Made by a program: the position numbers and the translations under genes
Notes under the pieces: generated by a model
What the model was told of the DNA's origin: nothing
Seen by the model: only the letters and a program-made list of their open reading frames with translations
Databases searched by the model: none
Shown here: positions 1 to 64,000 of the stretch, one piece after another
Position numbering within the stretch: position 1 is the stretch's first letter
Layout: every line of letters starts with the position of its first letter
DNA from: Edaphobacter lichenicola
GTDB taxonomy: Bacteria > Acidobacteriota > Terriglobia > Terriglobales > Acidobacteriaceae
DNA length: 64,000 bases
NCBI RefSeq assembly: GCF_025264645.1
Contig: NZ_CP073696.1
Span: forward strand, 992,001 to 1,056,000
Direction of reading: 5' to 3'

Positions 1-158
1 GGTCGAGATGACGAGTTTTGGGATGGCATAGGGCGGCAGATGTGATTGTGGGGGTTGACAGAGCCGCTTTGCTGATCAATTTGATGATACCTGGCTCTTT
101 TGCTGCAGGCGATCCGGGAGGATAATGGCTTCACTTTCGAGTAAGGAGGAGAGCCGTC

Positions 159-911
159 ATGTGTCTAGTTCGCTTTGAGAGAGCCGCTTTGTGTGTGTTG
201 TTGAGTGGCGTTGTGTTCTCTGCTGTGGGGATGGCTCAGCTACTGCCTCCGCCTCCGCAGATGCCCCCGGTACCGCAGGCACCACCGATGCCGAGTATGC
301 CTAGCATGCCGACGATGCCGTCGGACTCGCAGGCTCCGCAGGGACCGCCGGATCCCTCACAGCAGGGGCAGCAGGAGCAGCGAAGGAGCAACCAGCAGGG
401 GGCGGTTGGGTTTCTGGGGGTGTGGTGTGCGCAGGGAGACCCTTCGAGGCAGACTTCGATCAGCAGCAATGGGCCGATGCTGAACCTGACGAATGAGAGT
501 GGAAGCACCTCCATTGGGGATATGCAGGGCAACAATCAGATTAGTGCGCCGGAGTGGCAGTTTGTGACTGGGACGCTGAGTGGCGATGGCCGACGGATTA
601 ACTGGTCGAACGGAACGTTCTGGGCGCGTTGCCCCAGCGGCGGCGGCGGTGGGTATCGAACGCCAAACCTGAATGGGAACTGGTATCCGAATGGCAACCG
701 ATCGCTGCAGTGTTCGATTCAGCAGCGACGGGGAAATCTGACGTTGCAGAACGAGGTTGGAGACCGGGCTACGGGATCGTTCAATGGCAAGTGGGGTGTG
801 ACGACGAACTGGCAGGGGACGAGAATTACAGGGACGATCAGCAGGGATGGGACCCGGATCGATTGGAGTAATGGGACGTACTGGATTCGGTATCGACTGT
901 ACGGACAGTGA
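159..911 (+). CDS. Secreted Pro/Met-rich protein with two tandem repeat domains
   Basis: Hypothetical exported protein of 250 residues. A strong ribosome site (AAGGAGGA) lies just upstream of ATG 159. Residues 1-26 form a signal peptide ending G-M-A-Q. Residues 27-70 are a Pro/Met/Gln-rich linker with PPPP and repeated M-P-S-M-P units. The rest is two copies of a module of about 75 residues, each beginning G-x-W and ending with the near-identical motifs INWSNGTFWARC and IDWSNGTYWIRY, each preceded by a T-G-T-[LI]-S-x-D-G-[RT] strand. This suggests a small repeated beta domain. No enzyme motif is visible and I do not recognise the family. It probably acts in the periplasm or on the cell surface. 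The next gene follows in the same direction after 85 bases. Confidence 0.75.
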   Translation: MCLVRFERAALCVLLSGVVFSAVGMAQLLPPPPQMPPVPQAPPMPSMPSMPTMPSDSQAPQGPPDPSQQGQQEQRRSNQQGAVGFLGVWCAQGDPSRQTSISSNGPMLNLTNESGSTSIGDMQGNNQISAPEWQFVTGTLSGDGRRINWSNGTFWARCPSGGGGGYRTPNLNGNWYPNGNRSLQCSIQQRRGNLTLQNEVGDRATGSFNGKWGVTTNWQGTRITGTISRDGTRIDWSNGTYWIRYRLYGQ

Positions 912-996
912 GGCGATTGATCGGGGAACTCTGAGCTTCGGGCGACGTATTTACGAACCAGAGCGTTCGGGTCGGCGTTGTCTGAAGGAGAGTGAG

Positions 997-1725
997 ATGA
1001 AGCGAGGTCTGGTTGCTTCGTTGGTGGTGGCTGTCTTCGTGTGCCCTGCGGCGCGCGGAGTGGATATGCCGAAGATCACAGAAGTGGTACTGGTTCAGCG
1101 AACACAAGAACTGTACGATGCGGTTGGCCCTGGGAATCAGGCGCCGTGGAAGAAGTATGTCGCAGAGGATGCGATGTTCTTCGATGAGAAGGGCAGGGCG
1201 ATGGACAAGGCAGCGCTGATGGAAGATCTACAGCCGTTGCCTGCGGGCTATAGCGGCACGATTCGGGTGATGCATCCGAAGTCGCTGTTTGCGAATAACG
1301 TTGCGATTTTGAGTTACGACTGCGATGAGGTGGAGACGGTGTTTGGGCGAGAGCTTCATGCTCGCTATCACTCGACGGATACGTGGTTGTATCGGAACGA
1401 AGCGTGGCAGATTGTTGCGAGCCAGACGTTGCGATACTACGAAGACCCGGCGGTAGGAGCGGTTGCGGAGGCGATGCTGAACGATTATGTGGGTGCGTAT
1501 GAGCTGGCTCCCGGGAACGTGGTCACGGTGACGCGGCAGGGCAGGGAGTTGTATGCGCAGCGCAACTCGGGAAAACCGTACCAGCTTTTGCCGGAGTCTC
1601 CTGATCTGTTTTTTCGTGTGGGGGTGGAGGGGCGGCGGTTGTTTCATCGGGATGCGGCGGGGCATGTGGACATGATGATCGATCGCAGGAATAACGAAGA
1701 TCTGCTTTGGAAGAAGATTCGGTAG
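997..1725 (+). CDS. Secreted SnoaL/DUF4440-like protein
   Basis: A 242-residue exported protein. ATG 997 was chosen over the in-frame start at 847 because it has a GAAGGAGA ribosome site, begins with K-R and a hydrophobic signal peptide (cleavage near A-R-G), and does not overlap the preceding gene. Residues of about 30-150 look like an NTF2/SnoaL fold of the DUF4440 type, with the usual order: a helix that includes W-K-K-Y, D-A-M-F-F-D-E-x-G, a middle D-x-x-x-L strand and a late W-Q-I-V-A-S-Q strand. The C-terminal 80 residues resemble the small beta domain (DUF3471-like) often found after such folds, with the pattern Y-V-G-x-Y-E-L. Function is unknown; many family members are uncharacterised and non-catalytic. 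Its end runs into the next gene's region. Confidence 0.7.
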   Translation: MKRGLVASLVVAVFVCPAARGVDMPKITEVVLVQRTQELYDAVGPGNQAPWKKYVAEDAMFFDEKGRAMDKAALMEDLQPLPAGYSGTIRVMHPKSLFANNVAILSYDCDEVETVFGRELHARYHSTDTWLYRNEAWQIVASQTLRYYEDPAVGAVAEAMLNDYVGAYELAPGNVVTVTRQGRELYAQRNSGKPYQLLPESPDLFFRVGVEGRRLFHRDAAGHVDMMIDRRNNEDLLWKKIR

Positions 1726-1778
1726 CGTTCGAAACGCAACGGCTTTTGCGTCGAAATTTTGAATGGGAAGAGGTGTTT

Positions 1779-2651
1779 GTGCTGCCGAGCTCGAATTTCT
1801 GGATATGCGCAGTGGGAGTGATTGTTCTTGTTGTTGGGTTCGTTGCCGCGAGAAGAGAGTTGCAGGCGGCGGTGGGGCTGGACAAGCTGGTAGCGGTTGG
1901 AAGGGTTCTGTATGCGGCGCCGTTGGCGGCTTTTGGGGTGGAGCACCTGGCGCTTGGCCGGGTGATACTTGGGGCTGTTCCTGTGTGGATGCCGGTGCGG
2001 TTGTTCTGGGTGTATTTCGTTGGCGTTGCGTTGATCGCTGCGGCTTTGAGTCTGGTGCTTGGGATACGCGTTCGTTTGACCGCGACGCTGCTTGCGATCA
2101 TGTTCTTTCTGTTTGTCGTAATGATCCATGTGCCGAATGCGGTGGCGCAGGGGCACGACAGAATCATCTGGAATGTGGCGTTGCGGGATCTTAGTTTTGG
2201 TGCAGGAGCGCTGGCGCTTGCGGGGTCTTTGTGGATTGGCGCGCGGGATCGCGGTGGGAGTGCGGCGGTGTGGATTGGGCGCGTGGTGGTTGCTGTTGTC
2301 CTGATGGTGTATGGCGTGGAGCTGATACGGTATCCACAGTTTGCGCCGGGGGTTCCGTTGGCCAAGTTGACGCCGGCGTGGGTGCCGGGGCCGCATGTGT
2401 GGGCGCTTTTGACGGGGCTGGTTTGTCTTGGCGGCGGTGTGGCGATATTGATTCGGAGATATTGCCGTGATGGGGCGGCGGCGGTGGGGTTGGTGATGAC
2501 GTTGCTTACGCTGTTTCTTTATCTGCCGATTCTGCTGATGGCTTCTGGGGTGCCGGCGGTATTGGAGGGGGCGAACTACGTCTGGGATACGTTGCTGTTT
2601 GCAGGGACGGTGTTGCTGGTGGCGGAGGGCGCACCGAAGCGAGAGCAGTAA
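1779..2651 (+). CDS. DoxX-like multi-pass membrane protein
   Basis: An integral membrane protein with about eight hydrophobic segments and hardly any soluble loops. The frame is open from ATG 1707, but GTG 1779 is preferred: it is preceded by GGGAAGAGG at 1765-1773 and begins just before the first membrane segment. The order of segments, a conserved F-G-x-E-H-L near the second one, and the internal repeat of about 150 residues (V-G-R-x-[LV] before each half) resemble the DoxX/DoxD-like superfamily. The biochemical role is unknown. It lies a few bases after the DUF4440-like gene, so the two may be cotranscribed. The stop is only 12 bases from the end of the convergent response-regulator gene. 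Confidence 0.6.
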   Translation: MLPSSNFWICAVGVIVLVVGFVAARRELQAAVGLDKLVAVGRVLYAAPLAAFGVEHLALGRVILGAVPVWMPVRLFWVYFVGVALIAAALSLVLGIRVRLTATLLAIMFFLFVVMIHVPNAVAQGHDRIIWNVALRDLSFGAGALALAGSLWIGARDRGGSAAVWIGRVVVAVVLMVYGVELIRYPQFAPGVPLAKLTPAWVPGPHVWALLTGLVCLGGGVAILIRRYCRDGAAAVGLVMTLLTLFLYLPILLMASGVPAVLEGANYVWDTLLFAGTVLLVAEGAPKREQ

Positions 2652-2663
2652 CGACTGTGTGAC

Positions 2664-3494
2664 CTAGGCGGGAAGTAAATCGACGATCGACTCGGCGAGG
2701 TAGCTCTTCATCGCCAGACCGAGCTGGGAGTCAATTTCGTCGGCGATGGTCATGACGCCGATCAGAACGACGCTGAAGTCGATGTTGGCCAGGTTTTTCT
2801 GCAGCGTGTTGAAGACGCTGACCTGGAGGATGCGCGATTCCTCGACCATCATGGAAGCGGTGTATCCCTGTCTTCGACGGGCAGTGCCGTGCTCCGCGGC
2901 GGCGGCTGAGGGCAGTGCTTTGCTTCCGAGAATCGTTGAGGAACGCAGGCGCAGAACGAGGTCCTCGAAGACTTGAACCAGATGCCCGGAGCGTAGTTGG
3001 AACGACATTGGAACTGCCATCAGCGTTTCTTCTTTTTCGACGAGTAGATACCAATCGTGGATGGTGCTTTCTGTAGCACGTTCGAGAATGGTGGCAACGC
3101 TCTCGACGACTCGGGTACGCGTCGGACCGGCGGCGAGCCGCTGTTTGATGGCATCCACCAACATGGTTACATCCATCGGCTTGACGAGGATCTCATCCGT
3201 CTGCAGCAGGATTGCCTGAGCCGCAGCGTCCATGTGAGGGAAGGAGCTTAGCAGAATGGTGACGGCTTTTGGGTTTGAATGACGCATGGCGCTGACGACG
3301 GTAAGGCCGTCTCCTGCGCCAGGCATGTGAAGATCGCTGAGGAGGACGTCAAAGACCCCGGAGCTGATGTACTTGAGAGCTTCCGTCACGGTGGCAGCGA
3401 CCGTGACGTGAAAGCCATGTTTTCTAAGAATGATGCCGAGGGTAAGACGGATTACTTCATCGTCGTCGACTAATAGAAGTTTCGCAGGCGCCAT
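2664..3494 (-). CDS. Response regulator with RsbRD-like helical output domain
   Basis: A 276-residue two-domain protein. Residues 5-120 form a canonical receiver domain: acidic cluster D10-D12, phosphoacceptor D54 in L-S-D-L-H-M-P, S83/S84 and K105 in V-K-P. Residues 130-276 have no DNA-binding helix-turn-helix. They look like an all-helical module close to the RsbRD/sensory globin-like N-terminal domain of stressosome RsbR paralogues, with the pattern A-R-R-R-Q-G-Y followed by an E-S-R-I-L-Q helix. The output is therefore probably protein-protein signalling rather than transcription. No cognate histidine kinase is adjacent. It is convergent with the DoxX-like gene and codirectional with the giant repeat gene upstream on the minus strand. 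Confidence 0.7.
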   Translation of the reverse strand: MAPAKLLLVDDDEVIRLTLGIILRKHGFHVTVAATVTEALKYISSGVFDVLLSDLHMPGAGDGLTVVSAMRHSNPKAVTILLSSFPHMDAAAQAILLQTDEILVKPMDVTMLVDAIKQRLAAGPTRTRVVESVATILERATESTIHDWYLLVEKEETLMAVPMSFQLRSGHLVQVFEDLVLRLRSSTILGSKALPSAAAAEHGTARRRQGYTASMMVEESRILQVSVFNTLQKNLANIDFSVVLIGVMTIADEIDSQLGLAMKSYLAESIVDLLPA

Positions 3495-3642
3495 CGGTTT
3501 TCCTTCCAGCAGCGCGCGAAGAGTGAAGCTCGCGTACAGGGTCCCTTTATAGAGTACTCCTATGTGCGGTGGTCGACCGAAAGCGAGAGAATAAAAGACT
3601 TTCCTGATTGCGAAACGGGCGATTGATTGGACACGGATGCGG

Positions 3643-6600
3643 TTAGTGGACGGTGACGATGAGGTTGAGGGTGACGGTCTGGGTGAGTTGGACGCCGGTG
3701 GTGGAGCTGGCGGTGATCTGGTATTGGTAGGTGCCGGGTGGGGTGAAGCGGAGGTTGGGGTCGGTGCCGCCGCGGCCGCAGCCGGAGATCCAGAACGCTG
3801 TGAGGGTGATGAGAGATGCCAGGAGGAACGCGTGTGTTTTTTGTCGGCTTGATCTTCTTGTGGTCCAGAAGAAGAGAAGCGATGCGGGCAGCAGGCAGAG
3901 GATGGCGCGTGAGTGATGGGTTTCTGAGGTTGCCGTGGTTGGTGTGGGGACGAACTCGGTGACGGTGTTGATGTTTGCGATGGAGTTTTGTGGGGCGCCG
4001 TTGAGGGCGATGCTTGAGGGCAGGAGCGAGCAGGTGGCGTTGGGGCCGGGGGTGATGGGAGTGCAGTTGAGGACGACGGTGCCGATGTAGCCGGATTGCG
4101 GCGTGAGCTGGAGGGTGTAGTCGGCGGCTTGCTCGCTGGGGATGGTTGCGGTGGCGGAGGCGGCTCCGTTGACGGTGAGCGAGAAGGTGCCGCTGGGGAC
4201 TCCCGTGCCGGTGATTGGGATGGTGAGAGGCGTTGCGCCTGTGTTGGTGCTGGTTGCGGTGAGGGTACCGTTGTCGGGGCCGAGGGCGGTGGGGTTGAAG
4301 GTAACGGTGAGCTGGCAGCTTGTGCTGGGGGCGAGGGTGGTGGTGGTGCAGGGGACTGTGATGGCGTAGTCGCCGGTGAGGGCGAGGGTGAGGCCGGTGA
4401 TGGGAGCGGTGCCGGTGTTGGTGAGGGTGAGGGTTTGGGCGGCGGATGCTCCGATGGCGATGTCGCCGAAGTTGAGTGTGGAGGGGACGGCTTGCAGGTG
4501 CGATTGGATGCCGGTGCCGGTGAGGGGGATGTTGATTGGCAGGGTGCTGAGGGAGGTGGCGACGCTGGCGAGGCCGGTGCGGGTGCCGTTTTGCGTGGGG
4601 GTGAAGGTGATCTGCGCGGTGCAGCTTGTGGCGGGGGCGAGGGGGCTGCCGATGACGGGGCAGTCGCTAGTGGCGGAGTAGTCGCCTGAGGCAGTGATGC
4701 CTTGAAAGATGGCTGGGGTGGCGGCGGTGTTGGTGATCTGCAGGGGGAGTGTGGCGGTGCTACCGAGTTGGACGGAGCCGAAGTTCAGGGAGATGGGCGA
4801 GATGGCGATTGGGGACGGAGTGGCGGTGCCTAGGAGGCTGATGAAGTCGAGCGCGTTGCTGGAGTCAGAGGTGATCTGGATGGCGGAGATGCGGTTTGTG
4901 GTGGTGTTCGATGCGACGGGCTGAGGGGCGAAGGTGACGATGATGATGCAGCTGGCGGAGGGGAGGAGGGCGTTGCCGCAGTTGCTGACAAAGGTGAAGT
5001 CGGGTGTGGTTTGAATGGTGGTGATGTGGATGGTGGTGGTGCCGGTGTTGGCGAGGGTGACGGTTTGTGAATCGCTGGCGTTGCCGACCTGCGTGGTGGG
5101 GAAGGTGAGAGAGCTTTGCGAGAGGGCGTAGGAGACGAGGGGGGCGTTGTTGGTGGGGGCGGCGACGGAGATGGGCGCGGCGGAGCCGGTGAGGTTGATG
5201 AGGTCGGGGGCGGTGAGGGCGTCGCTCTCGATGGTGAGGGTGCCGGTGTCGTTTGTGGCGAGGGGTGAGGTGGTGCCGGTGGCGACTTGATTGGTGGGCG
5301 TGTAGGTAAGAGTGGCGGTGCAGTTTTGTGTGGGGGTGAGGGTGGCGCCACAGGTAGTGGCGGTTACGAGAAAGGGCCACTGGCTGGTGAGGCGGCGGAT
5401 GGTGAGCGGGGTTGTGCCAGTGTTCGTGAGGGTTATGGTTTGGGTGCCGCTTTGGCCGGAGGGGATTTGGCCGAAGTTCAGGACGCGTTGGGAGGGATTT
5501 TGATTGGGGATGATGTTGCCGGTGATGGTGAGGGTGGCGGAGCCAATGCCGTAGCCTTCGACGAAGCCGAGGCCGTTGAGGGTTGCGGAGCCGTCGGTGG
5601 GGTTGGCTTGCGCGAAGAGGGTACCGGTGATGTCGCCGTTGGTGAGGGGGAGGAAGGTGACGTTGAAGTTGCAGGAGGCGTTGGGTGCGAGAGCGGCGCA
5701 GGCGGGGCCGTTGAGGAGGAACTGGCGGGGAAGCGCGATGGTGAGGGCGAGGGATTTTGAGGTGAGGTTGTTGATGGTGAACTGGCGAGTGCTGCCGAGC
5801 GTGCTGGTGGGGTTGGGGCCGTAGTCGGCCTGGTTGGGGATGATCTGGAGGCCTGCGCCTTGGGTGGTGTAGGCGCCGTTGAGTGGGATGGAGTAGGTGG
5901 TGGGGCCGGTTGAGGAGCTGGTGACGGGGAGTTGGAGGGTGTCGGTGACGGTGGCGGTGGTGGGGATGAAGGAGACGGTGATGGTGCAGGTGGCTTCGGG
6001 GGCGAGGGTGGTGCAGTTGGTGGTGGAGGAGAAGTTTTGGGAGGTGTTGGTTGGGGTGGCGGTCTGGAGGGTGACGGTGCCGGTGTTCGTGAGGGTGATG
6101 GTTTGCTGCGTGGCAGTGGGGCCGGGGACGTTGTTGAAGATGAGCGATGTTGGATTGAGGGCCAGGCCGGGGTCTGGTGTGCCGAAGCCGGTGAGCGTGG
6201 CGGTGATGGGTCCGATGGTTGTTTGGAGCGTGAGGGTTCCGGCGCGTTGGCCGGTTGTTGTTGGAGCGAATGCGGCGTTGAAGAAGCAGGAGGCGTTGGG
6301 AGCGAGTGTGCCGCTGCAGGGTTGGCCGCCGGTTGGTGCGGGACTGAGAGCGAAGTCGCCGGTGAATGTGAGGTTGGTGATGGAGGCGTTGGTTGCGGTG
6401 AGGTTGGTGAGGGTGAAGAGCGCTGGTGCACTGGTGCTGTGGACGGGGACGGAGCCGAAGTCTTGTGTGACTGGGTTGAGGATGAGGCCAGTGAGCGCGA
6501 GGCCGGTGCCGGTGAGGGTGAGTGGGGCGGGTGTTCCGGAGCTGTTGGAGGAGAGCGTGACGGAGGCGGTTTGGGGGCCGGGAGCGGATGGGGTGAACTG

Positions 6601-9600
6601 CACGCCGAGCCAGCAGTTGGTGCATGAGCCGGTGAAGGTCGCGAGGAAGGCGGAGGGGGCCGGTTGGCCGTGGCCGAAGCCGGTGTCTTCGACGAGGATG
6701 GCTTTGAAGTCGGGAGCGGAGGTGATGGCGGTAAGGCTCGGGAATGGCGAGGTGATCTTGTACCACTGGACGGAGGGTTGGCCGACGATGACGCTGCCGA
6801 AGGCGAGGGTGTTATTGCCGGTGCTGAGGATCGGGGTGCCGGTGCCGCTGAGCGAGACGAAGGTGGGTGTCGATGAGCTGCCTGTGGTGACGGACAGGAG
6901 GCCCTGGCGTGTGCCGGGCTGTGATGGCGCGAAGGCGATGAGGACGGTGCAGGTTGAGTTGCCGGGGAGGGTGGCGGTGCAGTCGGTGGTGTCGGTGAAG
7001 TCGCCGGTAAGGGTGAGGGCGAGTGGGAAGGCGACGGCGCCGGTGTTCCCGATGGTGACGGTTTGGGTGGTGCTGGAGGTGGTGGTGACGAGGACCGCGG
7101 TGGGGAAGTTGATGGTGGTGGGGGTGACGGTGAGGTTGGGATTGACGGATTGGCCGATGCCGGTGGATTGGGGAAGTGTAGTGCCGGTGATGAGGACGGT
7201 GAGGCCTTCGTCGAGAGTGAGGGTGGTCGAATCGGCGGATGGAGCAGTGGGGGACTGGTAGGTGATTTCGAGTTGGCAGACGCTGTGCGGCGCGAGCGTG
7301 GTGGGGCAGTTGTCGGTGAGGGTGAAGGGCGCTTGCAGCGTGACCGGAGTGTGGGTGACTTGGTTCGCGGAGTTGTTGGAGAGGTAGAGATAGCGCGGGA
7401 GGTGGGGGCTTGTGTTGCCTGCGGTGCTGAATTGGGTGCCAAAGTCAATCTCGCTGGCGGAGAGGTTGAGGTCGGTGGCCTGGGTGTATCCGGTGAGGAG
7501 GATTGCGCGGGTGCCAGTGGTTGTGTCAATGGTCCAGGGAATCTGCGCGAAGCCGTCGTTGGCGGTGGTGGAGGATGGAGTGAAGCTGAGGGTGATATGG
7601 CAGCTTGCTGCGGGGGCCAAGGTTTTGACGGGAGTGAGGCCGGAGGTGGGACAGTCGCTGGAGGATTCGGCGAAGGTGTAGGGAGTGATTTGGTTGCTGC
7701 CTCGCTGCGAGGTGAAGGTTTGAGGGGAAGTGCTGAAATTTGTAACCGTGACGGTTCTCGTGGCGATTGGGCTGGTCGCGGTTTGGATGCCGAAGTCGAG
7801 CTCGCGGGAGGAGAAGACGATTGGGTTTGGCGGCGTAGATGTGGCGGCGAGGGTGACGGTTTGGGTTGTGGCGTTGTCGGCGGTGACTCTGAGGGTGCCG
7901 GGGCTGGTGTTTGTGCTGGTGAGGGCGATGCTGCAGTCGGTGCCGGGGTTGAGGGTGTTTGGGCAGTTGATGGTGAGAGTGGAGTTGGTGGCGGTGATTT
8001 GTAGGTTGTTGGTGGTGAAGCTACCGAGGTTGCGGAGGGTGATGTTGGGGGCGTCGTCGGTGGAGAGGGCGAGGCCGGGGGCTGCGATGGTGGGGTTGAT
8101 CTTGGTGAGGTAGGCGGCTGAGCCTGCGCAGAGGCTGCTGCCTGTGCATGCGCTTGGGGAGAGCGCGGCGGAGCGGAGGTTGGATGGGAGAGCTGCGGTG
8201 GGGTTGGTGAGGGGCAGGTCGTAGGTTTCGGTGCTGAGGAGGGTGGAGCTTGCGGTGGGAGATGCGCTGCCGGCGAAGATGGGCTGGCCGGTGGGGTCGG
8301 TGGTGAGTCCGGTGAGGGTGACGGGTGCGCTGGCGAAGTTTGGGTTCGTGGTGGGAAGACCGCCGAAGCGGATGGTTTGGTCGATGGTGTTTTGTTGGGT
8401 GACGCGGAGGGCGTAGCTGTTGCCGATTGTAGATAGCGGCGTGAGTGGGAGAAGCCAGGAGGGTATGGTCTCGGTGCTTGCTATCCAGGCTGCGCCGTTG
8501 GGCGCGGGGGTTACGGTGGACTGTGTGCCGGGGGCGAGGAGCGTGGAGGCGAGGACGGTGCTGCCGTCGAGTGAGAGTCGGAGGAGGGTCTGGTAGTTGG
8601 TGTTGACGAGGGGAGAGGCGACGTTGGCGATAGGGAACTGGCCGGGGGCGATGGAGCCGGAGACGAGAAGGTTTTGCGCGGTGGGGTCGATGGCGATGGA
8701 GGTGATGCCGGGGCCGGGGATGAAGGTGGAGAAGAGGAGACCGTCGCCTGCGGGAGTGAGCTTGGTGAGGAAGCCGGAGGTGGTGTTGGGTGTGGCGGGG
8801 ACGATGTTGGGGATGAGGGCATTGAGGGTTGGGTACCCGGTGGCGGTGGTGAAGCCGGCGATGTAGGCGTCGTCGGCGGAGTCGGCTGCGATGGCGGAGG
8901 GAGCGGTGTTGTCGGGCTGGCTGTTGGCGGATTGGCCGCTGAGATAGGTGGCGTAGAGGAGTGAGGTTCCGGTTGCGTTGAACTTTTCGACGAAGCCGTT
9001 TTGGAGGGAGCCGAAGGCGGGCGTTTGGATGATGGCGGAGGGAGTGACTGGTAGCGTAGAGCCGAAGATGCTGCCGGTGATGAAGACGGCATCGGCTGTG
9101 GCAGCGATGGCCGCGGCTGCAGTGCGTGGGCTGCCGGCGTAGGTGATGAAGATTGGGTTCAAGTTCTGGTCGAACTTGCCGATGAAGGAGTTGATAGAAG
9201 TGTCGGCTGCGCTGGGGAAGGCTGCGCCAGCGGTGGAGGTGATCGCGCCGGAGGTTGTGGTGCCGGTGATGCAGACGTTGCCTGCGGGATCGAGGGCCAT
9301 GGCGAGGCCGATGTCGCCGGTTGCGCCGAAGTGGGCTTGAGCGAGGATGCTGGTTGCTGTGGGGTCGGTCTTGAGGAGGCGGACGCCGTCTTTCTGGTCG
9401 AGGAGGAGGTAGAGGTTGCCGGTTGCGTCGGACTGAATGGCGTTGAACTGAGCGTAGAGCTGAGAGGGGTTGGATGAGCCAAGCAGACCGGCGAAGAGGA
9501 GCTGCTGGGGGCCGGTGCTTTGGGCTGAGAGTGGAAGACTGATGAGGATTAAGGCGATGAAGCCGCAGAGGCCGGCAACGAAACGTCGGGGAGAGAGCGG

Positions 9601-9609
9601 TGTCTTCAT
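3643..9609 (-). CDS. Giant secreted SBBP / choice-of-anchor-D repeat protein
   Basis: A 1988-residue exported protein. ATG 9609 starts a classic signal peptide ending L-S-A-Q. Residues of about 40-480 contain SBBP/NHL-type beta-propeller repeats (D-P-A-G-N-V-C-I-T-G; A-D-D-A-Y-I-A-G-F-T). Residues of about 510-1800 consist of at least eleven Ig-like choice-of-anchor-D/ASH units, each opening with [LI]-x-F-G and carrying T-[LI]-T-N-T-G, a conserved Cys pair (x-x-C-...-S-C) and F-x-P. Near the C-terminus there are two hydrophobic segments (about 1893-1910 and 1922-1941), the second ending S-G-C-G, then a 40-residue tail. This tail arrangement is commonly seen in acidobacterial surface proteins of this type. 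It is likely a cell-surface or matrix protein. No catalytic site was seen. Strong base asymmetry keeps several other frames open; these are shadows. Confidence 0.88.
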   Translation of the reverse strand: MKTPLSPRRFVAGLCGFIALILISLPLSAQSTGPQQLLFAGLLGSSNPSQLYAQFNAIQSDATGNLYLLLDQKDGVRLLKTDPTATSILAQAHFGATGDIGLAMALDPAGNVCITGTTTSGAITSTAGAAFPSAADTSINSFIGKFDQNLNPIFITYAGSPRTAAAAIAATADAVFITGSIFGSTLPVTPSAIIQTPAFGSLQNGFVEKFNATGTSLLYATYLSGQSANSQPDNTAPSAIAADSADDAYIAGFTTATGYPTLNALIPNIVPATPNTTSGFLTKLTPAGDGLLFSTFIPGPGITSIAIDPTAQNLLVSGSIAPGQFPIANVASPLVNTNYQTLLRLSLDGSTVLASTLLAPGTQSTVTPAPNGAAWIASTETIPSWLLPLTPLSTIGNSYALRVTQQNTIDQTIRFGGLPTTNPNFASAPVTLTGLTTDPTGQPIFAGSASPTASSTLLSTETYDLPLTNPTAALPSNLRSAALSPSACTGSSLCAGSAAYLTKINPTIAAPGLALSTDDAPNITLRNLGSFTTNNLQITATNSTLTINCPNTLNPGTDCSIALTSTNTSPGTLRVTADNATTQTVTLAATSTPPNPIVFSSRELDFGIQTATSPIATRTVTVTNFSTSPQTFTSQRGSNQITPYTFAESSSDCPTSGLTPVKTLAPAASCHITLSFTPSSTTANDGFAQIPWTIDTTTGTRAILLTGYTQATDLNLSASEIDFGTQFSTAGNTSPHLPRYLYLSNNSANQVTHTPVTLQAPFTLTDNCPTTLAPHSVCQLEITYQSPTAPSADSTTLTLDEGLTVLITGTTLPQSTGIGQSVNPNLTVTPTTINFPTAVLVTTTSSTTQTVTIGNTGAVAFPLALTLTGDFTDTTDCTATLPGNSTCTVLIAFAPSQPGTRQGLLSVTTGSSSTPTFVSLSGTGTPILSTGNNTLAFGSVIVGQPSVQWYKITSPFPSLTAITSAPDFKAILVEDTGFGHGQPAPSAFLATFTGSCTNCWLGVQFTPSAPGPQTASVTLSSNSSGTPAPLTLTGTGLALTGLILNPVTQDFGSVPVHSTSAPALFTLTNLTATNASITNLTFTGDFALSPAPTGGQPCSGTLAPNASCFFNAAFAPTTTGQRAGTLTLQTTIGPITATLTGFGTPDPGLALNPTSLIFNNVPGPTATQQTITLTNTGTVTLQTATPTNTSQNFSSTTNCTTLAPEATCTITVSFIPTTATVTDTLQLPVTSSSTGPTTYSIPLNGAYTTQGAGLQIIPNQADYGPNPTSTLGSTRQFTINNLTSKSLALTIALPRQFLLNGPACAALAPNASCNFNVTFLPLTNGDITGTLFAQANPTDGSATLNGLGFVEGYGIGSATLTITGNIIPNQNPSQRVLNFGQIPSGQSGTQTITLTNTGTTPLTIRRLTSQWPFLVTATTCGATLTPTQNCTATLTYTPTNQVATGTTSPLATNDTGTLTIESDALTAPDLINLTGSAAPISVAAPTNNAPLVSYALSQSSLTFPTTQVGNASDSQTVTLANTGTTTIHITTIQTTPDFTFVSNCGNALLPSASCIIIVTFAPQPVASNTTTNRISAIQITSDSSNALDFISLLGTATPSPIAISPISLNFGSVQLGSTATLPLQITNTAATPAIFQGITASGDYSATSDCPVIGSPLAPATSCTAQITFTPTQNGTRTGLASVATSLSTLPINIPLTGTGIQSHLQAVPSTLNFGDIAIGASAAQTLTLTNTGTAPITGLTLALTGDYAITVPCTTTTLAPSTSCQLTVTFNPTALGPDNGTLTATSTNTGATPLTIPITGTGVPSGTFSLTVNGAASATATIPSEQAADYTLQLTPQSGYIGTVVLNCTPITPGPNATCSLLPSSIALNGAPQNSIANINTVTEFVPTPTTATSETHHSRAILCLLPASLLFFWTTRRSSRQKTHAFLLASLITLTAFWISGCGRGGTDPNLRFTPPGTYQYQITASSTTGVQLTQTVTLNLIVTVH

Positions 9610-9711
9610 GTGTATTGGCTGCGGGCGGTACTCTGGTGCAGCCTGACCTTAATTGTTTGTTGCGTGATGATTGTTGAGATGGAGGAAGTGAGAGAAGACG
9701 TTACGGAAGTA

Positions 9712-10374
9712 CTATAGCTTCCCGTTTTGGGAGCCCGAATGACGCTCAAGTTGTAGGAGCGAGTCGAGGCCTCGGGTGCGCATCTCTGCCTCGAAGGTGG
9801 CGTGGTCGGAGTATTGAATGGCCTGCATGCCTGCCGCGAGGGCTGCGGTGATGTTCTCGGCCCTGTCGTCGATGAAGAGGATGTTTTCGGGCGGAGTCTT
9901 CAGGCCTTCGGCGGCGTGTTGGTAGATCTCGGGTTCGGGCTTGGCGCGGTTGATGGCGTGGGACCAGGTGTGGTGGTCGAAGGCTTCGATCCAGGAGTGG
10001 CGGGCGCGGAGACCTGCCTCCATGGCGTCGGGCATGTTGGAGAGGATGCCGGTGCGGATGCCTGCGCGCTGGAGCCGCTCGACCCAGGCGAGCATGGGTG
10101 GGTTGAGGGTGGACCAGTAGTCGGTGTCGGCGGCGATGAGGTCGGCGAGCTGCGCGGGGGTGATGACGATTCCTGCGCCCGAGGCTGTTTTGTGCCAGAA
10201 GGACTCGGCGTTGAGGTCGCCACGGTCGTAGGCGTGACGGTGTGCCCAGTATTCACGGCTGAGAGGCTCTTCGCTGAGGCCGGTGATGGAGCGGATTCGT
10301 TCCCAGGCGGTGGTGTCGGGTGCGCCGGAGAGGACCATTCCGTAGTCGAAGAGGACTGCCTGGATCGTGTTCAT
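9712..10374 (-). CDS. HAD-superfamily phosphatase (subfamily IA, YihX-like)
   Basis: A 220-residue haloacid-dehalogenase-like hydrolase when started at ATG 10374 (M-N-T-I-Q-A-V-L-F-D-Y-G). The frame extends to 10449, but the extra 25 residues are polar and not part of the fold. Motif I is F-D-Y-G-M-V-L, with the nucleophile Asp retained and the usual second Asp replaced by Gly, as in the YihX/epoxide-hydrolase-N branch. Motif II is I-L-S-N; motif III Lys lies in R-A-K-P-E-P-E; motif IV is F-I-D-D-R. It probably dephosphorylates a small sugar phosphate or similar metabolite in the cytoplasm; the substrate cannot be told. It is divergent from the aminotransferase gene, with 81 bases between starts. 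Confidence 0.82.
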   Translation of the reverse strand: MNTIQAVLFDYGMVLSGAPDTTAWERIRSITGLSEEPLSREYWAHRHAYDRGDLNAESFWHKTASGAGIVITPAQLADLIAADTDYWSTLNPPMLAWVERLQRAGIRTGILSNMPDAMEAGLRARHSWIEAFDHHTWSHAINRAKPEPEIYQHAAEGLKTPPENILFIDDRAENITAALAAGMQAIQYSDHATFEAEMRTRGLDSLLQLERHSGSQNGKL

Positions 10375-10455
10375 AGGAGAGTTAATTGTAAGGGATAGGT
10401 TTGGTGATTCATTGTGGTGTGAAGTCGGGTGGCGGCTTCGCATTAGCATGGAGGG

Positions 10456-11634
10456 GTGAGCTACCGGTTTTCAGCGCGTACGGGTTGGGATGTGGGGGAG
10501 AGTGGGTTTGCGGCTGCTATTCGTGAGGCGCGGGCGGCGGGGCGGGAGCTGATTGACCTGACGGTGTCGAACCCTACTGTGTGTGAGTTCGAGTATGACG
10601 CTGAGGCGATTCTGGCGCCGCTTCGTGGCGTTGGGGCGCTGACGTATGATCCTGATCCGCGGGGGATGCGGTCGGCGCGGGCGGCGGTGGCTGGGTACTA
10701 CGCGGATCAGGGGGGCGACGTGAATCCCGATGACGTTGTGATGACGACGAGTACGAGCGAGGGCTATGGGTATCTGTTTCGGCTGCTGTGTGATGCCGGG
10801 GATGAGGTGCTGGTCGCGCAGCCGAGCTATCCGCTGTTTGATTTTCTGGCGGATCTGGAAGATGTGACGCTGCGGCCTTACCCGCTGTTCTATGACTACG
10901 GATGGTGGATCGACTTTGCGGAGTTGGAGCGGAGGATTGGGCCGCGGACGAAGGCGATTGTGGTGGTGCATCCGAATAATCCGACCGGGCATGCGACGGC
11001 AGGGACGGAGAGAGTGAGGCTCGAGGAGATCTGTGCGCGGCATGGGTTGGCCCTGATTGTCGATGAGGTGTTTCTGGACTATCCGCTGACGAAGGGGGCG
11101 AAGCTGAGAAGCTTTGCGGTGGGGACGCATCCGGTGCTGATGTTTGTACTGAGTGGCATGAGCAAGATCGCAGGGTTGCCGCAGATGAAGGTTGGGTGGA
11201 TTGTGGGGTTTGGCCCGGAGGGTGACCGGCGGCAGGCGATGGGGCGGCTGGAGGTTGTCGCGGATACGTTTCTGTCCATGAACGCTCCGGTGCAGCAGGC
11301 GCTGCCGGTCTGGCTGGAGGGGAGGTTGGGGATTCAGAGGCAGATTCTGGAGCGGGTACGGGAGAATTTACGGGTTGCGGTGGAGGGTGGGGTCGATGTG
11401 TTGAAGGTGGAGGCCGGGTGGAGTGTTATTTTGCGTCTGCCTCAGGTGGTTGGCGCGGGGGATTTGGCTGGGGTGTTGCTGCGGGAGGCAGGAGTGGTGG
11501 TGCACCCCGGGAGCTTCTATGGGATCGCTGAGTCGGGCCGGGTGGTGGTGAGTTTGCTGGGGCCAACCCGGGAGTTTACGAAGGGAATAGAAGGTATCAA
11601 GAAGGTAATCGGGTTGAACCACGGTAGTTACTAG
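10456..11634 (+). CDS. Class I/II PLP-dependent aminotransferase
   Basis: A 392-residue fold-type I aminotransferase. Key residues are visible: N-N-P-T-G at 174-178, D203 in I-V-D-E-V, and the Schiff-base Lys K237 in S-G-M-S-K-I-A-G, with a C-terminal substrate Arg likely in R-V-V-V-S-L. The start is GTG 10456; the only nearby ATG (10448) is in a frame that stops at once, and the G-rich sequence GGAGGGG overlaps the start. The family transfers amino groups from amino acids to 2-oxo acids; the substrate is not fixed by sequence, but the G-x-P-Q-M-K-V-G-W segment is typical of AspC/AlaA-like enzymes. No pathway partner is adjacent. Cytoplasmic. Confidence 0.88.
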   Translation: MSYRFSARTGWDVGESGFAAAIREARAAGRELIDLTVSNPTVCEFEYDAEAILAPLRGVGALTYDPDPRGMRSARAAVAGYYADQGGDVNPDDVVMTTSTSEGYGYLFRLLCDAGDEVLVAQPSYPLFDFLADLEDVTLRPYPLFYDYGWWIDFAELERRIGPRTKAIVVVHPNNPTGHATAGTERVRLEEICARHGLALIVDEVFLDYPLTKGAKLRSFAVGTHPVLMFVLSGMSKIAGLPQMKVGWIVGFGPEGDRRQAMGRLEVVADTFLSMNAPVQQALPVWLEGRLGIQRQILERVRENLRVAVEGGVDVLKVEAGWSVILRLPQVVGAGDLAGVLLREAGVVVHPGSFYGIAESGRVVVSLLGPTREFTKGIEGIKKVIGLNHGSY

Positions 11635-11694
11635 TTCATGTGTTGCATGTAAAGTATTGGTTTTTGTTTCGTGTGTAACTAACTGATTTATCTA

Positions 11695-12321
11695 TTACTG
11701 TAAAAACGGGTTGGAAATGCGCTCTGCACCAATTGTTGTGCGGGGGCCGTGTCCGGGGATGACGGTGACCTCGTCTGGGAGGGTGAGGAGACGGTCGTGG
11801 ATCGACGCCAGAAGTTTGCGGGTGTCGCCTCCGGGGAGGTCGGTACGTCCGACGGAGCCGGCGAAGAGGGTATCTCCTGCGAGGAGGAGGGTCTGGTCGG
11901 GAAGGTAGAGACAGACGCTGCCTTCGGTGTGGCCGGGGGTGTGGAGGATGGAGCCGATGATGCCCGTGACTGTGATGAGCTTGCCGTCGTCGAGGGTGTC
12001 GTCCGGAGCGTGAACGGTGGGGGTGGGCATGCCGAGCCAGCCGGCCTGGACATCCATCATTTTGACCAGAGGCAGGTCGTTCTGGTTGTAGAGGATGGGG
12101 GCGCCGGTGAGTTGCTTGAGGCGATGGGCTCCAGCGATGTGGTCGATGTGGGCGTGGGTGATGACGATCTGCTTGACGGTGAGATTGTGTCTGGCGAGCA
12201 GGGCCATGATGCGGGCGATGTCGTCGCCGGGATCGACGACGATGGCTTCGCGGGAGGTCTCGTCACCGAGGATGGAACAGTTGCATTGGAGGGGGCCGAC
12301 AGGGATGACTTCGTGGATCAT
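11695..12321 (-). CDS. MBL-fold metallohydrolase, glyoxalase II-like
   Basis: A 208-residue metallo-beta-lactamase-fold hydrolase. Metal ligands are all present: H56, H58, D60 and H61 in T-H-A-H-I-D-H, then H131 in H-T-P-G-H, D150 in A-G-D-T-L-F and H191 in P-G-H-G-P. Length and motif spacing match the short YcbL/GloC-type glyoxalase II group, which hydrolyses S-D-lactoylglutathione or related thioesters, although many members have other substrates. The N-terminus P-V-G-P-L-Q-C-N-C is typical of this group. Cytoplasmic enzyme. It is encoded on the same strand as secG, which lies 243 bases upstream beyond a terminator, so it has its own promoter. Confidence 0.85.
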   Translation of the reverse strand: MIHEVIPVGPLQCNCSILGDETSREAIVVDPGDDIARIMALLARHNLTVKQIVITHAHIDHIAGAHRLKQLTGAPILYNQNDLPLVKMMDVQAGWLGMPTPTVHAPDDTLDDGKLITVTGIIGSILHTPGHTEGSVCLYLPDQTLLLAGDTLFAGSVGRTDLPGGDTRKLLASIHDRLLTLPDEVTVIPGHGPRTTIGAERISNPFLQ

Positions 12322-12514
12322 CTCTCCATTTTAGAGGCAGCGGAGATGCGTTGATCGGATCTATGTCTGTCTGGAAGTAATGAACTGTTCTATTCGCTGC
12401 GTGCCTATTGCAACCTTATGGTGTGGAGACTGCAAACGCGGATTCCCTTCGGGACTGACAAGCAAAAAGGCGAGAGCGACTGTAGACCGACTGCGGGCGT
12501 TGCTCTAAAACATG

Positions 12515-12544
12515 AAAAATGCGCAAGCCAATTGGCCTGCGCAT
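12515..12544 (-). terminator. Intrinsic terminator after secG
   Basis: An 11-bp inverted repeat (12519-12529 with 12534-12544, one A-C mismatch) around an AATT loop is followed on the minus strand by five T residues. It lies 20 bases beyond the secG stop codon, where a Rho-independent terminator is expected. Confidence 0.75.
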
Positions 12545-12564
12545 CTTGGAAGATCGTGAGGTGG

Positions 12565-12861
12565 TTACTTCTTTGGGGTCGTCTGGCTGGTCGGGTGCGC
12601 GGTGCCGGAGAGTACGGAGTGGTCGCCGCTGGCGCGCGAGAGCAGGATGGTGAGGCCAATGGAGGTCAGCATGAAGATGATCGCGGAGTAGGTGGTCAGC
12701 TTGGTGAGAAGGTTCGCGGCACCACGGGGGCCGAAGGCTGTCTGTGAACCCTGGCCGCCGAATGCTCCGGCGAGGTCGGCTGACTTGCCCTGCTGGAGGA
12801 GTACGACGCCGATGAGGAAGAGACAGACGACAACATGAATGATTACGAGAAGAATGACCAT
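12565..12861 (-). CDS. secG: Preprotein translocase subunit SecG
   Basis: A 98-residue membrane protein matching SecG, the small subunit of the SecYEG protein-conducting channel. Two membrane segments are visible: residues 2-22, and about 54-74 (Y-S-A-I-I-F-M-L-T-S-I-G-L). Between them are the hallmark L-L-Q-Q-G-K and a Gly-rich A-F-G-G-x-G-S-Q-T-A-F-G loop with R-G. The C-terminal tail is rich in Ser, Thr and Pro. Length is usual for the family. It assists protein export across the inner membrane. A single-gene unit with its own terminator downstream. Confidence 0.95.
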   Translation of the reverse strand: MVILLVIIHVVVCLFLIGVVLLQQGKSADLAGAFGGQGSQTAFGPRGAANLLTKLTTYSAIIFMLTSIGLTILLSRASGDHSVLSGTAHPTSQTTPKK

Positions 12862-13071
12862 CGGGGCTGCTTGTTACCTCTTCGATTCCGGGGATTGCCG
12901 GAGAATGTGTGGATCGGTGCGGCAGAGGACCCTGTCCGCTATGCCTCGCAACACTGTCACCAATCTAACCTTTAGTGTATCACCGGGTATCGGATGGGCC
13001 AAAGCGACTGAAAGATCCTTGGGTTGGTAAAGTTTCCGATAACGCCGTTTTGAGGGAGCGGCAGTCGACTA

Positions 13072-13983
13072 TCAATTTGGGAGACCACTGAGAAACGTAT
13101 TCATCTCCGCCATAACTTGCTTTGTATTGGAGCGGAAGATGAAATGGTTGGCACCAATTATGCGTACTACGCGAGCTTGTGGAACCGCGGCTTGGAACGC
13201 GTCGGCTTGGGCGCTTGTTGTTTCTTCAGATGAGCGAGAAATAGCGAAGATAGCGAGGGTAGGAACGTGGATTTCAGTGAACTTCTGCGCTCCATTGACC
13301 AATGCCAAAAGAATGGGCGGAGGCGGGGGCGCATCCTTGGGGCGAGGTGGAGGAGCGGGTTGAGAAGCAAGCCTGTGATCTAGTGCTTTAAGGTCTTGGT
13401 CAAACCTTGCTACGGACTGCTCCAGGCTAGCGAAATCGGAACGGGTCTGAAGCGTGGCCGAAAACAGAAGGCTTAACTTCTGCTGAAGGTCTTTCGCGTC
13501 GATGATTGGATCACCAAGTGTTGGCGCGTACAGTGCGTAGGGGTACCCTGCCTCCAAATAGACCAAGCCACTGACTTTCTCGGGATGGCTGGCCGCGATC
13601 GCACTTAGTTCTTCGCCTGCCATCGAATGACCCACAAGAACTGGTTTGTCGATTTTTAGTGCTGCCATGACTGCTAGAACATCTCTTCCAAGTCGGTCGG
13701 CAGAGTAGTTTTCGTGGTCGGGTACCGGGGCGCTTGATTTCCCAAAGCCGCGCCGTGAAATCGCCAACACTCGATGATTAGGGAGAAACGTTGGTGCGAA
13801 GTTGTCGAACTCATGAGCATCTAGCCCCATTCCGGCCAGGAAGATGATTGGACGTCCCACCCCACCAAAATCCAACACTTCAAGTTGCGTGTTGCCGTCC
13901 ACCGAGATCTGCATCACAGTGTGCCGGGAGAGATCTGGCGTTGGAGCACTCTGAGCGAACATTACAGAGCAGAGACACATCAA
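13072..13983 (-). CDS. Secreted alpha/beta hydrolase
   Basis: A 303-residue alpha/beta-hydrolase-fold protein. The nucleophile elbow is G-H-S-M-A-G, the oxyanion region follows L-A-G-M-G, and a late catalytic His lies in G-A-N-H-F-I-F; the acid residue is not certain. A Pro-rich insert (P-P-P-R-P-K-D-A-P-P-P-P-P) sits in the cap region. The visible start (TTG 13983, then ATG 13980) gives only a short hydrophobic leader ending F-A-Q-S. The reading frame continues upstream as T-R-I-C-L-A-A-L to a stop at 14007, which looks like the front of a signal peptide without a normal start codon. An ATG at 14008 lies one base out of frame. Esterase or carboxylesterase activity is likely but the substrate is unknown. 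Confidence 0.75.
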   Translation of the reverse strand: MMCLCSVMFAQSAPTPDLSRHTVMQISVDGNTQLEVLDFGGVGRPIIFLAGMGLDAHEFDNFAPTFLPNHRVLAISRRGFGKSSAPVPDHENYSADRLGRDVLAVMAALKIDKPVLVGHSMAGEELSAIAASHPEKVSGLVYLEAGYPYALYAPTLGDPIIDAKDLQQKLSLLFSATLQTRSDFASLEQSVARFDQDLKALDHRLASQPAPPPRPKDAPPPPPILLALVNGAQKFTEIHVPTLAIFAISRSSEETTSAQADAFQAAVPQARVVRIIGANHFIFRSNTKQVMAEMNTFLSGLPN

Positions 13984-14286
13984 AGCAGCGAGGCAGATGC
14001 GAGTTCATGGCAAGCGTAATTCTCCGTTCGGAATAAATTAGAGACGTTGTGAGCCTCGAAATGTCACGAATGGTCACTCCTCTAAAGTCGGGTTTTCGGA
14101 AACTTCAGTCGTCTATTCCAAATTGAGACCTACGGAGGATTGGGTAGTGGGTTGGTTTTAGACTGCACGATTGCCAACGATGATTGCCGCTTTCGCTTTG
14201 AACCTGTCAGCCGCATAACAGTTCCTGTGGTTCAAATCGATACAATCAGATTCGCTACGAGTGTGTGCTGCGATTTTGGGGGTGTT
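13984..14286. other. Intergenic region between divergent hydrolases
   Basis: About 300 bases between the divergent alpha/beta hydrolase and isochorismatase-like genes. It should hold both promoters, but I could not pick clear -35/-10 pairs. The isochorismatase frame is open back to 14140 without a convincing start. The left edge may hold the lost N-terminus of the hydrolase. No RNA gene or repeat was seen. Confidence 0.4.
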
Positions 14287-14883
14287 ATGTCCGCTGCGCT
14301 TCAGATTGATCCAGCTCGTACTGCGGTCCTGAGTATGGATTGCCAGAACGGTATCGTGTCCATCTATACCAAGGGTGATAAGGACGACTTTGTTGTGCGT
14401 GCTGCCAGTGTTCTGAATCATGCACGCGCATCGCGTATGACCGTTATCCACGTTAAGGTTGGTTTTCGGCCGGGTCTTCCTGAGGTTAGTTCTCGGAACC
14501 AGCTGTTTGGGGCGGTCAAGGCTTCTCCGCAACATCAGAGTCTGTTTCAGGAGCCACTAGGCAACATCCACCCGGGGCTTGCTCCGACAGAAGACGAAGT
14601 TGTCATCACGAAGCATCGTGTGAGTGCGTTTGCTGGTACTGACCTCGCGATGATTCTCCGCGCCAACGACATTAGCACTCTCGTGCTGTTCGGCATCGCT
14701 ACCAGTGGGGTTGTTCTCTCTACTCTGCTTGAGGCGAGCGACGCTGATTTCCGCGTTGCAGTCATCAAGGACTGTTGTGCTGATCTCGACGCGGATCTGC
14801 ACGAGGCACTGCTTGCGAAGCTGTTTCCGTTACGGGCTACTGTCCTCTCAGCTGCCGACTTCATCCAACTTGTCCACGACTAG
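14287..14883 (+). CDS. Isochorismatase-family hydrolase lacking the usual Cys
   Basis: A 198-residue cysteine-hydrolase/isochorismatase-fold protein. ATG 14287 is preferred over the upstream open frame because it follows a GGGGGTG ribosome site and begins at the typical family N-terminus. The catalytic Asp is in M-D-C-Q-N-G and the Lys in I-T-K-H-R. In the third motif, where nicotinamidase-type members have A-T-[DH]-x-C-V, this protein reads G-I-A-T-S-G-V-V, so the nucleophile Cys is Val, as in enzymes of the fold that do not use a Cys. A hydrolase of a small amide or vinyl-ether substrate is possible; the substrate is unknown. Convergent with the porin gene. Confidence 0.82.
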   Translation: MSAALQIDPARTAVLSMDCQNGIVSIYTKGDKDDFVVRAASVLNHARASRMTVIHVKVGFRPGLPEVSSRNQLFGAVKASPQHQSLFQEPLGNIHPGLAPTEDEVVITKHRVSAFAGTDLAMILRANDISTLVLFGIATSGVVLSTLLEASDADFRVAVIKDCCADLDADLHEALLAKLFPLRATVLSAADFIQLVHD

Positions 14884-14930
14884 AGCGTTTTTTCTGCGAT
14901 ACCGTTTCGGTGTTGCCCGGCGGCGTTTGG

Positions 14931-16799
<1,869 letters not shown>

Positions 16800-16952
16800 T
16801 CAATCTACAACGCTGTGAGCTCGACGAGTACAAGAAGCTGCATCAGAGTGGGCAACGTTACAGCATATTGACGTCGAATGCGATTTTCACAGCTACGATA
16901 GGTTAGGAAGTGTTCGTAAGTTTCCTACGTCTATCGAAGAAGGTTCACTTTC

Positions 16953-17429
16953 GTGCCAAGACGCAGTGCAGGATTGTTGATGTATCGGCGGCGACGACCT
17001 CGCGAGTTAGAGGTATTGCTTGTTCACCCCGGTGGGCCGCATTTTGCGAAGAAGGATCTGGGCGCCTGGACGATTCCCAAGGGGGAGTATCGGGACGGGG
17101 AGCAGCCGTTGGAGGCAGCCACGCGTGAGTTTCAGGAGGAGACCGGTTTTGTCGCGTCCGGGGACTTTTTCGACCTCGGCTGGATCAAGCAGAAGGGAGG
17201 AAAGATCGTGACTGCGTGGGCTTTTGAGGGGGACTGCGATCCGAGCAAGTTGATCAGTAACACCTGCGAGGTGGAGTGGCCTCCGAGTTCGGGTCGTCGG
17301 ATAGAGATCCCTGAGGTGGATCGGGGGGCTTGGTTTTCGATTGTTGAAGCGAAGGAGCGGATCAAATCGACACAGATACCTCTTCTTGATCGCTTGGCGG
17401 AGGCTTTGGACGCGGGCGGCCGCAAGTAA
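16953..17429 (+). CDS. Nudix hydrolase
   Basis: A 158-residue Nudix-fold protein. The Nudix box fits exactly: G44, E50, then R58-E59-F60, E62-E63 and G65. The surrounding W-T-I-P-K-G and the E-E-T-G-F segment match the short diadenosine-polyphosphate/NUDT2-like group that cleaves nucleoside diphosphates linked to another moiety. The start is GTG 16953 with GAAGAAGG about ten bases upstream. C-terminal residues include E-V-D-R-G-A-W-F, the usual final strand and helix. Cytoplasmic housecleaning or RNA/nucleotide metabolism is likely; the substrate is not determined. Divergent from the porin. Confidence 0.88.
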   Translation: MPRRSAGLLMYRRRRPRELEVLLVHPGGPHFAKKDLGAWTIPKGEYRDGEQPLEAATREFQEETGFVASGDFFDLGWIKQKGGKIVTAWAFEGDCDPSKLISNTCEVEWPPSSGRRIEIPEVDRGAWFSIVEAKERIKSTQIPLLDRLAEALDAGGRK

Positions 17430-17499
17430 ATGAGGTTTACCGTTCGATCGTTTATTAGCAGTGACGACTGCGTCGAGATGTCCTTTACGTTGTCCCTAG

Positions 17500-17685
17500 A
17501 TGATGACTTTTTTCCGCGTAGGGGGAGCGATTGCTTTGTACGGCCAGATGGTCGGGAGTCTGTTGCTATCGAGAGCGGTCTCAACCGGCAATCCGAAGCT
17601 TGCGGATGAGATTCTCAGGCAGACGCGGGCGGGAATTTTTGCAGATCTTAGCAAGTCCGTCAGAGGTAAAAACTGTAAACCTTAA
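17500..17685 (+). pseudogene. C-terminal remnant of a TetR/AcrR-type regulator
   Basis: A 61-codon open frame with a stop codon immediately before it. The peptide resembles the C-terminal helices of TetR-family regulators: a hydrophobic helix, then M-V-G-S-L-L-L-S-R-A-V, a short gap, and L-A-D-E-I-L-R-Q-T-R. No N-terminal helix-turn-helix could be found in any frame of the preceding 70 bases. I read this as the decayed end of a lost regulator. It lies in the 306-base gap between the Nudix and LysR genes; nothing else was seen in that gap. Confidence 0.5.
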
Positions 17686-17735
17686 CGGTCAGGCAGAACT
17701 CCAAGAAGATAGACAACTAACATTCCGGGGTTGAT

Positions 17736-18662
17736 TTATTGACGCAATTTACTCGATACGCGAGCAATAAGTTCATCGAGCCGTGAGAGTAAGAGCTTCA
17801 AGATTGGAGAGTTATTGCCTTTCTTGAAACCGAAACACAGGTCGATCGTCGGCACCTCACCCTTCAGTGGCCGGCTTGTCACCAAGCCGGAAAAGAGACT
17901 CTTCGCGTAGACGGGTAGAAGCGCAACACTGTCAGTCGACGTGATCAAAGACATCGCTCCGGAAAGGTTATCAACCTCATAGCTTGGCCTGAGATGTATG
18001 TCGCATTTCTTGAGGTATGCGTCAATCGCCAGCCTCAGTGCCGGAGCCGCTCCCGTGGGAGTCAACGCATTTCCTGATACGCTCAGAAATTTTTCACCAA
18101 TAATCTCTTTAGGGTCGATTCGCTTTAGAGCCGCGAGCCGATGGGTGGTTTTCATGAACACCTCTAGACGTTCTTTTGTCAGCAGGCGAAGCTCTAAGTC
18201 GGATCCCCCCTGCTCTCGTCGAAGAAAAGCCGCGTCGATAAGTCCCTTGGAAAGGGCTACGGCAAGTTGAGGAGAGACTTGACTTGAAATGACAACATGA
18301 GCGCCTGGCAGTTCGTCTCGCAGGAGTTCGAGAGCCTCAGGAAGCCATGTGGATTCGTGCCCGGTCATGAATCCCAACACAAAGTAAGGCTTAACCGGAT
18401 CAGCCAACCGACGGGCCGATTCGATCCCCACCTCAACCTGTGACAGCACCACCCTGGCATGGTCGAGAAACACGCGGCCCGCAGCTGTCAAAGTAATTCC
18501 ACGAGAGGTGCGCGTAAGCAGTTTCGCGCCGATCTCTTCTTCCATGTCGCGAATTTGTCTGCTCAGGGACGGTTGCGTGGTGTGAAGCCGCTGATGTGCC
18601 GCCACCTGGAGGCTTCCTGCTTCAGCAACGGCTACGAAGTAGCGAAGGTGTCGGAGCTCCAT
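17736..18662 (-). CDS. LysR-family transcriptional regulator
   Basis: A 308-residue LysR-type regulator. ATG 18662 (M-E-L-R-H-L-R-Y-F) is chosen because it is the universal family start and is preceded by GGGGGATGG; the 26 extra in-frame residues upstream are not family-like. Residues 1-60 hold the winged helix-turn-helix (A-A-H-Q-R-L-H-T-T-Q-P-S-L-S-R-Q-I). Residues of about 90-300 are the co-inducer-binding domain. Length is normal. It is transcribed away from the SDR gene across a 330-base region, the standard layout for a LysR protein controlling its neighbour, so the SDR gene is its likely target. The inducer is unknown. Confidence 0.88.
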   Translation of the reverse strand: MELRHLRYFVAVAEAGSLQVAAHQRLHTTQPSLSRQIRDMEEEIGAKLLTRTSRGITLTAAGRVFLDHARVVLSQVEVGIESARRLADPVKPYFVLGFMTGHESTWLPEALELLRDELPGAHVVISSQVSPQLAVALSKGLIDAAFLRREQGGSDLELRLLTKERLEVFMKTTHRLAALKRIDPKEIIGEKFLSVSGNALTPTGAAPALRLAIDAYLKKCDIHLRPSYEVDNLSGAMSLITSTDSVALLPVYAKSLFSGLVTSRPLKGEVPTIDLCFGFKKGNNSPILKLLLSRLDELIARVSSKLRQ

Positions 18663-18823
18663 CCATCCCCCTATGCTTCCAAGGCATATCAACGAGCTTA
18701 CAAAGTATTCCCCAATCGTGCTACCGGAGCCGACGTTCACACATCAAAAACGCGGCTGTACTGAGAGCCGATGCGGAGAGCGAGCAACGGTCCCGAGTCG
18801 GCAAAGTAACCAGGAGATTCGTC

Positions 18824-19009
18824 ATGAGTTCTCAGGTTGAAAGAGAGCTGTTCTCGTCTTACGAATTAGGGCCCGTGGTCAGCCGCCTCAATCGCGATGA
18901 GCGACGAGTTCCTCTTCAACCGCGACGCACCACCGCTGCAATTCAACCACCGCTGTTCAGCCATCAGCTACATCCAAATAAGGAGAAACATCATGTCAAA
19001 GAAACTTGA
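18824..19009 (+). pseudogene. Possible decayed start of an Old Yellow Enzyme gene, or short leader ORF
   Basis: A 61-codon frame with a good ribosome site (CAGGAG, spacing about 8) before ATG 18824. Its residues 8-18, E-L-F-S-S-Y-E-L-G-P-V, resemble the N-terminus of alkene reductases of the Old Yellow Enzyme family (L-F-x-P-[YF]-x-L-G). After that the similarity stops and the sequence becomes Arg/Pro-rich. It overlaps the start of the SDR gene by 17 bases. It may be a relic or a translated leader for the SDR gene. Low confidence. It lies within the 330-base LysR/SDR intergenic region, where no clear promoter was picked. Confidence 0.25.
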
Positions 19010-19736
19010 AGGCAAATTCGCATTGGTCACTGGCGCATCTCGTGGTATCGGGGCTGCTATCGCAAAGCACTTGGCAGCGGAGGGAGCAAGCGTCGCGATC
19101 ACCTATGCCAAGGACGCAAAATCGGCCTCCGCAGTGGTGAAGGCAATTGAAGGGAACGGCGGAAAAGCCATTGCCATCCAGGCCGATTCGATCGATGCCG
19201 GTGCGATCAAAGGTGCGGTTGCACAGGCCGTCGAAGCATTCGGTTCGCTAGATATTCTGGTCAACAACGCCGGCACGGCGATCCCAAAGCCCTTTGAACA
19301 GGCAACCATTGAGGAATTCGACCACGTTCTTGATCTCAACGTTCGTGCAGTCTTCATCACAACGCAAGCGGCACTGAAGCACCTTAATAAGAACGGTCGC
19401 ATCATCACAATCGGCTCTTGCGTTGGCGAACGTGATTACACGCCTGGATTGGCTGCATATGCCGCTACCAAGGGTGCCGTAAAGATGTTCACCCAGGGCT
19501 TGGCCCGAGAAGTTGGCGACCGCGGTATCACGGTCAACAATGTTCAGCCGGGTCCTATCGACACCGATCTCAATCCCGCATCTGGCGATTGGGCTGCTCC
19601 ACAGAAAGCCAATACGGCGCTCAACCGATACGGAACTGTGGACGAGGTCGCCGCTCTCGTAGCGTTTGTCGCTAGTCCAGAGGCCGCGTACATTACCGGA
19701 GCCAATCTGACTGTGGACGGCGGAACCAACGCCTGA
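18993..19736 (+). CDS. Short-chain dehydrogenase/reductase (classical SDR)
   Basis: A 247-residue classical SDR. ATG 18993 follows AGGAGA at a good distance. Cofactor motif T-G-A-S-R-G-I-G at 13-20, N-N-A-G at 91-94, and catalytic S142, Y156 and K160 (Y-A-A-T-K). P-G-P-I-D-T-D and the end V-D-G-G-T-N-A are typical of the 3-oxoacyl-ACP reductase-like subgroup. Oxidises or reduces a hydroxyl/carbonyl using NAD(P)(H); the substrate is unknown. Probably controlled by the divergent LysR protein. A strong hairpin at 19916-19943 lies downstream. Confidence 0.9.
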   Translation: MSKKLEGKFALVTGASRGIGAAIAKHLAAEGASVAITYAKDAKSASAVVKAIEGNGGKAIAIQADSIDAGAIKGAVAQAVEAFGSLDILVNNAGTAIPKPFEQATIEEFDHVLDLNVRAVFITTQAALKHLNKNGRIITIGSCVGERDYTPGLAAYAATKGAVKMFTQGLAREVGDRGITVNNVQPGPIDTDLNPASGDWAAPQKANTALNRYGTVDEVAALVAFVASPEAAYITGANLTVDGGTNA

Positions 19737-19915
19737 GTTAAATCGCGCTGCCCTCCGATCTGAGAAGGGACTAACTTGCAAACACAAAGAGAGTCGGCGA
19801 CCGAACGCCGCCGGCTATCTTCTCGTAGCCTATCTCGAAGCCTGTGGAGACACGCAGCGTTGATCGACATCGACTTTCTGCAACCTGTACAAAAACCGCG
19901 ACCGCGACGATAAAG

Positions 19916-19943
19916 AAGGCCAGCCCGTGATGGCTGGCCTTTT
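19916..19943. terminator. Bidirectional hairpin terminator
   Basis: A perfect 10-bp inverted repeat (19916-19925 with 19932-19941) around a 6-base loop. It is T-flanked on the plus side (TTTTC) and followed by TTCTTTA on the minus side. It sits between the SDR gene (plus) and tRNA-Leu (minus), so it can end both transcripts. The remaining bases between 19737 and 19966 show nothing else. Confidence 0.7.
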
Positions 19944-19966
19944 CGTAAGTTATTGAACCTTTGGAT

Positions 19967-20051
19967 TGGTGCGGAGGAGGGGACTTGAACCCCTATGCCT
20001 TGCGGCGCTAGCACCTCAAGCTAGTGCGTCTGCCAATTTCGCCACCTCCGC
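19967..20051 (-). tRNA. tRNA-Leu (anticodon GAG)
   Basis: An 85-base class II tRNA read on the minus strand. The acceptor stem GCGGAGG pairs with CCTCCGC, followed by an encoded ACCA end at 19967-19970. The anticodon stem CTAGC/GCTAG encloses loop TTGAGGT, giving anticodon GAG. A long variable arm (GCGCCGCAAGGC-type) and the T arm GGGG-TTCAAGT-CCCC are clear. It decodes CUC/CUU leucine codons. Confidence 0.97.
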
Positions 20052-20102
20052 GCTGTGTCTCGACGCTGGTAGGCGCGAGGTGCGGTAAGCAATCCGAAGG
20101 TA

Positions 20103-20111
20103 AGTATAGCA
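20103..20111 (-). promoter_or_regulatory. Extended -10 promoter element for tRNA-Leu
   Basis: On the minus strand the sequence reads TGCTATACT, an extended -10 box (TGN-TATACT), about 52 bases upstream of the tRNA 5' end. No good -35 box is seen at the proper distance. Confidence 0.45.
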
Positions 20112-20185
20112 TCTGAAGGTGGTTCTTGTGTTGTGGATTTGGACCTGCGTCGAGTGCTCCAGGAGAACAAACGGACGCGCAAAGA

Positions 20186-20219
20186 AAACTGCCTCTTCCT
20201 TACTGAGAAGAGGCAGTTT
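20186..20219 (-). terminator. Intrinsic terminator after the SYLF gene
   Basis: A perfect 13-bp stem (20186-20198 with 20207-20219) and an 8-base loop, followed on the minus strand by TTTCTTT. It begins about 20 bases beyond the SYLF stop codon. The stem core GCCTCTTC/GAAGAGGC is shared with the terminator at 21086-21119. Confidence 0.85.
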
Positions 20220-20237
20220 GCCGATTTGTTACGGTGA

Positions 20238-20924
20238 CTACTGAATGCGTTTTGGTGATGCCTTAGTGAGAACGCCGTCGAGTGCTTTTCCTGAGGCGGT
20301 GATGGTAACGGCTCCGTCCCGGACGATCTGGGATGCGGTGACGTCTTTGCCGTACACAACCTTGTTGGCGTCATCGTCGGTATCCATGGATGCACTGGCG
20401 ATTGAAGCGCCGGCAAACAATCCACCCTTGGCTCTGGAGTATGTCAGGACGTCGACGTTCGGATCGTTGGCGGCGACTGCCTTCGCTCCGGTTGGACCGG
20501 CGACAGCGGTTGCGTCTGCACCGAGCTTCGCTTTGCCGGAGAGGATCTTCGAGGCCCCGACATTGGTCTCGACCACGAGCACGTAGTCGGTGGAAGAGCT
20601 GCCGAGCTGCACGCCGAGGCTGCCGACATCCAGCTTGTACATCGCAGGAGCCGACCACTTGCCGCTAAAGTCGGCGCCGGAGCGGCAGACGATCACACCG
20701 CGGCCATAGGTCACGCCGAGGCCGATTCCGACCTTTTTCACGGCCGGGAAGACCAGGACGCAAGCCGATTTATTGAGGAGGTTTTGAGGTATCCCGTCCG
20801 TTTTGGCGAGGAATTGTCTTAGAACTTCGGCCGAGTCGCCCAGACGGTTGTCGATTTTGTTTTGGGCAACGGCGGGCAGGGCCACCGCAGTGCACGCCAG
20901 AGCAAGGATCAGGCATTTCTTCAT
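20238..20924 (-). CDS. SYLF (Ysc84-like) lipid-binding domain protein
   Basis: A 228-residue exported protein. A signal peptide of about 20 residues ends A-V-A-Q, and a ribosome site AAAGAGG precedes ATG 20924. The mature part is one SYLF/Ysc84 domain: K-S-A-C-V-L-V-F-P near the start, G-L-G-V-T-Y-G-R-G-V, a central S-S-T-D-Y-V-L-V-V, and a Gly-rich region ending G-G-L-F-A-G-A-S-I. Family members bind phosphoinositides or other lipids; in bacteria they are periplasmic or envelope proteins of uncertain role. A single-gene unit with its own terminator. Confidence 0.85.
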   Translation of the reverse strand: MKKCLILALACTAVALPAVAQNKIDNRLGDSAEVLRQFLAKTDGIPQNLLNKSACVLVFPAVKKVGIGLGVTYGRGVIVCRSGADFSGKWSAPAMYKLDVGSLGVQLGSSSTDYVLVVETNVGASKILSGKAKLGADATAVAGPTGAKAVAANDPNVDVLTYSRAKGGLFAGASIASASMDTDDDANKVVYGKDVTASQIVRDGAVTITASGKALDGVLTKASPKRIQ

Positions 20925-21085
20925 CGTAACGACCTCTTTTAGTTTGTTTTCAGAGCGCGCAGCAGCGATTGCCGCGTATCAAGTTTGCTGCAATCAAGTT
21001 ACCGTTCATTCGGCGCAAACGGTACTAGTAGAAATACTAGGCATTGGGTGAAAAATAAGTTAGCAATCAATGCTGCAGAAGAGAA

Positions 21086-21119
21086 AACGGCCTCTTCTAT
21101 TAAGTAAGAAGAGGCCGTT
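21086..21119 (-). terminator. Intrinsic terminator after the decarboxylase gene
   Basis: A perfect 13-bp stem (21086-21098 with 21107-21119) and an 8-base loop, followed by TTTTCTC on the minus strand. It lies about 30 bases after the decarboxylase stop. Confidence 0.85.
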
Positions 21120-21148
21120 CGGGTGCGCGTTTTGGGCAGTCGAAGAGA

Positions 21149-23584
21149 TTATCTCTCTGATCCGAGGCCGTCTCCAGGAGTGACCGGAGTGGTGGCGGTG
21201 GTGGCACGCTTTTTCTTTTTTACCGGTGGTGCTGCGTTTGGTGGACGCTGCTTTCCGTTGCCGTTGCCGTTCTTCTTCTTGCCAGTGCTCTCGATGACTG
21301 CGCGCATCCAGTAGTTGCCGTCGGAGTCAACCTCGATACCGTGGACTTCGCGCTCGAAGCCGGGGAAGCGCTTGCCGAACTCTTCCATGGCAAGGATGAG
21401 CTTGATAACTGGGCTTTCGGAGCTGCCGAGACGTTCGCCAGGCATGGACATGGGAATACCTGGCGGGTAAGGAACCAGCATGACTGCGGCGATGCGGCCA
21501 GCCATCTCATTGAAGCGGATCTTTTCCGTCTCGTGGCGGAGGAGCTTCTGGTAGGTCTGTGCTGGCGTGAGGATAGGATCGAAGTCTTCGTCGCAAGCGT
21601 CGTTGACGAGACCGGAGAGGTTGAGCTGAACCATCGCCGCATGCATCTCGTCCGAGAGTTCTTTCAGGGTGACGTTGCGGTAGCGCGTCGGGTAGCGAGA
21701 GACGAGCTCGGGAAGAGCCTCTTCGAGCGGGGCTTCGGAGTCGTAGAGGCGCTTGAACTCGAAGAGGTTTTCGAGCAGCGCGCCCCACTTGCCCTTGGAG
21801 GTGCCGACTGAGAAGAGCACGAGCACGGTGTAGTCGCCGGTGCGGGCGATCTCGACGCGGCGTCCGTCGAGGAATTCGGTGACGATGGCTGCGGGGATTC
21901 CCCAGTCGCTGATGACGCCCTGGGCATTAACGCCGGGAGCGAGGATCGTGACCTTGGTGGGATCGAGCATGCAGTAGTCATCGGCGATGTCCTCGTCCTG
22001 ATAGCCATGCCACTCTTCGCCAGCCTTGAGAGTCCAGGCGCTGGAGCGGTTGGTCAAAAGACCGTCGGCGGCCTCTTCGAGGAGATAGGTCTTGCCGTCC
22101 AGGGGATCGAAGACGTACTCGGGTTGATAGAGGCGGAAGAACCAGCCCTGTTCGGCGGCGCGGAGGCGGTGGCCGATCGACGACATGGCCTTGCGGAAGC
22201 TGATGGCGTCCTGCAGGGTCTCGCTCATCAGGGTTGGACCGGCGGGCTCGTCCATCATGGCTGCAGCTACGTCAAGGCTCGCGATGAGCGGGTAAAACGG
22301 GGACGTTGTCCCGTGCATCATGAAGGATTCGTTGAACTGATCGAAGTCGAGGTTGGCGCGGGGGCTGAGCTTGACGTGGATCATGGAGCCCATGGAAAAG
22401 GCGGCCAGCATCTTGTGCGTCGATTGGACGGCAAAAATGGTTGGGCGATCCGGCATGTCGTCTGGAACGCCCATGGCGAAGCGGCCTTGGTAGATCTCGT
22501 GAAACTTGGCATAGGCGTACCAGGCTTCGTCGAAGTGGATACGCGGGACGGACTTTGAGAGCTCGGTGACGACACGGTTCACGTCGTAGCAGAGGCCGTC
22601 ATAGGTGGAGTTGGTGACGACGGCGTAGGTTGGGTTCTGGTTGGCGACACCAGTGGTGAGCGGGCTCTTGTCGATGATGCCGCGGATGAACTCGGGGCTG
22701 AAGCGTTTAATGGGGACAAGGCCGATCATGCCGTAGCCGTTGCGCGTGGGCTTCATGTAGACAGGCCGGGCGCCCGTCACCGTGAGGGAGTGGCAGATGG
22801 ATTTGTGGCAGTTTGCGTCGGCGAGGACGATGTCGTCCTGCGCGATGACGCCGTGGCCGACGATCTGGTTGGAGGTTGACGATCCGCCGAGCACGTAGAA
22901 GGTCCAGTCGGCGCCGAAGATGCGGGCAGCATTGCGTTCGGACTCGCCGGGAGGTCCGAGGTGATCGAGCCAGGAGCCGAGCGGCGAGGTGGAGATGCCG
23001 AGGTCCGAGCGCATGATGTTTTCGCCGAAGAACTTGTGAAACTCCATGCCGACGGGGTGTTTGAGGAATGCGACGCCGCCCATGTGGCCGGGTGCGTCCC
23101 AGGAATAGGCCCCTTGATCGTTATATTTCTTGAGCTCACGGAAGTATGGGGGAAGGAGCTGCTCGTGGTAACGCTCGACGGCGAAGTCGACGCGGTTGGC
23201 GATGAAGGCGGGAGTGTCACCGAAGAGGTGAATGTACTCGTGGACTTGTTTTACGACTTCGAGGGGGAGCTCGCTGACGAGGGTACGGTCGGCGATGAGG
23301 AAGATTGGAATTTTTTTGTTGCGGCGCCGAACAGCGCGAAGGATCGCCAACGCAGCACCTTCGGCGAACTGGTTCTCCCCTTCAAGGTCCCAGTCCAGAA
23401 GGATCGTGCTGTACGACGGATCCGAAGTCACCAGAGAGAGACCATCCTCCGGCGTTGAGGTGCGGACGACCTCGTATCCTTCTAGACGGATTGCCTCGAC
23501 CAGCCGCTCCATGGCGCGATCCGAGACCGAATCCGTGCCACCAACCTCACTCGCAATCAACAAAACCCAACGACCTTCGCTCAT
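21149..23584 (-). CDS. Orn/Lys/Arg decarboxylase, PLP-dependent
   Basis: An 811-residue protein of the bacterial Orn/Lys/Arg decarboxylase group (AdiA/CadA/SpeC fold). Residues 1-135 form the N-terminal receiver-like wing domain. The PLP domain spans about 145-560, with D352 in H-F-D-E-A-W-Y-A-Y and Schiff-base K391 in Q-S-T-H-K-M-L-A. The C-terminal domain follows, then a basic low-complexity tail (K-K-K-N-G-N-G-N-G-K, K-K-K-K-R) that is not part of the family core. It converts arginine, lysine or ornithine to the corresponding amine, for polyamine synthesis or acid resistance; which substrate cannot be told. No antiporter gene is adjacent, which fits a biosynthetic role better. Own terminator downstream. 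Confidence 0.9.
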   Translation of the reverse strand: MSEGRWVLLIASEVGGTDSVSDRAMERLVEAIRLEGYEVVRTSTPEDGLSLVTSDPSYSTILLDWDLEGENQFAEGAALAILRAVRRRNKKIPIFLIADRTLVSELPLEVVKQVHEYIHLFGDTPAFIANRVDFAVERYHEQLLPPYFRELKKYNDQGAYSWDAPGHMGGVAFLKHPVGMEFHKFFGENIMRSDLGISTSPLGSWLDHLGPPGESERNAARIFGADWTFYVLGGSSTSNQIVGHGVIAQDDIVLADANCHKSICHSLTVTGARPVYMKPTRNGYGMIGLVPIKRFSPEFIRGIIDKSPLTTGVANQNPTYAVVTNSTYDGLCYDVNRVVTELSKSVPRIHFDEAWYAYAKFHEIYQGRFAMGVPDDMPDRPTIFAVQSTHKMLAAFSMGSMIHVKLSPRANLDFDQFNESFMMHGTTSPFYPLIASLDVAAAMMDEPAGPTLMSETLQDAISFRKAMSSIGHRLRAAEQGWFFRLYQPEYVFDPLDGKTYLLEEAADGLLTNRSSAWTLKAGEEWHGYQDEDIADDYCMLDPTKVTILAPGVNAQGVISDWGIPAAIVTEFLDGRRVEIARTGDYTVLVLFSVGTSKGKWGALLENLFEFKRLYDSEAPLEEALPELVSRYPTRYRNVTLKELSDEMHAAMVQLNLSGLVNDACDEDFDPILTPAQTYQKLLRHETEKIRFNEMAGRIAAVMLVPYPPGIPMSMPGERLGSSESPVIKLILAMEEFGKRFPGFEREVHGIEVDSDGNYWMRAVIESTGKKKNGNGNGKQRPPNAAPPVKKKKRATTATTPVTPGDGLGSER

Positions 23585-23693
23585 ACACCTCTCACGACTT
23601 CTTTATCCGACTCTTAGATGTTACAGGGAAGTTTTGTGGGAGGTTTTTGGAGTGTGAATCTTCTGCGAAATATGGCGGGAAAGCATAGATTCG

Positions 23694-24227
23694 TCACGGG
23701 CAGGTGCAGTTGACGCAGGCATGTTTCGCGCAGATGCCACAAACGAGAGTGAGCTGCTTTCGAAGTGCCTGACGAGCGCGGTGGATGCGGACTGCAGCAT
23801 TGCCCGGCGTAATACCTGCCTTGGCCGCGAAGGCTTCAAGGCTAAGCTCGGCCAGATCGACATCACGGAGGATCTCGCTATAGGAGGGTTTCATGGTGGG
23901 CAGCACCTGGCCGATGCAGTCACAGACGATCTGCTCGGTTTCCGGGTCGGGAGCGGACTCGATTGCGAGATTTTGTGCCCAGCGCTCGAGCGCACGATCT
24001 TCGGCTGCGCGGTGTCGGTAGTGGTCGATGACGGCGTTGCGCAGGATGCGGTAGAACCAGGCGAAGGCGGATTCTTCGCTGCGGAGCTTCTCCGCCTGTT
24101 CGATGGCCCGGACGTAAGCGCTCTGGATGATGTCCTCGGCGGTGGTGGGCGAGTCCACATGTTTTTGTACGAAGTGAAGGAATCGTTTCCGCTGGGGGAT
24201 GAGGCCGGCAATGGCATCGATTGGCAT
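23694..24227 (-). CDS. ECF-type sigma factor with C-terminal Cys-rich tail
   Basis: A 177-residue sigma-70-family factor. Region 2 spans about residues 10-85 (A-E-D-I-I-Q-S-A-Y-V-R-A, then W-F-Y-R-I-L-R-N-A-V-I-D-H-Y-R). Region 4 spans about 105-158 (L-S-L-E-A-F-A-A-K-A-G-I-T-P-G-N-A-A-V-R). The last 17 residues carry five Cys and one His: C-G-I-C-A-K-H-A-C-V-N-C-T-C. ECF factors ending in a Cys-rich domain (CorE-like) sense metal directly without an anti-sigma factor; that mode is inferred here. The ribosome site AAGGA precedes ATG 24227. The neighbouring upstream gene encodes a Cys-rich peptide with a similar motif. Confidence 0.85.
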   Translation of the reverse strand: MPIDAIAGLIPQRKRFLHFVQKHVDSPTTAEDIIQSAYVRAIEQAEKLRSEESAFAWFYRILRNAVIDHYRHRAAEDRALERWAQNLAIESAPDPETEQIVCDCIGQVLPTMKPSYSEILRDVDLAELSLEAFAAKAGITPGNAAVRIHRARQALRKQLTLVCGICAKHACVNCTCP

Positions 24228-24246
24228 GTGCTGTCCTTATGGGCAA

Positions 24247-24281
24247 AGAGGCGGTGTGAAATAGACCCGCACACCGCCTCT
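24247..24281 (-). terminator. Hairpin between the Cys-rich peptide and sigma genes
   Basis: A perfect 12-bp GC-rich stem (24247-24258 with 24270-24281) and an 11-base loop, followed on the minus strand by a weak T-rich stretch (TTTGCCC) and the sigma-factor ribosome site. It begins 5 bases after the peptide stop codon. It can act as a terminator for the peptide gene or as a partial terminator reducing sigma-factor expression. Confidence 0.65.
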
Positions 24282-24285
24282 CTGG

Positions 24286-24378
24286 TTAGTTGGATGCGGT
24301 ACAGGTGCAGTCGGCACAAGAGAGGCATATCGTGCAGGTGCAGTCTGAGCAGCAGGGGCATACGCAGGGATTTGTCAT
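24286..24378 (-). CDS. Cys-rich 30-residue peptide, metal-binding type
   Basis: A 30-residue peptide with ten Cys. ATG 24378 has an excellent ribosome site (AAAGGAGA) seven bases upstream, which decides the start against the longer frame from 24483. Cys occur at positions 5, 7, 9, 10, 13, 15, 18, 21, 24 and 26, in C-x-C, C-C and C-x-x-C spacings, as in metallothionein-like peptides. Its end, C-T-I-C-L-S-C-A-D-C-T-C, matches the Cys pattern at the C-terminus of the sigma factor encoded just downstream. Metal binding and a functional link with that factor are inferred. No signal peptide. Confidence 0.7.
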   Translation of the reverse strand: MTNPCVCPCCSDCTCTICLSCADCTCTASN

Positions 24379-24622
24379 TTCCGTCTCCTTTGGTCGGTTG
24401 ATAGCTCCGAACATACTTGCTGACGTATGAGGGGCGAAGATATTACAGTCGGCCGAACTACAGCGAGGCTGGCACAATCCCATGTTGTGAATCTAACGAC
24501 AGCCGTCTTCGAAACAGATTCAGATTCAGAGATTTACCAGGATTCTTTAGAGATCGCTAATACGTAAACCCTTTGCGATGGCCATGCATATGCAAATTGC
24601 ATCCGTGACGAGGGGCGCTTTG

Positions 24623-24712
24623 GCGACGATTGGGCTATCGATGATCGTGAAGAATGGCGGGAAAGACCTTCGCTACCGTCTTGATAGCGTACGATCCCAT
24701 GTCCATCAGATT
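24623..24712 (+). pseudogene. N-terminal fragment of a GT2 glycosyltransferase
   Basis: A 30-codon stretch reading A-T-I-G-L-S-M-I-V-K-N-G-G and ending S-V-R-S-H-V-H-Q-I. It repeats, with substitutions, the N-terminus of the intact GT2-TPR gene at 26437 (A-T-I-G-L-S-M-I-V-K-N-G-G ... S-V-C-S-L-V-D-Q-I). The similarity stops there and the frame runs into unrelated sequence. It is a truncated duplicate. The rest of the 423-base gap from 24379 to 24801 shows no other gene. Confidence 0.75.
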
Positions 24713-24801
24713 GAACTCTATTTCCGGAGTAGGTTTCATCGCCAAATATGCATGCCGAGCCGGAAGAGGCCACGCCCAACCGAAGTTGGATAAGGAAGAA
24801 C

Positions 24802-26421
24802 ATGCAAAAGTATGTCGTTACCGTCATCAAACCTGAAGGCTACATCCATAGCGAATGTTTTCGGGAGATCGCAGAGACGTTGCAGTTCGGATTGCGCAGT
24901 CTCGGACATGAGACCCAGATACTGGACAACCTGGTGGATCCGAATGCAACGAATATTGTTCTTGGAGCGCACCTGCTGGAACCACATGAGGAAAAGTTGC
25001 TGCCTGCTGGCTCGGTTATCTACAACCTCGAACAACTGGGTGGTGCACCGCTCTCTGCAAACTACCTGGATCTAGCGAAGAGGTTTCAAATCTGGGACTA
25101 CAGTCCGCTGAATATCGTGGAATGGAATGAGGTCGGCTGCTCATCTCCTCCGCGGTTGGTGGAGGTTGGATATGCTTCGGAGTTGCGACGGATCGTATCG
25201 CGGCCCGAACAGGATATCGACGTCCTCTTCTACGGCTCGCTGAATGAGCATCGGTTGAGTTTGTTGAAGGGGCTGCGGGACGCGGGCGTCAAGGTGCATG
25301 CGGTCTTCGGGGTCTATGGACGAGAGCGTGACGAACTGATCGCTCGGTCCAAGGTTGTCTTGAACCTGCACTGCCTTGAGACGAAGCTCTTTGAGATCGT
25401 TCGAGTCTCGTACCTGCTGGCCAACTCGAAGGCAGTCGTCTCGGAGCCCTCGCCGGACATGGGCGACTATTGCGATGCTGTCGCCGTTTTTCCCAGCGAG
25501 ATCCTCGTTGAAGGGTGTCTGGAGCTTCTTCGGAACGATGAGAAGAGGAGGCAACTGGAGCGAAGAGGGTTTGAATACTTTTCTAGACGGAGTGTAGCGC
25601 AGATCCTTAATCGGGTGATTCCGGTACGGCAGTTGATAGACAGTTCTGCCGAGAAGACGAAAGAGCTGCGACGTTTGTATCTGGATATGGTGCAACGATG
25701 CGTCATCAACCTCATCTATGAAGATCCGAACCAGGACCACTGGTCGCCTCATCAGTTCAACAGCGAACTAAGGGAACTGGGTCGCGATTGGCCACTGCAG
25801 GCACATAGCATGATTGGGAATCGGAGGATGTCGAACCTGCGTCAGATCTCGGAGTTTGTGATTGAGCATGGAGTACCGGGAGATTTGATGGAGACTGGGG
25901 TGTGGCGCGGCGGGGCTTGCATCATGATGCGCGCCGTGTTGCAGGCGCATGGCGTGAACGATCGCAACGTTTGGGTTGCGGATTCCTTCTGTGGATTGCC
26001 AGCGCCTAAAGCTGAGATCGCGGCGGACTCGGGCGACAAGCATCACACCTTTGCTGAACTTGCGGTCTCGATTGAGAAGGTAAGGTCAAACTTCAAGAAA
26101 TATGGTTTGCTCGATGGACAGGTTCAATTCCTGCAGGGCTGGTTCTCCGAAACGCTTCCACACGCGCCGATTGAAAAGCTGGCTGTGCTCAGGCTCGATG
26201 GAGATATGTATGAGTCTACGATGGACGTTCTGAGAAACCTCTACGACAAGGTCTCTGAGGGTGGGTTCATCATCGTGGATGACTTTGGGGCCGTCCAAGG
26301 TTGTCAGACCGCCATTCTTGAGTTCCGTGCGAATCGAAAGATTACTGATCCTATCCATCCGATTGACGGATACGGCGTGTTTTGGCGCAAGTCGGCGTCG
26401 CTGCAAGGGGCAAAGGCATAA
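24802..26421 (+). CDS. Glycosyltransferase-like / TylF-type O-methyltransferase fusion
   Basis: A 539-residue two-domain protein. ATG 24802 is preferred (AAGGAAG upstream) over ATG 24748. Residues 1-260 resemble a GT-B glycosyltransferase or CgeB-like domain: I-D-V-L-F-Y-G-S-L-N, K-V-V-L-N-L-H, then a late E-P-S-P-D-M-G-D region. Residues of about 330-530 are a TylF/MycF macrocin-type sugar O-methyltransferase: M-E-T-G-V-W-R-G-G-A, V-A-D-S-F-C-G-L-P, L-R-L-D-G-D-M-Y-E-S-T and I-V-D-D-F-G. The last two contain the Asp residues that bind the divalent metal in TylF relatives. It probably methylates a sugar hydroxyl on a glycan. It is followed 15 bases later by the GT2 gene. Confidence 0.8.
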   Translation: MQKYVVTVIKPEGYIHSECFREIAETLQFGLRSLGHETQILDNLVDPNATNIVLGAHLLEPHEEKLLPAGSVIYNLEQLGGAPLSANYLDLAKRFQIWDYSPLNIVEWNEVGCSSPPRLVEVGYASELRRIVSRPEQDIDVLFYGSLNEHRLSLLKGLRDAGVKVHAVFGVYGRERDELIARSKVVLNLHCLETKLFEIVRVSYLLANSKAVVSEPSPDMGDYCDAVAVFPSEILVEGCLELLRNDEKRRQLERRGFEYFSRRSVAQILNRVIPVRQLIDSSAEKTKELRRLYLDMVQRCVINLIYEDPNQDHWSPHQFNSELRELGRDWPLQAHSMIGNRRMSNLRQISEFVIEHGVPGDLMETGVWRGGACIMMRAVLQAHGVNDRNVWVADSFCGLPAPKAEIAADSGDKHHTFAELAVSIEKVRSNFKKYGLLDGQVQFLQGWFSETLPHAPIEKLAVLRLDGDMYESTMDVLRNLYDKVSEGGFIIVDDFGAVQGCQTAILEFRANRKITDPIHPIDGYGVFWRKSASLQGAKA

Positions 26422-26436
26422 CTCTGGGAGATGAAG

Positions 26437-27771
26437 ATGGCTACGATCGGTCTCTCTATGATTGTGAAGAATGGCGGAGAGGGTCTGCGCTCCTGTTTTC
26501 GCAGCGTGTGTTCCCTGGTCGATCAGATTGTGATCGCCGACACCGGTTCAACTGACGATACTGTGGAGATTGCCAGGGAGTTTGGCGCGCTTGTCGTTCC
26601 GTGTCCATGGACGGATCACTATGCCGAGGCCAGGAACGTGGCTCTGGCGCCGATCAGCACAGATTGGGTGCTTGTATTGGACGCGGATGAAGAGCTACCC
26701 GCCGAAGCGACGCGGATGATTCCCACATTGCGGGATTGCAGCGAACACATTGGCGGATATACGGTGACCTTCCGAAATTATTTCAAAGACCGCATCACAG
26801 GTATGCTCGGTTCCTTGTCGCGAGAAAATAAGGACAGTAACGAACGAGCGAAGGGTGCTCTGTCCCACGCGGAGCATAGCAACTGTCGGCTCTTTCGCCG
26901 CCACCCGCAAATCTACTTTACCGGACGAATTCACGAAGGGGTCGAGTCACAGATTCTTGCTGCTGGTTTTGAATATCGTGATTCTGATATTAACGTTCTT
27001 CACTTTGGGTACCTTGCCGAGGAGTCGAGGTTTGCGGCGAAGCAGGAGTATTACTACACGATAACGAAGCTGGCGGTAGAAGAGGCCCCGAACAACCCGC
27101 ACTTATGGTTGCAGATGGGGATGTCTGAGATCAGGGCACGAAGAGATGTTGAGCGGGCACTCGAATGCTTTGAGATGGCGCTGAAGCTTGACCTGGGTTG
27201 TCATGACGCGCGAGTGCTGATCGGTGTTGTGCATCAAGGGAAGAGACGCTATGAACCGGCGATTCAGTCTTTCTCAGGGTTACCGGACGATGGGGATCTA
27301 GGCATCACGAAGACCAGGGCGCTGGGTGATCTCATGCTCGCTGCAGAAAGGTTTGCTGAAGCTCATGTGATGTATGGACGAGCCCTGACGCTCTTACTCA
27401 GTGACAAAGCTAACGGATTACTGGCTCTCAAGACAGAGATCGAGAGCAAGTTGGGGTACACGGAGGTGCTGCTTGGTTTGGCAGAGGCCGGTCTGCAAAG
27501 GCTTCGGACTGCCATCGAAGCAGATCCAACCATTGCGGCCAACTACGATCGCTTCATCAAGGCGTGTGTGGTTGCGGACGATGGTGCATGTGCTGCCGAT
27601 GCGGCGGAAGAAGCTTTGAAGCATCACGCGAGCGAGGCAGCCTATGTGCGTGCTGCGGCATTGCGGTTGAGCCTTCAGCAGTCAAGGGTGGCGCGACAAA
27701 TTGCTGTGACGGGCTTACTGCATTTTCCGAACTCCGACATGCTTCAGAGGGTGCATGCTTCATCGGCTTAG
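26437..27771 (+). CDS. GT2 glycosyltransferase with TPR-like C-terminus
   Basis: A 444-residue protein. ATG 26437 is chosen because GGGAG lies six bases upstream; ATG 26431 overlaps that site. Residues 1-220 are a GT2 domain (GT-A fold): S-M-I-V-K-N-G-G, I-A-D-T-G-S-T-D-D-T, and the metal-binding L-D-A-D-E-E. Residues of about 200-440 are helical TPR-like repeats (L-W-L-Q-M-G-M-S-E, then repeated A-L-E-x-F-x-M-A-L). This architecture is common for glycan-modifying enzymes in operons with TylF methyltransferases. Acceptor and donor are unknown. Cotranscribed with the preceding fusion gene. Confidence 0.85.
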   Translation: MATIGLSMIVKNGGEGLRSCFRSVCSLVDQIVIADTGSTDDTVEIAREFGALVVPCPWTDHYAEARNVALAPISTDWVLVLDADEELPAEATRMIPTLRDCSEHIGGYTVTFRNYFKDRITGMLGSLSRENKDSNERAKGALSHAEHSNCRLFRRHPQIYFTGRIHEGVESQILAAGFEYRDSDINVLHFGYLAEESRFAAKQEYYYTITKLAVEEAPNNPHLWLQMGMSEIRARRDVERALECFEMALKLDLGCHDARVLIGVVHQGKRRYEPAIQSFSGLPDDGDLGITKTRALGDLMLAAERFAEAHVMYGRALTLLLSDKANGLLALKTEIESKLGYTEVLLGLAEAGLQRLRTAIEADPTIAANYDRFIKACVVADDGACAADAAEEALKHHASEAAYVRAAALRLSLQQSRVARQIAVTGLLHFPNSDMLQRVHASSA

Positions 27772-27802
27772 GGCGGAATCACTAGCGGCGTGGCGATGCT
27801 AT

Positions 27803-28543
27803 TTAAAAATGACTCGTCAAATCGGCGAAGGCGACGAGTTCGAGTAAATGCTGCCCTGCAGGAGGCTGGTTAACGATCTCGTGTTCGAGAACCCAGGTGA
27901 AGTCGTGAGGGATGAAGATGGCGTTCAATCCTGCACTGAGAGCAGGGTTTATGTCGGAGCGCGGGCTGTTGCCGATCATCCATGTATTGCAACCGTCACA
28001 TCCGTGGTTGGTCGCGAGGGATAGGTAGGCTTCGCGATGTTTTTCCGGAAGTACCTCTACGGCGCTGAAGTGCGGGGCGAGTCCGGAGCGGTGCAGTTTG
28101 TCGATCTGCTCGCCTTGATTTCCCTTGGTGACGAGAATAAGGCGATGGCGAGTGGCGAGGTTGGCGAGTGTGCTGTCGACGTTCGGCAGAAGCTCTATCT
28201 CCTGGTCGGCGATGGACTCGGCGAAGCTTTCGATGCGCCTGTGCTTTTCGTCGGTGATTGGCGCGTCCGTAAGTTGCTCGAAGCAGGTGACCAAGGAGCG
28301 GCGAAAGCTCTGGAGACCGTAGCCGTGTGACTGAACCGTGTCGTGTTCGACGCGATTGAGATGTTCGCGAACCTCTTCTGCGGTGTGGATGCGGTGATCG
28401 AGATAAGAGATGAAGCTGGTAATCGCTCGCTCGAAGTAGATGTTGTTTTCCCAGAGAGTGTCGTCGGCGTCGATTAGCAGTGTCTGGTGTGCGTGCCGAC
28501 GAGTTGTCTCGGAAGATTGGGCGGTTTGGTCTGGAGCGGTCAC
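27803..28543 (-). CDS. HAD-superfamily hydrolase
   Basis: A 246-residue haloacid-dehalogenase-like phosphatase. Motif I is D-A-D-D-T-L-W (both Asp present), motif II T in L-V-T-K-G-N, motif III K in P-E-K-H-R-E, and motif IV I-G-N-S-P-R-S-D. A helical cap of about 100 residues lies between motifs I and II, placing it in subfamily IA. The first 20 residues are polar and may be dispensable. Substrate unknown; cytoplasmic. Convergent with the GT2-TPR gene, 31 bases away. Confidence 0.83.
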   Translation of the reverse strand: MTAPDQTAQSSETTRRHAHQTLLIDADDTLWENNIYFERAITSFISYLDHRIHTAEEVREHLNRVEHDTVQSHGYGLQSFRRSLVTCFEQLTDAPITDEKHRRIESFAESIADQEIELLPNVDSTLANLATRHRLILVTKGNQGEQIDKLHRSGLAPHFSAVEVLPEKHREAYLSLATNHGCDGCNTWMIGNSPRSDINPALSAGLNAIFIPHDFTWVLEHEIVNQPPAGQHLLELVAFADLTSHF

Positions 28544-28875
28544 AGACTGATTATAAGTTGTGCCCGGAAGCCATGAAGGAAGGCGCTTGGACGACGTTTG
28601 GCATACAGGTATGGCACGGTTGGGGGATGTCTTGCTCTTCGTTGGTATGCCAGATTGATAGGAATGGGTAATGGGTACGACTCAGCATTCGTGTGCCGGA
28701 TGCCAACTCCAACCCAATAACTTACGGGCCAGAAGTAGTGTGGTTGTCGAGTGTGGAACCTCTGCGCTGTAGTTCTGCAAACCGACATGAGCTGCCTTTA
28801 TGATGAAGTTAAATAAAGGGTTATCCGCTTAGTAGACTCTTCAACAGAGTGCCGGATAGAGGGCGAACCAGAGGC
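28544..28875. other. Intergenic region upstream of the kinase gene
   Basis: About 330 bases between two divergent genes. It should hold both promoters; a TATGAT at about 28799-28804 could be a -10 box for the kinase gene, without a convincing -35. The short frames in it have no family features. No repeat or RNA was seen. Confidence 0.35.
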
Positions 28876-31800
28876 ATGATTCCAGAAGCTGGCCAGAGGT
28901 TTGGACCGTACGAGATCCTGGGCAGACTGGGTAGCGGAGGCATGGGTATTGTCTTTCGCGCGTGGGATGAACGTCTGCATCGCGAGGTTGCGGTAAAGGT
29001 TTTGCACGACAACTATAAGATGCCAGGCATGCGCGAGCGCTTCCTGCAGGAGGCCAGGGCGGCTTCGGGACTGAATCATCCAAACATTTGCACGATTTTC
29101 GATATAGGCGAGCAAGATGGTGATCCCTATCTTGTGATGGAGCTGCTTGAGGGTGAGACGTTGAACGACCGCATCGCCCGCGGAGCGTTATCGGCGGACG
29201 AGATCGTCCGGTATGCCGTGGAGATTACAGATGCGCTAACGGTCGCGCACGCCAGGGGCATTGTGCATCGAGATATCAAGCCAGCAAATATCTTTCTGGT
29301 GAAGATGCCGAACGGGAAGTGCCAGGCTAAGGTGCTGGACTTTGGGCTGGCGAAGATCGGGCTCGAGATGCGTGGGGGATGGGAGTCTCGGTCGTTGGAT
29401 CTGACGCTGGCGGGCGCGACCGTGGGAACGGTGGCGTACATGTCGCCGGAGCAGGCAAGAGGCGAGCCTTTGGATCTGCGGTCGGATTTCTTTTCGCTTG
29501 GCGTTGTGATGTATGAGATGGCAACTCGGCGAGTACCGTTTGAAGGGACAACCAGTGCGCTTGCTTTTGTGCAGCTCTTCAATCAAATACCGGATCCGGT
29601 GCGTGACTGGAACGATTCGATTCCACGTGAGCTGGAGCGGCTGATTCTGAAGTTGATGACCAAGGATCGCCGAGCAAGATTTCAGACGGCTCCGGAGTTG
29701 CACGATGCATTGATAAGAATTGGCGAGAAGATAGCACGCGGAAGATGGCTTCACAAAGGAGCGATTTCGGCGGTTCCCCTGGTTCGCGCAGCCGACCCTG
29801 TGGCCCGTCATAAAGGCCGAAGACGCAGAGCTGGGCGGGCACTCGGTGACGCGCCAGGAGGAAAACAGACCGCAGTGGACGCCTCTGCTTCGAGCTTCGA
29901 CGATAGGATGAATCGGCGGGAGGCTGCGACGGAAAGAGACCGTGGCGGCATCGAACGAAAGAGTTCGTCTTCGACAGCAGGGTCTGTGAAGGTCGAGAGT
30001 GGTGAGACACAGCCGCATACCTTTAATCCCGCCGCTGGAAGTAGCGATCCTTCTATCAATGCCGTAGAAGAGGTTATCGATAGCGATCCTTTGGCTGCTG
30101 GTCAATCGTTGGCTGGCTCTCGATCTCTCATAAGTCAAGTTGAATACGGCGTGAAGGATGGTTTGCATTTTGTTTCAAGGGGGACCCTTGCGGATGCCGA
30201 TGAATTCAGAGAGCTGGTGGAGGAGCACGCCGGAAGAGCGCGGGCGCGGATGCGCATCGGGCTTGCTGTATCAGCAGTTGTCGTCGCCGTTGCTGGAGTT
30301 TTTCTACTCGCACGTAGCGGATTCTTTCGACCGATTGTGCTGGGATCAAACGATCGTCTGTTGTTGACGGTGATCCAAAATAAGACCTTCGACAAAGCTC
30401 TGAACGGGACAGTAATGGAAGGGCTTGAGATTGCGCTGCGACAGTCAAAGTCTCTGGACTTGCTTGGCGGCGAGGCCTACCGCGCCGGGCTACGGCAGAT
30501 TGAGGCCGAAAGCGGTAATGTGACAACAATGCCTGAACAGCGAGTCGCGCAAAAGGTACGCGCAAGAGCATATCTTTACGGTGAGATCACCGGTACGCAG
30601 GCGCCATACACGATCAGCGTCGAAGTATTGGAGGCTGATTCGAACGATCAAGTTGCGAGCCTGGAGGAGACGGCTGCCAGCAGGGAAGAGATTCCAGCAG
30701 CGATCGGCAGACTGGCAAAGGCGGTGCGGGCTGAGGTAAGTGAGGATAGCAAGGCAGATCTACGGAGGAGCGTTTCGTTGGAACGAGATGCATCGCCGAA
30801 GGTAGATGCACTGCACGCGTATGCTCTGGGCGAAGCCGCGATGCGAGAGGGACGCTGGAGCGATGCTCTGGTGGCGTATCAACAGGCTGCAACGCTCGAT
30901 CCAGGCTTTGTGCAGGCGCAGATGCGTCTTTCATGGCTCTATCATGATGAGAAGGCCGAGGTGGCGTCGGCAAATGCGGCTACTGCGGCACGAGACGCGT
31001 CGGCACATGCAGACGAAAAGGTAAAACTACTGGCAAAGTTCAGCTACGAGATGAATGCCAGCGGAGATACAGAACAGGCTGCAAATACGATTCGTAACTA
31101 TATTGCACGGTTTCCTTTGGACGTTGACGGGATGAAGGGAGTCGCGCTACTTCTGCGCACGCAAGGAGATCTGCTCAAAGCATTGAAGATGGCTCAACAG
31201 GGATATGGGAGAGATCCATTCGATGCGCAGACGTACGCTGAGGCCGAACTCGCTTTGATTGGACTGGGCAGATATGACGACGTGTTGAAACTGGAGGCGG
31301 AGGCTAAGAGAGCCGGAGTTTTGGGCAGTGCAAATGTATTGACGGCTGGGTATCTGGCAGGGAGAGACGACTTGGTCGCTGGACAGGTTGATGGGATGCG
31401 ACGAGCTCTTACAGAAAAAGCGCCTGCCGAAAGAGGCTCGCAGGTCTCGTACGCCAAATGGAATAGCTACGGCCTTTACATGGACAACACGGGGAGACTG
31501 AGCGAAGGAGCGGAACTCTGGAGAACGACGGCCGCTGCAGCGAGTATCGTACACGATCTCGCAGGAACACAAGCATATCTGTTGGCGCAGGGAGCGTTGG
31601 ATCGAGCACTCGCGGAGAGTTGTACCGCGGCATTGCAGATGGCCGACGAGGTTAGAAGTCTGCCGAAGGGTGTCGTTGCGAGCTTCGATGCAGGTATGGC
31701 GGCTGCTCTCTGCGGCGATGAACCGTATGCGGAGAAGACGATCGTCGCGATGAAGCAGAGCTTTCCGCAGAATACCGCGGTGACCCAGTATTACGTGCCG

Positions 31801-32166
31801 GAGTTGCAGGCTGCTGCTCAAATTGGGGTGAACGAGCCGGCAAGGAGTATCCAGACACTGAGTGATCTAAGTAAGTATGACGGGATATCAATGACACCCT
31901 ATCTAAGAGGTATGGCTCACGCGGCGTTGGGACAGACGTCGTCGGCCATTTCAGATTTTCAAGTTGTGCTGGCACGCCATGGTGCATGGGCTCTGCAAGG
32001 CAATATTTTTCCAATGGCCGAGCTCGGAGCAGCGCGTGCTTTCACAGCAAGTCGAAATAAACCCGAAAGCGTCAAAGCGTATCAAGAGTTTGTGAAGTTA
32101 TGGGACAACGCGGATGGAAAACAGGCGCTTATGAGCGAGGCATTAATTAGAAGCAAGCAGCTCTAA
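28876..32166 (+). CDS. Ser/Thr protein kinase with TPR sensor region
   Basis: About 1096 residues. ATG 28876 is preferred; an in-frame GTG at 28849 adds nine residues, and neither has a strong ribosome site. Residues 10-280 are a PknB-type kinase: L-G-S-G-G-M-G glycine loop, V-A-V-K-V-L, catalytic H-R-D-I-K-P-A-N, D-F-G-L-A-K, S-P-E-Q-A-R-G. A basic/Ser-rich linker follows to about 450. One membrane segment spans about 457-482, then an extracytoplasmic part: first an FlgO-like small domain, then TPR-type repeats from about 590 to the end (A-L-V-A-Y-Q-Q-A-A-T-L-D-P). The layout is a membrane-bound kinase with a periplasmic repeat sensor, common in Acidobacteriota. Ligand and targets are unknown. 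It ends six bases from the convergent radical SAM operon. Confidence 0.9.
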   Translation: MIPEAGQRFGPYEILGRLGSGGMGIVFRAWDERLHREVAVKVLHDNYKMPGMRERFLQEARAASGLNHPNICTIFDIGEQDGDPYLVMELLEGETLNDRIARGALSADEIVRYAVEITDALTVAHARGIVHRDIKPANIFLVKMPNGKCQAKVLDFGLAKIGLEMRGGWESRSLDLTLAGATVGTVAYMSPEQARGEPLDLRSDFFSLGVVMYEMATRRVPFEGTTSALAFVQLFNQIPDPVRDWNDSIPRELERLILKLMTKDRRARFQTAPELHDALIRIGEKIARGRWLHKGAISAVPLVRAADPVARHKGRRRRAGRALGDAPGGKQTAVDASASSFDDRMNRREAATERDRGGIERKSSSSTAGSVKVESGETQPHTFNPAAGSSDPSINAVEEVIDSDPLAAGQSLAGSRSLISQVEYGVKDGLHFVSRGTLADADEFRELVEEHAGRARARMRIGLAVSAVVVAVAGVFLLARSGFFRPIVLGSNDRLLLTVIQNKTFDKALNGTVMEGLEIALRQSKSLDLLGGEAYRAGLRQIEAESGNVTTMPEQRVAQKVRARAYLYGEITGTQAPYTISVEVLEADSNDQVASLEETAASREEIPAAIGRLAKAVRAEVSEDSKADLRRSVSLERDASPKVDALHAYALGEAAMREGRWSDALVAYQQAATLDPGFVQAQMRLSWLYHDEKAEVASANAATAARDASAHADEKVKLLAKFSYEMNASGDTEQAANTIRNYIARFPLDVDGMKGVALLLRTQGDLLKALKMAQQGYGRDPFDAQTYAEAELALIGLGRYDDVLKLEAEAKRAGVLGSANVLTAGYLAGRDDLVAGQVDGMRRALTEKAPAERGSQVSYAKWNSYGLYMDNTGRLSEGAELWRTTAAAASIVHDLAGTQAYLLAQGALDRALAESCTAALQMADEVRSLPKGVVASFDAGMAAALCGDEPYAEKTIVAMKQSFPQNTAVTQYYVPELQAAAQIGVNEPARSIQTLSDLSKYDGISMTPYLRGMAHAALGQTSSAISDFQVVLARHGAWALQGNIFPMAELGAARAFTASRNKPESVKAYQEFVKLWDNADGKQALMSEALIRSKQL

Positions 32167-32172
32167 GCGATC

Positions 32173-33210
32173 TTATTGTTGACTCTGGCGATAGTTCAGC
32201 GAACAGACACACCTTTGGCAGGTTGCGTTGGTTGTAACATCCAGCGATTGGCGAAACTCCCGAGCCGCGATTCCATTGACAACCTCCTCCAGTGTTGAAG
32301 CAGTTATGTTACCTATGGAGCGGTGGAAGAAACATGGCCGCACGGAGCCGTCGATCTCAACAACAGCGGAGACCCAGGGAGCATTGCAGGCCGGAGCTTC
32401 CGGATGAATTTGTCCCAAGTGTTGGCGGAAGTGCCGTGGGATTCTCCTTAGTTTTGCAGGCGATTCGACTATGAATTTGGATCGGATGTCGGTTTCGTAT
32501 CTCTGGATGAGTAGTTCGATTTCAATTTCAAGAGCGGTCGTTTCGTCGTTAGTTAGACCTATCTGACTCTGCTTTTCGCCAGGCCATAGGAGAGGCCGAT
32601 TGAAGGCCTCTGATGTGAGATCGGCGGCCAAAAAAGAGACAGAGTCCAGTCCTAGCTCCTTTACCGCATCGACTGTCACGAGCAAATGACGATGGTTGGC
32701 CTTCTGTACAGTAGTGCGGCAGGTCATCGGCAGTGACGGGTTGTGACTGCGGACGGCAGTCACTCCTCTTCGGATAAGATCGTAGGCTCCCTTGATGCGA
32801 CGGATACCATTGTGAATCTCCTCCGGTCCATCGATAGAGGCAATGACATCGTCGAAGAGTGCGGCCACCTCCTCGGCACGCTTTAGAAGTAGCAGGCCCG
32901 TGGTCAGGAGGGTCAGGTGAATCTTCTGCTCGCGAAGAAAGTTACAAAGTGCTGCGAGATCGTTGTGCAACAGAGGCTCACCACCGGTGAGAACGACATG
33001 CCTGACTCCAAGCTTCTGCATGGAGTCGCGATGCCGCTCGAGATCCTCTGCTCGAATCTGCTCCTTCTTCTCGCGCTTCCAGATATCGCACATAACACAG
33101 CGGCAGTTACACAGGCTATGGGCATTCAGGATGAGAATTGGCAATGACGCGATAGTAGACGCAGGCCTTATCAGCGAGGACGCCGCGGCTGTTTCATGCA
33201 GAACCGGCAT
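32173..33210 (-). CDS. Radical SAM/SPASM-type protein, last gene of the operon
   Basis: A 345-residue radical SAM enzyme. ATG 33210 follows GAGGGTGG; the in-frame TTG at 33231 is less likely. The [4Fe-4S] motif C-x3-C-x2-C lies in C-N-C-R-C-V-M-C at about residue 35, with T-G-G-E-P-L-L as the SAM-binding GGE motif. The C-terminus has a SPASM-like auxiliary cluster region: C-N-A-P-W, then G-S-V-R-P-C-F-F, and the ending C-Q-R-C-V-C. It resembles PqqE/AlbA-like peptide-modifying or MoaA-like enzymes; the substrate is not known. It overlaps the preceding fusion gene by 17 bases, so translation is coupled. Confidence 0.85.
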   Translation of the reverse strand: MPVLHETAAASSLIRPASTIASLPILILNAHSLCNCRCVMCDIWKREKKEQIRAEDLERHRDSMQKLGVRHVVLTGGEPLLHNDLAALCNFLREQKIHLTLLTTGLLLLKRAEEVAALFDDVIASIDGPEEIHNGIRRIKGAYDLIRRGVTAVRSHNPSLPMTCRTTVQKANHRHLLVTVDAVKELGLDSVSFLAADLTSEAFNRPLLWPGEKQSQIGLTNDETTALEIEIELLIQRYETDIRSKFIVESPAKLRRIPRHFRQHLGQIHPEAPACNAPWVSAVVEIDGSVRPCFFHRSIGNITASTLEEVVNGIAAREFRQSLDVTTNATCQRCVCSLNYRQSQQ

Positions 33211-35146
33211 GATCCACCCTCTTTCCCCCAAGACGGAGATCTCTGCCTATCGATTTTCTGGCCCGAGCCAGTAGATCCTCGACTGGAGCACGGAGCCATC
33301 GCTCGTGGCCCTCAATGACGAGTGGCTGTAGCCCTGCCTTCAGCGAATCCGGAAGACGTGCATAGATAGGCGCACTTGCGAGTTGGACTCGTCCACCCAG
33401 AATGACCAGTTCGACCTGATCGAAGGTGAGGTGAGCGATGGTTTGAGCGGGAGTCAGACCTTTGTCGTGAACGGCAATGAGATCCGCTATTGCACCTGGC
33501 CTAAGGTGCCCTTCTCCATTGCGGAGACGCAATACACTTGCCGATCGTGCAGTGACCATTTCATACAAGGAGTCCACATCGACACCAATCTCGTTACGTG
33601 CGAACTTGATCTCATCGAGAAGGTCGCCTGCCGAAGTAATTGGAGAGTCGCTGCCTAGAACAACTGAGTTGAGCGTCTTAATTAAAGTGGAAGAAGGTGC
33701 GCTATTGAAGAGAAATTGATTCGACGTCGGACAGATCACGAGGGTGGAGCGACGCTGATTGAGCAGAGCCATAGCTTTTCTGTTCAATGCGAGTCCATGT
33801 ACGAGTATTGTGCGGTCATCAAGGACCTGCATGCGGTCCAAATCGAAGATCTCCTGCGCACTCTTTGCATCAACACCCTCCGCGGCATGCAGAATGAAAG
33901 GGAGATTCGGTGGCGTGTGATCGTAGTTGTGCAGAAGATCCGGATCCATTGCAAGCGAGTGTGCCCAGCCAAACCGCGAGAGTACGCGGACAGGAAAGTC
34001 ATTCGCAAGTAGCTCCCGTGTGAGCGGGTTATGATGACAGACGGTGGTTACGCCGGATATTAGATTGCGGATCGCTCCCCACCACAGGCGAACAGGCTTC
34101 GGCACCTTGCGATGACGTGCGATGACCGCCGCGCAGGTTCGGTGAATCTCTTTCGCCCACTCCATAGAGTTTTGATAAGGTCCGGCGCCCAAGTTGGGGA
34201 AGAGACCGAACTCAAGATGATCGTGCGCATTGATGAGACCGGGTAACAGGAGATAGCCGGGTAGATCAATGCTGTCGATCGAGGATGATAAGGTTTCTAT
34301 CTGCCGGCCAGGTCTGCTTGAGATAGAACGAATGTGGCCGCGCTCGATTACGATGGCTGCAACGGTAGAAGCTTCTGAACCGAGCGCGTAGCTGGCTCCC
34401 GCAAGACAAAGTGGCTCGGGCTTCTCGGTCTGATTTTGAGAGCGGGGAACTACCGTTACTTTCTTTCGTAGTTGGAGGATGTAAATGGCAGGAAGATCTA
34501 TGAAGGCCTCGTAAGATTCGACCTTTCCGTTCTGATCGAAGATCTTCTTTTCCTGCGACTCGAAGTGCGGCTCGATGAGCGTTAGTAACTCGAATCCCCA
34601 GGCTTGAAAAGTCCCAATGATCTCTTGGATGGAGTGACAGTTGGCAGGTATCTGCTCTTCTGTGGCATTCACCCTGAATGACCTCTTCCAATTACAGGAG
34701 ATAGCAGTGTCGGGGTGCATATCACTTAGAAATACGTTAGAACCTGGACGAGTAACTCGGTGAAGTTCGCGCGCGAACGTATCTAGATTCTCAAGATAGC
34801 TAAGAACAAAAGAGGCCATGACTAGATCGACAGTGGCATCCTGGACTGGCAAAGCGGTACAACTGCCGAGACGTAGAGATGCTGCCGGACCAAGCTTGGT
34901 TGCAGCACGGTGCAGCATCTGTGCGGAGGCATCTACGCCTTTTAGACTCCTGGGGGGATGAGATGCCAGAAGCTGGAGCCACCGACCAGTGCCGCAACCA
35001 ACATCGAGCACGTCGAGGCCACCAATGTCCGGGAGCATTTGGCTGAGAAAGCGTTGCTCCAGCAGCAGCAGCGGATTCGGCTGCTCGTCATAGACCTGCG
35101 CCCATGTATCGAAGGCTTCTGAAGGAGAGACCGCAGCCGCTGTCAT
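33194..35146 (-). CDS. Methyltransferase-amidohydrolase fusion protein
   Basis: A 650-residue fusion. Residues 1-230 are a class I SAM methyltransferase (V-L-D-V-G-C-G-T-G, then A-T-V-D-L-V-M-A and a Gly-rich late loop). Residues of about 245-600 are an AtzA/TrzA-like amidohydrolase: L-L-P-G-L-I-N-A-H-D-H gives the metal H-x-H, followed by H-A-A-E-G, L-V-H-G-L-A-L and S-D-S-P-I-T-S-A-G-D. The His and Asp ligands expected for a mononuclear metal site appear present. Predicted actions: methyl transfer to a substrate and hydrolysis of an amide, amine or similar bond on the same pathway. I know of no named homologue with this fusion. Four-base overlap with the upstream radical SAM gene. Confidence 0.82.
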   Translation of the reverse strand: MTAAAVSPSEAFDTWAQVYDEQPNPLLLLEQRFLSQMLPDIGGLDVLDVGCGTGRWLQLLASHPPRSLKGVDASAQMLHRAATKLGPAASLRLGSCTALPVQDATVDLVMASFVLSYLENLDTFARELHRVTRPGSNVFLSDMHPDTAISCNWKRSFRVNATEEQIPANCHSIQEIIGTFQAWGFELLTLIEPHFESQEKKIFDQNGKVESYEAFIDLPAIYILQLRKKVTVVPRSQNQTEKPEPLCLAGASYALGSEASTVAAIVIERGHIRSISSRPGRQIETLSSSIDSIDLPGYLLLPGLINAHDHLEFGLFPNLGAGPYQNSMEWAKEIHRTCAAVIARHRKVPKPVRLWWGAIRNLISGVTTVCHHNPLTRELLANDFPVRVLSRFGWAHSLAMDPDLLHNYDHTPPNLPFILHAAEGVDAKSAQEIFDLDRMQVLDDRTILVHGLALNRKAMALLNQRRSTLVICPTSNQFLFNSAPSSTLIKTLNSVVLGSDSPITSAGDLLDEIKFARNEIGVDVDSLYEMVTARSASVLRLRNGEGHLRPGAIADLIAVHDKGLTPAQTIAHLTFDQVELVILGGRVQLASAPIYARLPDSLKAGLQPLVIEGHERWLRAPVEDLLARARKSIGRDLRLGGKRVDHAGSA

Positions 35147-36606
35147 AAACTTTCTCGCTTTGGTTTGCGGAGATTAATGAACTGATTGGCCCATTGAAGT
35201 TCGATTGGAAAGCGATAGATGCGCAAAACGTAACGCCAGGAACTCAAGGCTTTCAAGAGTGTGCGGCTCCATTTTGGAGCGCGGATGTCCTGAACTGTGG
35301 GCCAGCGTGATCCAACGACAATTTCGAAGTTGTCGATAAGATCTTTTGTCTTGCGCTTCAGCCAGGGAGCCTGGGTGTCAATGCGCAAGGTGAAGTCCAT
35401 CCATTGCTTGCTGGCCCATTCGGCTGGCGTGGACGGCCAAGCGATCTGGCCGTCGATATCGCCGTACATATTTCCTGGTTGAGGCACAGGCGTGTAGTGG
35501 TAGATGATGATCTCTGAGTCGGGATTGATCTTCTTCAGCTTGCGGATGAAAGCCAGGGTTTCGCGCGTGTCTCGTTCAGGATCGCCGGGATTTCCGATGA
35601 CGAAGGAGAACTCTGGGATGATGCCGAACTTCTTTGTTCGCTCCGCTATCGTTACAGTCTGATCTGTCGTGATGCCTTTCTTCATCTCCTTGAGAGCCCA
35701 GTCGGAGCCGGACTCCGCTCCGAAAAAGATCATGGTGCAACCGGCTCGCTTGAGGGCGGCGAAGGTTTCATCGGAGTACCGTGACATAACATCAACACGA
35801 GCTTCGCACCACCATCGAAGATTGAGGTGTTCGATACGTCTTGCTAACTCGAGAGCGTGATCCTCTCTGAGAAAGAAGTTCATATCGTAAAACTGAACGG
35901 AGTCGGCACCGTAGTTCGTCACGAGATGCGTAAGAATCGCAGCGGTACGTTCTGGCGACTCCATGCGCTCTTTATTCCCATAGGCTGCATGCACGCCGCA
36001 GAAGCTGCAGTTGAAAGGACAGCCGATGCTGGCATGGTGTACTGCGGTGCGCTTGCCGAAGAAAGACGGACGAAGATACTTCTCCACGGGGAGCTTGTGG
36101 AAGGGCGACCAGGGAAACTCGTCCGGCCCTTTCATTGGGCGTTCAGCGTTGTTCCTTGGTAGGCCAAAGATGTCTTTGTAGGAGAGGCCTAGGATCGACT
36201 CAAAGGTGCGCTTTCCGCGCACCGCGTCGAGGAGCTCGAGAAAGGTATCTTCCCCTTGCCCGCGAACGATGTAGTCGACATATTTTGCATTCAGCGCCGC
36301 GTCGGGATAGACAGAAGGGAAGTAACCTCCCCACACAATCCTGACGTGTGGATGAACACGACGAATCTCGCGTGATGTCTCCATCGCTGCGACCATCTGC
36401 GGGCCTGGCATTACGGAGACGCCGAGCAACTCGACATCGTGTTGTTCGATGAGTCGAACAATAGTGGCGGTAGAGTCGTCATCAACATTACCGTCAACGA
36501 TCTCGTAGTCTTCACGACCTTCAAGCACTGCCGCGATAGCCAGTATAGCGAGGGGGAGACGGCGGTTGCGTGGTCTCGTAGCACGCGGATTATAGAGAAG
36601 GATCAT
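35143..36606 (-). CDS. B12-binding radical SAM protein (type A)
   Basis: A 487-residue cobalamin-type radical SAM protein. Residues 1-140 form the Rossmann-like B12-binding domain (V-S-V-M-P-G-P-Q-M, then G-G-Y-F-P-S). Residues of about 185-400 hold the radical SAM barrel with C-P-F-N-C-S-F-C for the iron-sulfur cluster and G-A-E-S-G-S. The C-terminus carries the motif Y-R-F-P-I-E-L, shared with the two largest proteins of this operon. Such enzymes often methylate or rearrange unactivated carbons. Substrate unknown. Its stop overlaps the next gene by four bases. Confidence 0.87.
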   Translation of the reverse strand: MILLYNPRATRPRNRRLPLAILAIAAVLEGREDYEIVDGNVDDDSTATIVRLIEQHDVELLGVSVMPGPQMVAAMETSREIRRVHPHVRIVWGGYFPSVYPDAALNAKYVDYIVRGQGEDTFLELLDAVRGKRTFESILGLSYKDIFGLPRNNAERPMKGPDEFPWSPFHKLPVEKYLRPSFFGKRTAVHHASIGCPFNCSFCGVHAAYGNKERMESPERTAAILTHLVTNYGADSVQFYDMNFFLREDHALELARRIEHLNLRWWCEARVDVMSRYSDETFAALKRAGCTMIFFGAESGSDWALKEMKKGITTDQTVTIAERTKKFGIIPEFSFVIGNPGDPERDTRETLAFIRKLKKINPDSEIIIYHYTPVPQPGNMYGDIDGQIAWPSTPAEWASKQWMDFTLRIDTQAPWLKRKTKDLIDNFEIVVGSRWPTVQDIRAPKWSRTLLKALSSWRYVLRIYRFPIELQWANQFINLRKPKRESL

Positions 36607-37601
36607 TTTCGGACCTTGGCAGTGTAGATTCGGAATCGGGATGGCTCGCGTTTTCCGCGTAACTTTGCAAGCAGCGGACGCATTGACCAGCGAACTCCGT
36701 AGTTAGGAGTGTGCGTCTGCCAGCGGATGCCCAGGCATGCCTCTGTTCGCTGCAGTCGCTGATCCGTAAGGTATTCGAGACTTTTGAGTCCGTCAGATGG
36801 AAAGCCGTATCGCTCGGTGAAAGCCAGACGACGTTCAGCGACCATCTGCTCGCCGCTCTCCTCGTTGCTGTACCAGGGCGTATCAGCAATAAGAACCGTT
36901 CCACCAGCGCAGGTGCAGCGCAGGGCCTCCGCGATGGTCTTTTCATAGTTTTCGGAGTAGTGGAATGAAGCGTTGTAGATGACCAGATCAAATTCATCGT
37001 CGGTAAAGGGGAGCGTGTCCAGCTCTGCTTGAAAACGCGGGAAGAGCGTTGGAAGATGCTTCCTGTAGTGTGCCGCCGCGCCAAGGCCATCGCGATCGTT
37101 CGTTAGCAGATCCACCGCCACGGGCGAGTGACCATCAAGTGCAAGGCGATAGCTCATCCAGCCATTACCTGCACCGAGATCCAGAATCTTCAAAGGCCTT
37201 TTCAAGCCAGGAAGGAGGCTGGGCAGAATATTTCGTTTGATATGGAGAAATGTCTTGGCTCGTATTACCCACTGCTGACTATTGCTATCCGATAAGTCCC
37301 GATACGGTAGGTTGAAATAGTATTCTGCATCCGTGCTACCGCGGTTTTCGGCTGAACGTATGAATTGATAGTCCCTGATAAAGCGCGAGAAGTGATCAGC
37401 GCGCTCGGGTAGTAGCGATCTCCAGATGCCTTGTTCGCACTCTAACTTCAAACAGCAGTCTGAGCAGACAAATGTTGTATTGGCAGGGTTCGTCTTCGGA
37501 AGATGGCCGATCCACCCACTACAGCGTGGGCATTGCAGCCGTAAACCTTTGCGTTCAACAGTGGTAGCGGCTGCAGCTTCTGAATGACTTGTCATAATCA
37601 T
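36603..37601 (-). CDS. SAM-dependent methyltransferase with zinc-ribbon N-terminus
   Basis: A 332-residue protein. Residues 20-60 form a Cys4 zinc ribbon (C24-x2-C27 and C46-x2-C49). Residues of about 130-260 hold a class I methyltransferase domain: L-D-L-G-A-G-N-G-W (motif I), F-D-L-V-I-Y-N-A (motif IV region). The C-terminal 70 residues are basic. Similar proteins methylate small molecules or lipid/sugar intermediates in biosynthetic clusters. It overlaps both neighbours by four bases, so it is translated with the radical SAM genes. Confidence 0.83.
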   Translation of the reverse strand: MIMTSHSEAAAATTVERKGLRLQCPRCSGWIGHLPKTNPANTTFVCSDCCLKLECEQGIWRSLLPERADHFSRFIRDYQFIRSAENRGSTDAEYYFNLPYRDLSDSNSQQWVIRAKTFLHIKRNILPSLLPGLKRPLKILDLGAGNGWMSYRLALDGHSPVAVDLLTNDRDGLGAAAHYRKHLPTLFPRFQAELDTLPFTDDEFDLVIYNASFHYSENYEKTIAEALRCTCAGGTVLIADTPWYSNEESGEQMVAERRLAFTERYGFPSDGLKSLEYLTDQRLQRTEACLGIRWQTHTPNYGVRWSMRPLLAKLRGKREPSRFRIYTAKVRK

Positions 37602-38416
37602 GCCTGCACTCTCTCAAAATGAAGGAGCATATGATCGCCAAGTACACGAAACAACGGACGAGTTGCTACGATTGCGTCAACTGCACGCAAAAAACCTAAG
37701 AGTCTGGGATGCTTACAAATCCAACTTTCAACATATGACGGCGGGACAGTAACGCCGATGCCCGTGACTGAGTGAAGTGTGAAGAAAGGAGAGAATAACT
37801 TTCGAAGCTGCCGCACAGTTGGATAATAGACATCCACGGTAAACTGGCCGACAGTAGCGGTAGCGTGGCCAAAGCATCTCCGAAATGCTCTGCGGAACTC
37901 TCCATGAAGAAGAAACCAGACTATCTCGGAGATGCAGAAACGTGTTGAAAGACAAATTAAGAGTGGAGCACCTGCAGGTAACAAATTCGCAAGGTCTTCG
38001 GCTGTCTGTCTTAGATTAACAACACAGTTCAAGCCCGAGAAGTTTGAGAAAGCCCCGTCAAACATAGTTGGACGCTCAATCTCACTGAGGCGCTCCGTCG
38101 GCAGCAGGCTGAACTGGACACTCGTATCCAGGCGTTCCACAGAGAGACGTTGGCCGGCAACTTGAATCATCCGCTCCGAGGCGTCACAGGCAAAAACAGA
38201 GATGCCATTGCGCGCAAGGAAGAGAGCATCTTCGCCAGTCCCGCAGTTGAGCTCAAGGACGTGGTCACCACTCTGGAAGATTTGTGTGAGTACATTCCAT
38301 ACAACAGTTCGCTGAGCGCGTCCTATCAGCGATTTCGTAAAAAGGTCATCATAACCTTCAGCTAGTTGATCAAATGCCTGGATAGCTTGCGGCTGAGCTG
38401 TTGCGGCATGGCTCAT
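37598..38416 (-). CDS. SAM-dependent methyltransferase
   Basis: A 272-residue class I methyltransferase. Motif I is V-L-E-L-N-C-G-T-G, preceded by Y-D-D-L-F. Motif II region is F-A-C-D-A-S. The middle motif is F-D-G-A-F-S-N-F. The C-terminal half (about 170-272) is hydrophobic and rich in aromatic residues, which may suit a lipophilic substrate. Overlaps the neighbouring genes by four bases on each side. Confidence 0.82.
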   Translation of the reverse strand: MSHAATAQPQAIQAFDQLAEGYDDLFTKSLIGRAQRTVVWNVLTQIFQSGDHVLELNCGTGEDALFLARNGISVFACDASERMIQVAGQRLSVERLDTSVQFSLLPTERLSEIERPTMFDGAFSNFSGLNCVVNLRQTAEDLANLLPAGAPLLICLSTRFCISEIVWFLLHGEFRRAFRRCFGHATATVGQFTVDVYYPTVRQLRKLFSPFFTLHSVTGIGVTVPPSYVESWICKHPRLLGFLRAVDAIVATRPLFRVLGDHMLLHFERVQA

Positions 38417-39810
38417 GCTTCTACCTCCATGCGGGTGGAGTGCAGGCCTGAACGAGCGAGCTGGATCTCCCGACGCAGGCTGGCTGCGGCGTCGGATTCA
38501 GCCGCTGGAGTGCCGGCCATGCGAGCCAGCTGGACCTCATCCTTCAGGAGTTTGTCTGCGTAGCTATAAAACTTTTGCGAGTGCCGTCCTTTGATCTTGA
38601 TCTCCCGGTCGGAACTTGTTCCCCATGGCTTAAGCTGTACAAGTCGATCGGAGATTTTCTTGTAGTAAGGTGTGCCTTTGATAGGATAAGAGACCGTGGT
38701 GAAGAAGATGTCAGGCTTCGAGATGCTGACGTGCTTGATCGTTGCCTCGATATCGTCCAACTCTTCGCCTTCGTAGCCCCACATGAGGAACATTCCACTC
38801 TCGATTCCTCGTTCGCGGCTCATTGCGACTGCCTGTTGTACCTGCTCGATCTTGACACCACGATCCATCGAGTCCAGGATGCGCTGGGAACCGCTTTCTG
38901 AGCCAATCCAGATACGGAAGCAGCCAAGCTCGGCAAGGAGATCGAGCATCTCTGCGTTGAGCCGATCGGCACGTGAGATGCACTCGAAGGGAATGCGCAG
39001 ACCGCGTCGGCGCATCTCTGCCGCGTAGTCACGAAGCCATTTGTGGTTAATCGTGAAGACGTCATCAGAGACCCAAACCATATCAGGCGTGTAGGTTTGA
39101 AGCAGCCACTCCACTTCGTCTACAACGAGCAGCGGATCACGACGACGATGTGTCTGACCAAAGACTTGATGGCTGCACCAGCGGCATTTGTAGGGACATC
39201 CCCGGGCGGTGATGAAGTTCACGGAACCTTTGCCGTGTGCATCGCGCCAGGTTTTGACATAACGTCCGACGTCAATGGCATTACGTGCAGGCCACGGTTG
39301 ACTATCGAGATCCGCAATCTGGCTGCGCGGCTCTGTTTCATGCATGTTCCCGGCTGAGTCGAGGTATGCGAGCCCCGAAATACTGGCAAAGGAACTTACA
39401 TCACCAGCGCGAAAGGCTTCGAGCAACTCCTGCATGGTGAGTTCACCTTCGCCGAAGACCACGTAATGCGCTCCTGCCTGCAGATATTCCAATGCGTATG
39501 CGCCCGGTTCCGGGCCACCAACAATAGTCTTCCAGCCTGCTTCTCGCGCTACTTTGAGTGTCTCCACGACATTGCTCCGCGTCATAAGATTTGCGTAGAT
39601 GCCAAGGACAGACGGCGTCTCAGTGCGGAGATGTGTGAAGAGTGCTTCACGGCTGGAAAAGGTAGTGTCGAATACATCGACATCGAAGCCCTGTTTCCGA
39701 AGATGAGAGCACAGGTACAGGATGCCAAGAGGGGCATAAGGCTTCAGAATCTGAAGCTCCTTCGGATCCTCGTAGAGAAAGTAGCCGTGGGTGAGGAGGA
39801 GTTCGGCCAT
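38413..39810 (-). CDS. B12-binding radical SAM protein (type B)
   Basis: A 465-residue protein. The N-terminal B12-binding-like domain opens L-L-T-H-G-Y-F and contains Y-A-P-L-G-I-L-Y. The radical SAM barrel has G-C-P-Y-K-C-R-W-C (cluster Cys) and I-G-S-E-S-G-S. Its N-terminal half is clearly similar to that of the gene immediately upstream (L-I-T-H-S-Y ... P-P-L-G-T-L-Y), so the two are likely duplicates. The upstream gene's TAG is directly followed by this gene's ATG. Substrate unknown. Confidence 0.86.
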   Translation of the reverse strand: MAELLLTHGYFLYEDPKELQILKPYAPLGILYLCSHLRKQGFDVDVFDTTFSSREALFTHLRTETPSVLGIYANLMTRSNVVETLKVAREAGWKTIVGGPEPGAYALEYLQAGAHYVVFGEGELTMQELLEAFRAGDVSSFASISGLAYLDSAGNMHETEPRSQIADLDSQPWPARNAIDVGRYVKTWRDAHGKGSVNFITARGCPYKCRWCSHQVFGQTHRRRDPLLVVDEVEWLLQTYTPDMVWVSDDVFTINHKWLRDYAAEMRRRGLRIPFECISRADRLNAEMLDLLAELGCFRIWIGSESGSQRILDSMDRGVKIEQVQQAVAMSRERGIESGMFLMWGYEGEELDDIEATIKHVSISKPDIFFTTVSYPIKGTPYYKKISDRLVQLKPWGTSSDREIKIKGRHSQKFYSYADKLLKDEVQLARMAGTPAAESDAAASLRREIQLARSGLHSTRMEVEA

Positions 39811-41313
39811 CTAGATCTGCCTCGCTGCTGAAGTCAAACTCTGGAGGGGAACAAACTTTTCGTCGTTACGGTCTTCTTTCGTTTCATCGAAGGAGATTAT
39901 GGTCGCTTCGGGGATTCTAGTTATCGGTTCGAGGTCGTATACCTGTTGCCATAGAGATGCTAGATCAGCGTTCTGGTAGGACGGATCACTGTTCTTCCAT
40001 GAGTCGACTTCTGCATGGAGTGCGTTTCTTAGTGCTCGGTAAAATTCGTCTTGATAGGCCGCAGAAAACATGACGCAGAGATCATCGCTGTCGGTCCAAT
40101 TCCGTTTTGCGCCAATCTGGGCCTGAACTCGCTCGTAAAAAATGGTCCCCGGGAGTGGATACGAGAACGAGATGCCAATATCATCCGGTCGTGTACTCCG
40201 GACGAGTTCGATGGTGTGCTGTATATCCTCCCACGTCTCTCCGGGATAGCCGAACTGTAGAAAGTAACATGCGCGGATGCTCTTCTCAGAGAGACGAGCC
40301 CGCGCAGCGATAACGTCGGAAACACGCAGTCCCTTGTCCATCGCGTTCAGCACTTTTTGAGAACCAGATTCGACGCCCATCCAAATCTCCGCGCATCCCG
40401 CCCGTTTCAGGTTTGCCACGGTCGTTTGGGTCATAAGATCTGCGCGAGACTGGACTTTGAACGGCAAACTGCACCGCATCGACTCAATCTCATCCGCAAA
40501 CTCTTGTACCCAGTGATGATTCAGCGCGAAGACATCGTCTCCAAACCAGATGTGCTGCACACCGTACATCTCTTTCAACTCGCGTATCTCAGCTGCGACA
40601 ACGTGTGCGGGACGGATCTGGAACTTATCTCCGGAGATCGGCTTGGCACACCAGTTACAGCGATAGGGACATCCACGACTGGCCACAACGTTGGTGGAAA
40701 AATGCCCATGTGCTGCGCTCCACGCCTGGCGGTACGGTTCAAGATCGATGAGTTCGCGAGAGGGCCTTGGAAGTGCGTTCCATGATGCGTTCTTTGGCGC
40801 CTTACCCTGACTCTGCACGGAGTCTCCTGCAGGGTCGAGATACACAAGACCTGGGATGCCTGAATATGGACGATAAGAAAGAAGCGCGGAACAAAGCTCG
40901 ACCAGCGTCTGTTCGGCCTCTCCCAGTAGAACAAAGTCGACTCCATTGCGCAGATAGAGTTGAGCTTGATCGGTTGCGTCGGAGCCATGTGCAATAACGA
41001 TTGCCCCGGCTTTCTGCGCCTCGCGCGCAAGTTGCCAGGCGAGCTCTCGCATTCGAGTCAGACACATCTTTGAGAGAAAGTTGAAGTCATCTTCGTAGAT
41101 GACCACCAGGCGAGGCTGTTGCTGTTCGAGTGCCGCCGCAAAGCCGACGTCAGGATTTTCGAGCATTGTGTCGAAGACGGCGACGGAGATGTTCCCAGCT
41201 TTTAAAGCGGAGGCTGCGTAGAGCGTACCTAACGGCGGATACGGCTGCATTTTACGTACCTGCTTGGGGTCGTAGGGGAGATGGTAGGAATGGGTGATCA
41301 GTACATCCGCCAC
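39811..41313 (-). CDS. B12-binding radical SAM protein (type B)
   Basis: A 500-residue paralogue of the next gene downstream. B12-binding-like N-terminus (L-I-T-H-S-Y-H-L-P-Y-D-P, P-P-L-G-T-L). Cluster motif G-C-P-Y-R-C-N-W-C and V-E-S-G-S in the barrel. C-terminal region with Y-P-L-P-G-T-I-F typical of BchE/hopanoid-type radical SAM relatives. ATG 41313 lies 24 bases after the stop of the preceding gene (41338), the largest gap inside the operon; AAGAGAAGGAGG is present there as a ribosome site. Substrate unknown. Confidence 0.86.
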   Translation of the reverse strand: MADVLITHSYHLPYDPKQVRKMQPYPPLGTLYAASALKAGNISVAVFDTMLENPDVGFAAALEQQQPRLVVIYEDDFNFLSKMCLTRMRELAWQLAREAQKAGAIVIAHGSDATDQAQLYLRNGVDFVLLGEAEQTLVELCSALLSYRPYSGIPGLVYLDPAGDSVQSQGKAPKNASWNALPRPSRELIDLEPYRQAWSAAHGHFSTNVVASRGCPYRCNWCAKPISGDKFQIRPAHVVAAEIRELKEMYGVQHIWFGDDVFALNHHWVQEFADEIESMRCSLPFKVQSRADLMTQTTVANLKRAGCAEIWMGVESGSQKVLNAMDKGLRVSDVIAARARLSEKSIRACYFLQFGYPGETWEDIQHTIELVRSTRPDDIGISFSYPLPGTIFYERVQAQIGAKRNWTDSDDLCVMFSAAYQDEFYRALRNALHAEVDSWKNSDPSYQNADLASLWQQVYDLEPITRIPEATIISFDETKEDRNDEKFVPLQSLTSAARQI

Positions 41314-41337
41314 AGATTACCTCCTTCTCTTGTTGGG

Positions 41338-42840
41338 CTAGCAGGCACTGGCAGGCTCCTTTGGAAGTTCCTGGCCCGTTACCAGTGAACGACGAAGCAC
41401 AATTCGCTCGGAGAGATTTGAGAGCCAAAGCTCCCATGGAAACGCATAGTGGCTGGAGCGAAGGCGCCAGCGAATCGGGGTTTGCACAATAAAACGTACG
41501 GCGTGCCGGAGCCTCGAGTAGTTGTTTTGCTTTCGGTCAATCTGACTATTCAGCAGAAAATACTTGAGCATTCGTTGCAGTCGTGAAAGCTCTTTTCCCT
41601 TGAGCCACGGCAGCATATTTGCGCCTAGAGGCATATCCATCCACTCACGAAGGTTCTTCGGCTCGGGGACGCCCAACTCCCGGAGTTGCGGCCAGATTGG
41701 TATGCCCGGATAGGGTGTGAAGATATTTGGTGAAAAGCTGACGTTGGGGAACTTATGGCCGATGTCGCTCATCGTCTGGAAGGTAATGATGCGATCAGCC
41801 TCTGTCTCACCCGGGTATCCAAAGATCAGGTTGAATGTGACACGGATGCCGCCAATCTGTGCCTTGCGCGCCGTCTCATACATCTCGTCAACTCGCTGGT
41901 GACGTTTGTTCATCAGCTTCAAAACCGATTCAGACGTAGATTCAGTGCCGAAGCCCATGTGCGATACGCCGCTTGCGCCAAGCAGGCGTACCTCGTCTTC
42001 GCTCATACGGCAAAGGAAGTCGGTGGAGGCTTGAAAAGTCCATTTGAACTTCACGCCAGAGTCAATGATTCCGCGTGCAATCTCGAGCGCGCGTGGGAGC
42101 TGAACTGGGAAGTTCGAGTCAAGTAATGCAACCTCATCGATGCGATAGCGGGTGACGAGGTCGAGCATCTCAGCGACAGTACGGTCCGCAGACAGCGCAT
42201 TGAATCTTCGCTTGTAGAAGACCATGTCCGTGCAATAGTTGCATGCGTAGGGGCAACCAACGCTGGTTGCATAGGCGAGCTTTCGCATGCCGGAGAGCTT
42301 TTCGTACGCGTCGAAGTTGGTGAGATCAAATGCGGGAAGGGGAAGGGAGTCCAGTGGCTCCACCTTGCGGTCCACATTGTGAGTTCGCTGCCCGTTTTTT
42401 TTCCACGAGAGCCCGGCTATGCCGCCAAGCGGCTTTTTCTGCGCCAGCGCTTGAGCAACTTCAACGATCGTAATTTCGCCCTGGCCGCGGACAACCATGT
42501 CAACAAAGCTTTCACTGAGAGTCTCATCGGGTAGAAGCGTGGGGTGCCATCCACCAAAGATGATTGGGAGCCACGGTGTCTGGCTCTTTACCGCTGTCGC
42601 TACCTCGATGGCGCCCCCGATCATAGGCCCCGTCAGCACGGAGATTCCGACACACAGCGCATCTACGCTTTCGCACTCTATTCGTGTCAGGTAATCGGGC
42701 TCAATCGCAGCGTCGATCATGACTACGTCGAAGCGGGCTTCGCGCAGAGAGGCCGCAAGAGCGAGCAGGCAAAGCGGCGCCCCTAGTGGAGGGCCATCGT
42801 AAGCCGGATAAAAAAGTACAACCTTGCCTTGGCTCAGCAT
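41338..42840 (-). CDS. B12-binding radical SAM protein (type A)
   Basis: A 500-residue protein. B12-binding domain with G-I-S-V-L-T-G-P-M-I and G-G-W-H-P-T-L-L-P. Radical SAM cluster motif G-C-P-Y-A-C-N-Y-C; F-G-T-E-S-T-S in the SAM-binding region; F-G-Y-P-G-E-T and F-T-P-Y-P-G in the barrel end. C-terminal motif Y-A-F-P-W-E-L-W-L matches the other type A proteins. Overlaps the upstream gene by seven bases. Closest relative in the window is the gene at 42834-44369. Confidence 0.87.
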   Translation of the reverse strand: MLSQGKVVLFYPAYDGPPLGAPLCLLALAASLREARFDVVMIDAAIEPDYLTRIECESVDALCVGISVLTGPMIGGAIEVATAVKSQTPWLPIIFGGWHPTLLPDETLSESFVDMVVRGQGEITIVEVAQALAQKKPLGGIAGLSWKKNGQRTHNVDRKVEPLDSLPLPAFDLTNFDAYEKLSGMRKLAYATSVGCPYACNYCTDMVFYKRRFNALSADRTVAEMLDLVTRYRIDEVALLDSNFPVQLPRALEIARGIIDSGVKFKWTFQASTDFLCRMSEDEVRLLGASGVSHMGFGTESTSESVLKLMNKRHQRVDEMYETARKAQIGGIRVTFNLIFGYPGETEADRIITFQTMSDIGHKFPNVSFSPNIFTPYPGIPIWPQLRELGVPEPKNLREWMDMPLGANMLPWLKGKELSRLQRMLKYFLLNSQIDRKQNNYSRLRHAVRFIVQTPIRWRLRSSHYAFPWELWLSNLSERIVLRRSLVTGQELPKEPASAC

Positions 42841-44369
42841 GCGGCCTCAACTGGCTCAGGGTTGGGCTCCAGGCGACGTGCGTCTACGACAGGCTTGAAG
42901 CCGGCAGTCCTTTCCTTGAGCTTGTCATTGAGCCAAAGTTCCACTGGAAAGCGATACAGACTATGATCAAGCCGGAAACGAGCGGGAAACGAGATACACT
43001 TTTGTGCCAGACGGGTAATACGGGTGCGCCGGTCTACCCCTATCGGAATGCGATCGAAAGCGATACGCAGGTAGTCGCGCATAATTTGTAACTCTTCATG
43101 ATCGCGTCCGTTCAGCCACGGCAGCTTCGTGTAACGTGGAAAAAACTCGGCCCACTTTTCGAGAGAGTCAGGAGCTTCGATGCCAAGCTCATCTGCCCGG
43201 TTCATAACATTCGTGCCCGGGTACGGAGTGAAGATATTGGTCCAGAATTCGGTGCCCGGAAAGCGCCGGCAGACATCCATGATGAAGTTCATGGTCTCCC
43301 TTCGCTCTTTTTGGCCTTCTCCTGGATAAGCAAAGATAATGTTGAAGGACGGGCGCATGCCTGCTGCCAGGCAGCGTGCCGCACTTTCGTAGATGTCCTC
43401 AAAGTTCTGAAAGGTCTTGTTCATTGCCTTCAGAATCTTCGGAGATCCTGAATCCACGCCCTGACAGATCTGATGTAGGCCGCTGCGGCGCAAGAGCTTC
43501 AGATCTTCAAGAGAGAGTCGTGAGGTCAGATTTGTAGTTGCCTGAATGCTCCACTGAAACTCTGCCCCGGCGCGGACTAGGCCCTCGCCGATTGCGCGGG
43601 CGCGGTCCAGATCGACAAGAAAATTGTCATCCACAATCCAGAGCATATTGAGGTTGTAGCGGCGACTGAGATCGACAGTCTCCTCCACAAACTGCTCCGC
43701 TGGCAGCGCGTTCCACTTACGTTTGTAGACCGCTCCATTGGTGCAGTAGGCGCAATCGAATGGGCAAGCCAGGCTAGAGGTGTACATCGCCCAGCGTCTG
43801 CCGCACATGCGCTCATACGCATCAAAGTCTGCGATGTGGTAGGCCTTCGGAAGTTGGTCAACGATGGGTTTGAGAGTGCGTTCTGGAGTGAACGTGAGCT
43901 TGTTATCTCGTTTAAATCCGATGCCGGCTACAAAGTCAGGCGCGGAACGATTCTCAATATGGCCTACCAGTTCGAGAAAAGAATCTTCGCCCTGCCCACA
44001 AACGACATAATCGATGTAAGGTGCCTGTAAAGTCTGCGTGGGAAGAAGCGATGGGTGCCATCCGCCAAGCACGATAGGAAAGTCGGCATTCCAGGCTTTG
44101 ATGGCTTTAGCAATTTCTACAGTCTCTCGAATCATTGGCCCAGTTACCAACGAGATTCCGAGACAGATTGCATCACGCACCTCTTCGAGCACACGCTTCT
44201 TGTAGTTCGGAGTGATGGTTGAATCGATCAAGACCACCTGGTAGCCAGCACGGATCAAGGGCGTAGCGACAGCCAGAATGCCCAGAGGGGCCGTTGCGTC
44301 GGAGCTTGCAAAGGACGGAAAGAAGAAGACAATTTTGCGGGACTTGGGCAATGCGATCTCCTCGCTCAT
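42834..44369 (-). CDS. B12-binding radical SAM protein (type A), first gene of the operon
   Basis: A 511-residue protein. B12-binding domain with G-I-S-L-V-T-G-P-M-I and G-G-W-H-P-S-L-L-P, near-identical to its neighbour. Cluster motif A-C-P-F-D-C-A-Y-C, V-D-S-G-S-P, and F-A-Y-P-G-E-G / F-T-P-Y-P-G-T. C-terminal Y-R-F-P-V-E-L-W-L. It is the first gene of a nine-gene minus-strand unit reaching 32173. No clear ribosome site precedes ATG 44369. It is divergent from the HprK-related kinase with 123 bases between starts. Confidence 0.87.
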   Translation of the reverse strand: MSEEIALPKSRKIVFFFPSFASSDATAPLGILAVATPLIRAGYQVVLIDSTITPNYKKRVLEEVRDAICLGISLVTGPMIRETVEIAKAIKAWNADFPIVLGGWHPSLLPTQTLQAPYIDYVVCGQGEDSFLELVGHIENRSAPDFVAGIGFKRDNKLTFTPERTLKPIVDQLPKAYHIADFDAYERMCGRRWAMYTSSLACPFDCAYCTNGAVYKRKWNALPAEQFVEETVDLSRRYNLNMLWIVDDNFLVDLDRARAIGEGLVRAGAEFQWSIQATTNLTSRLSLEDLKLLRRSGLHQICQGVDSGSPKILKAMNKTFQNFEDIYESAARCLAAGMRPSFNIIFAYPGEGQKERRETMNFIMDVCRRFPGTEFWTNIFTPYPGTNVMNRADELGIEAPDSLEKWAEFFPRYTKLPWLNGRDHEELQIMRDYLRIAFDRIPIGVDRRTRITRLAQKCISFPARFRLDHSLYRFPVELWLNDKLKERTAGFKPVVDARRLEPNPEPVEAAC

Positions 44370-44492
44370 TGTGGACGATATGACTTGTAGTGACCGTAGT
44401 TGTCATGTCCATGTCAGTGATTTGTAAAGTTTTTTGTAGGCAACGAAATTGCCGCTTTCATTGGGTTAGAGTGAAGCCCAACAGGTATTCCG
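44370..44492. promoter_or_regulatory. Shared divergent promoter region
   Basis: The 123-base space between the radical SAM operon (minus) and the kinase gene (plus) must hold at least two promoters. It is more AT-rich than its surroundings (TTTGTAAAGTTTTTTGTAGG) and contains a small hairpin GGCAA-CGAAA-TTGCC and a repeated ATGTC. I could not assign -35/-10 boxes with confidence. Confidence 0.4.
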
Positions 44493-45473
44493 ATGTCATC
44501 AGTTTCGATCGATCGAACCGTTCTTCCCTATAGCAGGGAGCTGTGCTTCGCTGGCGCACTTTGCACACTGCGCACCAATTCGTGCGATCTAGCCGACGTG
44601 CTCGAACTTTTATCCATTTCTGTAAATGAATTTGCTTCGACCCGATTCGATATGCGAATTGTCGTTGATGAGTCTTCGCCTCAAGCTGCCGAGCGGCCTC
44701 ATTTTCGGGGATTGCATCACGTCGTTACGGCGAGCTTCGGGAGTTCGAACATCTTTATCTTTGATGTTTTGCGCCGGAAACTCAGCGCAAGTGTCTCAGG
44801 CGTTGTTGCGCGGGACTATCAGTTCTGGAAGGAAAAGCTGATCCCGATTACCCTCGGCATTCTTGGCGCAGCTATCGGCCTGGTTCCGATGCACTGTGCG
44901 TGTCTTGAGTCTGACGGCGATGGCTTACTGATCGCAGGAGCGTCGGGCGCAGGTAAATCTACGCTTTCTGTGGCACTTTCACAGGGTGGCTTCAACTACG
45001 TCTCCGACGACTGGACTTATCTGTCACAGCGGAATGAAAAGCTCGTTGCTCACGGCACATCCGCACCGGTGAAACTGCTACCTGATGCAATCAACCACTT
45101 TCGAACCTTGCAGGATTTTAGTCTGCAGACATCAATGAATGGCGAACTGGCATACGAGGTCAATATTGCGGAAACCTTTGGCGCTCGAACAGAGCTTGGG
45201 TGCGAGCCGCGCTGGTTAGTTTTTCTGGAGAGGGCGTCTCGCCCTGGTGGTAATTTCACTCCGATGTCGTCTGCGGCGGCGCGAACCTACCTCTATTCTA
45301 GTGTGGAAAGACTACCTGTTCAGTTGTCCGAAGCAGCGGCGAAGCGGGAACAGATCATCGAAAAAGTTTCACAGCTGCCGTCCTGGCGCTTTAGTTACGG
45401 GGGCACCCCAAAGTTCGGCACAGAGCAGCTTCGCGAGTTTATTGCGCTTCGCAGGCGTGAGGTTTACGCATGA
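44493..45473 (+). CDS. HprK-related P-loop kinase
   Basis: A 326-residue protein. Residues 149-157 are a Walker A loop (G-A-S-G-A-G-K-S-T), followed by V-S-D-D-W at 170-174, the pair of acidic residues characteristic of HPr kinase-like enzymes. Residues 1-120 form an N-terminal alpha/beta domain without HPr kinase sensor features. The length and layout fit the HprK-related kinases found near exopolysaccharide and some peptide-natural-product clusters; in a lasso-peptide pathway a related kinase phosphorylates the peptide product. The true substrate here is unknown. Stop overlaps the next gene by four bases. Confidence 0.8.
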   Translation: MSSVSIDRTVLPYSRELCFAGALCTLRTNSCDLADVLELLSISVNEFASTRFDMRIVVDESSPQAAERPHFRGLHHVVTASFGSSNIFIFDVLRRKLSASVSGVVARDYQFWKEKLIPITLGILGAAIGLVPMHCACLESDGDGLLIAGASGAGKSTLSVALSQGGFNYVSDDWTYLSQRNEKLVAHGTSAPVKLLPDAINHFRTLQDFSLQTSMNGELAYEVNIAETFGARTELGCEPRWLVFLERASRPGGNFTPMSSAAARTYLYSSVERLPVQLSEAAAKREQIIEKVSQLPSWRFSYGGTPKFGTEQLREFIALRRREVYA

Positions 45474-45871
45474 CAGCTGACACTTCATGGCATCCCGATC
45501 TACTCCGTAGATTTATCGCAACACCGTTTGTCTTTTGCAAGAGTCAAGGAGCAAATCAGATCTGCATTCAGTCCAACGATCTGGAGATTGCGCTGAGCAT
45601 TCGGCGCTCCTGTATAGCGCAATACCCACCTGATAAGTTCAATGTGCTGACTTGGAAAGTTATTCGCGATGTGCCTGTGTCTACAGAAGACGCTCAAATT
45701 CTAACCGTCACCGATGGATCACTCCGAACGTTGTCTTATGGCACAGGAACTATCTTGATTCACGATAAACAACGGGCCGAAGTCTTCGGATTTATCTCGG
45801 CACAGGTGAAAGCGGAGCAACTTGTTTCGTCTCTACTTCCAGCACTCTTTAGCTCACAAGTACAAGACTAA
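45470..45871 (+). CDS. Small protein resembling the N-terminal domain of the upstream kinase
   Basis: A 133-residue protein with no named family that I recognise. Its pattern, an I-C-I-Q-S-N-D-L-E strand, later S-Y-G-T-G-T-I-L-I-H-D and a terminal helix, lines up with residues of about 22-115 of the kinase just upstream (C-T-L-R-T-N-S-C-D-L, then S-F-G-S-S-N-I-F-I-F-D). It lacks a P-loop. It therefore looks like a stand-alone copy of that domain, perhaps a binding partner or adaptor. The four-base overlap with the kinase gene implies coupled translation. Confidence 0.65.
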   Translation: MTADTSWHPDLLRRFIATPFVFCKSQGANQICIQSNDLEIALSIRRSCIAQYPPDKFNVLTWKVIRDVPVSTEDAQILTVTDGSLRTLSYGTGTILIHDKQRAEVFGFISAQVKAEQLVSSLLPALFSSQVQD

Positions 45872-45963
45872 TGTTCAGCTTGCAGCTTTTACAAAGAAGT
45901 GACAAACAGAACATTGCATGATGACAACTTAAGTGCTCCTCTCCACTAACTTGAGGATGCGTT

Positions 45964-46044
45964 ATGTATTCAAGTGATGTCTTGTGTGTTTCGACGAATG
46001 AGACATTTCAATATCTGGCTGCAAACTATAGGAAGGTGGAGTAA
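45964..46044 (+). CDS. Possible 26-residue peptide, directly coupled to the cupredoxin gene
   Basis: A short frame with a ribosome-like GAGG (TTGAGG) about eight bases before ATG 45964. It encodes M-Y-S-S-D-V-L-C-V-S-T-N-E-T-F and ends A-A-N-Y-R-K-V-E. Its TAA is immediately followed by the ATG of the cupredoxin gene, whose own ribosome site (AGGAAGGTGGAG) lies inside it. It may be a leader peptide, a small functional peptide or chance. No family is recognised. Confidence 0.35.
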   Translation: MYSSDVLCVSTNETFQYLAANYRKVE

Positions 46045-46413
46045 ATGAGGCGTGGAATAATCGCAAAGGCAATTTTTGTTGGCACTGTGGCTGTTGGCTC
46101 TTATGCATTCTCCGGATCCGCTTTTGCTCAGGAAGCCCCAAAGAGAATTGATGTCTCAGTAAAGAAATTTGCCTATGAGCCTGCTGAAATCACTCTTAAA
46201 AAAGGTCAGCCCGTAGTTATTGAGCTAACAACTCAGGATGTGGCTCATGGCCTCAAGTTCAAGGAGCTAAATCTCAATACAAAGATCGAGAAGGGTAAGA
46301 CGGCCGAACTTGCTTTCACACCGAGTCAGGTCGGAGACTTTGTAGGTCATTGCTCGGTATTTTGTGGCTCGGGTCATGGTTCGATGACACTTACACTCCA
46401 CGTCACGGAGTAA
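46045..46413 (+). CDS. Secreted CuA-type cupredoxin
   Basis: A 122-residue exported copper protein. The signal peptide ends F-A-Q (about residue 29). Copper ligands fit the binuclear CuA site of cytochrome oxidase subunit II: H68, then C103-x3-C107-x3-H111-x2-M114 (C-S-V-F-C-G-S-G-H-G-S-M). It is a stand-alone soluble domain, not attached to a membrane oxidase subunit. It likely passes electrons in the periplasm, probably with the cytochrome c encoded three bases downstream. Confidence 0.85.
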   Translation: MRRGIIAKAIFVGTVAVGSYAFSGSAFAQEAPKRIDVSVKKFAYEPAEITLKKGQPVVIELTTQDVAHGLKFKELNLNTKIEKGKTAELAFTPSQVGDFVGHCSVFCGSGHGSMTLTLHVTE

Positions 46414-46416
46414 AGA

Positions 46417-46887
46417 ATGCAGCGATCAGGTTTCGTCTCATTGTTGACTCTACTCGTGGTAGCTGTAGGGTGTAAGTCAACTCCACCGGGCAAGTTGGAG
46501 CGGAACGTTATGACTTGGAGTAAGCACTCCGTATTTATTCGGAATAAATCGGAACATAATCCGCTCCAGCCGACAGAAACAAATATCGCGTCGGGCAAAG
46601 AAGCCTTCACGCACTACTGTGTAGCCTGTCATGGGTTGGACGGACAAAACACAGGTGTGCCGTTTGCAGATGCCATGTCCCCACCAGTGCCTCTGCTTAG
46701 CTCATCAGAAGTCCAATCGTACACCGATGGCCAGCTGAAGTGGGTGATCGACAACGGTATAGCACCTTCTGGCATGCCCGGGTCGAAGGGAATGCTAAGC
46801 GATGACGAAATTTGGGCCACGGTTCTCTTCATTCGCCACCTGCCTCCGCAAGGCAGTCTTGGCGACCCATCTCTCTACGATAAGTAG
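46417..46887 (+). CDS. Cytochrome c lipoprotein
   Basis: A 156-residue class I cytochrome c. Residues 1-19 form a lipoprotein signal (V-A-V-G-C, lipidated C19). Haem site C68-x2-C71-H72 (C-V-A-C-H) and the axial Met M120 in S-G-M-P-G. The C-terminal helix W-A-T-V-L-F-I-R-H-L is typical. Membrane-anchored by lipid, in the periplasm; it likely exchanges electrons with the CuA protein just upstream. The terminal acceptor or donor is not in the window. Confidence 0.88.
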   Translation: MQRSGFVSLLTLLVVAVGCKSTPPGKLERNVMTWSKHSVFIRNKSEHNPLQPTETNIASGKEAFTHYCVACHGLDGQNTGVPFADAMSPPVPLLSSSEVQSYTDGQLKWVIDNGIAPSGMPGSKGMLSDDEIWATVLFIRHLPPQGSLGDPSLYDK

Positions 46888-46923
46888 CAGCTCAAGAATC
46901 TGCGAGAAAGGAGCAAATCACGA

Positions 46924-48162
46924 ATGAATCGTCAGTTATCGCAAGCCGTGATTGCTACTTTCCGTGAAGCGGATCCAGAGAGCCATTTTCGTCGCCTGTC
47001 AGGATTCCGCTATCGATCTTGGGTCGGAATATACGGTTGGCTCGATGCCAGCGGCTTAGCTCTTTATTTTCTTGCACGAGTTCGGGCACTGGGTATTGAA
47101 GCTGCGCTTCCGGTGCGGGTGTTACAGCGACTCGAAGGAAATACGGCCGATAATGAGAAAAAGATGGCCAGCATGTTTCAGGAGTTTATGACGCTGAACC
47201 AAGATTTTCAGCATGCTGGTCTGCTTTATGCCAATCTCAAGGGTTTTACATTAACCCCTGATTCTTGTGCGGATATAGCTCTGCGCTGTCAGCTCGATCT
47301 CGACTTCCTTATGTCTTCGAATGATGCTCAGCGCTGCGAGAGTATCTTGGCGGCGCGAGGTTATTCACTAGTCGGTACAGACGCGGGCAGTAAAGAATTT
47401 AAAGCAGATAGCGAACAATTGCCATCAGTGCGGGATCTTTACAGGGCAAAGCCTCAGCGCAGCGTAGAAGTTCATTTCGTCGATGGTGATGGAGGCGGCT
47501 CCCGGAAGAACGAACTCTCTCGCCTACGATCAAAAAAATGGAGGGATTTAGAGCTCCCGGTTCTCTCAGAACTTGACAAGTTTCTTGGACATGCGCAGCA
47601 CTTATTCAAGCATCTAAAAAGCGAATGGACTCGCGCTTCATGGATTCTTGAATATTCAAATTTCATCAGCTTCCATCGGGAAAACCATGCACTATGGCTT
47701 GAAGTACAGGAACACCTGACGCGGAACCCAAAAATCAAAATTGCAGTCGGAGCAGTGACTCTATTTACCAAACAGAGTTTTGGCTTCAACTCAATACCCA
47801 AAACGCTGATGGCATCGGTTCGAGAACTTCCTGCACCGGTGCGGCTGTGGGTTGAGCGATATGGAAACGATGTGCTTATGGCCGAATATCCCGGAACCAA
47901 GCTCTATTTTTTGCTGTTGAGGGCTCTGTCTCTTGATGAAACTGAGCCTCTCTCAAAGAATAGCAACAAAGTTTTTCCTGTACATCATCCCCCGAGAATT
48001 ACTGTAGCGAGCGAAAAAGCAAATCTTATAGTGCAGCTGAATCAACATTGGCAGCAGATACGTTTTTTTTGTTTCCGGCTGAAATTTCACCTTCGCCAAG
48101 GGTTGGTTTTCATAATAGAAGAATCCCGTTGGAAGAAAAGTATTGCTTTATTGCAGATGTAG
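46924..48162 (+). CDS. Nucleotidyltransferase-family protein (NTP_transf_5-like)
   Basis: A 412-residue protein with an AAGGAG ribosome site before ATG 46924. It resembles the uncharacterised nucleotidyltransferase family (PF14907-like): L-K-G at about residue 106, then Q-L-D-L-D-F-L-M with the two metal-binding Asp, and a later V-E-V-H-F. The C-terminal half is helical and basic. Members are often found with HprK-related kinases in exopolysaccharide or peptide clusters. Predicted to transfer a nucleotidyl group to an unknown acceptor. Gap of 36 bases after the cytochrome gene. Confidence 0.75.
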   Translation: MNRQLSQAVIATFREADPESHFRRLSGFRYRSWVGIYGWLDASGLALYFLARVRALGIEAALPVRVLQRLEGNTADNEKKMASMFQEFMTLNQDFQHAGLLYANLKGFTLTPDSCADIALRCQLDLDFLMSSNDAQRCESILAARGYSLVGTDAGSKEFKADSEQLPSVRDLYRAKPQRSVEVHFVDGDGGGSRKNELSRLRSKKWRDLELPVLSELDKFLGHAQHLFKHLKSEWTRASWILEYSNFISFHRENHALWLEVQEHLTRNPKIKIAVGAVTLFTKQSFGFNSIPKTLMASVRELPAPVRLWVERYGNDVLMAEYPGTKLYFLLLRALSLDETEPLSKNSNKVFPVHHPPRITVASEKANLIVQLNQHWQQIRFFCFRLKFHLRQGLVFIIEESRWKKSIALLQM

Positions 48163-48318
48163 ATAGCTTTGGATTGCACTACTCAGGTGTAGTACGAGAT
48201 CCATTAATGCAGAACGGGACAGGTCACGGTTACCTAAGTGACAGGGCGAAGCTATAAATCGGCTTTTCAAATCAGTCCAGCTTTCATTGTCTAAAGAAAA
48301 CGGCAGTTAGGGATTTCG

Positions 48319-48849
48319 ATGACAGACACGAAGACATCTTCGGACACAACCTTGAATTGGTATGCTCTTCATACTCGGTCAAGACATGAAAAACGAGTTG
48401 CAGAACGGCTCGGGTTGCAGGCGCTTGAAACATTTCTCCCTGTCCATCGCACAACGCATGCCTGGAAGAATGGTGTTCATGCGGAGGTAGAGTTACCTTT
48501 ATTTCCTTGCTACTTATTTGCGAGAGCATCCATTCACAACCGGATCCGTTTGGTGCAGCAACCAGGAGTGCTCGGCTTTGCCGCATCCACGTCGAGCCCG
48601 ACGATCATACCTGATGAAGAAATATCGGTGCTTCGAGTTGCTGTCGAAAACCTAAAAGCGAAACCACATCCTTATCTAAATAACGGTGATGCAGTCCGAA
48701 TTGTAGCGGGTCCGCTTGCTGGCATGGAAGGTATCCTGACGCGGCGCAAACAAGAATATCGTGTTGTTCTGTCCATCGAAGCCATCATGAGATCGATTGC
48801 CGTCGAAGTGAGTGAGTTTGAAATTGAGCCAAAGGGTGAGAAGCATTGA
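48319..48849 (+). CDS. UpxY/NusG-like transcription antiterminator
   Basis: A 176-residue NusG paralogue. Residues 12-105 are the NGN domain (W-Y-A-L-H-T-R-S-R-H-E-K-R-V, then P-L-F-P-C-Y-L-F-A-R). Residues of about 118-170 are a KOW-type domain (N-G-D-A-V-R-I-V-A-G-P-L-A-G-M-E-G). UpxY/RfaH-type proteins prevent early termination in long polysaccharide operons. It is the first gene of the exopolysaccharide cluster and overlaps the export gene by four bases. No ops/JUMPstart-like sequence was found upstream. Confidence 0.88.
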   Translation: MTDTKTSSDTTLNWYALHTRSRHEKRVAERLGLQALETFLPVHRTTHAWKNGVHAEVELPLFPCYLFARASIHNRIRLVQQPGVLGFAASTSSPTIIPDEEISVLRVAVENLKAKPHPYLNNGDAVRIVAGPLAGMEGILTRRKQEYRVVLSIEAIMRSIAVEVSEFEIEPKGEKH

Positions 48850-51842
48850 ACGATCTCAGTGTAGTCGCAAAGCGTTCCAAGAACGGGACACCCAGACAGG
48901 TGAAAGAGTTACCCAACACATATTGCCGGCTGCAATGGATTGGATATGGAGCAGTAGCAAGCGTCATAGTGATGTTGTTATCATCTCGTTCATTTGGACA
49001 GCAGTTGCAGGTACCGAGCCTGCCGTCAGCGATTCCGTCGGCGTCATCGTCATCGCCGTTATCCCAAAATTCGTCTACGGCGTCCAGCGATGATGACGAA
49101 AGTGATCGCGCGAAAAGTAGCAACGACATGACCCGCTCGAACCAAGACCCATCGAGCGTCTTAACAGCGAGTCAAATCACCACAATTGTCCAAACTCGTC
49201 CGGAGCTGATTGTTGATCTCAAACAAGTAATGTCAGATTATTTGCAGCAGCAAGGAACATTGGTCCAAGCCGATTCCATAAGCGACGATATGTTGTACAA
49301 AGAGATATCGTCCGACCCAGGGTTTCGTGGTGCGCTTAGTGTCTGGTTGCGAGCACGTGGCTATGTGTCAGATTCAGATTTTGACAGATCGGATTCAGAC
49401 TCAAAAGGAGTCGATGACACGCGGAGCAGTGATGATCTTGCTGTCTCTTCGCAAGTTGGAAATAGAGCAGCGATAGATCCAAATAAGCTAGAGGCTAGTT
49501 CACCTGATAACAACTCCGTGGACTTGCAGAAAAAGACAGTATCTCGACAGACTGGAAGCAGGGAACCACAGTCAATCAAAAAAGTGGATCGAAATACTGG
49601 CAGCGCAACCGAAGTGGTACATCAAACAGCTCCGTACAATCTTCAGTCCCTCCGTGATCTTTATTCTCAGGTCCCAGAACAAGTCTCGAAGGTGAAGCGC
49701 TTTGGCTCAGATATGTTTCTCGAGCGGGGCTTAGCTACCAAGCAGATGTCTATCGATGTACCAATTGGCCCGGACTATATTCTAGGGTCAGGGGACGGGT
49801 TGATCATTAATCTTTGGGGTGGGATCTCTCAAAGCTTTGCTCGAACGGTTGATCGCGAAGGCAAGATAGCACTCCCTGAAGCTGGAACAATTGTTGTTGC
49901 AGGCCTGTCCCTCGAGCATGCTCAGAACTTGATTCAAGGTGCACTAAGTCAACAGTATCGAGATGCGAAGATTGCCGTAACGGTCGCGCGACTGCGCACG
50001 GTAAGAGTGTATGTGGTAGGCGATGTGCAGAGGCCCGGAGCCTATGACATAAGCTCACTGTCCACTCCTCTCAATGCCCTCTATGCTGCAGGTGGGCCTA
50101 CCAGTGTCGGTTCTCTGCGGATCGTGCGTCACTACCGCGGAAAGGAACTGGTCCGCGAAGTTGATCTTTACGATTTTCTCCTACATGGTGTTCGTCCAGA
50201 CGAAGAAAAACTGGAGGCCGGAGATACCATTCTCGTGCCCCCGGTCGGACGTCAGGTAGCAGTGGCTGGAATGGTCAAACGAGCAGCCATTTACGAATTG
50301 AAAGATGAAACGAAGTTGGCGGATGTGCTCAGTGACGCTGGTGGTGTGCTAGCGTCTGCAGCACTGACACATGTCACCATCGAAAGAATAGAGTCACAAG
50401 GGCACCGCGCCACCCTGAACTTGAATCTGCCAGACGGAAGCACAACAGAAGCATTCCGAAAGGAAATTAACGCATTTTCCATCCAGGATGGTGATCGCGT
50501 GATCTTCGCTCCGATACTGCCTTACAGCGAAAAAGCCATTTATGTAGAGGGACATGTAGTCAGGCCTGGCAAGTTCCCTTATCGCGATGACATGACGTTA
50601 AATGACGTGCTTCATTCTTATCAAGATTTGTTGCCAGAACCAGCAGATCATGGTGAGATCATCCGTCTGATGCCCCCCGATTTACGGCCAGAAGCGATTG
50701 ACTTTAGTGTGCCGGATGTCCTAGCCGGAAACGAAAAAATCCGCCTTCAACCTTTCGATACGATTCGTGTTAGTGGTCGTTATGAAGCCGATGCTCCCAA
50801 AGTTCAAGTGCATGGCGAGGTACTGCACCCTGGTGAGTTCGCCCTCTCCCAAGGTATGACTGCTTCGGACCTCGTTCGTATGGCTGGCGGTTTCACGCGC
50901 AGTGCGCTAATAGCCGATGCTGATCTTGCCAGTTATGAAGTGAAGGACGGAAGTCAAGTGGTAAGTCAGAGAGGAACAATTCGAATTGGCGCTGCCGTCA
51001 ACAGCTTTGATCGTAATGCAGATATGGTTCTCAAGCCTGGTGATGTACTTACCATTCATCAAATATCCGGGTGGAATGATATAGGGGCTTCTGTATCCCT
51101 GAAGGGCGAAGTGACCTATGCGGGATCCTATGGCTTGCAAGAAGGGGAGAGGCTAAGCTCAGTATTGAAGCGTGCAGGTGGATTCAGAACAACAGCTTAT
51201 CCATCCGGAGCAATTCTCATTCGCACTCAAGTAAAAGAACTTGAGGACAAGAGCCGAAATGAATTAATTCGTCAAATCGAGACAACATCGGCTGGCGCTC
51301 GGCTAGCTCCAAGTCTGTCGGCTCAGGACGATGCAGCGACTTTGCAACTACTCGTCCAACAGCAAAAGGAAGTAGTCGCACGCCTGCGAAGCCAACCTGC
51401 AATTGGACGTTTGGTCATCAAAATTAGCTCCGATATCTCAAGTTGGGAAGGTACACCTGCTGATATTGAACTACGCAATGGTGACGTTCTCACCATCCCT
51501 AAAAGACCAGGCTTCGTCCTAGTTAGTGGACAAGTCTACAACGCATCCGCAATTACTTTCGTGCCAGGAAAAACTGCCGGCTGGTACCTCCAACATGCAG
51601 GTGGGAGCACTGAAGGAGGAAACAGAAAAGAAATATTGGTTATTCGAGCTAATGGTCTAGTTGTAGGACGTCGATCGGGAAACTGGCATGACCCGAGCGT
51701 CCTCGACACAAAGCTCGATCCTGGCGATGTTGTTGTCGTACCCCAAAAAGTCTTCGGTGGATCAGCTCTATGGCGAAATCTGTTCGCGTCGGCACAAGTA
51801 TTCTCTTCCATCGGATTCGCGGCTGCTCTCGCGCTGCACTAG
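48846..51842 (+). CDS. Multi-SLBB polysaccharide export protein
   Basis: A 998-residue protein of the Wza/poly-export family. A hydrophobic N-terminal segment (about residues 35-51, ending S-F-G-Q) acts as signal or anchor, with no lipobox Cys seen. A Ser/Asp-rich stretch follows to about 235. The poly-export core starts at about 305 (D-Y-I-L-G-S-G-D-G). After it come about six SLBB units, each with a G-x-V-x-x-x-G-x-Y/F pattern (V-V-G-D-V-Q-R-P-G-A-Y; V-E-G-H-V-V-R-P-G; V-H-G-E-V-L-H-P-G). Family proteins with one to three SLBB domains are usual, so this is long. It forms the export pore through the outer membrane or periplasm. Confidence 0.9.
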   Translation: MNDLSVVAKRSKNGTPRQVKELPNTYCRLQWIGYGAVASVIVMLLSSRSFGQQLQVPSLPSAIPSASSSSPLSQNSSTASSDDDESDRAKSSNDMTRSNQDPSSVLTASQITTIVQTRPELIVDLKQVMSDYLQQQGTLVQADSISDDMLYKEISSDPGFRGALSVWLRARGYVSDSDFDRSDSDSKGVDDTRSSDDLAVSSQVGNRAAIDPNKLEASSPDNNSVDLQKKTVSRQTGSREPQSIKKVDRNTGSATEVVHQTAPYNLQSLRDLYSQVPEQVSKVKRFGSDMFLERGLATKQMSIDVPIGPDYILGSGDGLIINLWGGISQSFARTVDREGKIALPEAGTIVVAGLSLEHAQNLIQGALSQQYRDAKIAVTVARLRTVRVYVVGDVQRPGAYDISSLSTPLNALYAAGGPTSVGSLRIVRHYRGKELVREVDLYDFLLHGVRPDEEKLEAGDTILVPPVGRQVAVAGMVKRAAIYELKDETKLADVLSDAGGVLASAALTHVTIERIESQGHRATLNLNLPDGSTTEAFRKEINAFSIQDGDRVIFAPILPYSEKAIYVEGHVVRPGKFPYRDDMTLNDVLHSYQDLLPEPADHGEIIRLMPPDLRPEAIDFSVPDVLAGNEKIRLQPFDTIRVSGRYEADAPKVQVHGEVLHPGEFALSQGMTASDLVRMAGGFTRSALIADADLASYEVKDGSQVVSQRGTIRIGAAVNSFDRNADMVLKPGDVLTIHQISGWNDIGASVSLKGEVTYAGSYGLQEGERLSSVLKRAGGFRTTAYPSGAILIRTQVKELEDKSRNELIRQIETTSAGARLAPSLSAQDDAATLQLLVQQQKEVVARLRSQPAIGRLVIKISSDISSWEGTPADIELRNGDVLTIPKRPGFVLVSGQVYNASAITFVPGKTAGWYLQHAGGSTEGGNRKEILVIRANGLVVGRRSGNWHDPSVLDTKLDPGDVVVVPQKVFGGSALWRNLFASAQVFSSIGFAAALALH

Positions 51843-52045
51843 ACATCTTTTATGCATTTACCTATTCAATCCGACCTTAGTGTCTGTTCCAATTCGATTG
51901 GTTTCTCTGTAGCGTTTCCGAGTAAAGCAATCGAGCGGGTCAAAATCTTATGTGGCATCGGTGAAACTTTACCCGCAAGCTGGATTTGGCTACGGCATAC
52001 GAATGACTTTAAAAAAACTTGCCGGTCATTATCGAGGTTTCTTCT

Positions 52046-53380
52046 ATGCAGATAAATGCACCGGATCAGTTGTCTCGGCCACAAGTGCAGACGGAGCGCG
52101 ACACGCGACTAACTGTGTCTAACGAGGCAACATGGGTCGTAAATGCGACATTGTTCTGGAACCACCGACGCACGCTGCTACGCACAGCCGGAACAGTTTT
52201 TGTGTTGAGCCTAGTCTGGGTGTTGCTACTGCCAAAAGAATATAACTCAAGTGCCCGGATAATGCCCCCTGAATCGGGAAGCACAAGCGCCGCCATGCTT
52301 GCTGCGCTTGTGGGTAAGGGTAGTAGTACAGGTGGCTCGGCCGGTGGTTTGGCGGGCTTGGCCGGGAGTTTGCTGGGCGCAAAAAATAATGGTGCACTGT
52401 TTATTGCGTTGTTACACAGCGGAACAATATCTGGACATCTCATCGACCGATTTGATCTACAGCACGCATATCACAAAAAATATCGTGATTCGACAGCGAA
52501 ACAGTTGTCTCGTCTGACTAAGATAACCGAAGATACAAAAAGTGGTGTGATAACAATCGTTGTGACGGATGAGAAAAAAGAGAGAGCACGTGATTTAGCC
52601 CAAGCTTATTTGGATGAATTAAATAGTCTGGTGGCTAGAGTTAACACCTCATCTGCACATCGTGAACGCGAGTTCATTGAGCAGCGGCTAGCTACTGTGC
52701 AGAAAGAACTTCAGCGTGCCCAACTGGAATTAAGTAGTTATTCAAGTGACAATACTACGATCGATCTCAAAGAGCAGACTCGTGCGACGGTAGACGCCGG
52801 CGCAAAGCTCGAGGGTCAACTTATAGCAAATGAGTCAGAGTTGGAGTCGCTACGTCAGATATATGGCAACCAAAATGTACGGGTGCGAGCGGCGCAAGCG
52901 CGAAATAACATCCTGCGAAATGAACTACAGCGTGCTAATGGCCTGGGGGGACTGCAGTCAGAAGACGTCGGTGCCGATGCCACCCATCCTTACCCCGCTT
53001 TGCGACAGTTGCCTCGTCTAGCCGTTCAGTGGGCAAATTTATATAGAAATGTGCGTATCCACGAAACAGTCTTTGATCTCTTATCTGAGGAGTATGAGAC
53101 GGCGCGAATCGAAGAAGTGAAGTCAATCCCAACAGTTAGTGTGATTGATCCCCCTGGACTACCCGAGAGAAAATCGGGACCGCATCGAACATTGATTGTT
53201 ATGGCAGCCACAGTTCTTTCTTTTGTAGGAGGGGCGTTGTTTTTACTTATGAAGCGTTCGTGGTTGTCACTTGATCGATCGGACGCAAGGAGAATTTTAA
53301 TCGCAGACATCCACACGACATTACATGATCGATGGAGTCGTCTCTTAGCAGGAGATACTTTTGGAGGACGCCGTCTATGA
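52046..53380 (+). CDS. Wzz/GumC-like chain-length regulator
   Basis: A 444-residue membrane protein with two transmembrane segments (about residues 50-70 and 382-402) around a long coiled-coil periplasmic part, the plan of polysaccharide co-polymerases. A Gly-rich insert (G-S-A-G-G-L-A-G-L-A-G) lies near residue 95. P-P-G-L-P-E-R before the second segment is the usual Pro-rich motif. ATG 52046 has GAGG eight bases upstream and is preferred over TTG 52019. No C-terminal tyrosine kinase domain is present. Sets polymer length. Confidence 0.87.
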   Translation: MQINAPDQLSRPQVQTERDTRLTVSNEATWVVNATLFWNHRRTLLRTAGTVFVLSLVWVLLLPKEYNSSARIMPPESGSTSAAMLAALVGKGSSTGGSAGGLAGLAGSLLGAKNNGALFIALLHSGTISGHLIDRFDLQHAYHKKYRDSTAKQLSRLTKITEDTKSGVITIVVTDEKKERARDLAQAYLDELNSLVARVNTSSAHREREFIEQRLATVQKELQRAQLELSSYSSDNTTIDLKEQTRATVDAGAKLEGQLIANESELESLRQIYGNQNVRVRAAQARNNILRNELQRANGLGGLQSEDVGADATHPYPALRQLPRLAVQWANLYRNVRIHETVFDLLSEEYETARIEEVKSIPTVSVIDPPGLPERKSGPHRTLIVMAATVLSFVGGALFLLMKRSWLSLDRSDARRILIADIHTTLHDRWSRLLAGDTFGGRRL

Positions 53381-53650
53381 ATTTTTCTTAGGAGAAAAAT
53401 GATAGGTCAAACCAGGCGTTTTGATGCTCGGGTAATTCACAATCATTCATGGCATCGAATGGGATGCTTTATGTATGCGTCAGTTTCAGTGTAGGAACTG
53501 CAGCTATCTCAGCACAAGGTCTGGATGTTAGCTAAACAAAACGGCCGATAGCAGATGAGTGAGATAAGGAATTGTTCAGAACACCTCATGTTATATCGGT
53601 GAACCGAATAAAAGTTCTATTGAAATGCGCAATGTATGTCCGAGTGAAAG
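53381..53650. other. Gap with a possible decayed secreted-protein start
   Basis: A 270-base gap. A 31-codon frame (53399-53494) has a good AGGAG site at 53390-53394. After its stop a shifted frame continues as G-T-A-A-I-S-A-Q-G, like a signal-peptide end, so it may be a frameshifted remnant. An AT-rich 8-bp stem (53380-53400, TAGG loop) overlaps the ribosome site. No intact gene was seen. Confidence 0.3.
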
Positions 53651-54571
53651 ATGACTACTAAATCTCGTATCGAGAGTATGGAGAGAGCAATGATTGTTCC
53701 TAACGGTTCATCTGGAATGATGCCGTTAATTTCAATCGTGACACCATCTTTTAATCAAGCAGCCTTTATTTATGAGGCAATACAAAGTATCAAGATTCAA
53801 GACTATGCAATGTATGAACACCTGATAATCGACGGTATGTCGACGGACGGGACGGTTGAGCTATTACAAACACTATCTAGTATCGCAGAGTTCAACAAAA
53901 TGTCTTGGATGTCTGAAAAGGACAATGGACAGAGTGAAGCATTAAACAAAGGATTTCGCAGAGCTAAGGGGGACATTATCGGTTGGCTGAACTCGGATGA
54001 CCGCTATCTTCCGGGTTGTTTTGCACACATTGTCGAAGCATTTGAACAGAATCCGGATGTGGATATCATCTACGGCGACTACAGAATTGTTGATGAGCAT
54101 GGTCGAGCGGTTCAAACCAGGCGCGAGATCGAGTTCAGCAAATTCATCCTCTTCTATCATCATGTTTTGTACATCCCCACGACAGCTACATTTTTTCGTA
54201 GTCGAGTGTTCAAAGAAGAGAACTGGCTTGAAGAGCATCTTCAATACGCAATGGATCTAGAGCTGTTTATACGTCTTGCTATTAAAGGATATCGCTTTAT
54301 GCATATCTCCAAAGTGTTGGCAGATTTTAGATTGCAGCCTAACAGCAAGACTTGCAGTTCACCTGACAAGCAGCGCATGGAGCACAAGGAAATTGTGTAC
54401 GCAGCCGCACCGGCACTTCATCCTATTGACTCCCCACGGATCCGGAGTCTGATACTGCTCTTGTTGCGATCGATTGCTTTTATAAGAAGAAGCGCGGAGA
54501 AACTGCTCCGAGGCTACTACTGGAATCATAAGGGCTCCCTCCCACACATTAGTTTTGAACGGGTTCGTTGA
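53651..54571 (+). CDS. GT2 glycosyltransferase
   Basis: A 306-residue GT-A-fold transferase. I-S-I-V-T-P-S-F-N-Q-A opens the domain at about residue 26. D-G-M-S-T-D-G-T follows, then E-K-D-N-G-Q-S-E-A-L-N-K-G and N-S-D-D as the metal-binding motif; this set matches the WcaA/SpsA-like branch with E-x-D-x-G-Q. Adds one sugar to the growing repeat unit on the cytoplasmic face. ATG 53651 has GTGAAAG just before it; a second start within the first 20 residues is possible. Confidence 0.88.
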   Translation: MTTKSRIESMERAMIVPNGSSGMMPLISIVTPSFNQAAFIYEAIQSIKIQDYAMYEHLIIDGMSTDGTVELLQTLSSIAEFNKMSWMSEKDNGQSEALNKGFRRAKGDIIGWLNSDDRYLPGCFAHIVEAFEQNPDVDIIYGDYRIVDEHGRAVQTRREIEFSKFILFYHHVLYIPTTATFFRSRVFKEENWLEEHLQYAMDLELFIRLAIKGYRFMHISKVLADFRLQPNSKTCSSPDKQRMEHKEIVYAAAPALHPIDSPRIRSLILLLLRSIAFIRRSAEKLLRGYYWNHKGSLPHISFERVR

Positions 54572-54700
54572 TGGCATTTATGCGTGTAGGTGATTTTAGG
54601 ACGCCAATGACAGAGCATCGATTATCTTCTCGTGACTGCCAAACAGAGTCGAAAGTAAGGCTAACAAGTTTTTAGTGACACACCGAGAGCGACGGGTTAG

Positions 54701-55531
54701 ATGAATAGACTGATGCCAGTGCTGGCAAACATCAAGGTAAACGTATTAGGAGTGGGTGTCCATGCCGTCAATATGCATAGCGCTGTAACTATTCTAAAGT
54801 CTCATATCGATACGAATGGGAAAGGGTACGTCTGCCTAACCGGAGTCCACGGCATTATGGAAGTGCAGCGTGACCCGGGTCTAAAATCGATTTTTTCGGA
54901 AGCTCTTCTTGTGGCTCCCGATGGAATGCCAACTGTATGGATGGGGCATTTGCAGGGTTTTAACACCATGGAGCGAGTGTTCGGTCCTGACCTAATGCTT
55001 GAGATCATCGGGCGCAATGAGTTTCGTGATTGTGTGCATTTTTTCTGCGGTGGAGCGCCTGGAGTTGCTGAAAGTTTACGTGAAGTGATGACACGCCGGT
55101 TTCCATGGGTAAAGATAGCGGGAACATATGCACCTCCCTTTAGGAAGATGACGGTCGAAGAAGAATCTGAATTGTCGACGCAAATTCGTTTGCTGCGACC
55201 AGACATCATCTGGGTTGGATTGAGTACTCCAAAACAAGAAATGTTTATGGCGCGTTACCTGCCTATGTTAGATACGAAACTGATGATCGGCGTTGGCGCT
55301 GCTTTTCTCTTTCACACCGGTGCAATTCGAGATAGTCCTGCGTGGGTCAAGCGGGCCGGTTTACAGTGGGTGCATCGTTTTATACAGGAACCTGGACGCT
55401 TGTGGAAACGCTATCTCTTAAATAATCCTCTTTTTATCTTTCTCGTTCTTTTGCAGTTCGGTGGCCTAAAGCGTTATAGGCTCAACTCAAAATCAGAGAA
55501 CACGCGCTCGTATGTTTACGAATCACAGTAG
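54701..55531 (+). CDS. WecG/TagA/CpsF-family glycosyltransferase
   Basis: A 276-residue protein of the WecB/TagA/CpsF family (GT26). Hallmarks: V-N-V-L-G-V-G at the start, V-A-P-D-G-M-P-T-V-W, F-G-P-D-L-M, a middle F-F-C-G-G-A-P-G and the strong motif W-V-G-L-S-T-P-K-Q-E. The end R-L-W-K-R-Y-L is basic and amphipathic, as expected for membrane attachment. Transfers a sugar such as N-acetylmannosamine(-uronate) or glucuronate to a lipid-linked acceptor; the sugar is not determined. Confidence 0.9.
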   Translation: MNRLMPVLANIKVNVLGVGVHAVNMHSAVTILKSHIDTNGKGYVCLTGVHGIMEVQRDPGLKSIFSEALLVAPDGMPTVWMGHLQGFNTMERVFGPDLMLEIIGRNEFRDCVHFFCGGAPGVAESLREVMTRRFPWVKIAGTYAPPFRKMTVEEESELSTQIRLLRPDIIWVGLSTPKQEMFMARYLPMLDTKLMIGVGAAFLFHTGAIRDSPAWVKRAGLQWVHRFIQEPGRLWKRYLLNNPLFIFLVLLQFGGLKRYRLNSKSENTRSYVYESQ

Positions 55532-55654
55532 CTATCACTTTCACAGCAAGTCTTTTGTGTTTTGTGAATCACTATTTTATAAGTTAGCTGACCCCAAGAG
55601 GGTTTTATTAGCCAAGTTTAGCTGGTTAGCCGGAAGTCCGAGGAATATAGCGAT

Positions 55655-56434
55655 ATGCGATTGCTAGTCGGTCGAGACTCGACCTTAAGCGGACTCTCTA
55701 AGGCTTTGTATAAAGATTTCGCGCAAGATCGGCATCGCACACCAACAGGTAAACGTGATTGTGGATTGTGGCTGTTGTATAGTTTTTTTTCGAAGTACGA
55801 CACATGGGAACAATTCGGCGCATCACCGCGGAGCAAGACAAATCACATCAGTGGCATCTCGTCTCGATGCTATCGCTTTACTAAACGTAGTTGTGACATC
55901 GTAGGGTCGTCTATTCTACTCATTGGATTGCTTCCTCTTTGTCTTATGATTGCCGTTTTGATCAAATTGGACACGCCTGGCCCGGTGTTGTTTCGGCATC
56001 ATCGCATTGGACGGAATGGTAAACATTTTGTTCTGTGGAAGTTCCGAAGTATGCGGAAAGATGTGCCGAGATATGGAATCTCTCCTCGTAATGTGGAAGA
56101 TATGCGGCTAACTCGTGTCGGCCGCTTGATTCGTCGCCTGAGCATTGACGAGTTACCGCAGCTTATCAATGTTTTGCGGGGAGAGATGAGTTTCGTCGGC
56201 CCGCGACCCGAAATGCCGTTTATTGTGGATCGGTATTGCCCCTTTGAACGCGAACGTCTCGCCGCCAAGCCAGGTATAACTGGTTTGTGGCAAGTTAGCC
56301 CAGCTCGGGCACTTCCAATTCATGATAATTTGCAATACGATCTCCACTACATTAACAACCAGAATTTGTTACTCGATTGCGCAATTATCCTCCGAACCAT
56401 AGCCGCAGTTGTTCGTGGTATCGGCGCTGTATGA
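55655..56434 (+). CDS. Bacterial sugar transferase (priming glycosyl-1-phosphate transferase)
   Basis: A 259-residue protein with one membrane segment (about residues 86-108, S-S-I-L-L-I-G-L-L-P-L) followed by the catalytic domain: P-G-P-V-L-F-R, K-F-R-S-M-R, L-S-I-D-E-L-P-Q-L and the G-P-R-P-E motif, then K-P-G-I-T-G-L-W-Q-V. It is the short form without the four-helix polyprenol-transferase N-domain. Starts glycan assembly by loading a sugar phosphate on undecaprenyl phosphate. The first 75 residues are poorly conserved, so the true start may be further in. Confidence 0.9.
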   Translation: MRLLVGRDSTLSGLSKALYKDFAQDRHRTPTGKRDCGLWLLYSFFSKYDTWEQFGASPRSKTNHISGISSRCYRFTKRSCDIVGSSILLIGLLPLCLMIAVLIKLDTPGPVLFRHHRIGRNGKHFVLWKFRSMRKDVPRYGISPRNVEDMRLTRVGRLIRRLSIDELPQLINVLRGEMSFVGPRPEMPFIVDRYCPFERERLAAKPGITGLWQVSPARALPIHDNLQYDLHYINNQNLLLDCAIILRTIAAVVRGIGAV

Positions 56435-56467
56435 ATTATCCCGAGGTGGGAAATTGGTCATTTTTCT

Positions 56468-58606
56468 ATGTTTTTATCTGTAACTAAATATTCAAGATCT
56501 TTCGGAAAGCCAATCTTTCTGGCTGCGGGAGCACCACTTCCCGAGTGGGTTCGCCGTGCGGAGTGGTTGTTGTTTGCATTAATGCTCTGGTATTTCGTCC
56601 TTCATACGTTGCCGACCGCCTGGATAACTTTGAACACTGATTTTCCAAACTACTACTTGACAGCACGTATTGCCCGAGAAAAAGATGACACATCCCGTAT
56701 TTATGAGTGGGTATGGCTTCAACGACAGAAAGACTATCGCCAGATCGATCAGCGCATTATAGGATTAGTCCCAATTACGCCGTTCTCGACTCTCGCTGTC
56801 TGGCCTTTAGCTTCGTTTCTTCCGCTGACGGCCAAGCACTACTGGCTAAGCCTCAACATCGTAATGGTCGGGGCGATTGCTGTCCTACTGCGATTACTAA
56901 CTCGACTGTATTGGAGGCACATTGCTTTAGTAATAGCTCTGAGCGTACCTATTAACAAAAATTTTTTATATGGCCAATACTACGTATTACTACTGTTTAC
57001 AATAGCGTTAGCCTGCTGGTGCTATGTACGCCAAAAGCGGCTAGTTGCTGGAATTCTTATCGGTCTCGGCTTTGGGTTGAAGTTGTTTCCACTACTTTAT
57101 CTTGGATATTTTTTACGAAAGAAAGATTTCAAGGCTTTTATTGGCGGTGTTGTCGGTAGCTCTGCTGCGGCGATTGCTTCGATTACGATCTTCGGGATTC
57201 AAGCGAACCGGGTACTTTTGATTCAGGTATTACCTTGGGCTATGCGTGGTGAAGGGATGAATCCGTATGACATCTCAAGCGCATCGGTTGCTACCTTACT
57301 TCATCGGTTATTCGTTTATGAGCCGCAGTGGAATCCAAGTCCTCCGATACATGCTCCATGGATGTTCGCCATACTCCTTCCCCTTGTGCAAACTTTATTA
57401 TTCGCTCCGGCACTGCTATTGGTGAAACCGAATAGCATGGATGCTAGAAGACTGCATCTTGAATGGTCGGGCGTTTTGATTGGCAGTTTAGCGATCTCTA
57501 CTTTGCCGGCTGGCTACCACTTCACCCTTCTAATTCTCCCGGTATGTCTTATGTGGAGCTCAACTCGAGAGAGGGCCGGATGGATTGGAACTGCCGTTCT
57601 TTTGTTCTTGTTCGTAGCAATCGGGTATCCAGGCTGGAAAGCACTGGGATCTATTTCTCACTTAGTCTTGTTAAGTGTTCCGCGATTGTATGTTGTGCTT
57701 GCATTGTGCATTTTTAGTTATTGGCTACTGGCGGTGGAGGAGCGCGGTTCAAGATGGGATCGTGACGCCCTCTTGTGGACCGGTGCATTCGCGATGATGA
57801 TGCTCCTAAATATTGCACTGGGGTTGCGCCATCAGCATGGACTATACGCAGACTATGCGTGGCGCATTCCGATTGCTGACCAGGTGCTGCAGGCCGATAA
57901 TCCCATAGCGCAGAACAACACAGTGTTATTTACTGCAATGCTACCTGATGGATATCATGCAGCATCTCAGAGCAAAGACTTGGTTCATTTTGATAAGAGC
58001 CATAGCGACCAACTCGCATTAGCTGCGAACTCTTCCGAACGGTGGACAGAAGAGGTTAGCTCCGAATCGATGATTGTCCCCAGCCACTCCGATCAAAAGA
58101 TTATTCATCAAGCTGAATCTCCCGTGGCTTCGCCTGATGGCAGGTGGTTAGCGTTTCTCCGCGAGGAACATGGACGCAATCGCATCTGGCTCCGTGTTCT
58201 AGACCAACCCGGAAGCACCGATAGAGTCATCACATCGGCCGAGTTGAACGTATCGGAGATGTCATTCCTCCCGAATGGCTCGCTTATCTTTTCGGCCGAG
58301 CCAAACGGAGGGCGTCCCGGCCTGTTCCTCGTCGATCAGGCAGGATCCATCAGTTCGCTCGGTCCCGACGAGAGCCGCTACCCAGCCGTTTCTCCCGACG
58401 GCCACTGGTTGGCATACAGTCAGTTGCAAGGTGGCAATTGGCACCTGCAACTCCGCAATCTCCGTAACGGCCAGACCGAAACACTCACCCACGCTGACTG
58501 CAATAACGTGGAACCGGCGTGGCTACCTGATTCGAAGACATTGATCTACGGTAGCGACTGTGGACGGGCGCTTTGGTTTTACGCTCTTTGTCGCCGTCCT
58601 ATCTAA
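56468..58606 (+). CDS. GT87-like multi-pass transferase fused to PD40 repeats
   Basis: A 712-residue fusion. Residues 30-480 form about eleven membrane segments resembling the GT87/DUF2029 family of polyprenyl-sugar-dependent transferases: an early D-F-P-N-Y-Y after the first segment, then G-F-G-L-K-L-F-P in the middle. Residues of about 555-705 are TolB-like PD40 beta-propeller repeats (V-A-S-P-D-G-R-W-L-A-F; A-V-S-P-D-G-H-W-L-A-Y; L-P-D-S-K-T-L-I-Y). The propeller would lie outside the inner membrane. It may extend or polymerise the glycan; no separate polymerase gene was found here. Confidence 0.78.
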   Translation: MFLSVTKYSRSFGKPIFLAAGAPLPEWVRRAEWLLFALMLWYFVLHTLPTAWITLNTDFPNYYLTARIAREKDDTSRIYEWVWLQRQKDYRQIDQRIIGLVPITPFSTLAVWPLASFLPLTAKHYWLSLNIVMVGAIAVLLRLLTRLYWRHIALVIALSVPINKNFLYGQYYVLLLFTIALACWCYVRQKRLVAGILIGLGFGLKLFPLLYLGYFLRKKDFKAFIGGVVGSSAAAIASITIFGIQANRVLLIQVLPWAMRGEGMNPYDISSASVATLLHRLFVYEPQWNPSPPIHAPWMFAILLPLVQTLLFAPALLLVKPNSMDARRLHLEWSGVLIGSLAISTLPAGYHFTLLILPVCLMWSSTRERAGWIGTAVLLFLFVAIGYPGWKALGSISHLVLLSVPRLYVVLALCIFSYWLLAVEERGSRWDRDALLWTGAFAMMMLLNIALGLRHQHGLYADYAWRIPIADQVLQADNPIAQNNTVLFTAMLPDGYHAASQSKDLVHFDKSHSDQLALAANSSERWTEEVSSESMIVPSHSDQKIIHQAESPVASPDGRWLAFLREEHGRNRIWLRVLDQPGSTDRVITSAELNVSEMSFLPNGSLIFSAEPNGGRPGLFLVDQAGSISSLGPDESRYPAVSPDGHWLAYSQLQGGNWHLQLRNLRNGQTETLTHADCNNVEPAWLPDSKTLIYGSDCGRALWFYALCRRPI

Positions 58607-58836
58607 CTAAGCCCGTCAGGCATGCTTGGAGCATCCGCGTCCGAAATGTGCCTTCGATTATTCACGAAACCGTTGGTATCCGACATAAATGTCTCCAAAG
58701 TGTCATGGTCTTGTCATTTGATGATATGAATCAGATACTTAGACTCGTCTGGCCAGAAAATCACCACCCCATCTATATAGAATGAAGGAGTCGGAGGTTC
58801 GCGCAAGCTGATGACTGCGAATCTTGGGAGATAATC

Positions 58837-59520
58837 GTGAGTTTGATTCTGGTAATTGAGGACGATCCAAGAATACAAAAGGCTCTCCACAGGCAGTTCA
58901 CGACGGAGGGCTATGAGGTACACGTAACTGGTGACGGCGCACAGGGGTTGGCCAGCTGCAAGAGCCTCAAACCCGCCGGGGTCGTTCTCGATCTCATGCT
59001 GCCGAACATGTCTGGGCTTGAAGTCTGCAAAGGCATCAAGAGTTGGTCGGCAAGTACGCCGGTAGTCGTTCTCAGTGCCGTCTCGGAGGTGGCCGATAAA
59101 GTACTGCTCCTCGAGCTGGGCGCAGACGACTACGTCACGAAGCCATTTAGCCCACGCGAGCTGATGGCCCGCGTTCAGGCCGCGATTCGAAGAACGAAGA
59201 AACCGGCAACTCATACTCAAGCAAGCTTCGGGAACGTCACGGCAGACTTCTCTGGGATGGAAGTATTTAAAGATGGCGCACCGGTTCTCCTGACCGCCCA
59301 TGAGATCAAGCTCCTGCAATACTTTGTTGAGCATCCCGAACGGGTCATCACTCGTGAGGAACTGTTGAACGATGTCTGGAACTATACCTCGTATCCAACG
59401 ACTCGCACCGTCGATAATCACATTATGAAGCTGCGGCAGAAGTTGGAAGTCGATCCGGCAAAACCTGTATACTTCCGCACCATCCATGGCATTGGCTACA
59501 AATTCGTCCGCGGAAATTGA
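58837..59520 (+). CDS. OmpR-family response regulator
   Basis: A 227-residue regulator. Receiver domain with acidic pair E8-D9/D10, phosphoacceptor D52 in L-D-L-M-L-P and K in V-T-K-P-F at about residue 103. The C-terminal winged helix (about 130-225) includes E-I-K-L-L-Q-Y, R-T-V-D-N-H-I-M-K-L-R-Q-K-L and G-I-G-Y-K-F. Start is GTG 58837 with GGGAG six bases upstream. Regulates transcription, probably of the genes that follow. It precedes its likely kinase partner, with 31 bases between stop and the preferred kinase start. Confidence 0.92.
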   Translation: MSLILVIEDDPRIQKALHRQFTTEGYEVHVTGDGAQGLASCKSLKPAGVVLDLMLPNMSGLEVCKGIKSWSASTPVVVLSAVSEVADKVLLLELGADDYVTKPFSPRELMARVQAAIRRTKKPATHTQASFGNVTADFSGMEVFKDGAPVLLTAHEIKLLQYFVEHPERVITREELLNDVWNYTSYPTTRTVDNHIMKLRQKLEVDPAKPVYFRTIHGIGYKFVRGN

Positions 59521-59551
59521 CGATACCATTATTCGTGGGAGGACGAGGCTG

Positions 59552-61375
59552 ATGGATAGGCTGCGGATGAGAACAACGCTGCTTATCCCTCTGCTCGTCC
59601 TTTCTTTTGGCTGCACAGTCTTAAGTCTTTTGGTGATTCGCACCATTGTTCAACAACAGACGCAGGCGAATCTCGCTTCGGATCTCCAGCATTCGGTAAA
59701 AACCTACCAGAACTTCCAACATCAACAGCGCGAACTCCTGTCGCGCGAGTCGGCTCTGTTAGCCGACCTGCCGAGCCTGAAGTCCTTGATGACCACCTAC
59801 GATCAGAGAACGATCGAAGACGGTGGAGTTGAGTTCTGGCAAGTGAGCGGATGCGATTTTTTCGCACTGCTCGACCCGAATGGAAAACTGATCGCCTCCT
59901 ACAATCGAGGTTCTGCGCTCGATCAACCCGGCGTAGCCAGAGGCCTGGAGATAGGGCAGCACAGCTCTGACGAGCCGACCCTTCTCGTCCTGGACAATCG
60001 TATCTACGGAGTATCGACCCAGCCGCTTTACTTCGGGCCAAAGGAGCGCGGAACTCTTCTCGGCTTTGTCACGGTCGGTTACGCCATCGATGAACATGTT
60101 GCGCAGGCGGTCAGTGAAGCCGCGGCCGCTGAGGTTGCTTTTACTGTCGATGGCAAAGTAGTCGCCAGCACACTGACACCAATGCTTCAGCAGCAACTTA
60201 TCGAGCGCGGCGGCGAACTACTGCAACTGCCGACCCAGAACAGAATGATTCGGCTCGGAAAAGCAGACTACCTGGCAGCATCGGAACATCTCACAAACTC
60301 CGGCGAACCAGAGAGCCCAGGCCAGGTCCCACAACTCGTCGTCCTCAAGTCATTCGAAGAGGCCACTCAACTGGTGGACAGAGTTAATCGGTGGGTACTG
60401 GCACTGGCTCTTCTCGCATTAGTCGTCGGATCAGGCATGCTTGTTTCCATCTCTCGCACATTGACTCGGCCCATCGAAACCCTTGTGGGAGGGACTCGAG
60501 CCCTTGCACAGGGCAACTTCGACTATCAACTGAGTGAGGACGGTGCCGAAGAGATAAGAGAACTGAGCCGAGCCTTCGAACGCATGCGAGTTCAGCTGCG
60601 ACAGTCTCAGAAAGAGCTCCTCGACTCAGAGAGGCTCGCCACGATCGGTAGAATGGCTAGCTCCATCTCGCACGATCTCAGGCATTATCTCTCTGCAATG
60701 TATGCCAACGCGGAGTTCATGAGCGGCGGCAACATCTCTCAGTTCGAACGAGAAGAGCTGATGTTGGAAGTGAAGTCGGCCGTGCAGGGGATGACCGACC
60801 TTTTGGATTCGCTGCTCCTCTTCACCCAAACCGGCAGGGCCCTTCACCCGGAGTATGAATCGATTGCGTTGATGATCCAGCGTGCTGTCAGTATGGTTCG
60901 GTCTCATCCCGCAGGCCGCGATGTCAAAATCAACTTGAATGGACTTTCTTCCCTGCAAGCTTGGGTCGACGCAAAAAAACTCGGACGCGCCGTCTACAAT
61001 CTGCTGCTGAACGCGTGTCAGGCGGCGAAACGCGGCAATAGACCTCCCGCGGTAACTCTAAGCCTCATCGAAGGTGAGCGAGCGATCGAGATTAGAATTG
61101 CAGATAATGGTCCCGGGGTGCCTACGCCTGTTCGTCAGAAGATCTTCCTACCCTTCGTGAGCGAGGGAAGGGAGAGCGGCATCGGGCTTGGACTCACCCT
61201 CGCGCAGCAAATCGCACAGGAGCATGGCGGCGGTATCGAGCTGGAAGAGACAGCCGAAGGCGAAACAGTCTTCACCATTCATCTTCCCAAGGCCTCTCTG
61301 CAGGCACTTGGTGCTGTGGTTGAAAAAAGATCTCGCCCGCTCGCGCTCCGGCAAACGGAGAAGGTCGAAGAATGA
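59552..61375 (+). CDS. Membrane-bound sensor histidine kinase
   Basis: About 607 residues. ATG 59552 follows GGGAGGACGAGG and is preferred over an in-frame ATG (59486) inside the regulator gene. Two membrane segments (about 8-30 and 282-302) enclose a periplasmic dCACHE/sCACHE-like sensor domain. A HAMP segment follows (P-I-E-T-L-V-G-G-T-R-A-L), then the dimerisation helix with S-I-S-H-D-L-R-H (H374 phosphorylated) and the ATPase domain: N-L-L-L-N-A-C-Q-A, D-N-G-P-G-V and G-I-G-L-G-L-T-L. Partner of the upstream response regulator. The stop overlaps the next gene by four bases. Confidence 0.9.
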   Translation: MDRLRMRTTLLIPLLVLSFGCTVLSLLVIRTIVQQQTQANLASDLQHSVKTYQNFQHQQRELLSRESALLADLPSLKSLMTTYDQRTIEDGGVEFWQVSGCDFFALLDPNGKLIASYNRGSALDQPGVARGLEIGQHSSDEPTLLVLDNRIYGVSTQPLYFGPKERGTLLGFVTVGYAIDEHVAQAVSEAAAAEVAFTVDGKVVASTLTPMLQQQLIERGGELLQLPTQNRMIRLGKADYLAASEHLTNSGEPESPGQVPQLVVLKSFEEATQLVDRVNRWVLALALLALVVGSGMLVSISRTLTRPIETLVGGTRALAQGNFDYQLSEDGAEEIRELSRAFERMRVQLRQSQKELLDSERLATIGRMASSISHDLRHYLSAMYANAEFMSGGNISQFEREELMLEVKSAVQGMTDLLDSLLLFTQTGRALHPEYESIALMIQRAVSMVRSHPAGRDVKINLNGLSSLQAWVDAKKLGRAVYNLLLNACQAAKRGNRPPAVTLSLIEGERAIEIRIADNGPGVPTPVRQKIFLPFVSEGRESGIGLGLTLAQQIAQEHGGGIELEETAEGETVFTIHLPKASLQALGAVVEKRSRPLALRQTEKVEE

Positions 61376-62952
61376 GAGAGGCTCGATCTCTACTGATCGT
61401 TTGTCTGGCGCTGGTTGCGGCGCAAGCTCCACTGTCTGCGCAATCAACGCAATCTTCGCACAGTGTCGCCTCCTCATCCGCAACGACAACAAACGCTCAA
61501 TCCATCGAACTACAACAGAAGCTGGAAGCAATCTCATCAGATCTCGTTACCACTCACCAGCAACTAGAGCAGTCTCAGAAGGAGATCGAGCAACTGCGAG
61601 AACAGCTCGATCTAATCAAGAAGCAACTTGCGTCCGCACAAGCTGGCCCTGCTCAACCATCCAATCCAGTCAACGACACAGATACAGCGAAGGCGACCGC
61701 TGCAACGATTGAAGACGTGCAGGAACAGCAACAGACGCTCGAAGCGCAGGTTAAGCTCCACGAGCAGACGAAGGTTGAAAGTGAATCGAAGTACCCAATC
61801 CGCGTCACAGGCTTGATTCTATTCAACTCGTTCATCAACCGGGGAATTGTTGACGACATCGACCTTCCGGAGGCGGCCCTCGCTTCAGGCGACGAGACCG
61901 GTAACGGCAGTGCGGGCGCGAGCTTTCGCCAAACCATTCTGGGGCTCGAAGGGTTCGGCCCGAGAATCGCCGGCGCGCGGACCTCCGCCGACATCAACGT
62001 AGATTTCTTCGGTGGTCTTGCTTATTCAAGCGCTTCAACCTCGGCCGGAATCGTTCGCATGAGAACAGCAAGCATCAATCTGGACTGGAGCCACGACTCG
62101 ATCCAGGTTGGCATGACCACTCCGCTCATCTCGCCGCTGTCGCCCACATCGTACGCGACGGTCGCCGAACCCAGCATGGCGGGAGCAGGGAACCTTTGGA
62201 CGTGGTCGCCGCAACTTACATACGCCCACCAATTTCAAATTCAAGCCCACCGACAACTACAACTCGAGTTTGGCCTGTGGGATCCTCCGGCCGCTGGCTA
62301 TAGTACCAGTCTGACAACGAGAGTTCCCAGTCCTGGCGAGCAGTCAAAACAGCCGGCCTACGAATCGCGCATCTCGTACGGCACGCCTTCGGACAATAAC
62401 TACGGGCCAGCGTCGGACGATCACTCCTTCCACGTCGGGCTCAGCGGATACTACAGCCGTCAAAGTTATCCGTACGGCAACAGCATAGACTCTTGGGCAT
62501 TCACTACCGATTTTCGAGTACCGCTCACTCACCGTTTTGAAGTAAGCGGAGAAGGCTATCGCGGTCGATCTCTCGGGGGCCTGGGCGGCGGAGTTTACAA
62601 GGACATTTTGTATGGAACCAGCCCTATTACAGGCTTGGCTTCTTATCGCGCGTTAAACGCCATCGGCGGATGGACTCAACTGAAAACCCGTTTCGGCCAG
62701 TCGTTCGAGGCGAATGCAGTCATTGGCCTCGACAACGGCTTCGCCGCCGACTTCCATACCCTCATCTTTCCGGCAACAGCGACCGAGATACAACTGCGCG
62801 CCCGTAACGAGATGGTTGTAGGCAACCTTATCTTCCGCCCAAAGACCTATCTCATCTTCTCGCCGGAGTATCGCAGAATCTTGACGTGGCCAATCTACGG
62901 CCTTGGCAACACGGCAAATATCTTCACGCTTTCTGCTGGATATCAATTCTAG
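61372..62952 (+). CDS. Outer-membrane porin-like beta-barrel protein
   Basis: A 526-residue exported protein. The signal peptide ends L-S-A-Q (residue 24). A coiled-coil covers about 45-90 (Q-L-E-Q-S-Q-K-E-I-E-Q-L-R-E-Q) and again about 110-130. The remainder alternates beta strands and loops, starting P-I-R-V-T-G-L-I-L-F-N-S-F, and ends in Y-Q-F, a typical outer-membrane insertion signal. The plan resembles the LamB-type porin at 14931-16682 (coiled-coil plus barrel), but it is not a LamB. Substrate unknown. It starts inside the kinase stop codon, so both are cotranscribed. Confidence 0.78.
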   Translation: MREARSLLIVCLALVAAQAPLSAQSTQSSHSVASSSATTTNAQSIELQQKLEAISSDLVTTHQQLEQSQKEIEQLREQLDLIKKQLASAQAGPAQPSNPVNDTDTAKATAATIEDVQEQQQTLEAQVKLHEQTKVESESKYPIRVTGLILFNSFINRGIVDDIDLPEAALASGDETGNGSAGASFRQTILGLEGFGPRIAGARTSADINVDFFGGLAYSSASTSAGIVRMRTASINLDWSHDSIQVGMTTPLISPLSPTSYATVAEPSMAGAGNLWTWSPQLTYAHQFQIQAHRQLQLEFGLWDPPAAGYSTSLTTRVPSPGEQSKQPAYESRISYGTPSDNNYGPASDDHSFHVGLSGYYSRQSYPYGNSIDSWAFTTDFRVPLTHRFEVSGEGYRGRSLGGLGGGVYKDILYGTSPITGLASYRALNAIGGWTQLKTRFGQSFEANAVIGLDNGFAADFHTLIFPATATEIQLRARNEMVVGNLIFRPKTYLIFSPEYRRILTWPIYGLGNTANIFTLSAGYQF

Positions 62953-62963
62953 GAGATCCGATA

Positions 62964-63701
62964 GTGCGCAGCCCGCAACATTCGATGACCGTTCTATGCT
63001 GCTCCCTTCTACTCGGTCTCGCTGCGATGCAGTTGCACGCGCAGGGAGTAGAAGTCACGGCAAAGATCGTCGTGAACAACACGCTGGCTCCAGTTGCCAA
63101 AAAGCATACCGACCTGCCAAGTGCAGCAAACGTGGTCGTCTGGTTGTCGGCCTTGAAGCCCGGCTCACCTGTCCCGCCGTGGCCCGCTCGTCAGGCTCCC
63201 TATCGCTTGGTGCAGAAAAACAAGATGTTCACACCCCATCTGCTCGTCATCCCCACGGGCACCTCGGTCCAGTTTCCTAACGAAGACCCCTTCTTCCACA
63301 ACGTATTCTCCCTCTTCAACGGCAAGCGCTTCGATCTCGGTCTCTACGAATCCGGTACCACCCGCTCGGTACGTTTTGATCGTGAAGGAATCTCCTATAT
63401 CTTCTGTAACATTCATCCGGAGATGGGGGCGGTCATTTTGGCGCTTAGTACACCCTACTTCGGCACCTCATCGGAGACCGGCGTCGTTGCTATCCACAAT
63501 GTTCTTCCAGGCAGCTATCGGGTGAATGTGTGGAGTGAGAACGGACAAACGATGGATCCAGCCGCAGCCGAGCAAGTCGTCCAGATCTCGTCGGAACCAG
63601 TTCACCTTGGCAATATCATGCTGTTACCCGCCACGAACGTTCTTGCGAATCATAAGAACAAGTTCGGCGAGGACTATCAACCAGGCCACGACTCCTATTA
63701 A
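62964..63701 (+). CDS. Secreted blue-copper-like (methylamine-utilisation-type) protein
   Basis: A 245-residue exported protein. GTG 62964 is preferred, with AGGAGA seven bases upstream; the in-frame start at 62886 lies inside the previous gene. The signal peptide ends L-H-A-Q. The middle contains a plastocyanin-like copper site: H in D-P-F-F-H-N, C and H in F-C-N-I-H-P, and M in P-E-M-G. The preceding V-Q-F-P-N-E-D matches the type seen in proteins labelled methylamine-utilisation. A later strand set (H-N-V-L-P-G-S-Y-R-V-N-V-W) resembles a carboxypeptidase-regulatory-like domain. Likely electron transfer or copper binding in the periplasm. Last gene of the two-component operon. Confidence 0.75.
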   Translation: MRSPQHSMTVLCCSLLLGLAAMQLHAQGVEVTAKIVVNNTLAPVAKKHTDLPSAANVVVWLSALKPGSPVPPWPARQAPYRLVQKNKMFTPHLLVIPTGTSVQFPNEDPFFHNVFSLFNGKRFDLGLYESGTTRSVRFDREGISYIFCNIHPEMGAVILALSTPYFGTSSETGVVAIHNVLPGSYRVNVWSENGQTMDPAAAEQVVQISSEPVHLGNIMLLPATNVLANHKNKFGEDYQPGHDSY

Positions 63702-63878
63702 CCTCGTCCTGAGGCAAATGGTTGCTTAAAGCAGAAAGAAGGGACACGCATAGGCTCTGCGTCCGTTGAGGCTCCACGCCTGCAGTCGAAGGCATAGGCA
63801 CCTGTCCGATACCCTTGCAAAGCGATATACTTGATCTTTGCGGCTTACATTGCAACCAGCAACACCTTGCATCCACTT

Positions 63879-64000
63879 ATGTCTCTCCTCTGGCTCCGAG
63901 TCGCGGTCTTTCTCTACGGCATAGCCGCGCTTGCGGTGCTACCGGCAGCTCTCTACGACCGCCCACGCTGGCGTCACATCGCTATTCCCGCCACCACCGC
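63879..64000 (+). CDS. Partial CcsA-like cytochrome c assembly protein
   Basis: The start of a gene cut by the window end; 40 codons without a stop. It opens M-S-L-L-W-L-R-V-A-V-F-L-Y-G, a membrane helix, then a basic loop (Y-D-R-P-R-W-R). This N-terminus is like that of the CcsA/HemX-type inner-membrane proteins that deliver haem for cytochrome c maturation in this kind of bacterium. Only the first helix is visible, so the call is tentative. TATACT at 63826-63831 may be its -10 box. Confidence 0.45.
   Translation, partial: MSLLWLRVAVFLYGIAALAVLPAALYDRPRWRHIAIPATT

Follow-up and report, generated by a model that had tools for sequence, protein, structure and literature searches.

TsrM, TokK, CysS, OxsB and MgmA are among the described enzymes closest to the proteins considered here, with which they share the arrangement of a B12-binding-type domain in front of a radical SAM barrel with a CxxxCxxC motif. 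AprD4, a radical SAM diol dehydratase that acts on an aminoglycoside, is another close relative, and its B12-type domain is reported not to bind B12. Known B12-type radical SAM enzymes carry out difficult chemistry, for instance methylating unactivated carbon and phosphorus and contracting or forming rings (PMC13331322). For pseudoiodinine, GTP cyclohydrolase II and then a deaminase have been proposed as the first two steps, ahead of methylation (PMC9911603).

A 64,000-nucleotide stretch of the Edaphobacter lichenicola genome (contig NZ_CP073696.1, positions 992,001 to 1,056,000; hereafter the window) was found to carry nine ORFs on the minus strand, from 44369 to 32173, among which five proteins of this B12-type kind stand together. 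We are highly confident that this operon represents one dedicated, co-inherited pathway. All nine frames proposed in the earlier note were open, with a largest gap of 24 bases, and they are as follows, in transcription order:

A, 42834..44369, minus strand: B12-binding/radical SAM protein of 511 aa, first gene of the operon (Pfam, GGWHPS, CxxxCxxC, tree)
B, 41338..42840, minus strand: B12-binding/radical SAM protein of 500 aa (Pfam)
C, 39811..41313, minus strand: B12-binding-like/radical SAM protein of 500 aa, member of both modules described below (Pfam, motif)
D, 38413..39810, minus strand: B12-binding/radical SAM protein of 465 aa, nearest paralogue of C (Pfam, 33% identity)
E, 37598..38416, minus strand: SAM methyltransferase of 272 aa (Pfam Methyltransf_25)
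F, 36603..37601, minus strand: SAM methyltransferase of 332 aa with an N-terminal CxxC...CxxC stretch (Pfam Methyltransf_11)
G, 35143..36606, minus strand: B12-binding/radical SAM protein of 487 aa (Pfam)
H, 33194..35146, minus strand: methyltransferase fused to an amidohydrolase, 650 aa (Pfam)
I, 32173..33210, minus strand: radical SAM/SPASM protein with an ATG start at 33210 (Pfam Radical_SAM 59.1 bits, SPASM 45.8 bits)

A and B overlap by 7 bases, B and C are separated by 24 bases, C and D abut with a gap of 0, and the D/E, E/F, F/G and G/H pairs overlap by 4 bases each. The H/I overlap is 17 bases given the ATG start of I at 33210, which matches the ORF start in two relatives (L001 and L004); the longest ORF of I opens at a TTG at 33231. 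The tight packing claimed earlier (overlaps of 4–17 bases, gaps of 0 and 24) was confirmed by these coordinates, and the domain content that had been assigned to all nine genes is backed by Pfam, namely five proteins with B12-binding and Radical_SAM matches, one with a SPASM domain, the methyltransferases and the fusion. The 5.66-Mb genome holds 26 Radical_SAM matches (25 over the cut-off), six of which lie within the 12.2 kb of the operon, where approximately 0.06 would be expected. This crowding is not due to chance. The genome has six places where B12-binding and Radical_SAM matches coincide, and five of them are inside the operon.

Radical_SAM was matched over the cut-off in A, B, C, D and G (71.6 bits in A). 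The B12-binding domain scored 72.7 bits in G, 70.4 in B, 66.6 in A, 58.3 in D and 34.2 in C against a cut-off of 32.1, so that C is marginal. The CxxxCxxC motif was kept in all alignment rows of A (29/29), C (42/42) and G (34/34), in 20/21 rows of B, the exception being a distant protein of L095, and in 31/32 rows of D, the exception being a row that ends at a contig end. A also has a GGWHPS motif conserved across its alignment. The GG motif, a loop that we take to have a role in the B12-type domain, was present in A, B, D and G; C carries HGSD instead and conserves it. This replacement and the marginal Pfam score suggest that C may be a candidate for B12-free catalysis, as with AprD4, and the loss of the motif leaves the B12 dependence of all five proteins putative. 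A structure model of C (pLDDT 64.2) had TsrM, MgmA, AprD4 and OxsB as Foldseek neighbours, with TM-scores of about 0.3–0.4; at this pLDDT the model was too poor to argue from, and any use of it beyond the fold class was set aside. Three cobalamin riboswitches score over the cut-off in other parts of the genome, which also encodes a cobalamin adenosyltransferase away from the operon, and no Rfam match to a cobalamin riboswitch was obtained in 20000–64000.

B is 38% identical to A, and D 33% identical to C. None of the nine proteins reached a curated NCBIfam cut-off among the matches listed (the best 25 where there were more). Among the matches listed, BchE, ApyD and HpnJ were the models that the five B12-type proteins matched best, though only partially. 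The highest score to a named B12-radical SAM family was that of D to BchE (165.8 bits against a cut-off of 481.35), and among the matches listed all five scored below the cut-offs of HpnJ, BchE, ApyD, HpnR and other NCBIfam families of this type. In a tree of 105 B12-type proteins, sampled as proteins longer than 380 aa from 30 of 50 regions plus the window, C, D and G were each set apart by a single branch, two changes were required for each of A and B owing to three distant rows (L091, L092 and L095), and C grouped with D. The five proteins form five lineages, which recur jointly in other families of the phylum. The lineages were thus either distinct before the families separated or have travelled together since.

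The N-terminal CxxC...CxxC cysteines of F are conserved in its alignment. Pfam placed a methyltransferase family in the N-part of H and Amidohydro_1 in the C-part, and the two halves are separate genes in other genomes. In the amidohydrolase, H308 and H310 were kept in 46/46 rows with a letter (one row has a gap), and H420, E423, H450 and D500 in 47/47. HxH, H, E three residues later, H and D presumably constitute the deaminase-type amidohydrolase pattern, and because these residues are invariant in all covering rows, the amidohydrolase of H is predicted to be active. It matched the NCBIfam models of purine and related deaminases partially and with similar scores. A structure model of H from six close sequences had a mean pLDDT of 35.2 and was not used. 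The closest solved structure to I by sequence was BlsE, with a match over residues 34–160 only. I scored 58.5 bits to ScmE of the SynChlorMet cassette, below the cut-off of 400. Matches to HprK-like models also stayed below their curated cut-offs (HprK_rel_B, 36 against 200; ScmC, 30.7 against 125).

To describe the occurrence of the operon, 150 genomes of the order were searched. H was found in 39, C in 41, covering all 39 with H, and G in 30, every one of them within the 41 with C. The distribution is patchy within the genus, where H occurs in 20 of 35 genomes. Forty regions were fetched from 38 other H-bearing genomes, two of which gave two regions each, and analyzed by tblastn. All genes from A to I were present in order in 10 regions; the order was kept without a B match in 8 and without F in 3, B had moved in 1, 1 region was cut by a contig end, 13 were of a short type lacking A, B, D and G, and 4 were other variants. 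Many flanking genes around the regions displayed were found in one region only, so the cluster sits in differing contexts. Among 396 genomes of the phylum, 26 gave a match to H at E 1e-30 and 34 gave a match to C at E 1e-95; 17 of these 34 are outside the family of the window. In the 15 regions retrieved around C from beyond that family, D accompanied C in 12, 10 of which also had E, and the three regions without D were on contigs of 7–11 kb, two of them ending within about 1 kb behind C.

A contig scan with H, which detects close relatives only, returned five loci, all titled Acidobacteriaceae, Edaphobacter or Granulicella, and C had no match on viral contigs. Plasmid relatives of A, C, D and G were at most 30.6% identical among the matches listed. 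An orthologous cluster on plasmids was rejected, the nine contexts opened being other cassettes or unannotated. Of the 16 plasmid relatives of C found, 12 were listed and five of these were opened: three have glycosyltransferase and epimerase genes around them, one adjoins another radical SAM gene, and one is on an unannotated record. Plasmids of Streptomyces, Calothrix and Nocardia have a cassette in common (L145, 6781–12462; L146, 6877–12369; L147, 7057–12392) that consists of genes for a radical SAM protein, a B12-type radical SAM protein, a tRNA-ligase-like protein, an LD-carboxypeptidase and an SDR.

The gene order is therefore conserved across genera and, in part, across families, which is the support that the earlier note had asked for. 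Homologues recur together in sets rather than solely as single genes in unrelated contexts, and no description of a matching characterised cluster was found in the open-licence papers searched. With no curated family reached among the matches listed, these results support the earlier proposal of an unidentified, dedicated pathway. Since the related sets recur across the phylum as an inherited unit, the operon very likely builds one molecule.

What is new here is that the pathway consists of two modules, which are joined in this lineage. Module 1 comprises C, F and the amidohydrolase; module 2 comprises A, B, D, E, G and the H-type methyltransferase; the two are apart in some genomes. C was present and G absent in 11 genomes: at E 1e-90 they gave no match to G, and at E 1e-60 the search with C returned no further match of the D type. 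These 11 regions hold C, F and the amidohydrolase without the methyltransferase half, and all 11 also carry an E-like methyltransferase, a PF14907-type nucleotidyltransferase, an HprK-like gene and a macrolide-type glycosyltransferase. In two genomes (G083 and G136), module 1 is located apart from a second module, which has A, D, E, G and the H-type methyltransferase. The fused H thus joins parts that are found separately elsewhere.

GTP cyclohydrolase II gave some match in 146 of the 150 genomes, and its 15 best-scoring places were all in cluster regions. When two types were split post hoc on scores (at least 284.9 against at most 279.2 bits), the cluster type was found in 10/11 genomes with C and without G, in 5/30 with G and in 0/109 without C, counts on which Fisher tests ignore kinship; it thus stands beside the cluster in 15 of 41 C-bearing genomes. 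In the 10 genomes without G it is a second GTP cyclohydrolase II, so module 1 on its own usually comes with an enzyme of this kind. The cluster-type enzyme aligns end to end with that of E. coli and retains its cysteines, tyrosine and arginine, which we take to be catalytic. The cluster of the window itself has no GTP cyclohydrolase II, and 25 of the 30 G-bearing genomes are also without the cluster type. Of the two copies in this genome, one is some 0.5 Mb distant and the other lies some 1.3 kb beyond the start of the window; they are approximately 56% and 30% identical to the cluster type.

Three neighbouring genes on the other strand may belong to the pathway:

HprK-like kinase, 44493..45473, plus strand: divergent from the operon; HprK_rel_A 42.5 bits against a cut-off of 200; probable accessory gene
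PF14907 nucleotidyltransferase, 46924..48162, plus strand: 91 bits; probable accessory gene
GT87 glycosyltransferase with PD40 repeats, 56468..58606, plus strand: Pfam, far end of the polysaccharide cluster; possible accessory gene

In a comparison biased toward the cluster side, as the probes were chosen from the window and the cluster regions themselves, HprK-like genes were found in 26 of 65 cluster regions and 0 of 20 controls, PF14907 genes in 22/65 and 0/20, and GT87 matches in 19/65 and 1/20; polysaccharide export/assembly genes (14/65 vs 1/20) did not differ significantly (p 0.11). Other probe groups were MGT (11/65 vs 1/20), PhyH (11/65 vs 0/20), GT2/GT4 (8/65 vs 1/20) and PIG-L/epimerase/FkbM (3/65 vs 1/20). 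The cluster regions are of unequal lengths and exclude L073–L075, three near-duplicates, as well as L104; the 20 controls include 19 from the family of the window. In L072 the PF14907 gene is embedded in the gene array itself, and tblastn places it there in L101 as well.

Cupredoxin-like and cytochrome c-like proteins are also encoded divergently from the operon, as are the 133-aa protein and the polysaccharide-type set described below. A scan of 44300–44600 found no promoter. A plus-strand ORF in the divergent gap (44390–44533) is 44–50% identical in five regions, two of which are second copies of the same loci; its overlap with the hprK start makes conserved regulatory DNA likelier than a peptide. 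A gene for a 133-aa protein (45470–45871) overlaps the HprK-like gene, reaches no Pfam or NCBIfam family at the cut-offs, and has homologues in five regions of close relatives (44–47% identical). The idea that it is a stray HprK N-domain was dropped, as BLASTP gave no similarity to the HprK-like protein. A polysaccharide-type set at 48319–58606 encodes a UpxY-family antiterminator, an SLBB/Wza-like export protein, a chain-length protein, GT2, WecG-type and sugar-phosphate transferases, and the GT87 protein with PD40. Further away in the window, 24748–26421 encodes a protein in which a weak glycosyltransferase-like N-part precedes a TylF-type O-methyltransferase domain; a GT2/TPR-type gene comes next. 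A repetitive 1988-aa ORF (3643–9609) lies within a stretch of high GC skew.

In the pathway that we propose, the radical enzymes and methyltransferases would decorate a small scaffold. This scaffold would be a ring of the nucleobase type. A pyrimidine made by opening GTP is the likeliest, and the GTP cyclohydrolase II for this step would here come from a gene elsewhere in the genome. The amidohydrolase would take an amino group off the ring, and C would contribute radical chemistry for which B12 may not be needed. Methylating or rearranging carbons with B12 and SAM would fall to A, B, D and G; E, F and the methyltransferase of H would place methyl groups on N or O, and I would add one further radical step. 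Finally, neighbouring enzymes could phosphorylate, nucleotidylate or glycosylate the product for the cell surface; because glycan genes lie close to several copies, the product may be something other than a classical natural product that is secreted. The nucleobase-type ring was taken as a first guess because the cluster-bound GTP cyclohydrolase II and the deaminase-type amidohydrolase travel with C, and it is put forward tentatively. The same degree of caution applies to the whole chain from scaffold to surface product.

A sugar substrate is almost as likely as the nucleobase scaffold, although somewhat unlikely in its own right. The operon would then make an unusual (e.g., C-methylated or deoxygenated) sugar or a lipid-linked glycan for a surface polysaccharide, such as the neighbouring one, whose gene set starts 4 kb from the operon. 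Flippase, epimerase, PIG-L and GT4 genes adjoin copies in other families, C scored 98.8 bits to TIGR04295 (cut-off 400), and AprD4, with its aminoglycoside substrate, is among the nearest structures. The location of three plasmid relatives of C among glycosyltransferases and epimerases points the same way, but these relatives are only about 28% identical. Moreover, the enrichment of polysaccharide export/assembly genes was not significant, and a sugar gives no clear role to GTP cyclohydrolase II and the deaminase-type amidohydrolase. A rather unlikely alternative for the amidohydrolase alone is that it takes no pathway step and clears by-products, deaminating 5'-deoxyadenosine or S-adenosylhomocysteine that the radical enzymes and methyltransferases release. 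Its residue pattern, its fusion to a methyltransferase and the company of six radical SAM enzymes are consistent with this role, as are partial matches to the models of 5'-deoxyadenosine deaminase (39.9 bits, cut-off 522) and TRZ/ATZ hydrolase (55.7 bits, cut-off 540). However, other deaminase models score alike, and the amidohydrolase stays with C, F and GTP cyclohydrolase II where G is absent and radical enzymes are fewer.

The modification of a membrane lipid (hopanoid, iso-diabolic acid or branched tetraether) is considered improbable. Edaphobacter aggregans produces branched tetraethers at low oxygen (PMC10087280), HpnJ was the best partial model match of C and G among the matches listed, and C and D scored about 112 bits to the ladderane-type lipid model TIGR04072 (cut-off 360). 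Nevertheless, no lipid model among the matches listed reached its cut-off, and the operon-bearing KBS 89 is among the genomes reported without hpnP and hpnR (PMC5462960). The absence of H from 15 of 35 genomes of the genus would be odd for a core lipid, and GTP cyclohydrolase II and the amidohydrolase do not fit a lipid. Modification of a ribosomal peptide or protein is less probable still. The SPASM domain of the radical SAM protein I speaks for it, as do partial matches to RiPP models and the fact that HprK-like and PF14907 proteins also occur in lasso-peptide clusters. However, no RiPP model cut-off was reached among the matches listed, and no conserved precursor peptide gene was found in the gaps of 27000–49000, where only the ORF at 44390–44533, of 27 small ORFs (18–120 codons), was conserved over most of its length.

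Under the nucleobase reading, the operon might represent a new natural-product class, in which a GTP-derived pyrimidine is processed by five B12-type enzymes, three methyltransferases and a deaminating amidohydrolase before phosphorylation, nucleotidylation or glycosylation prepares it for the surface. The pathway would then be an old, modular one of the Acidobacteriota; this full picture is rather unlikely. That five enzymes separated for so long have stayed together implies an elaborate product, and they would be five new enzymes of the B12 radical SAM kind. Under the two-module layout, strains with module 1 and without G are expected to yield a simpler product.

Compared with the pseudoiodinine and toxoflavin pathways, in which GTP cyclohydrolase II and a deaminase are proposed to feed a methylated ring product, the cluster of the window lacks a GTP cyclohydrolase II of its own; the available part of that account (PMC9911603) mentions no radical SAM enzyme and does not show its deaminase to be an amidohydrolase. 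I differs from the cytosylglucuronate decarboxylase BlsE in its score of 53.2 bits against a cut-off of 400. AprD4 is near A and D by sequence and near C by fold, but A, B, D and G reached at most 69.4 bits and C 92.2 bits against the AprD4 cut-off of 500. For A and D, sequence comparison gave TsrM, TokK, CysS, OxsB and MgmA as the nearest chains, as fold comparison did for the C model (pLDDT 64). These enzymes are matched only partially, with no curated cut-off reached among the matches listed, whereas the operon brings together five paralogous lineages.
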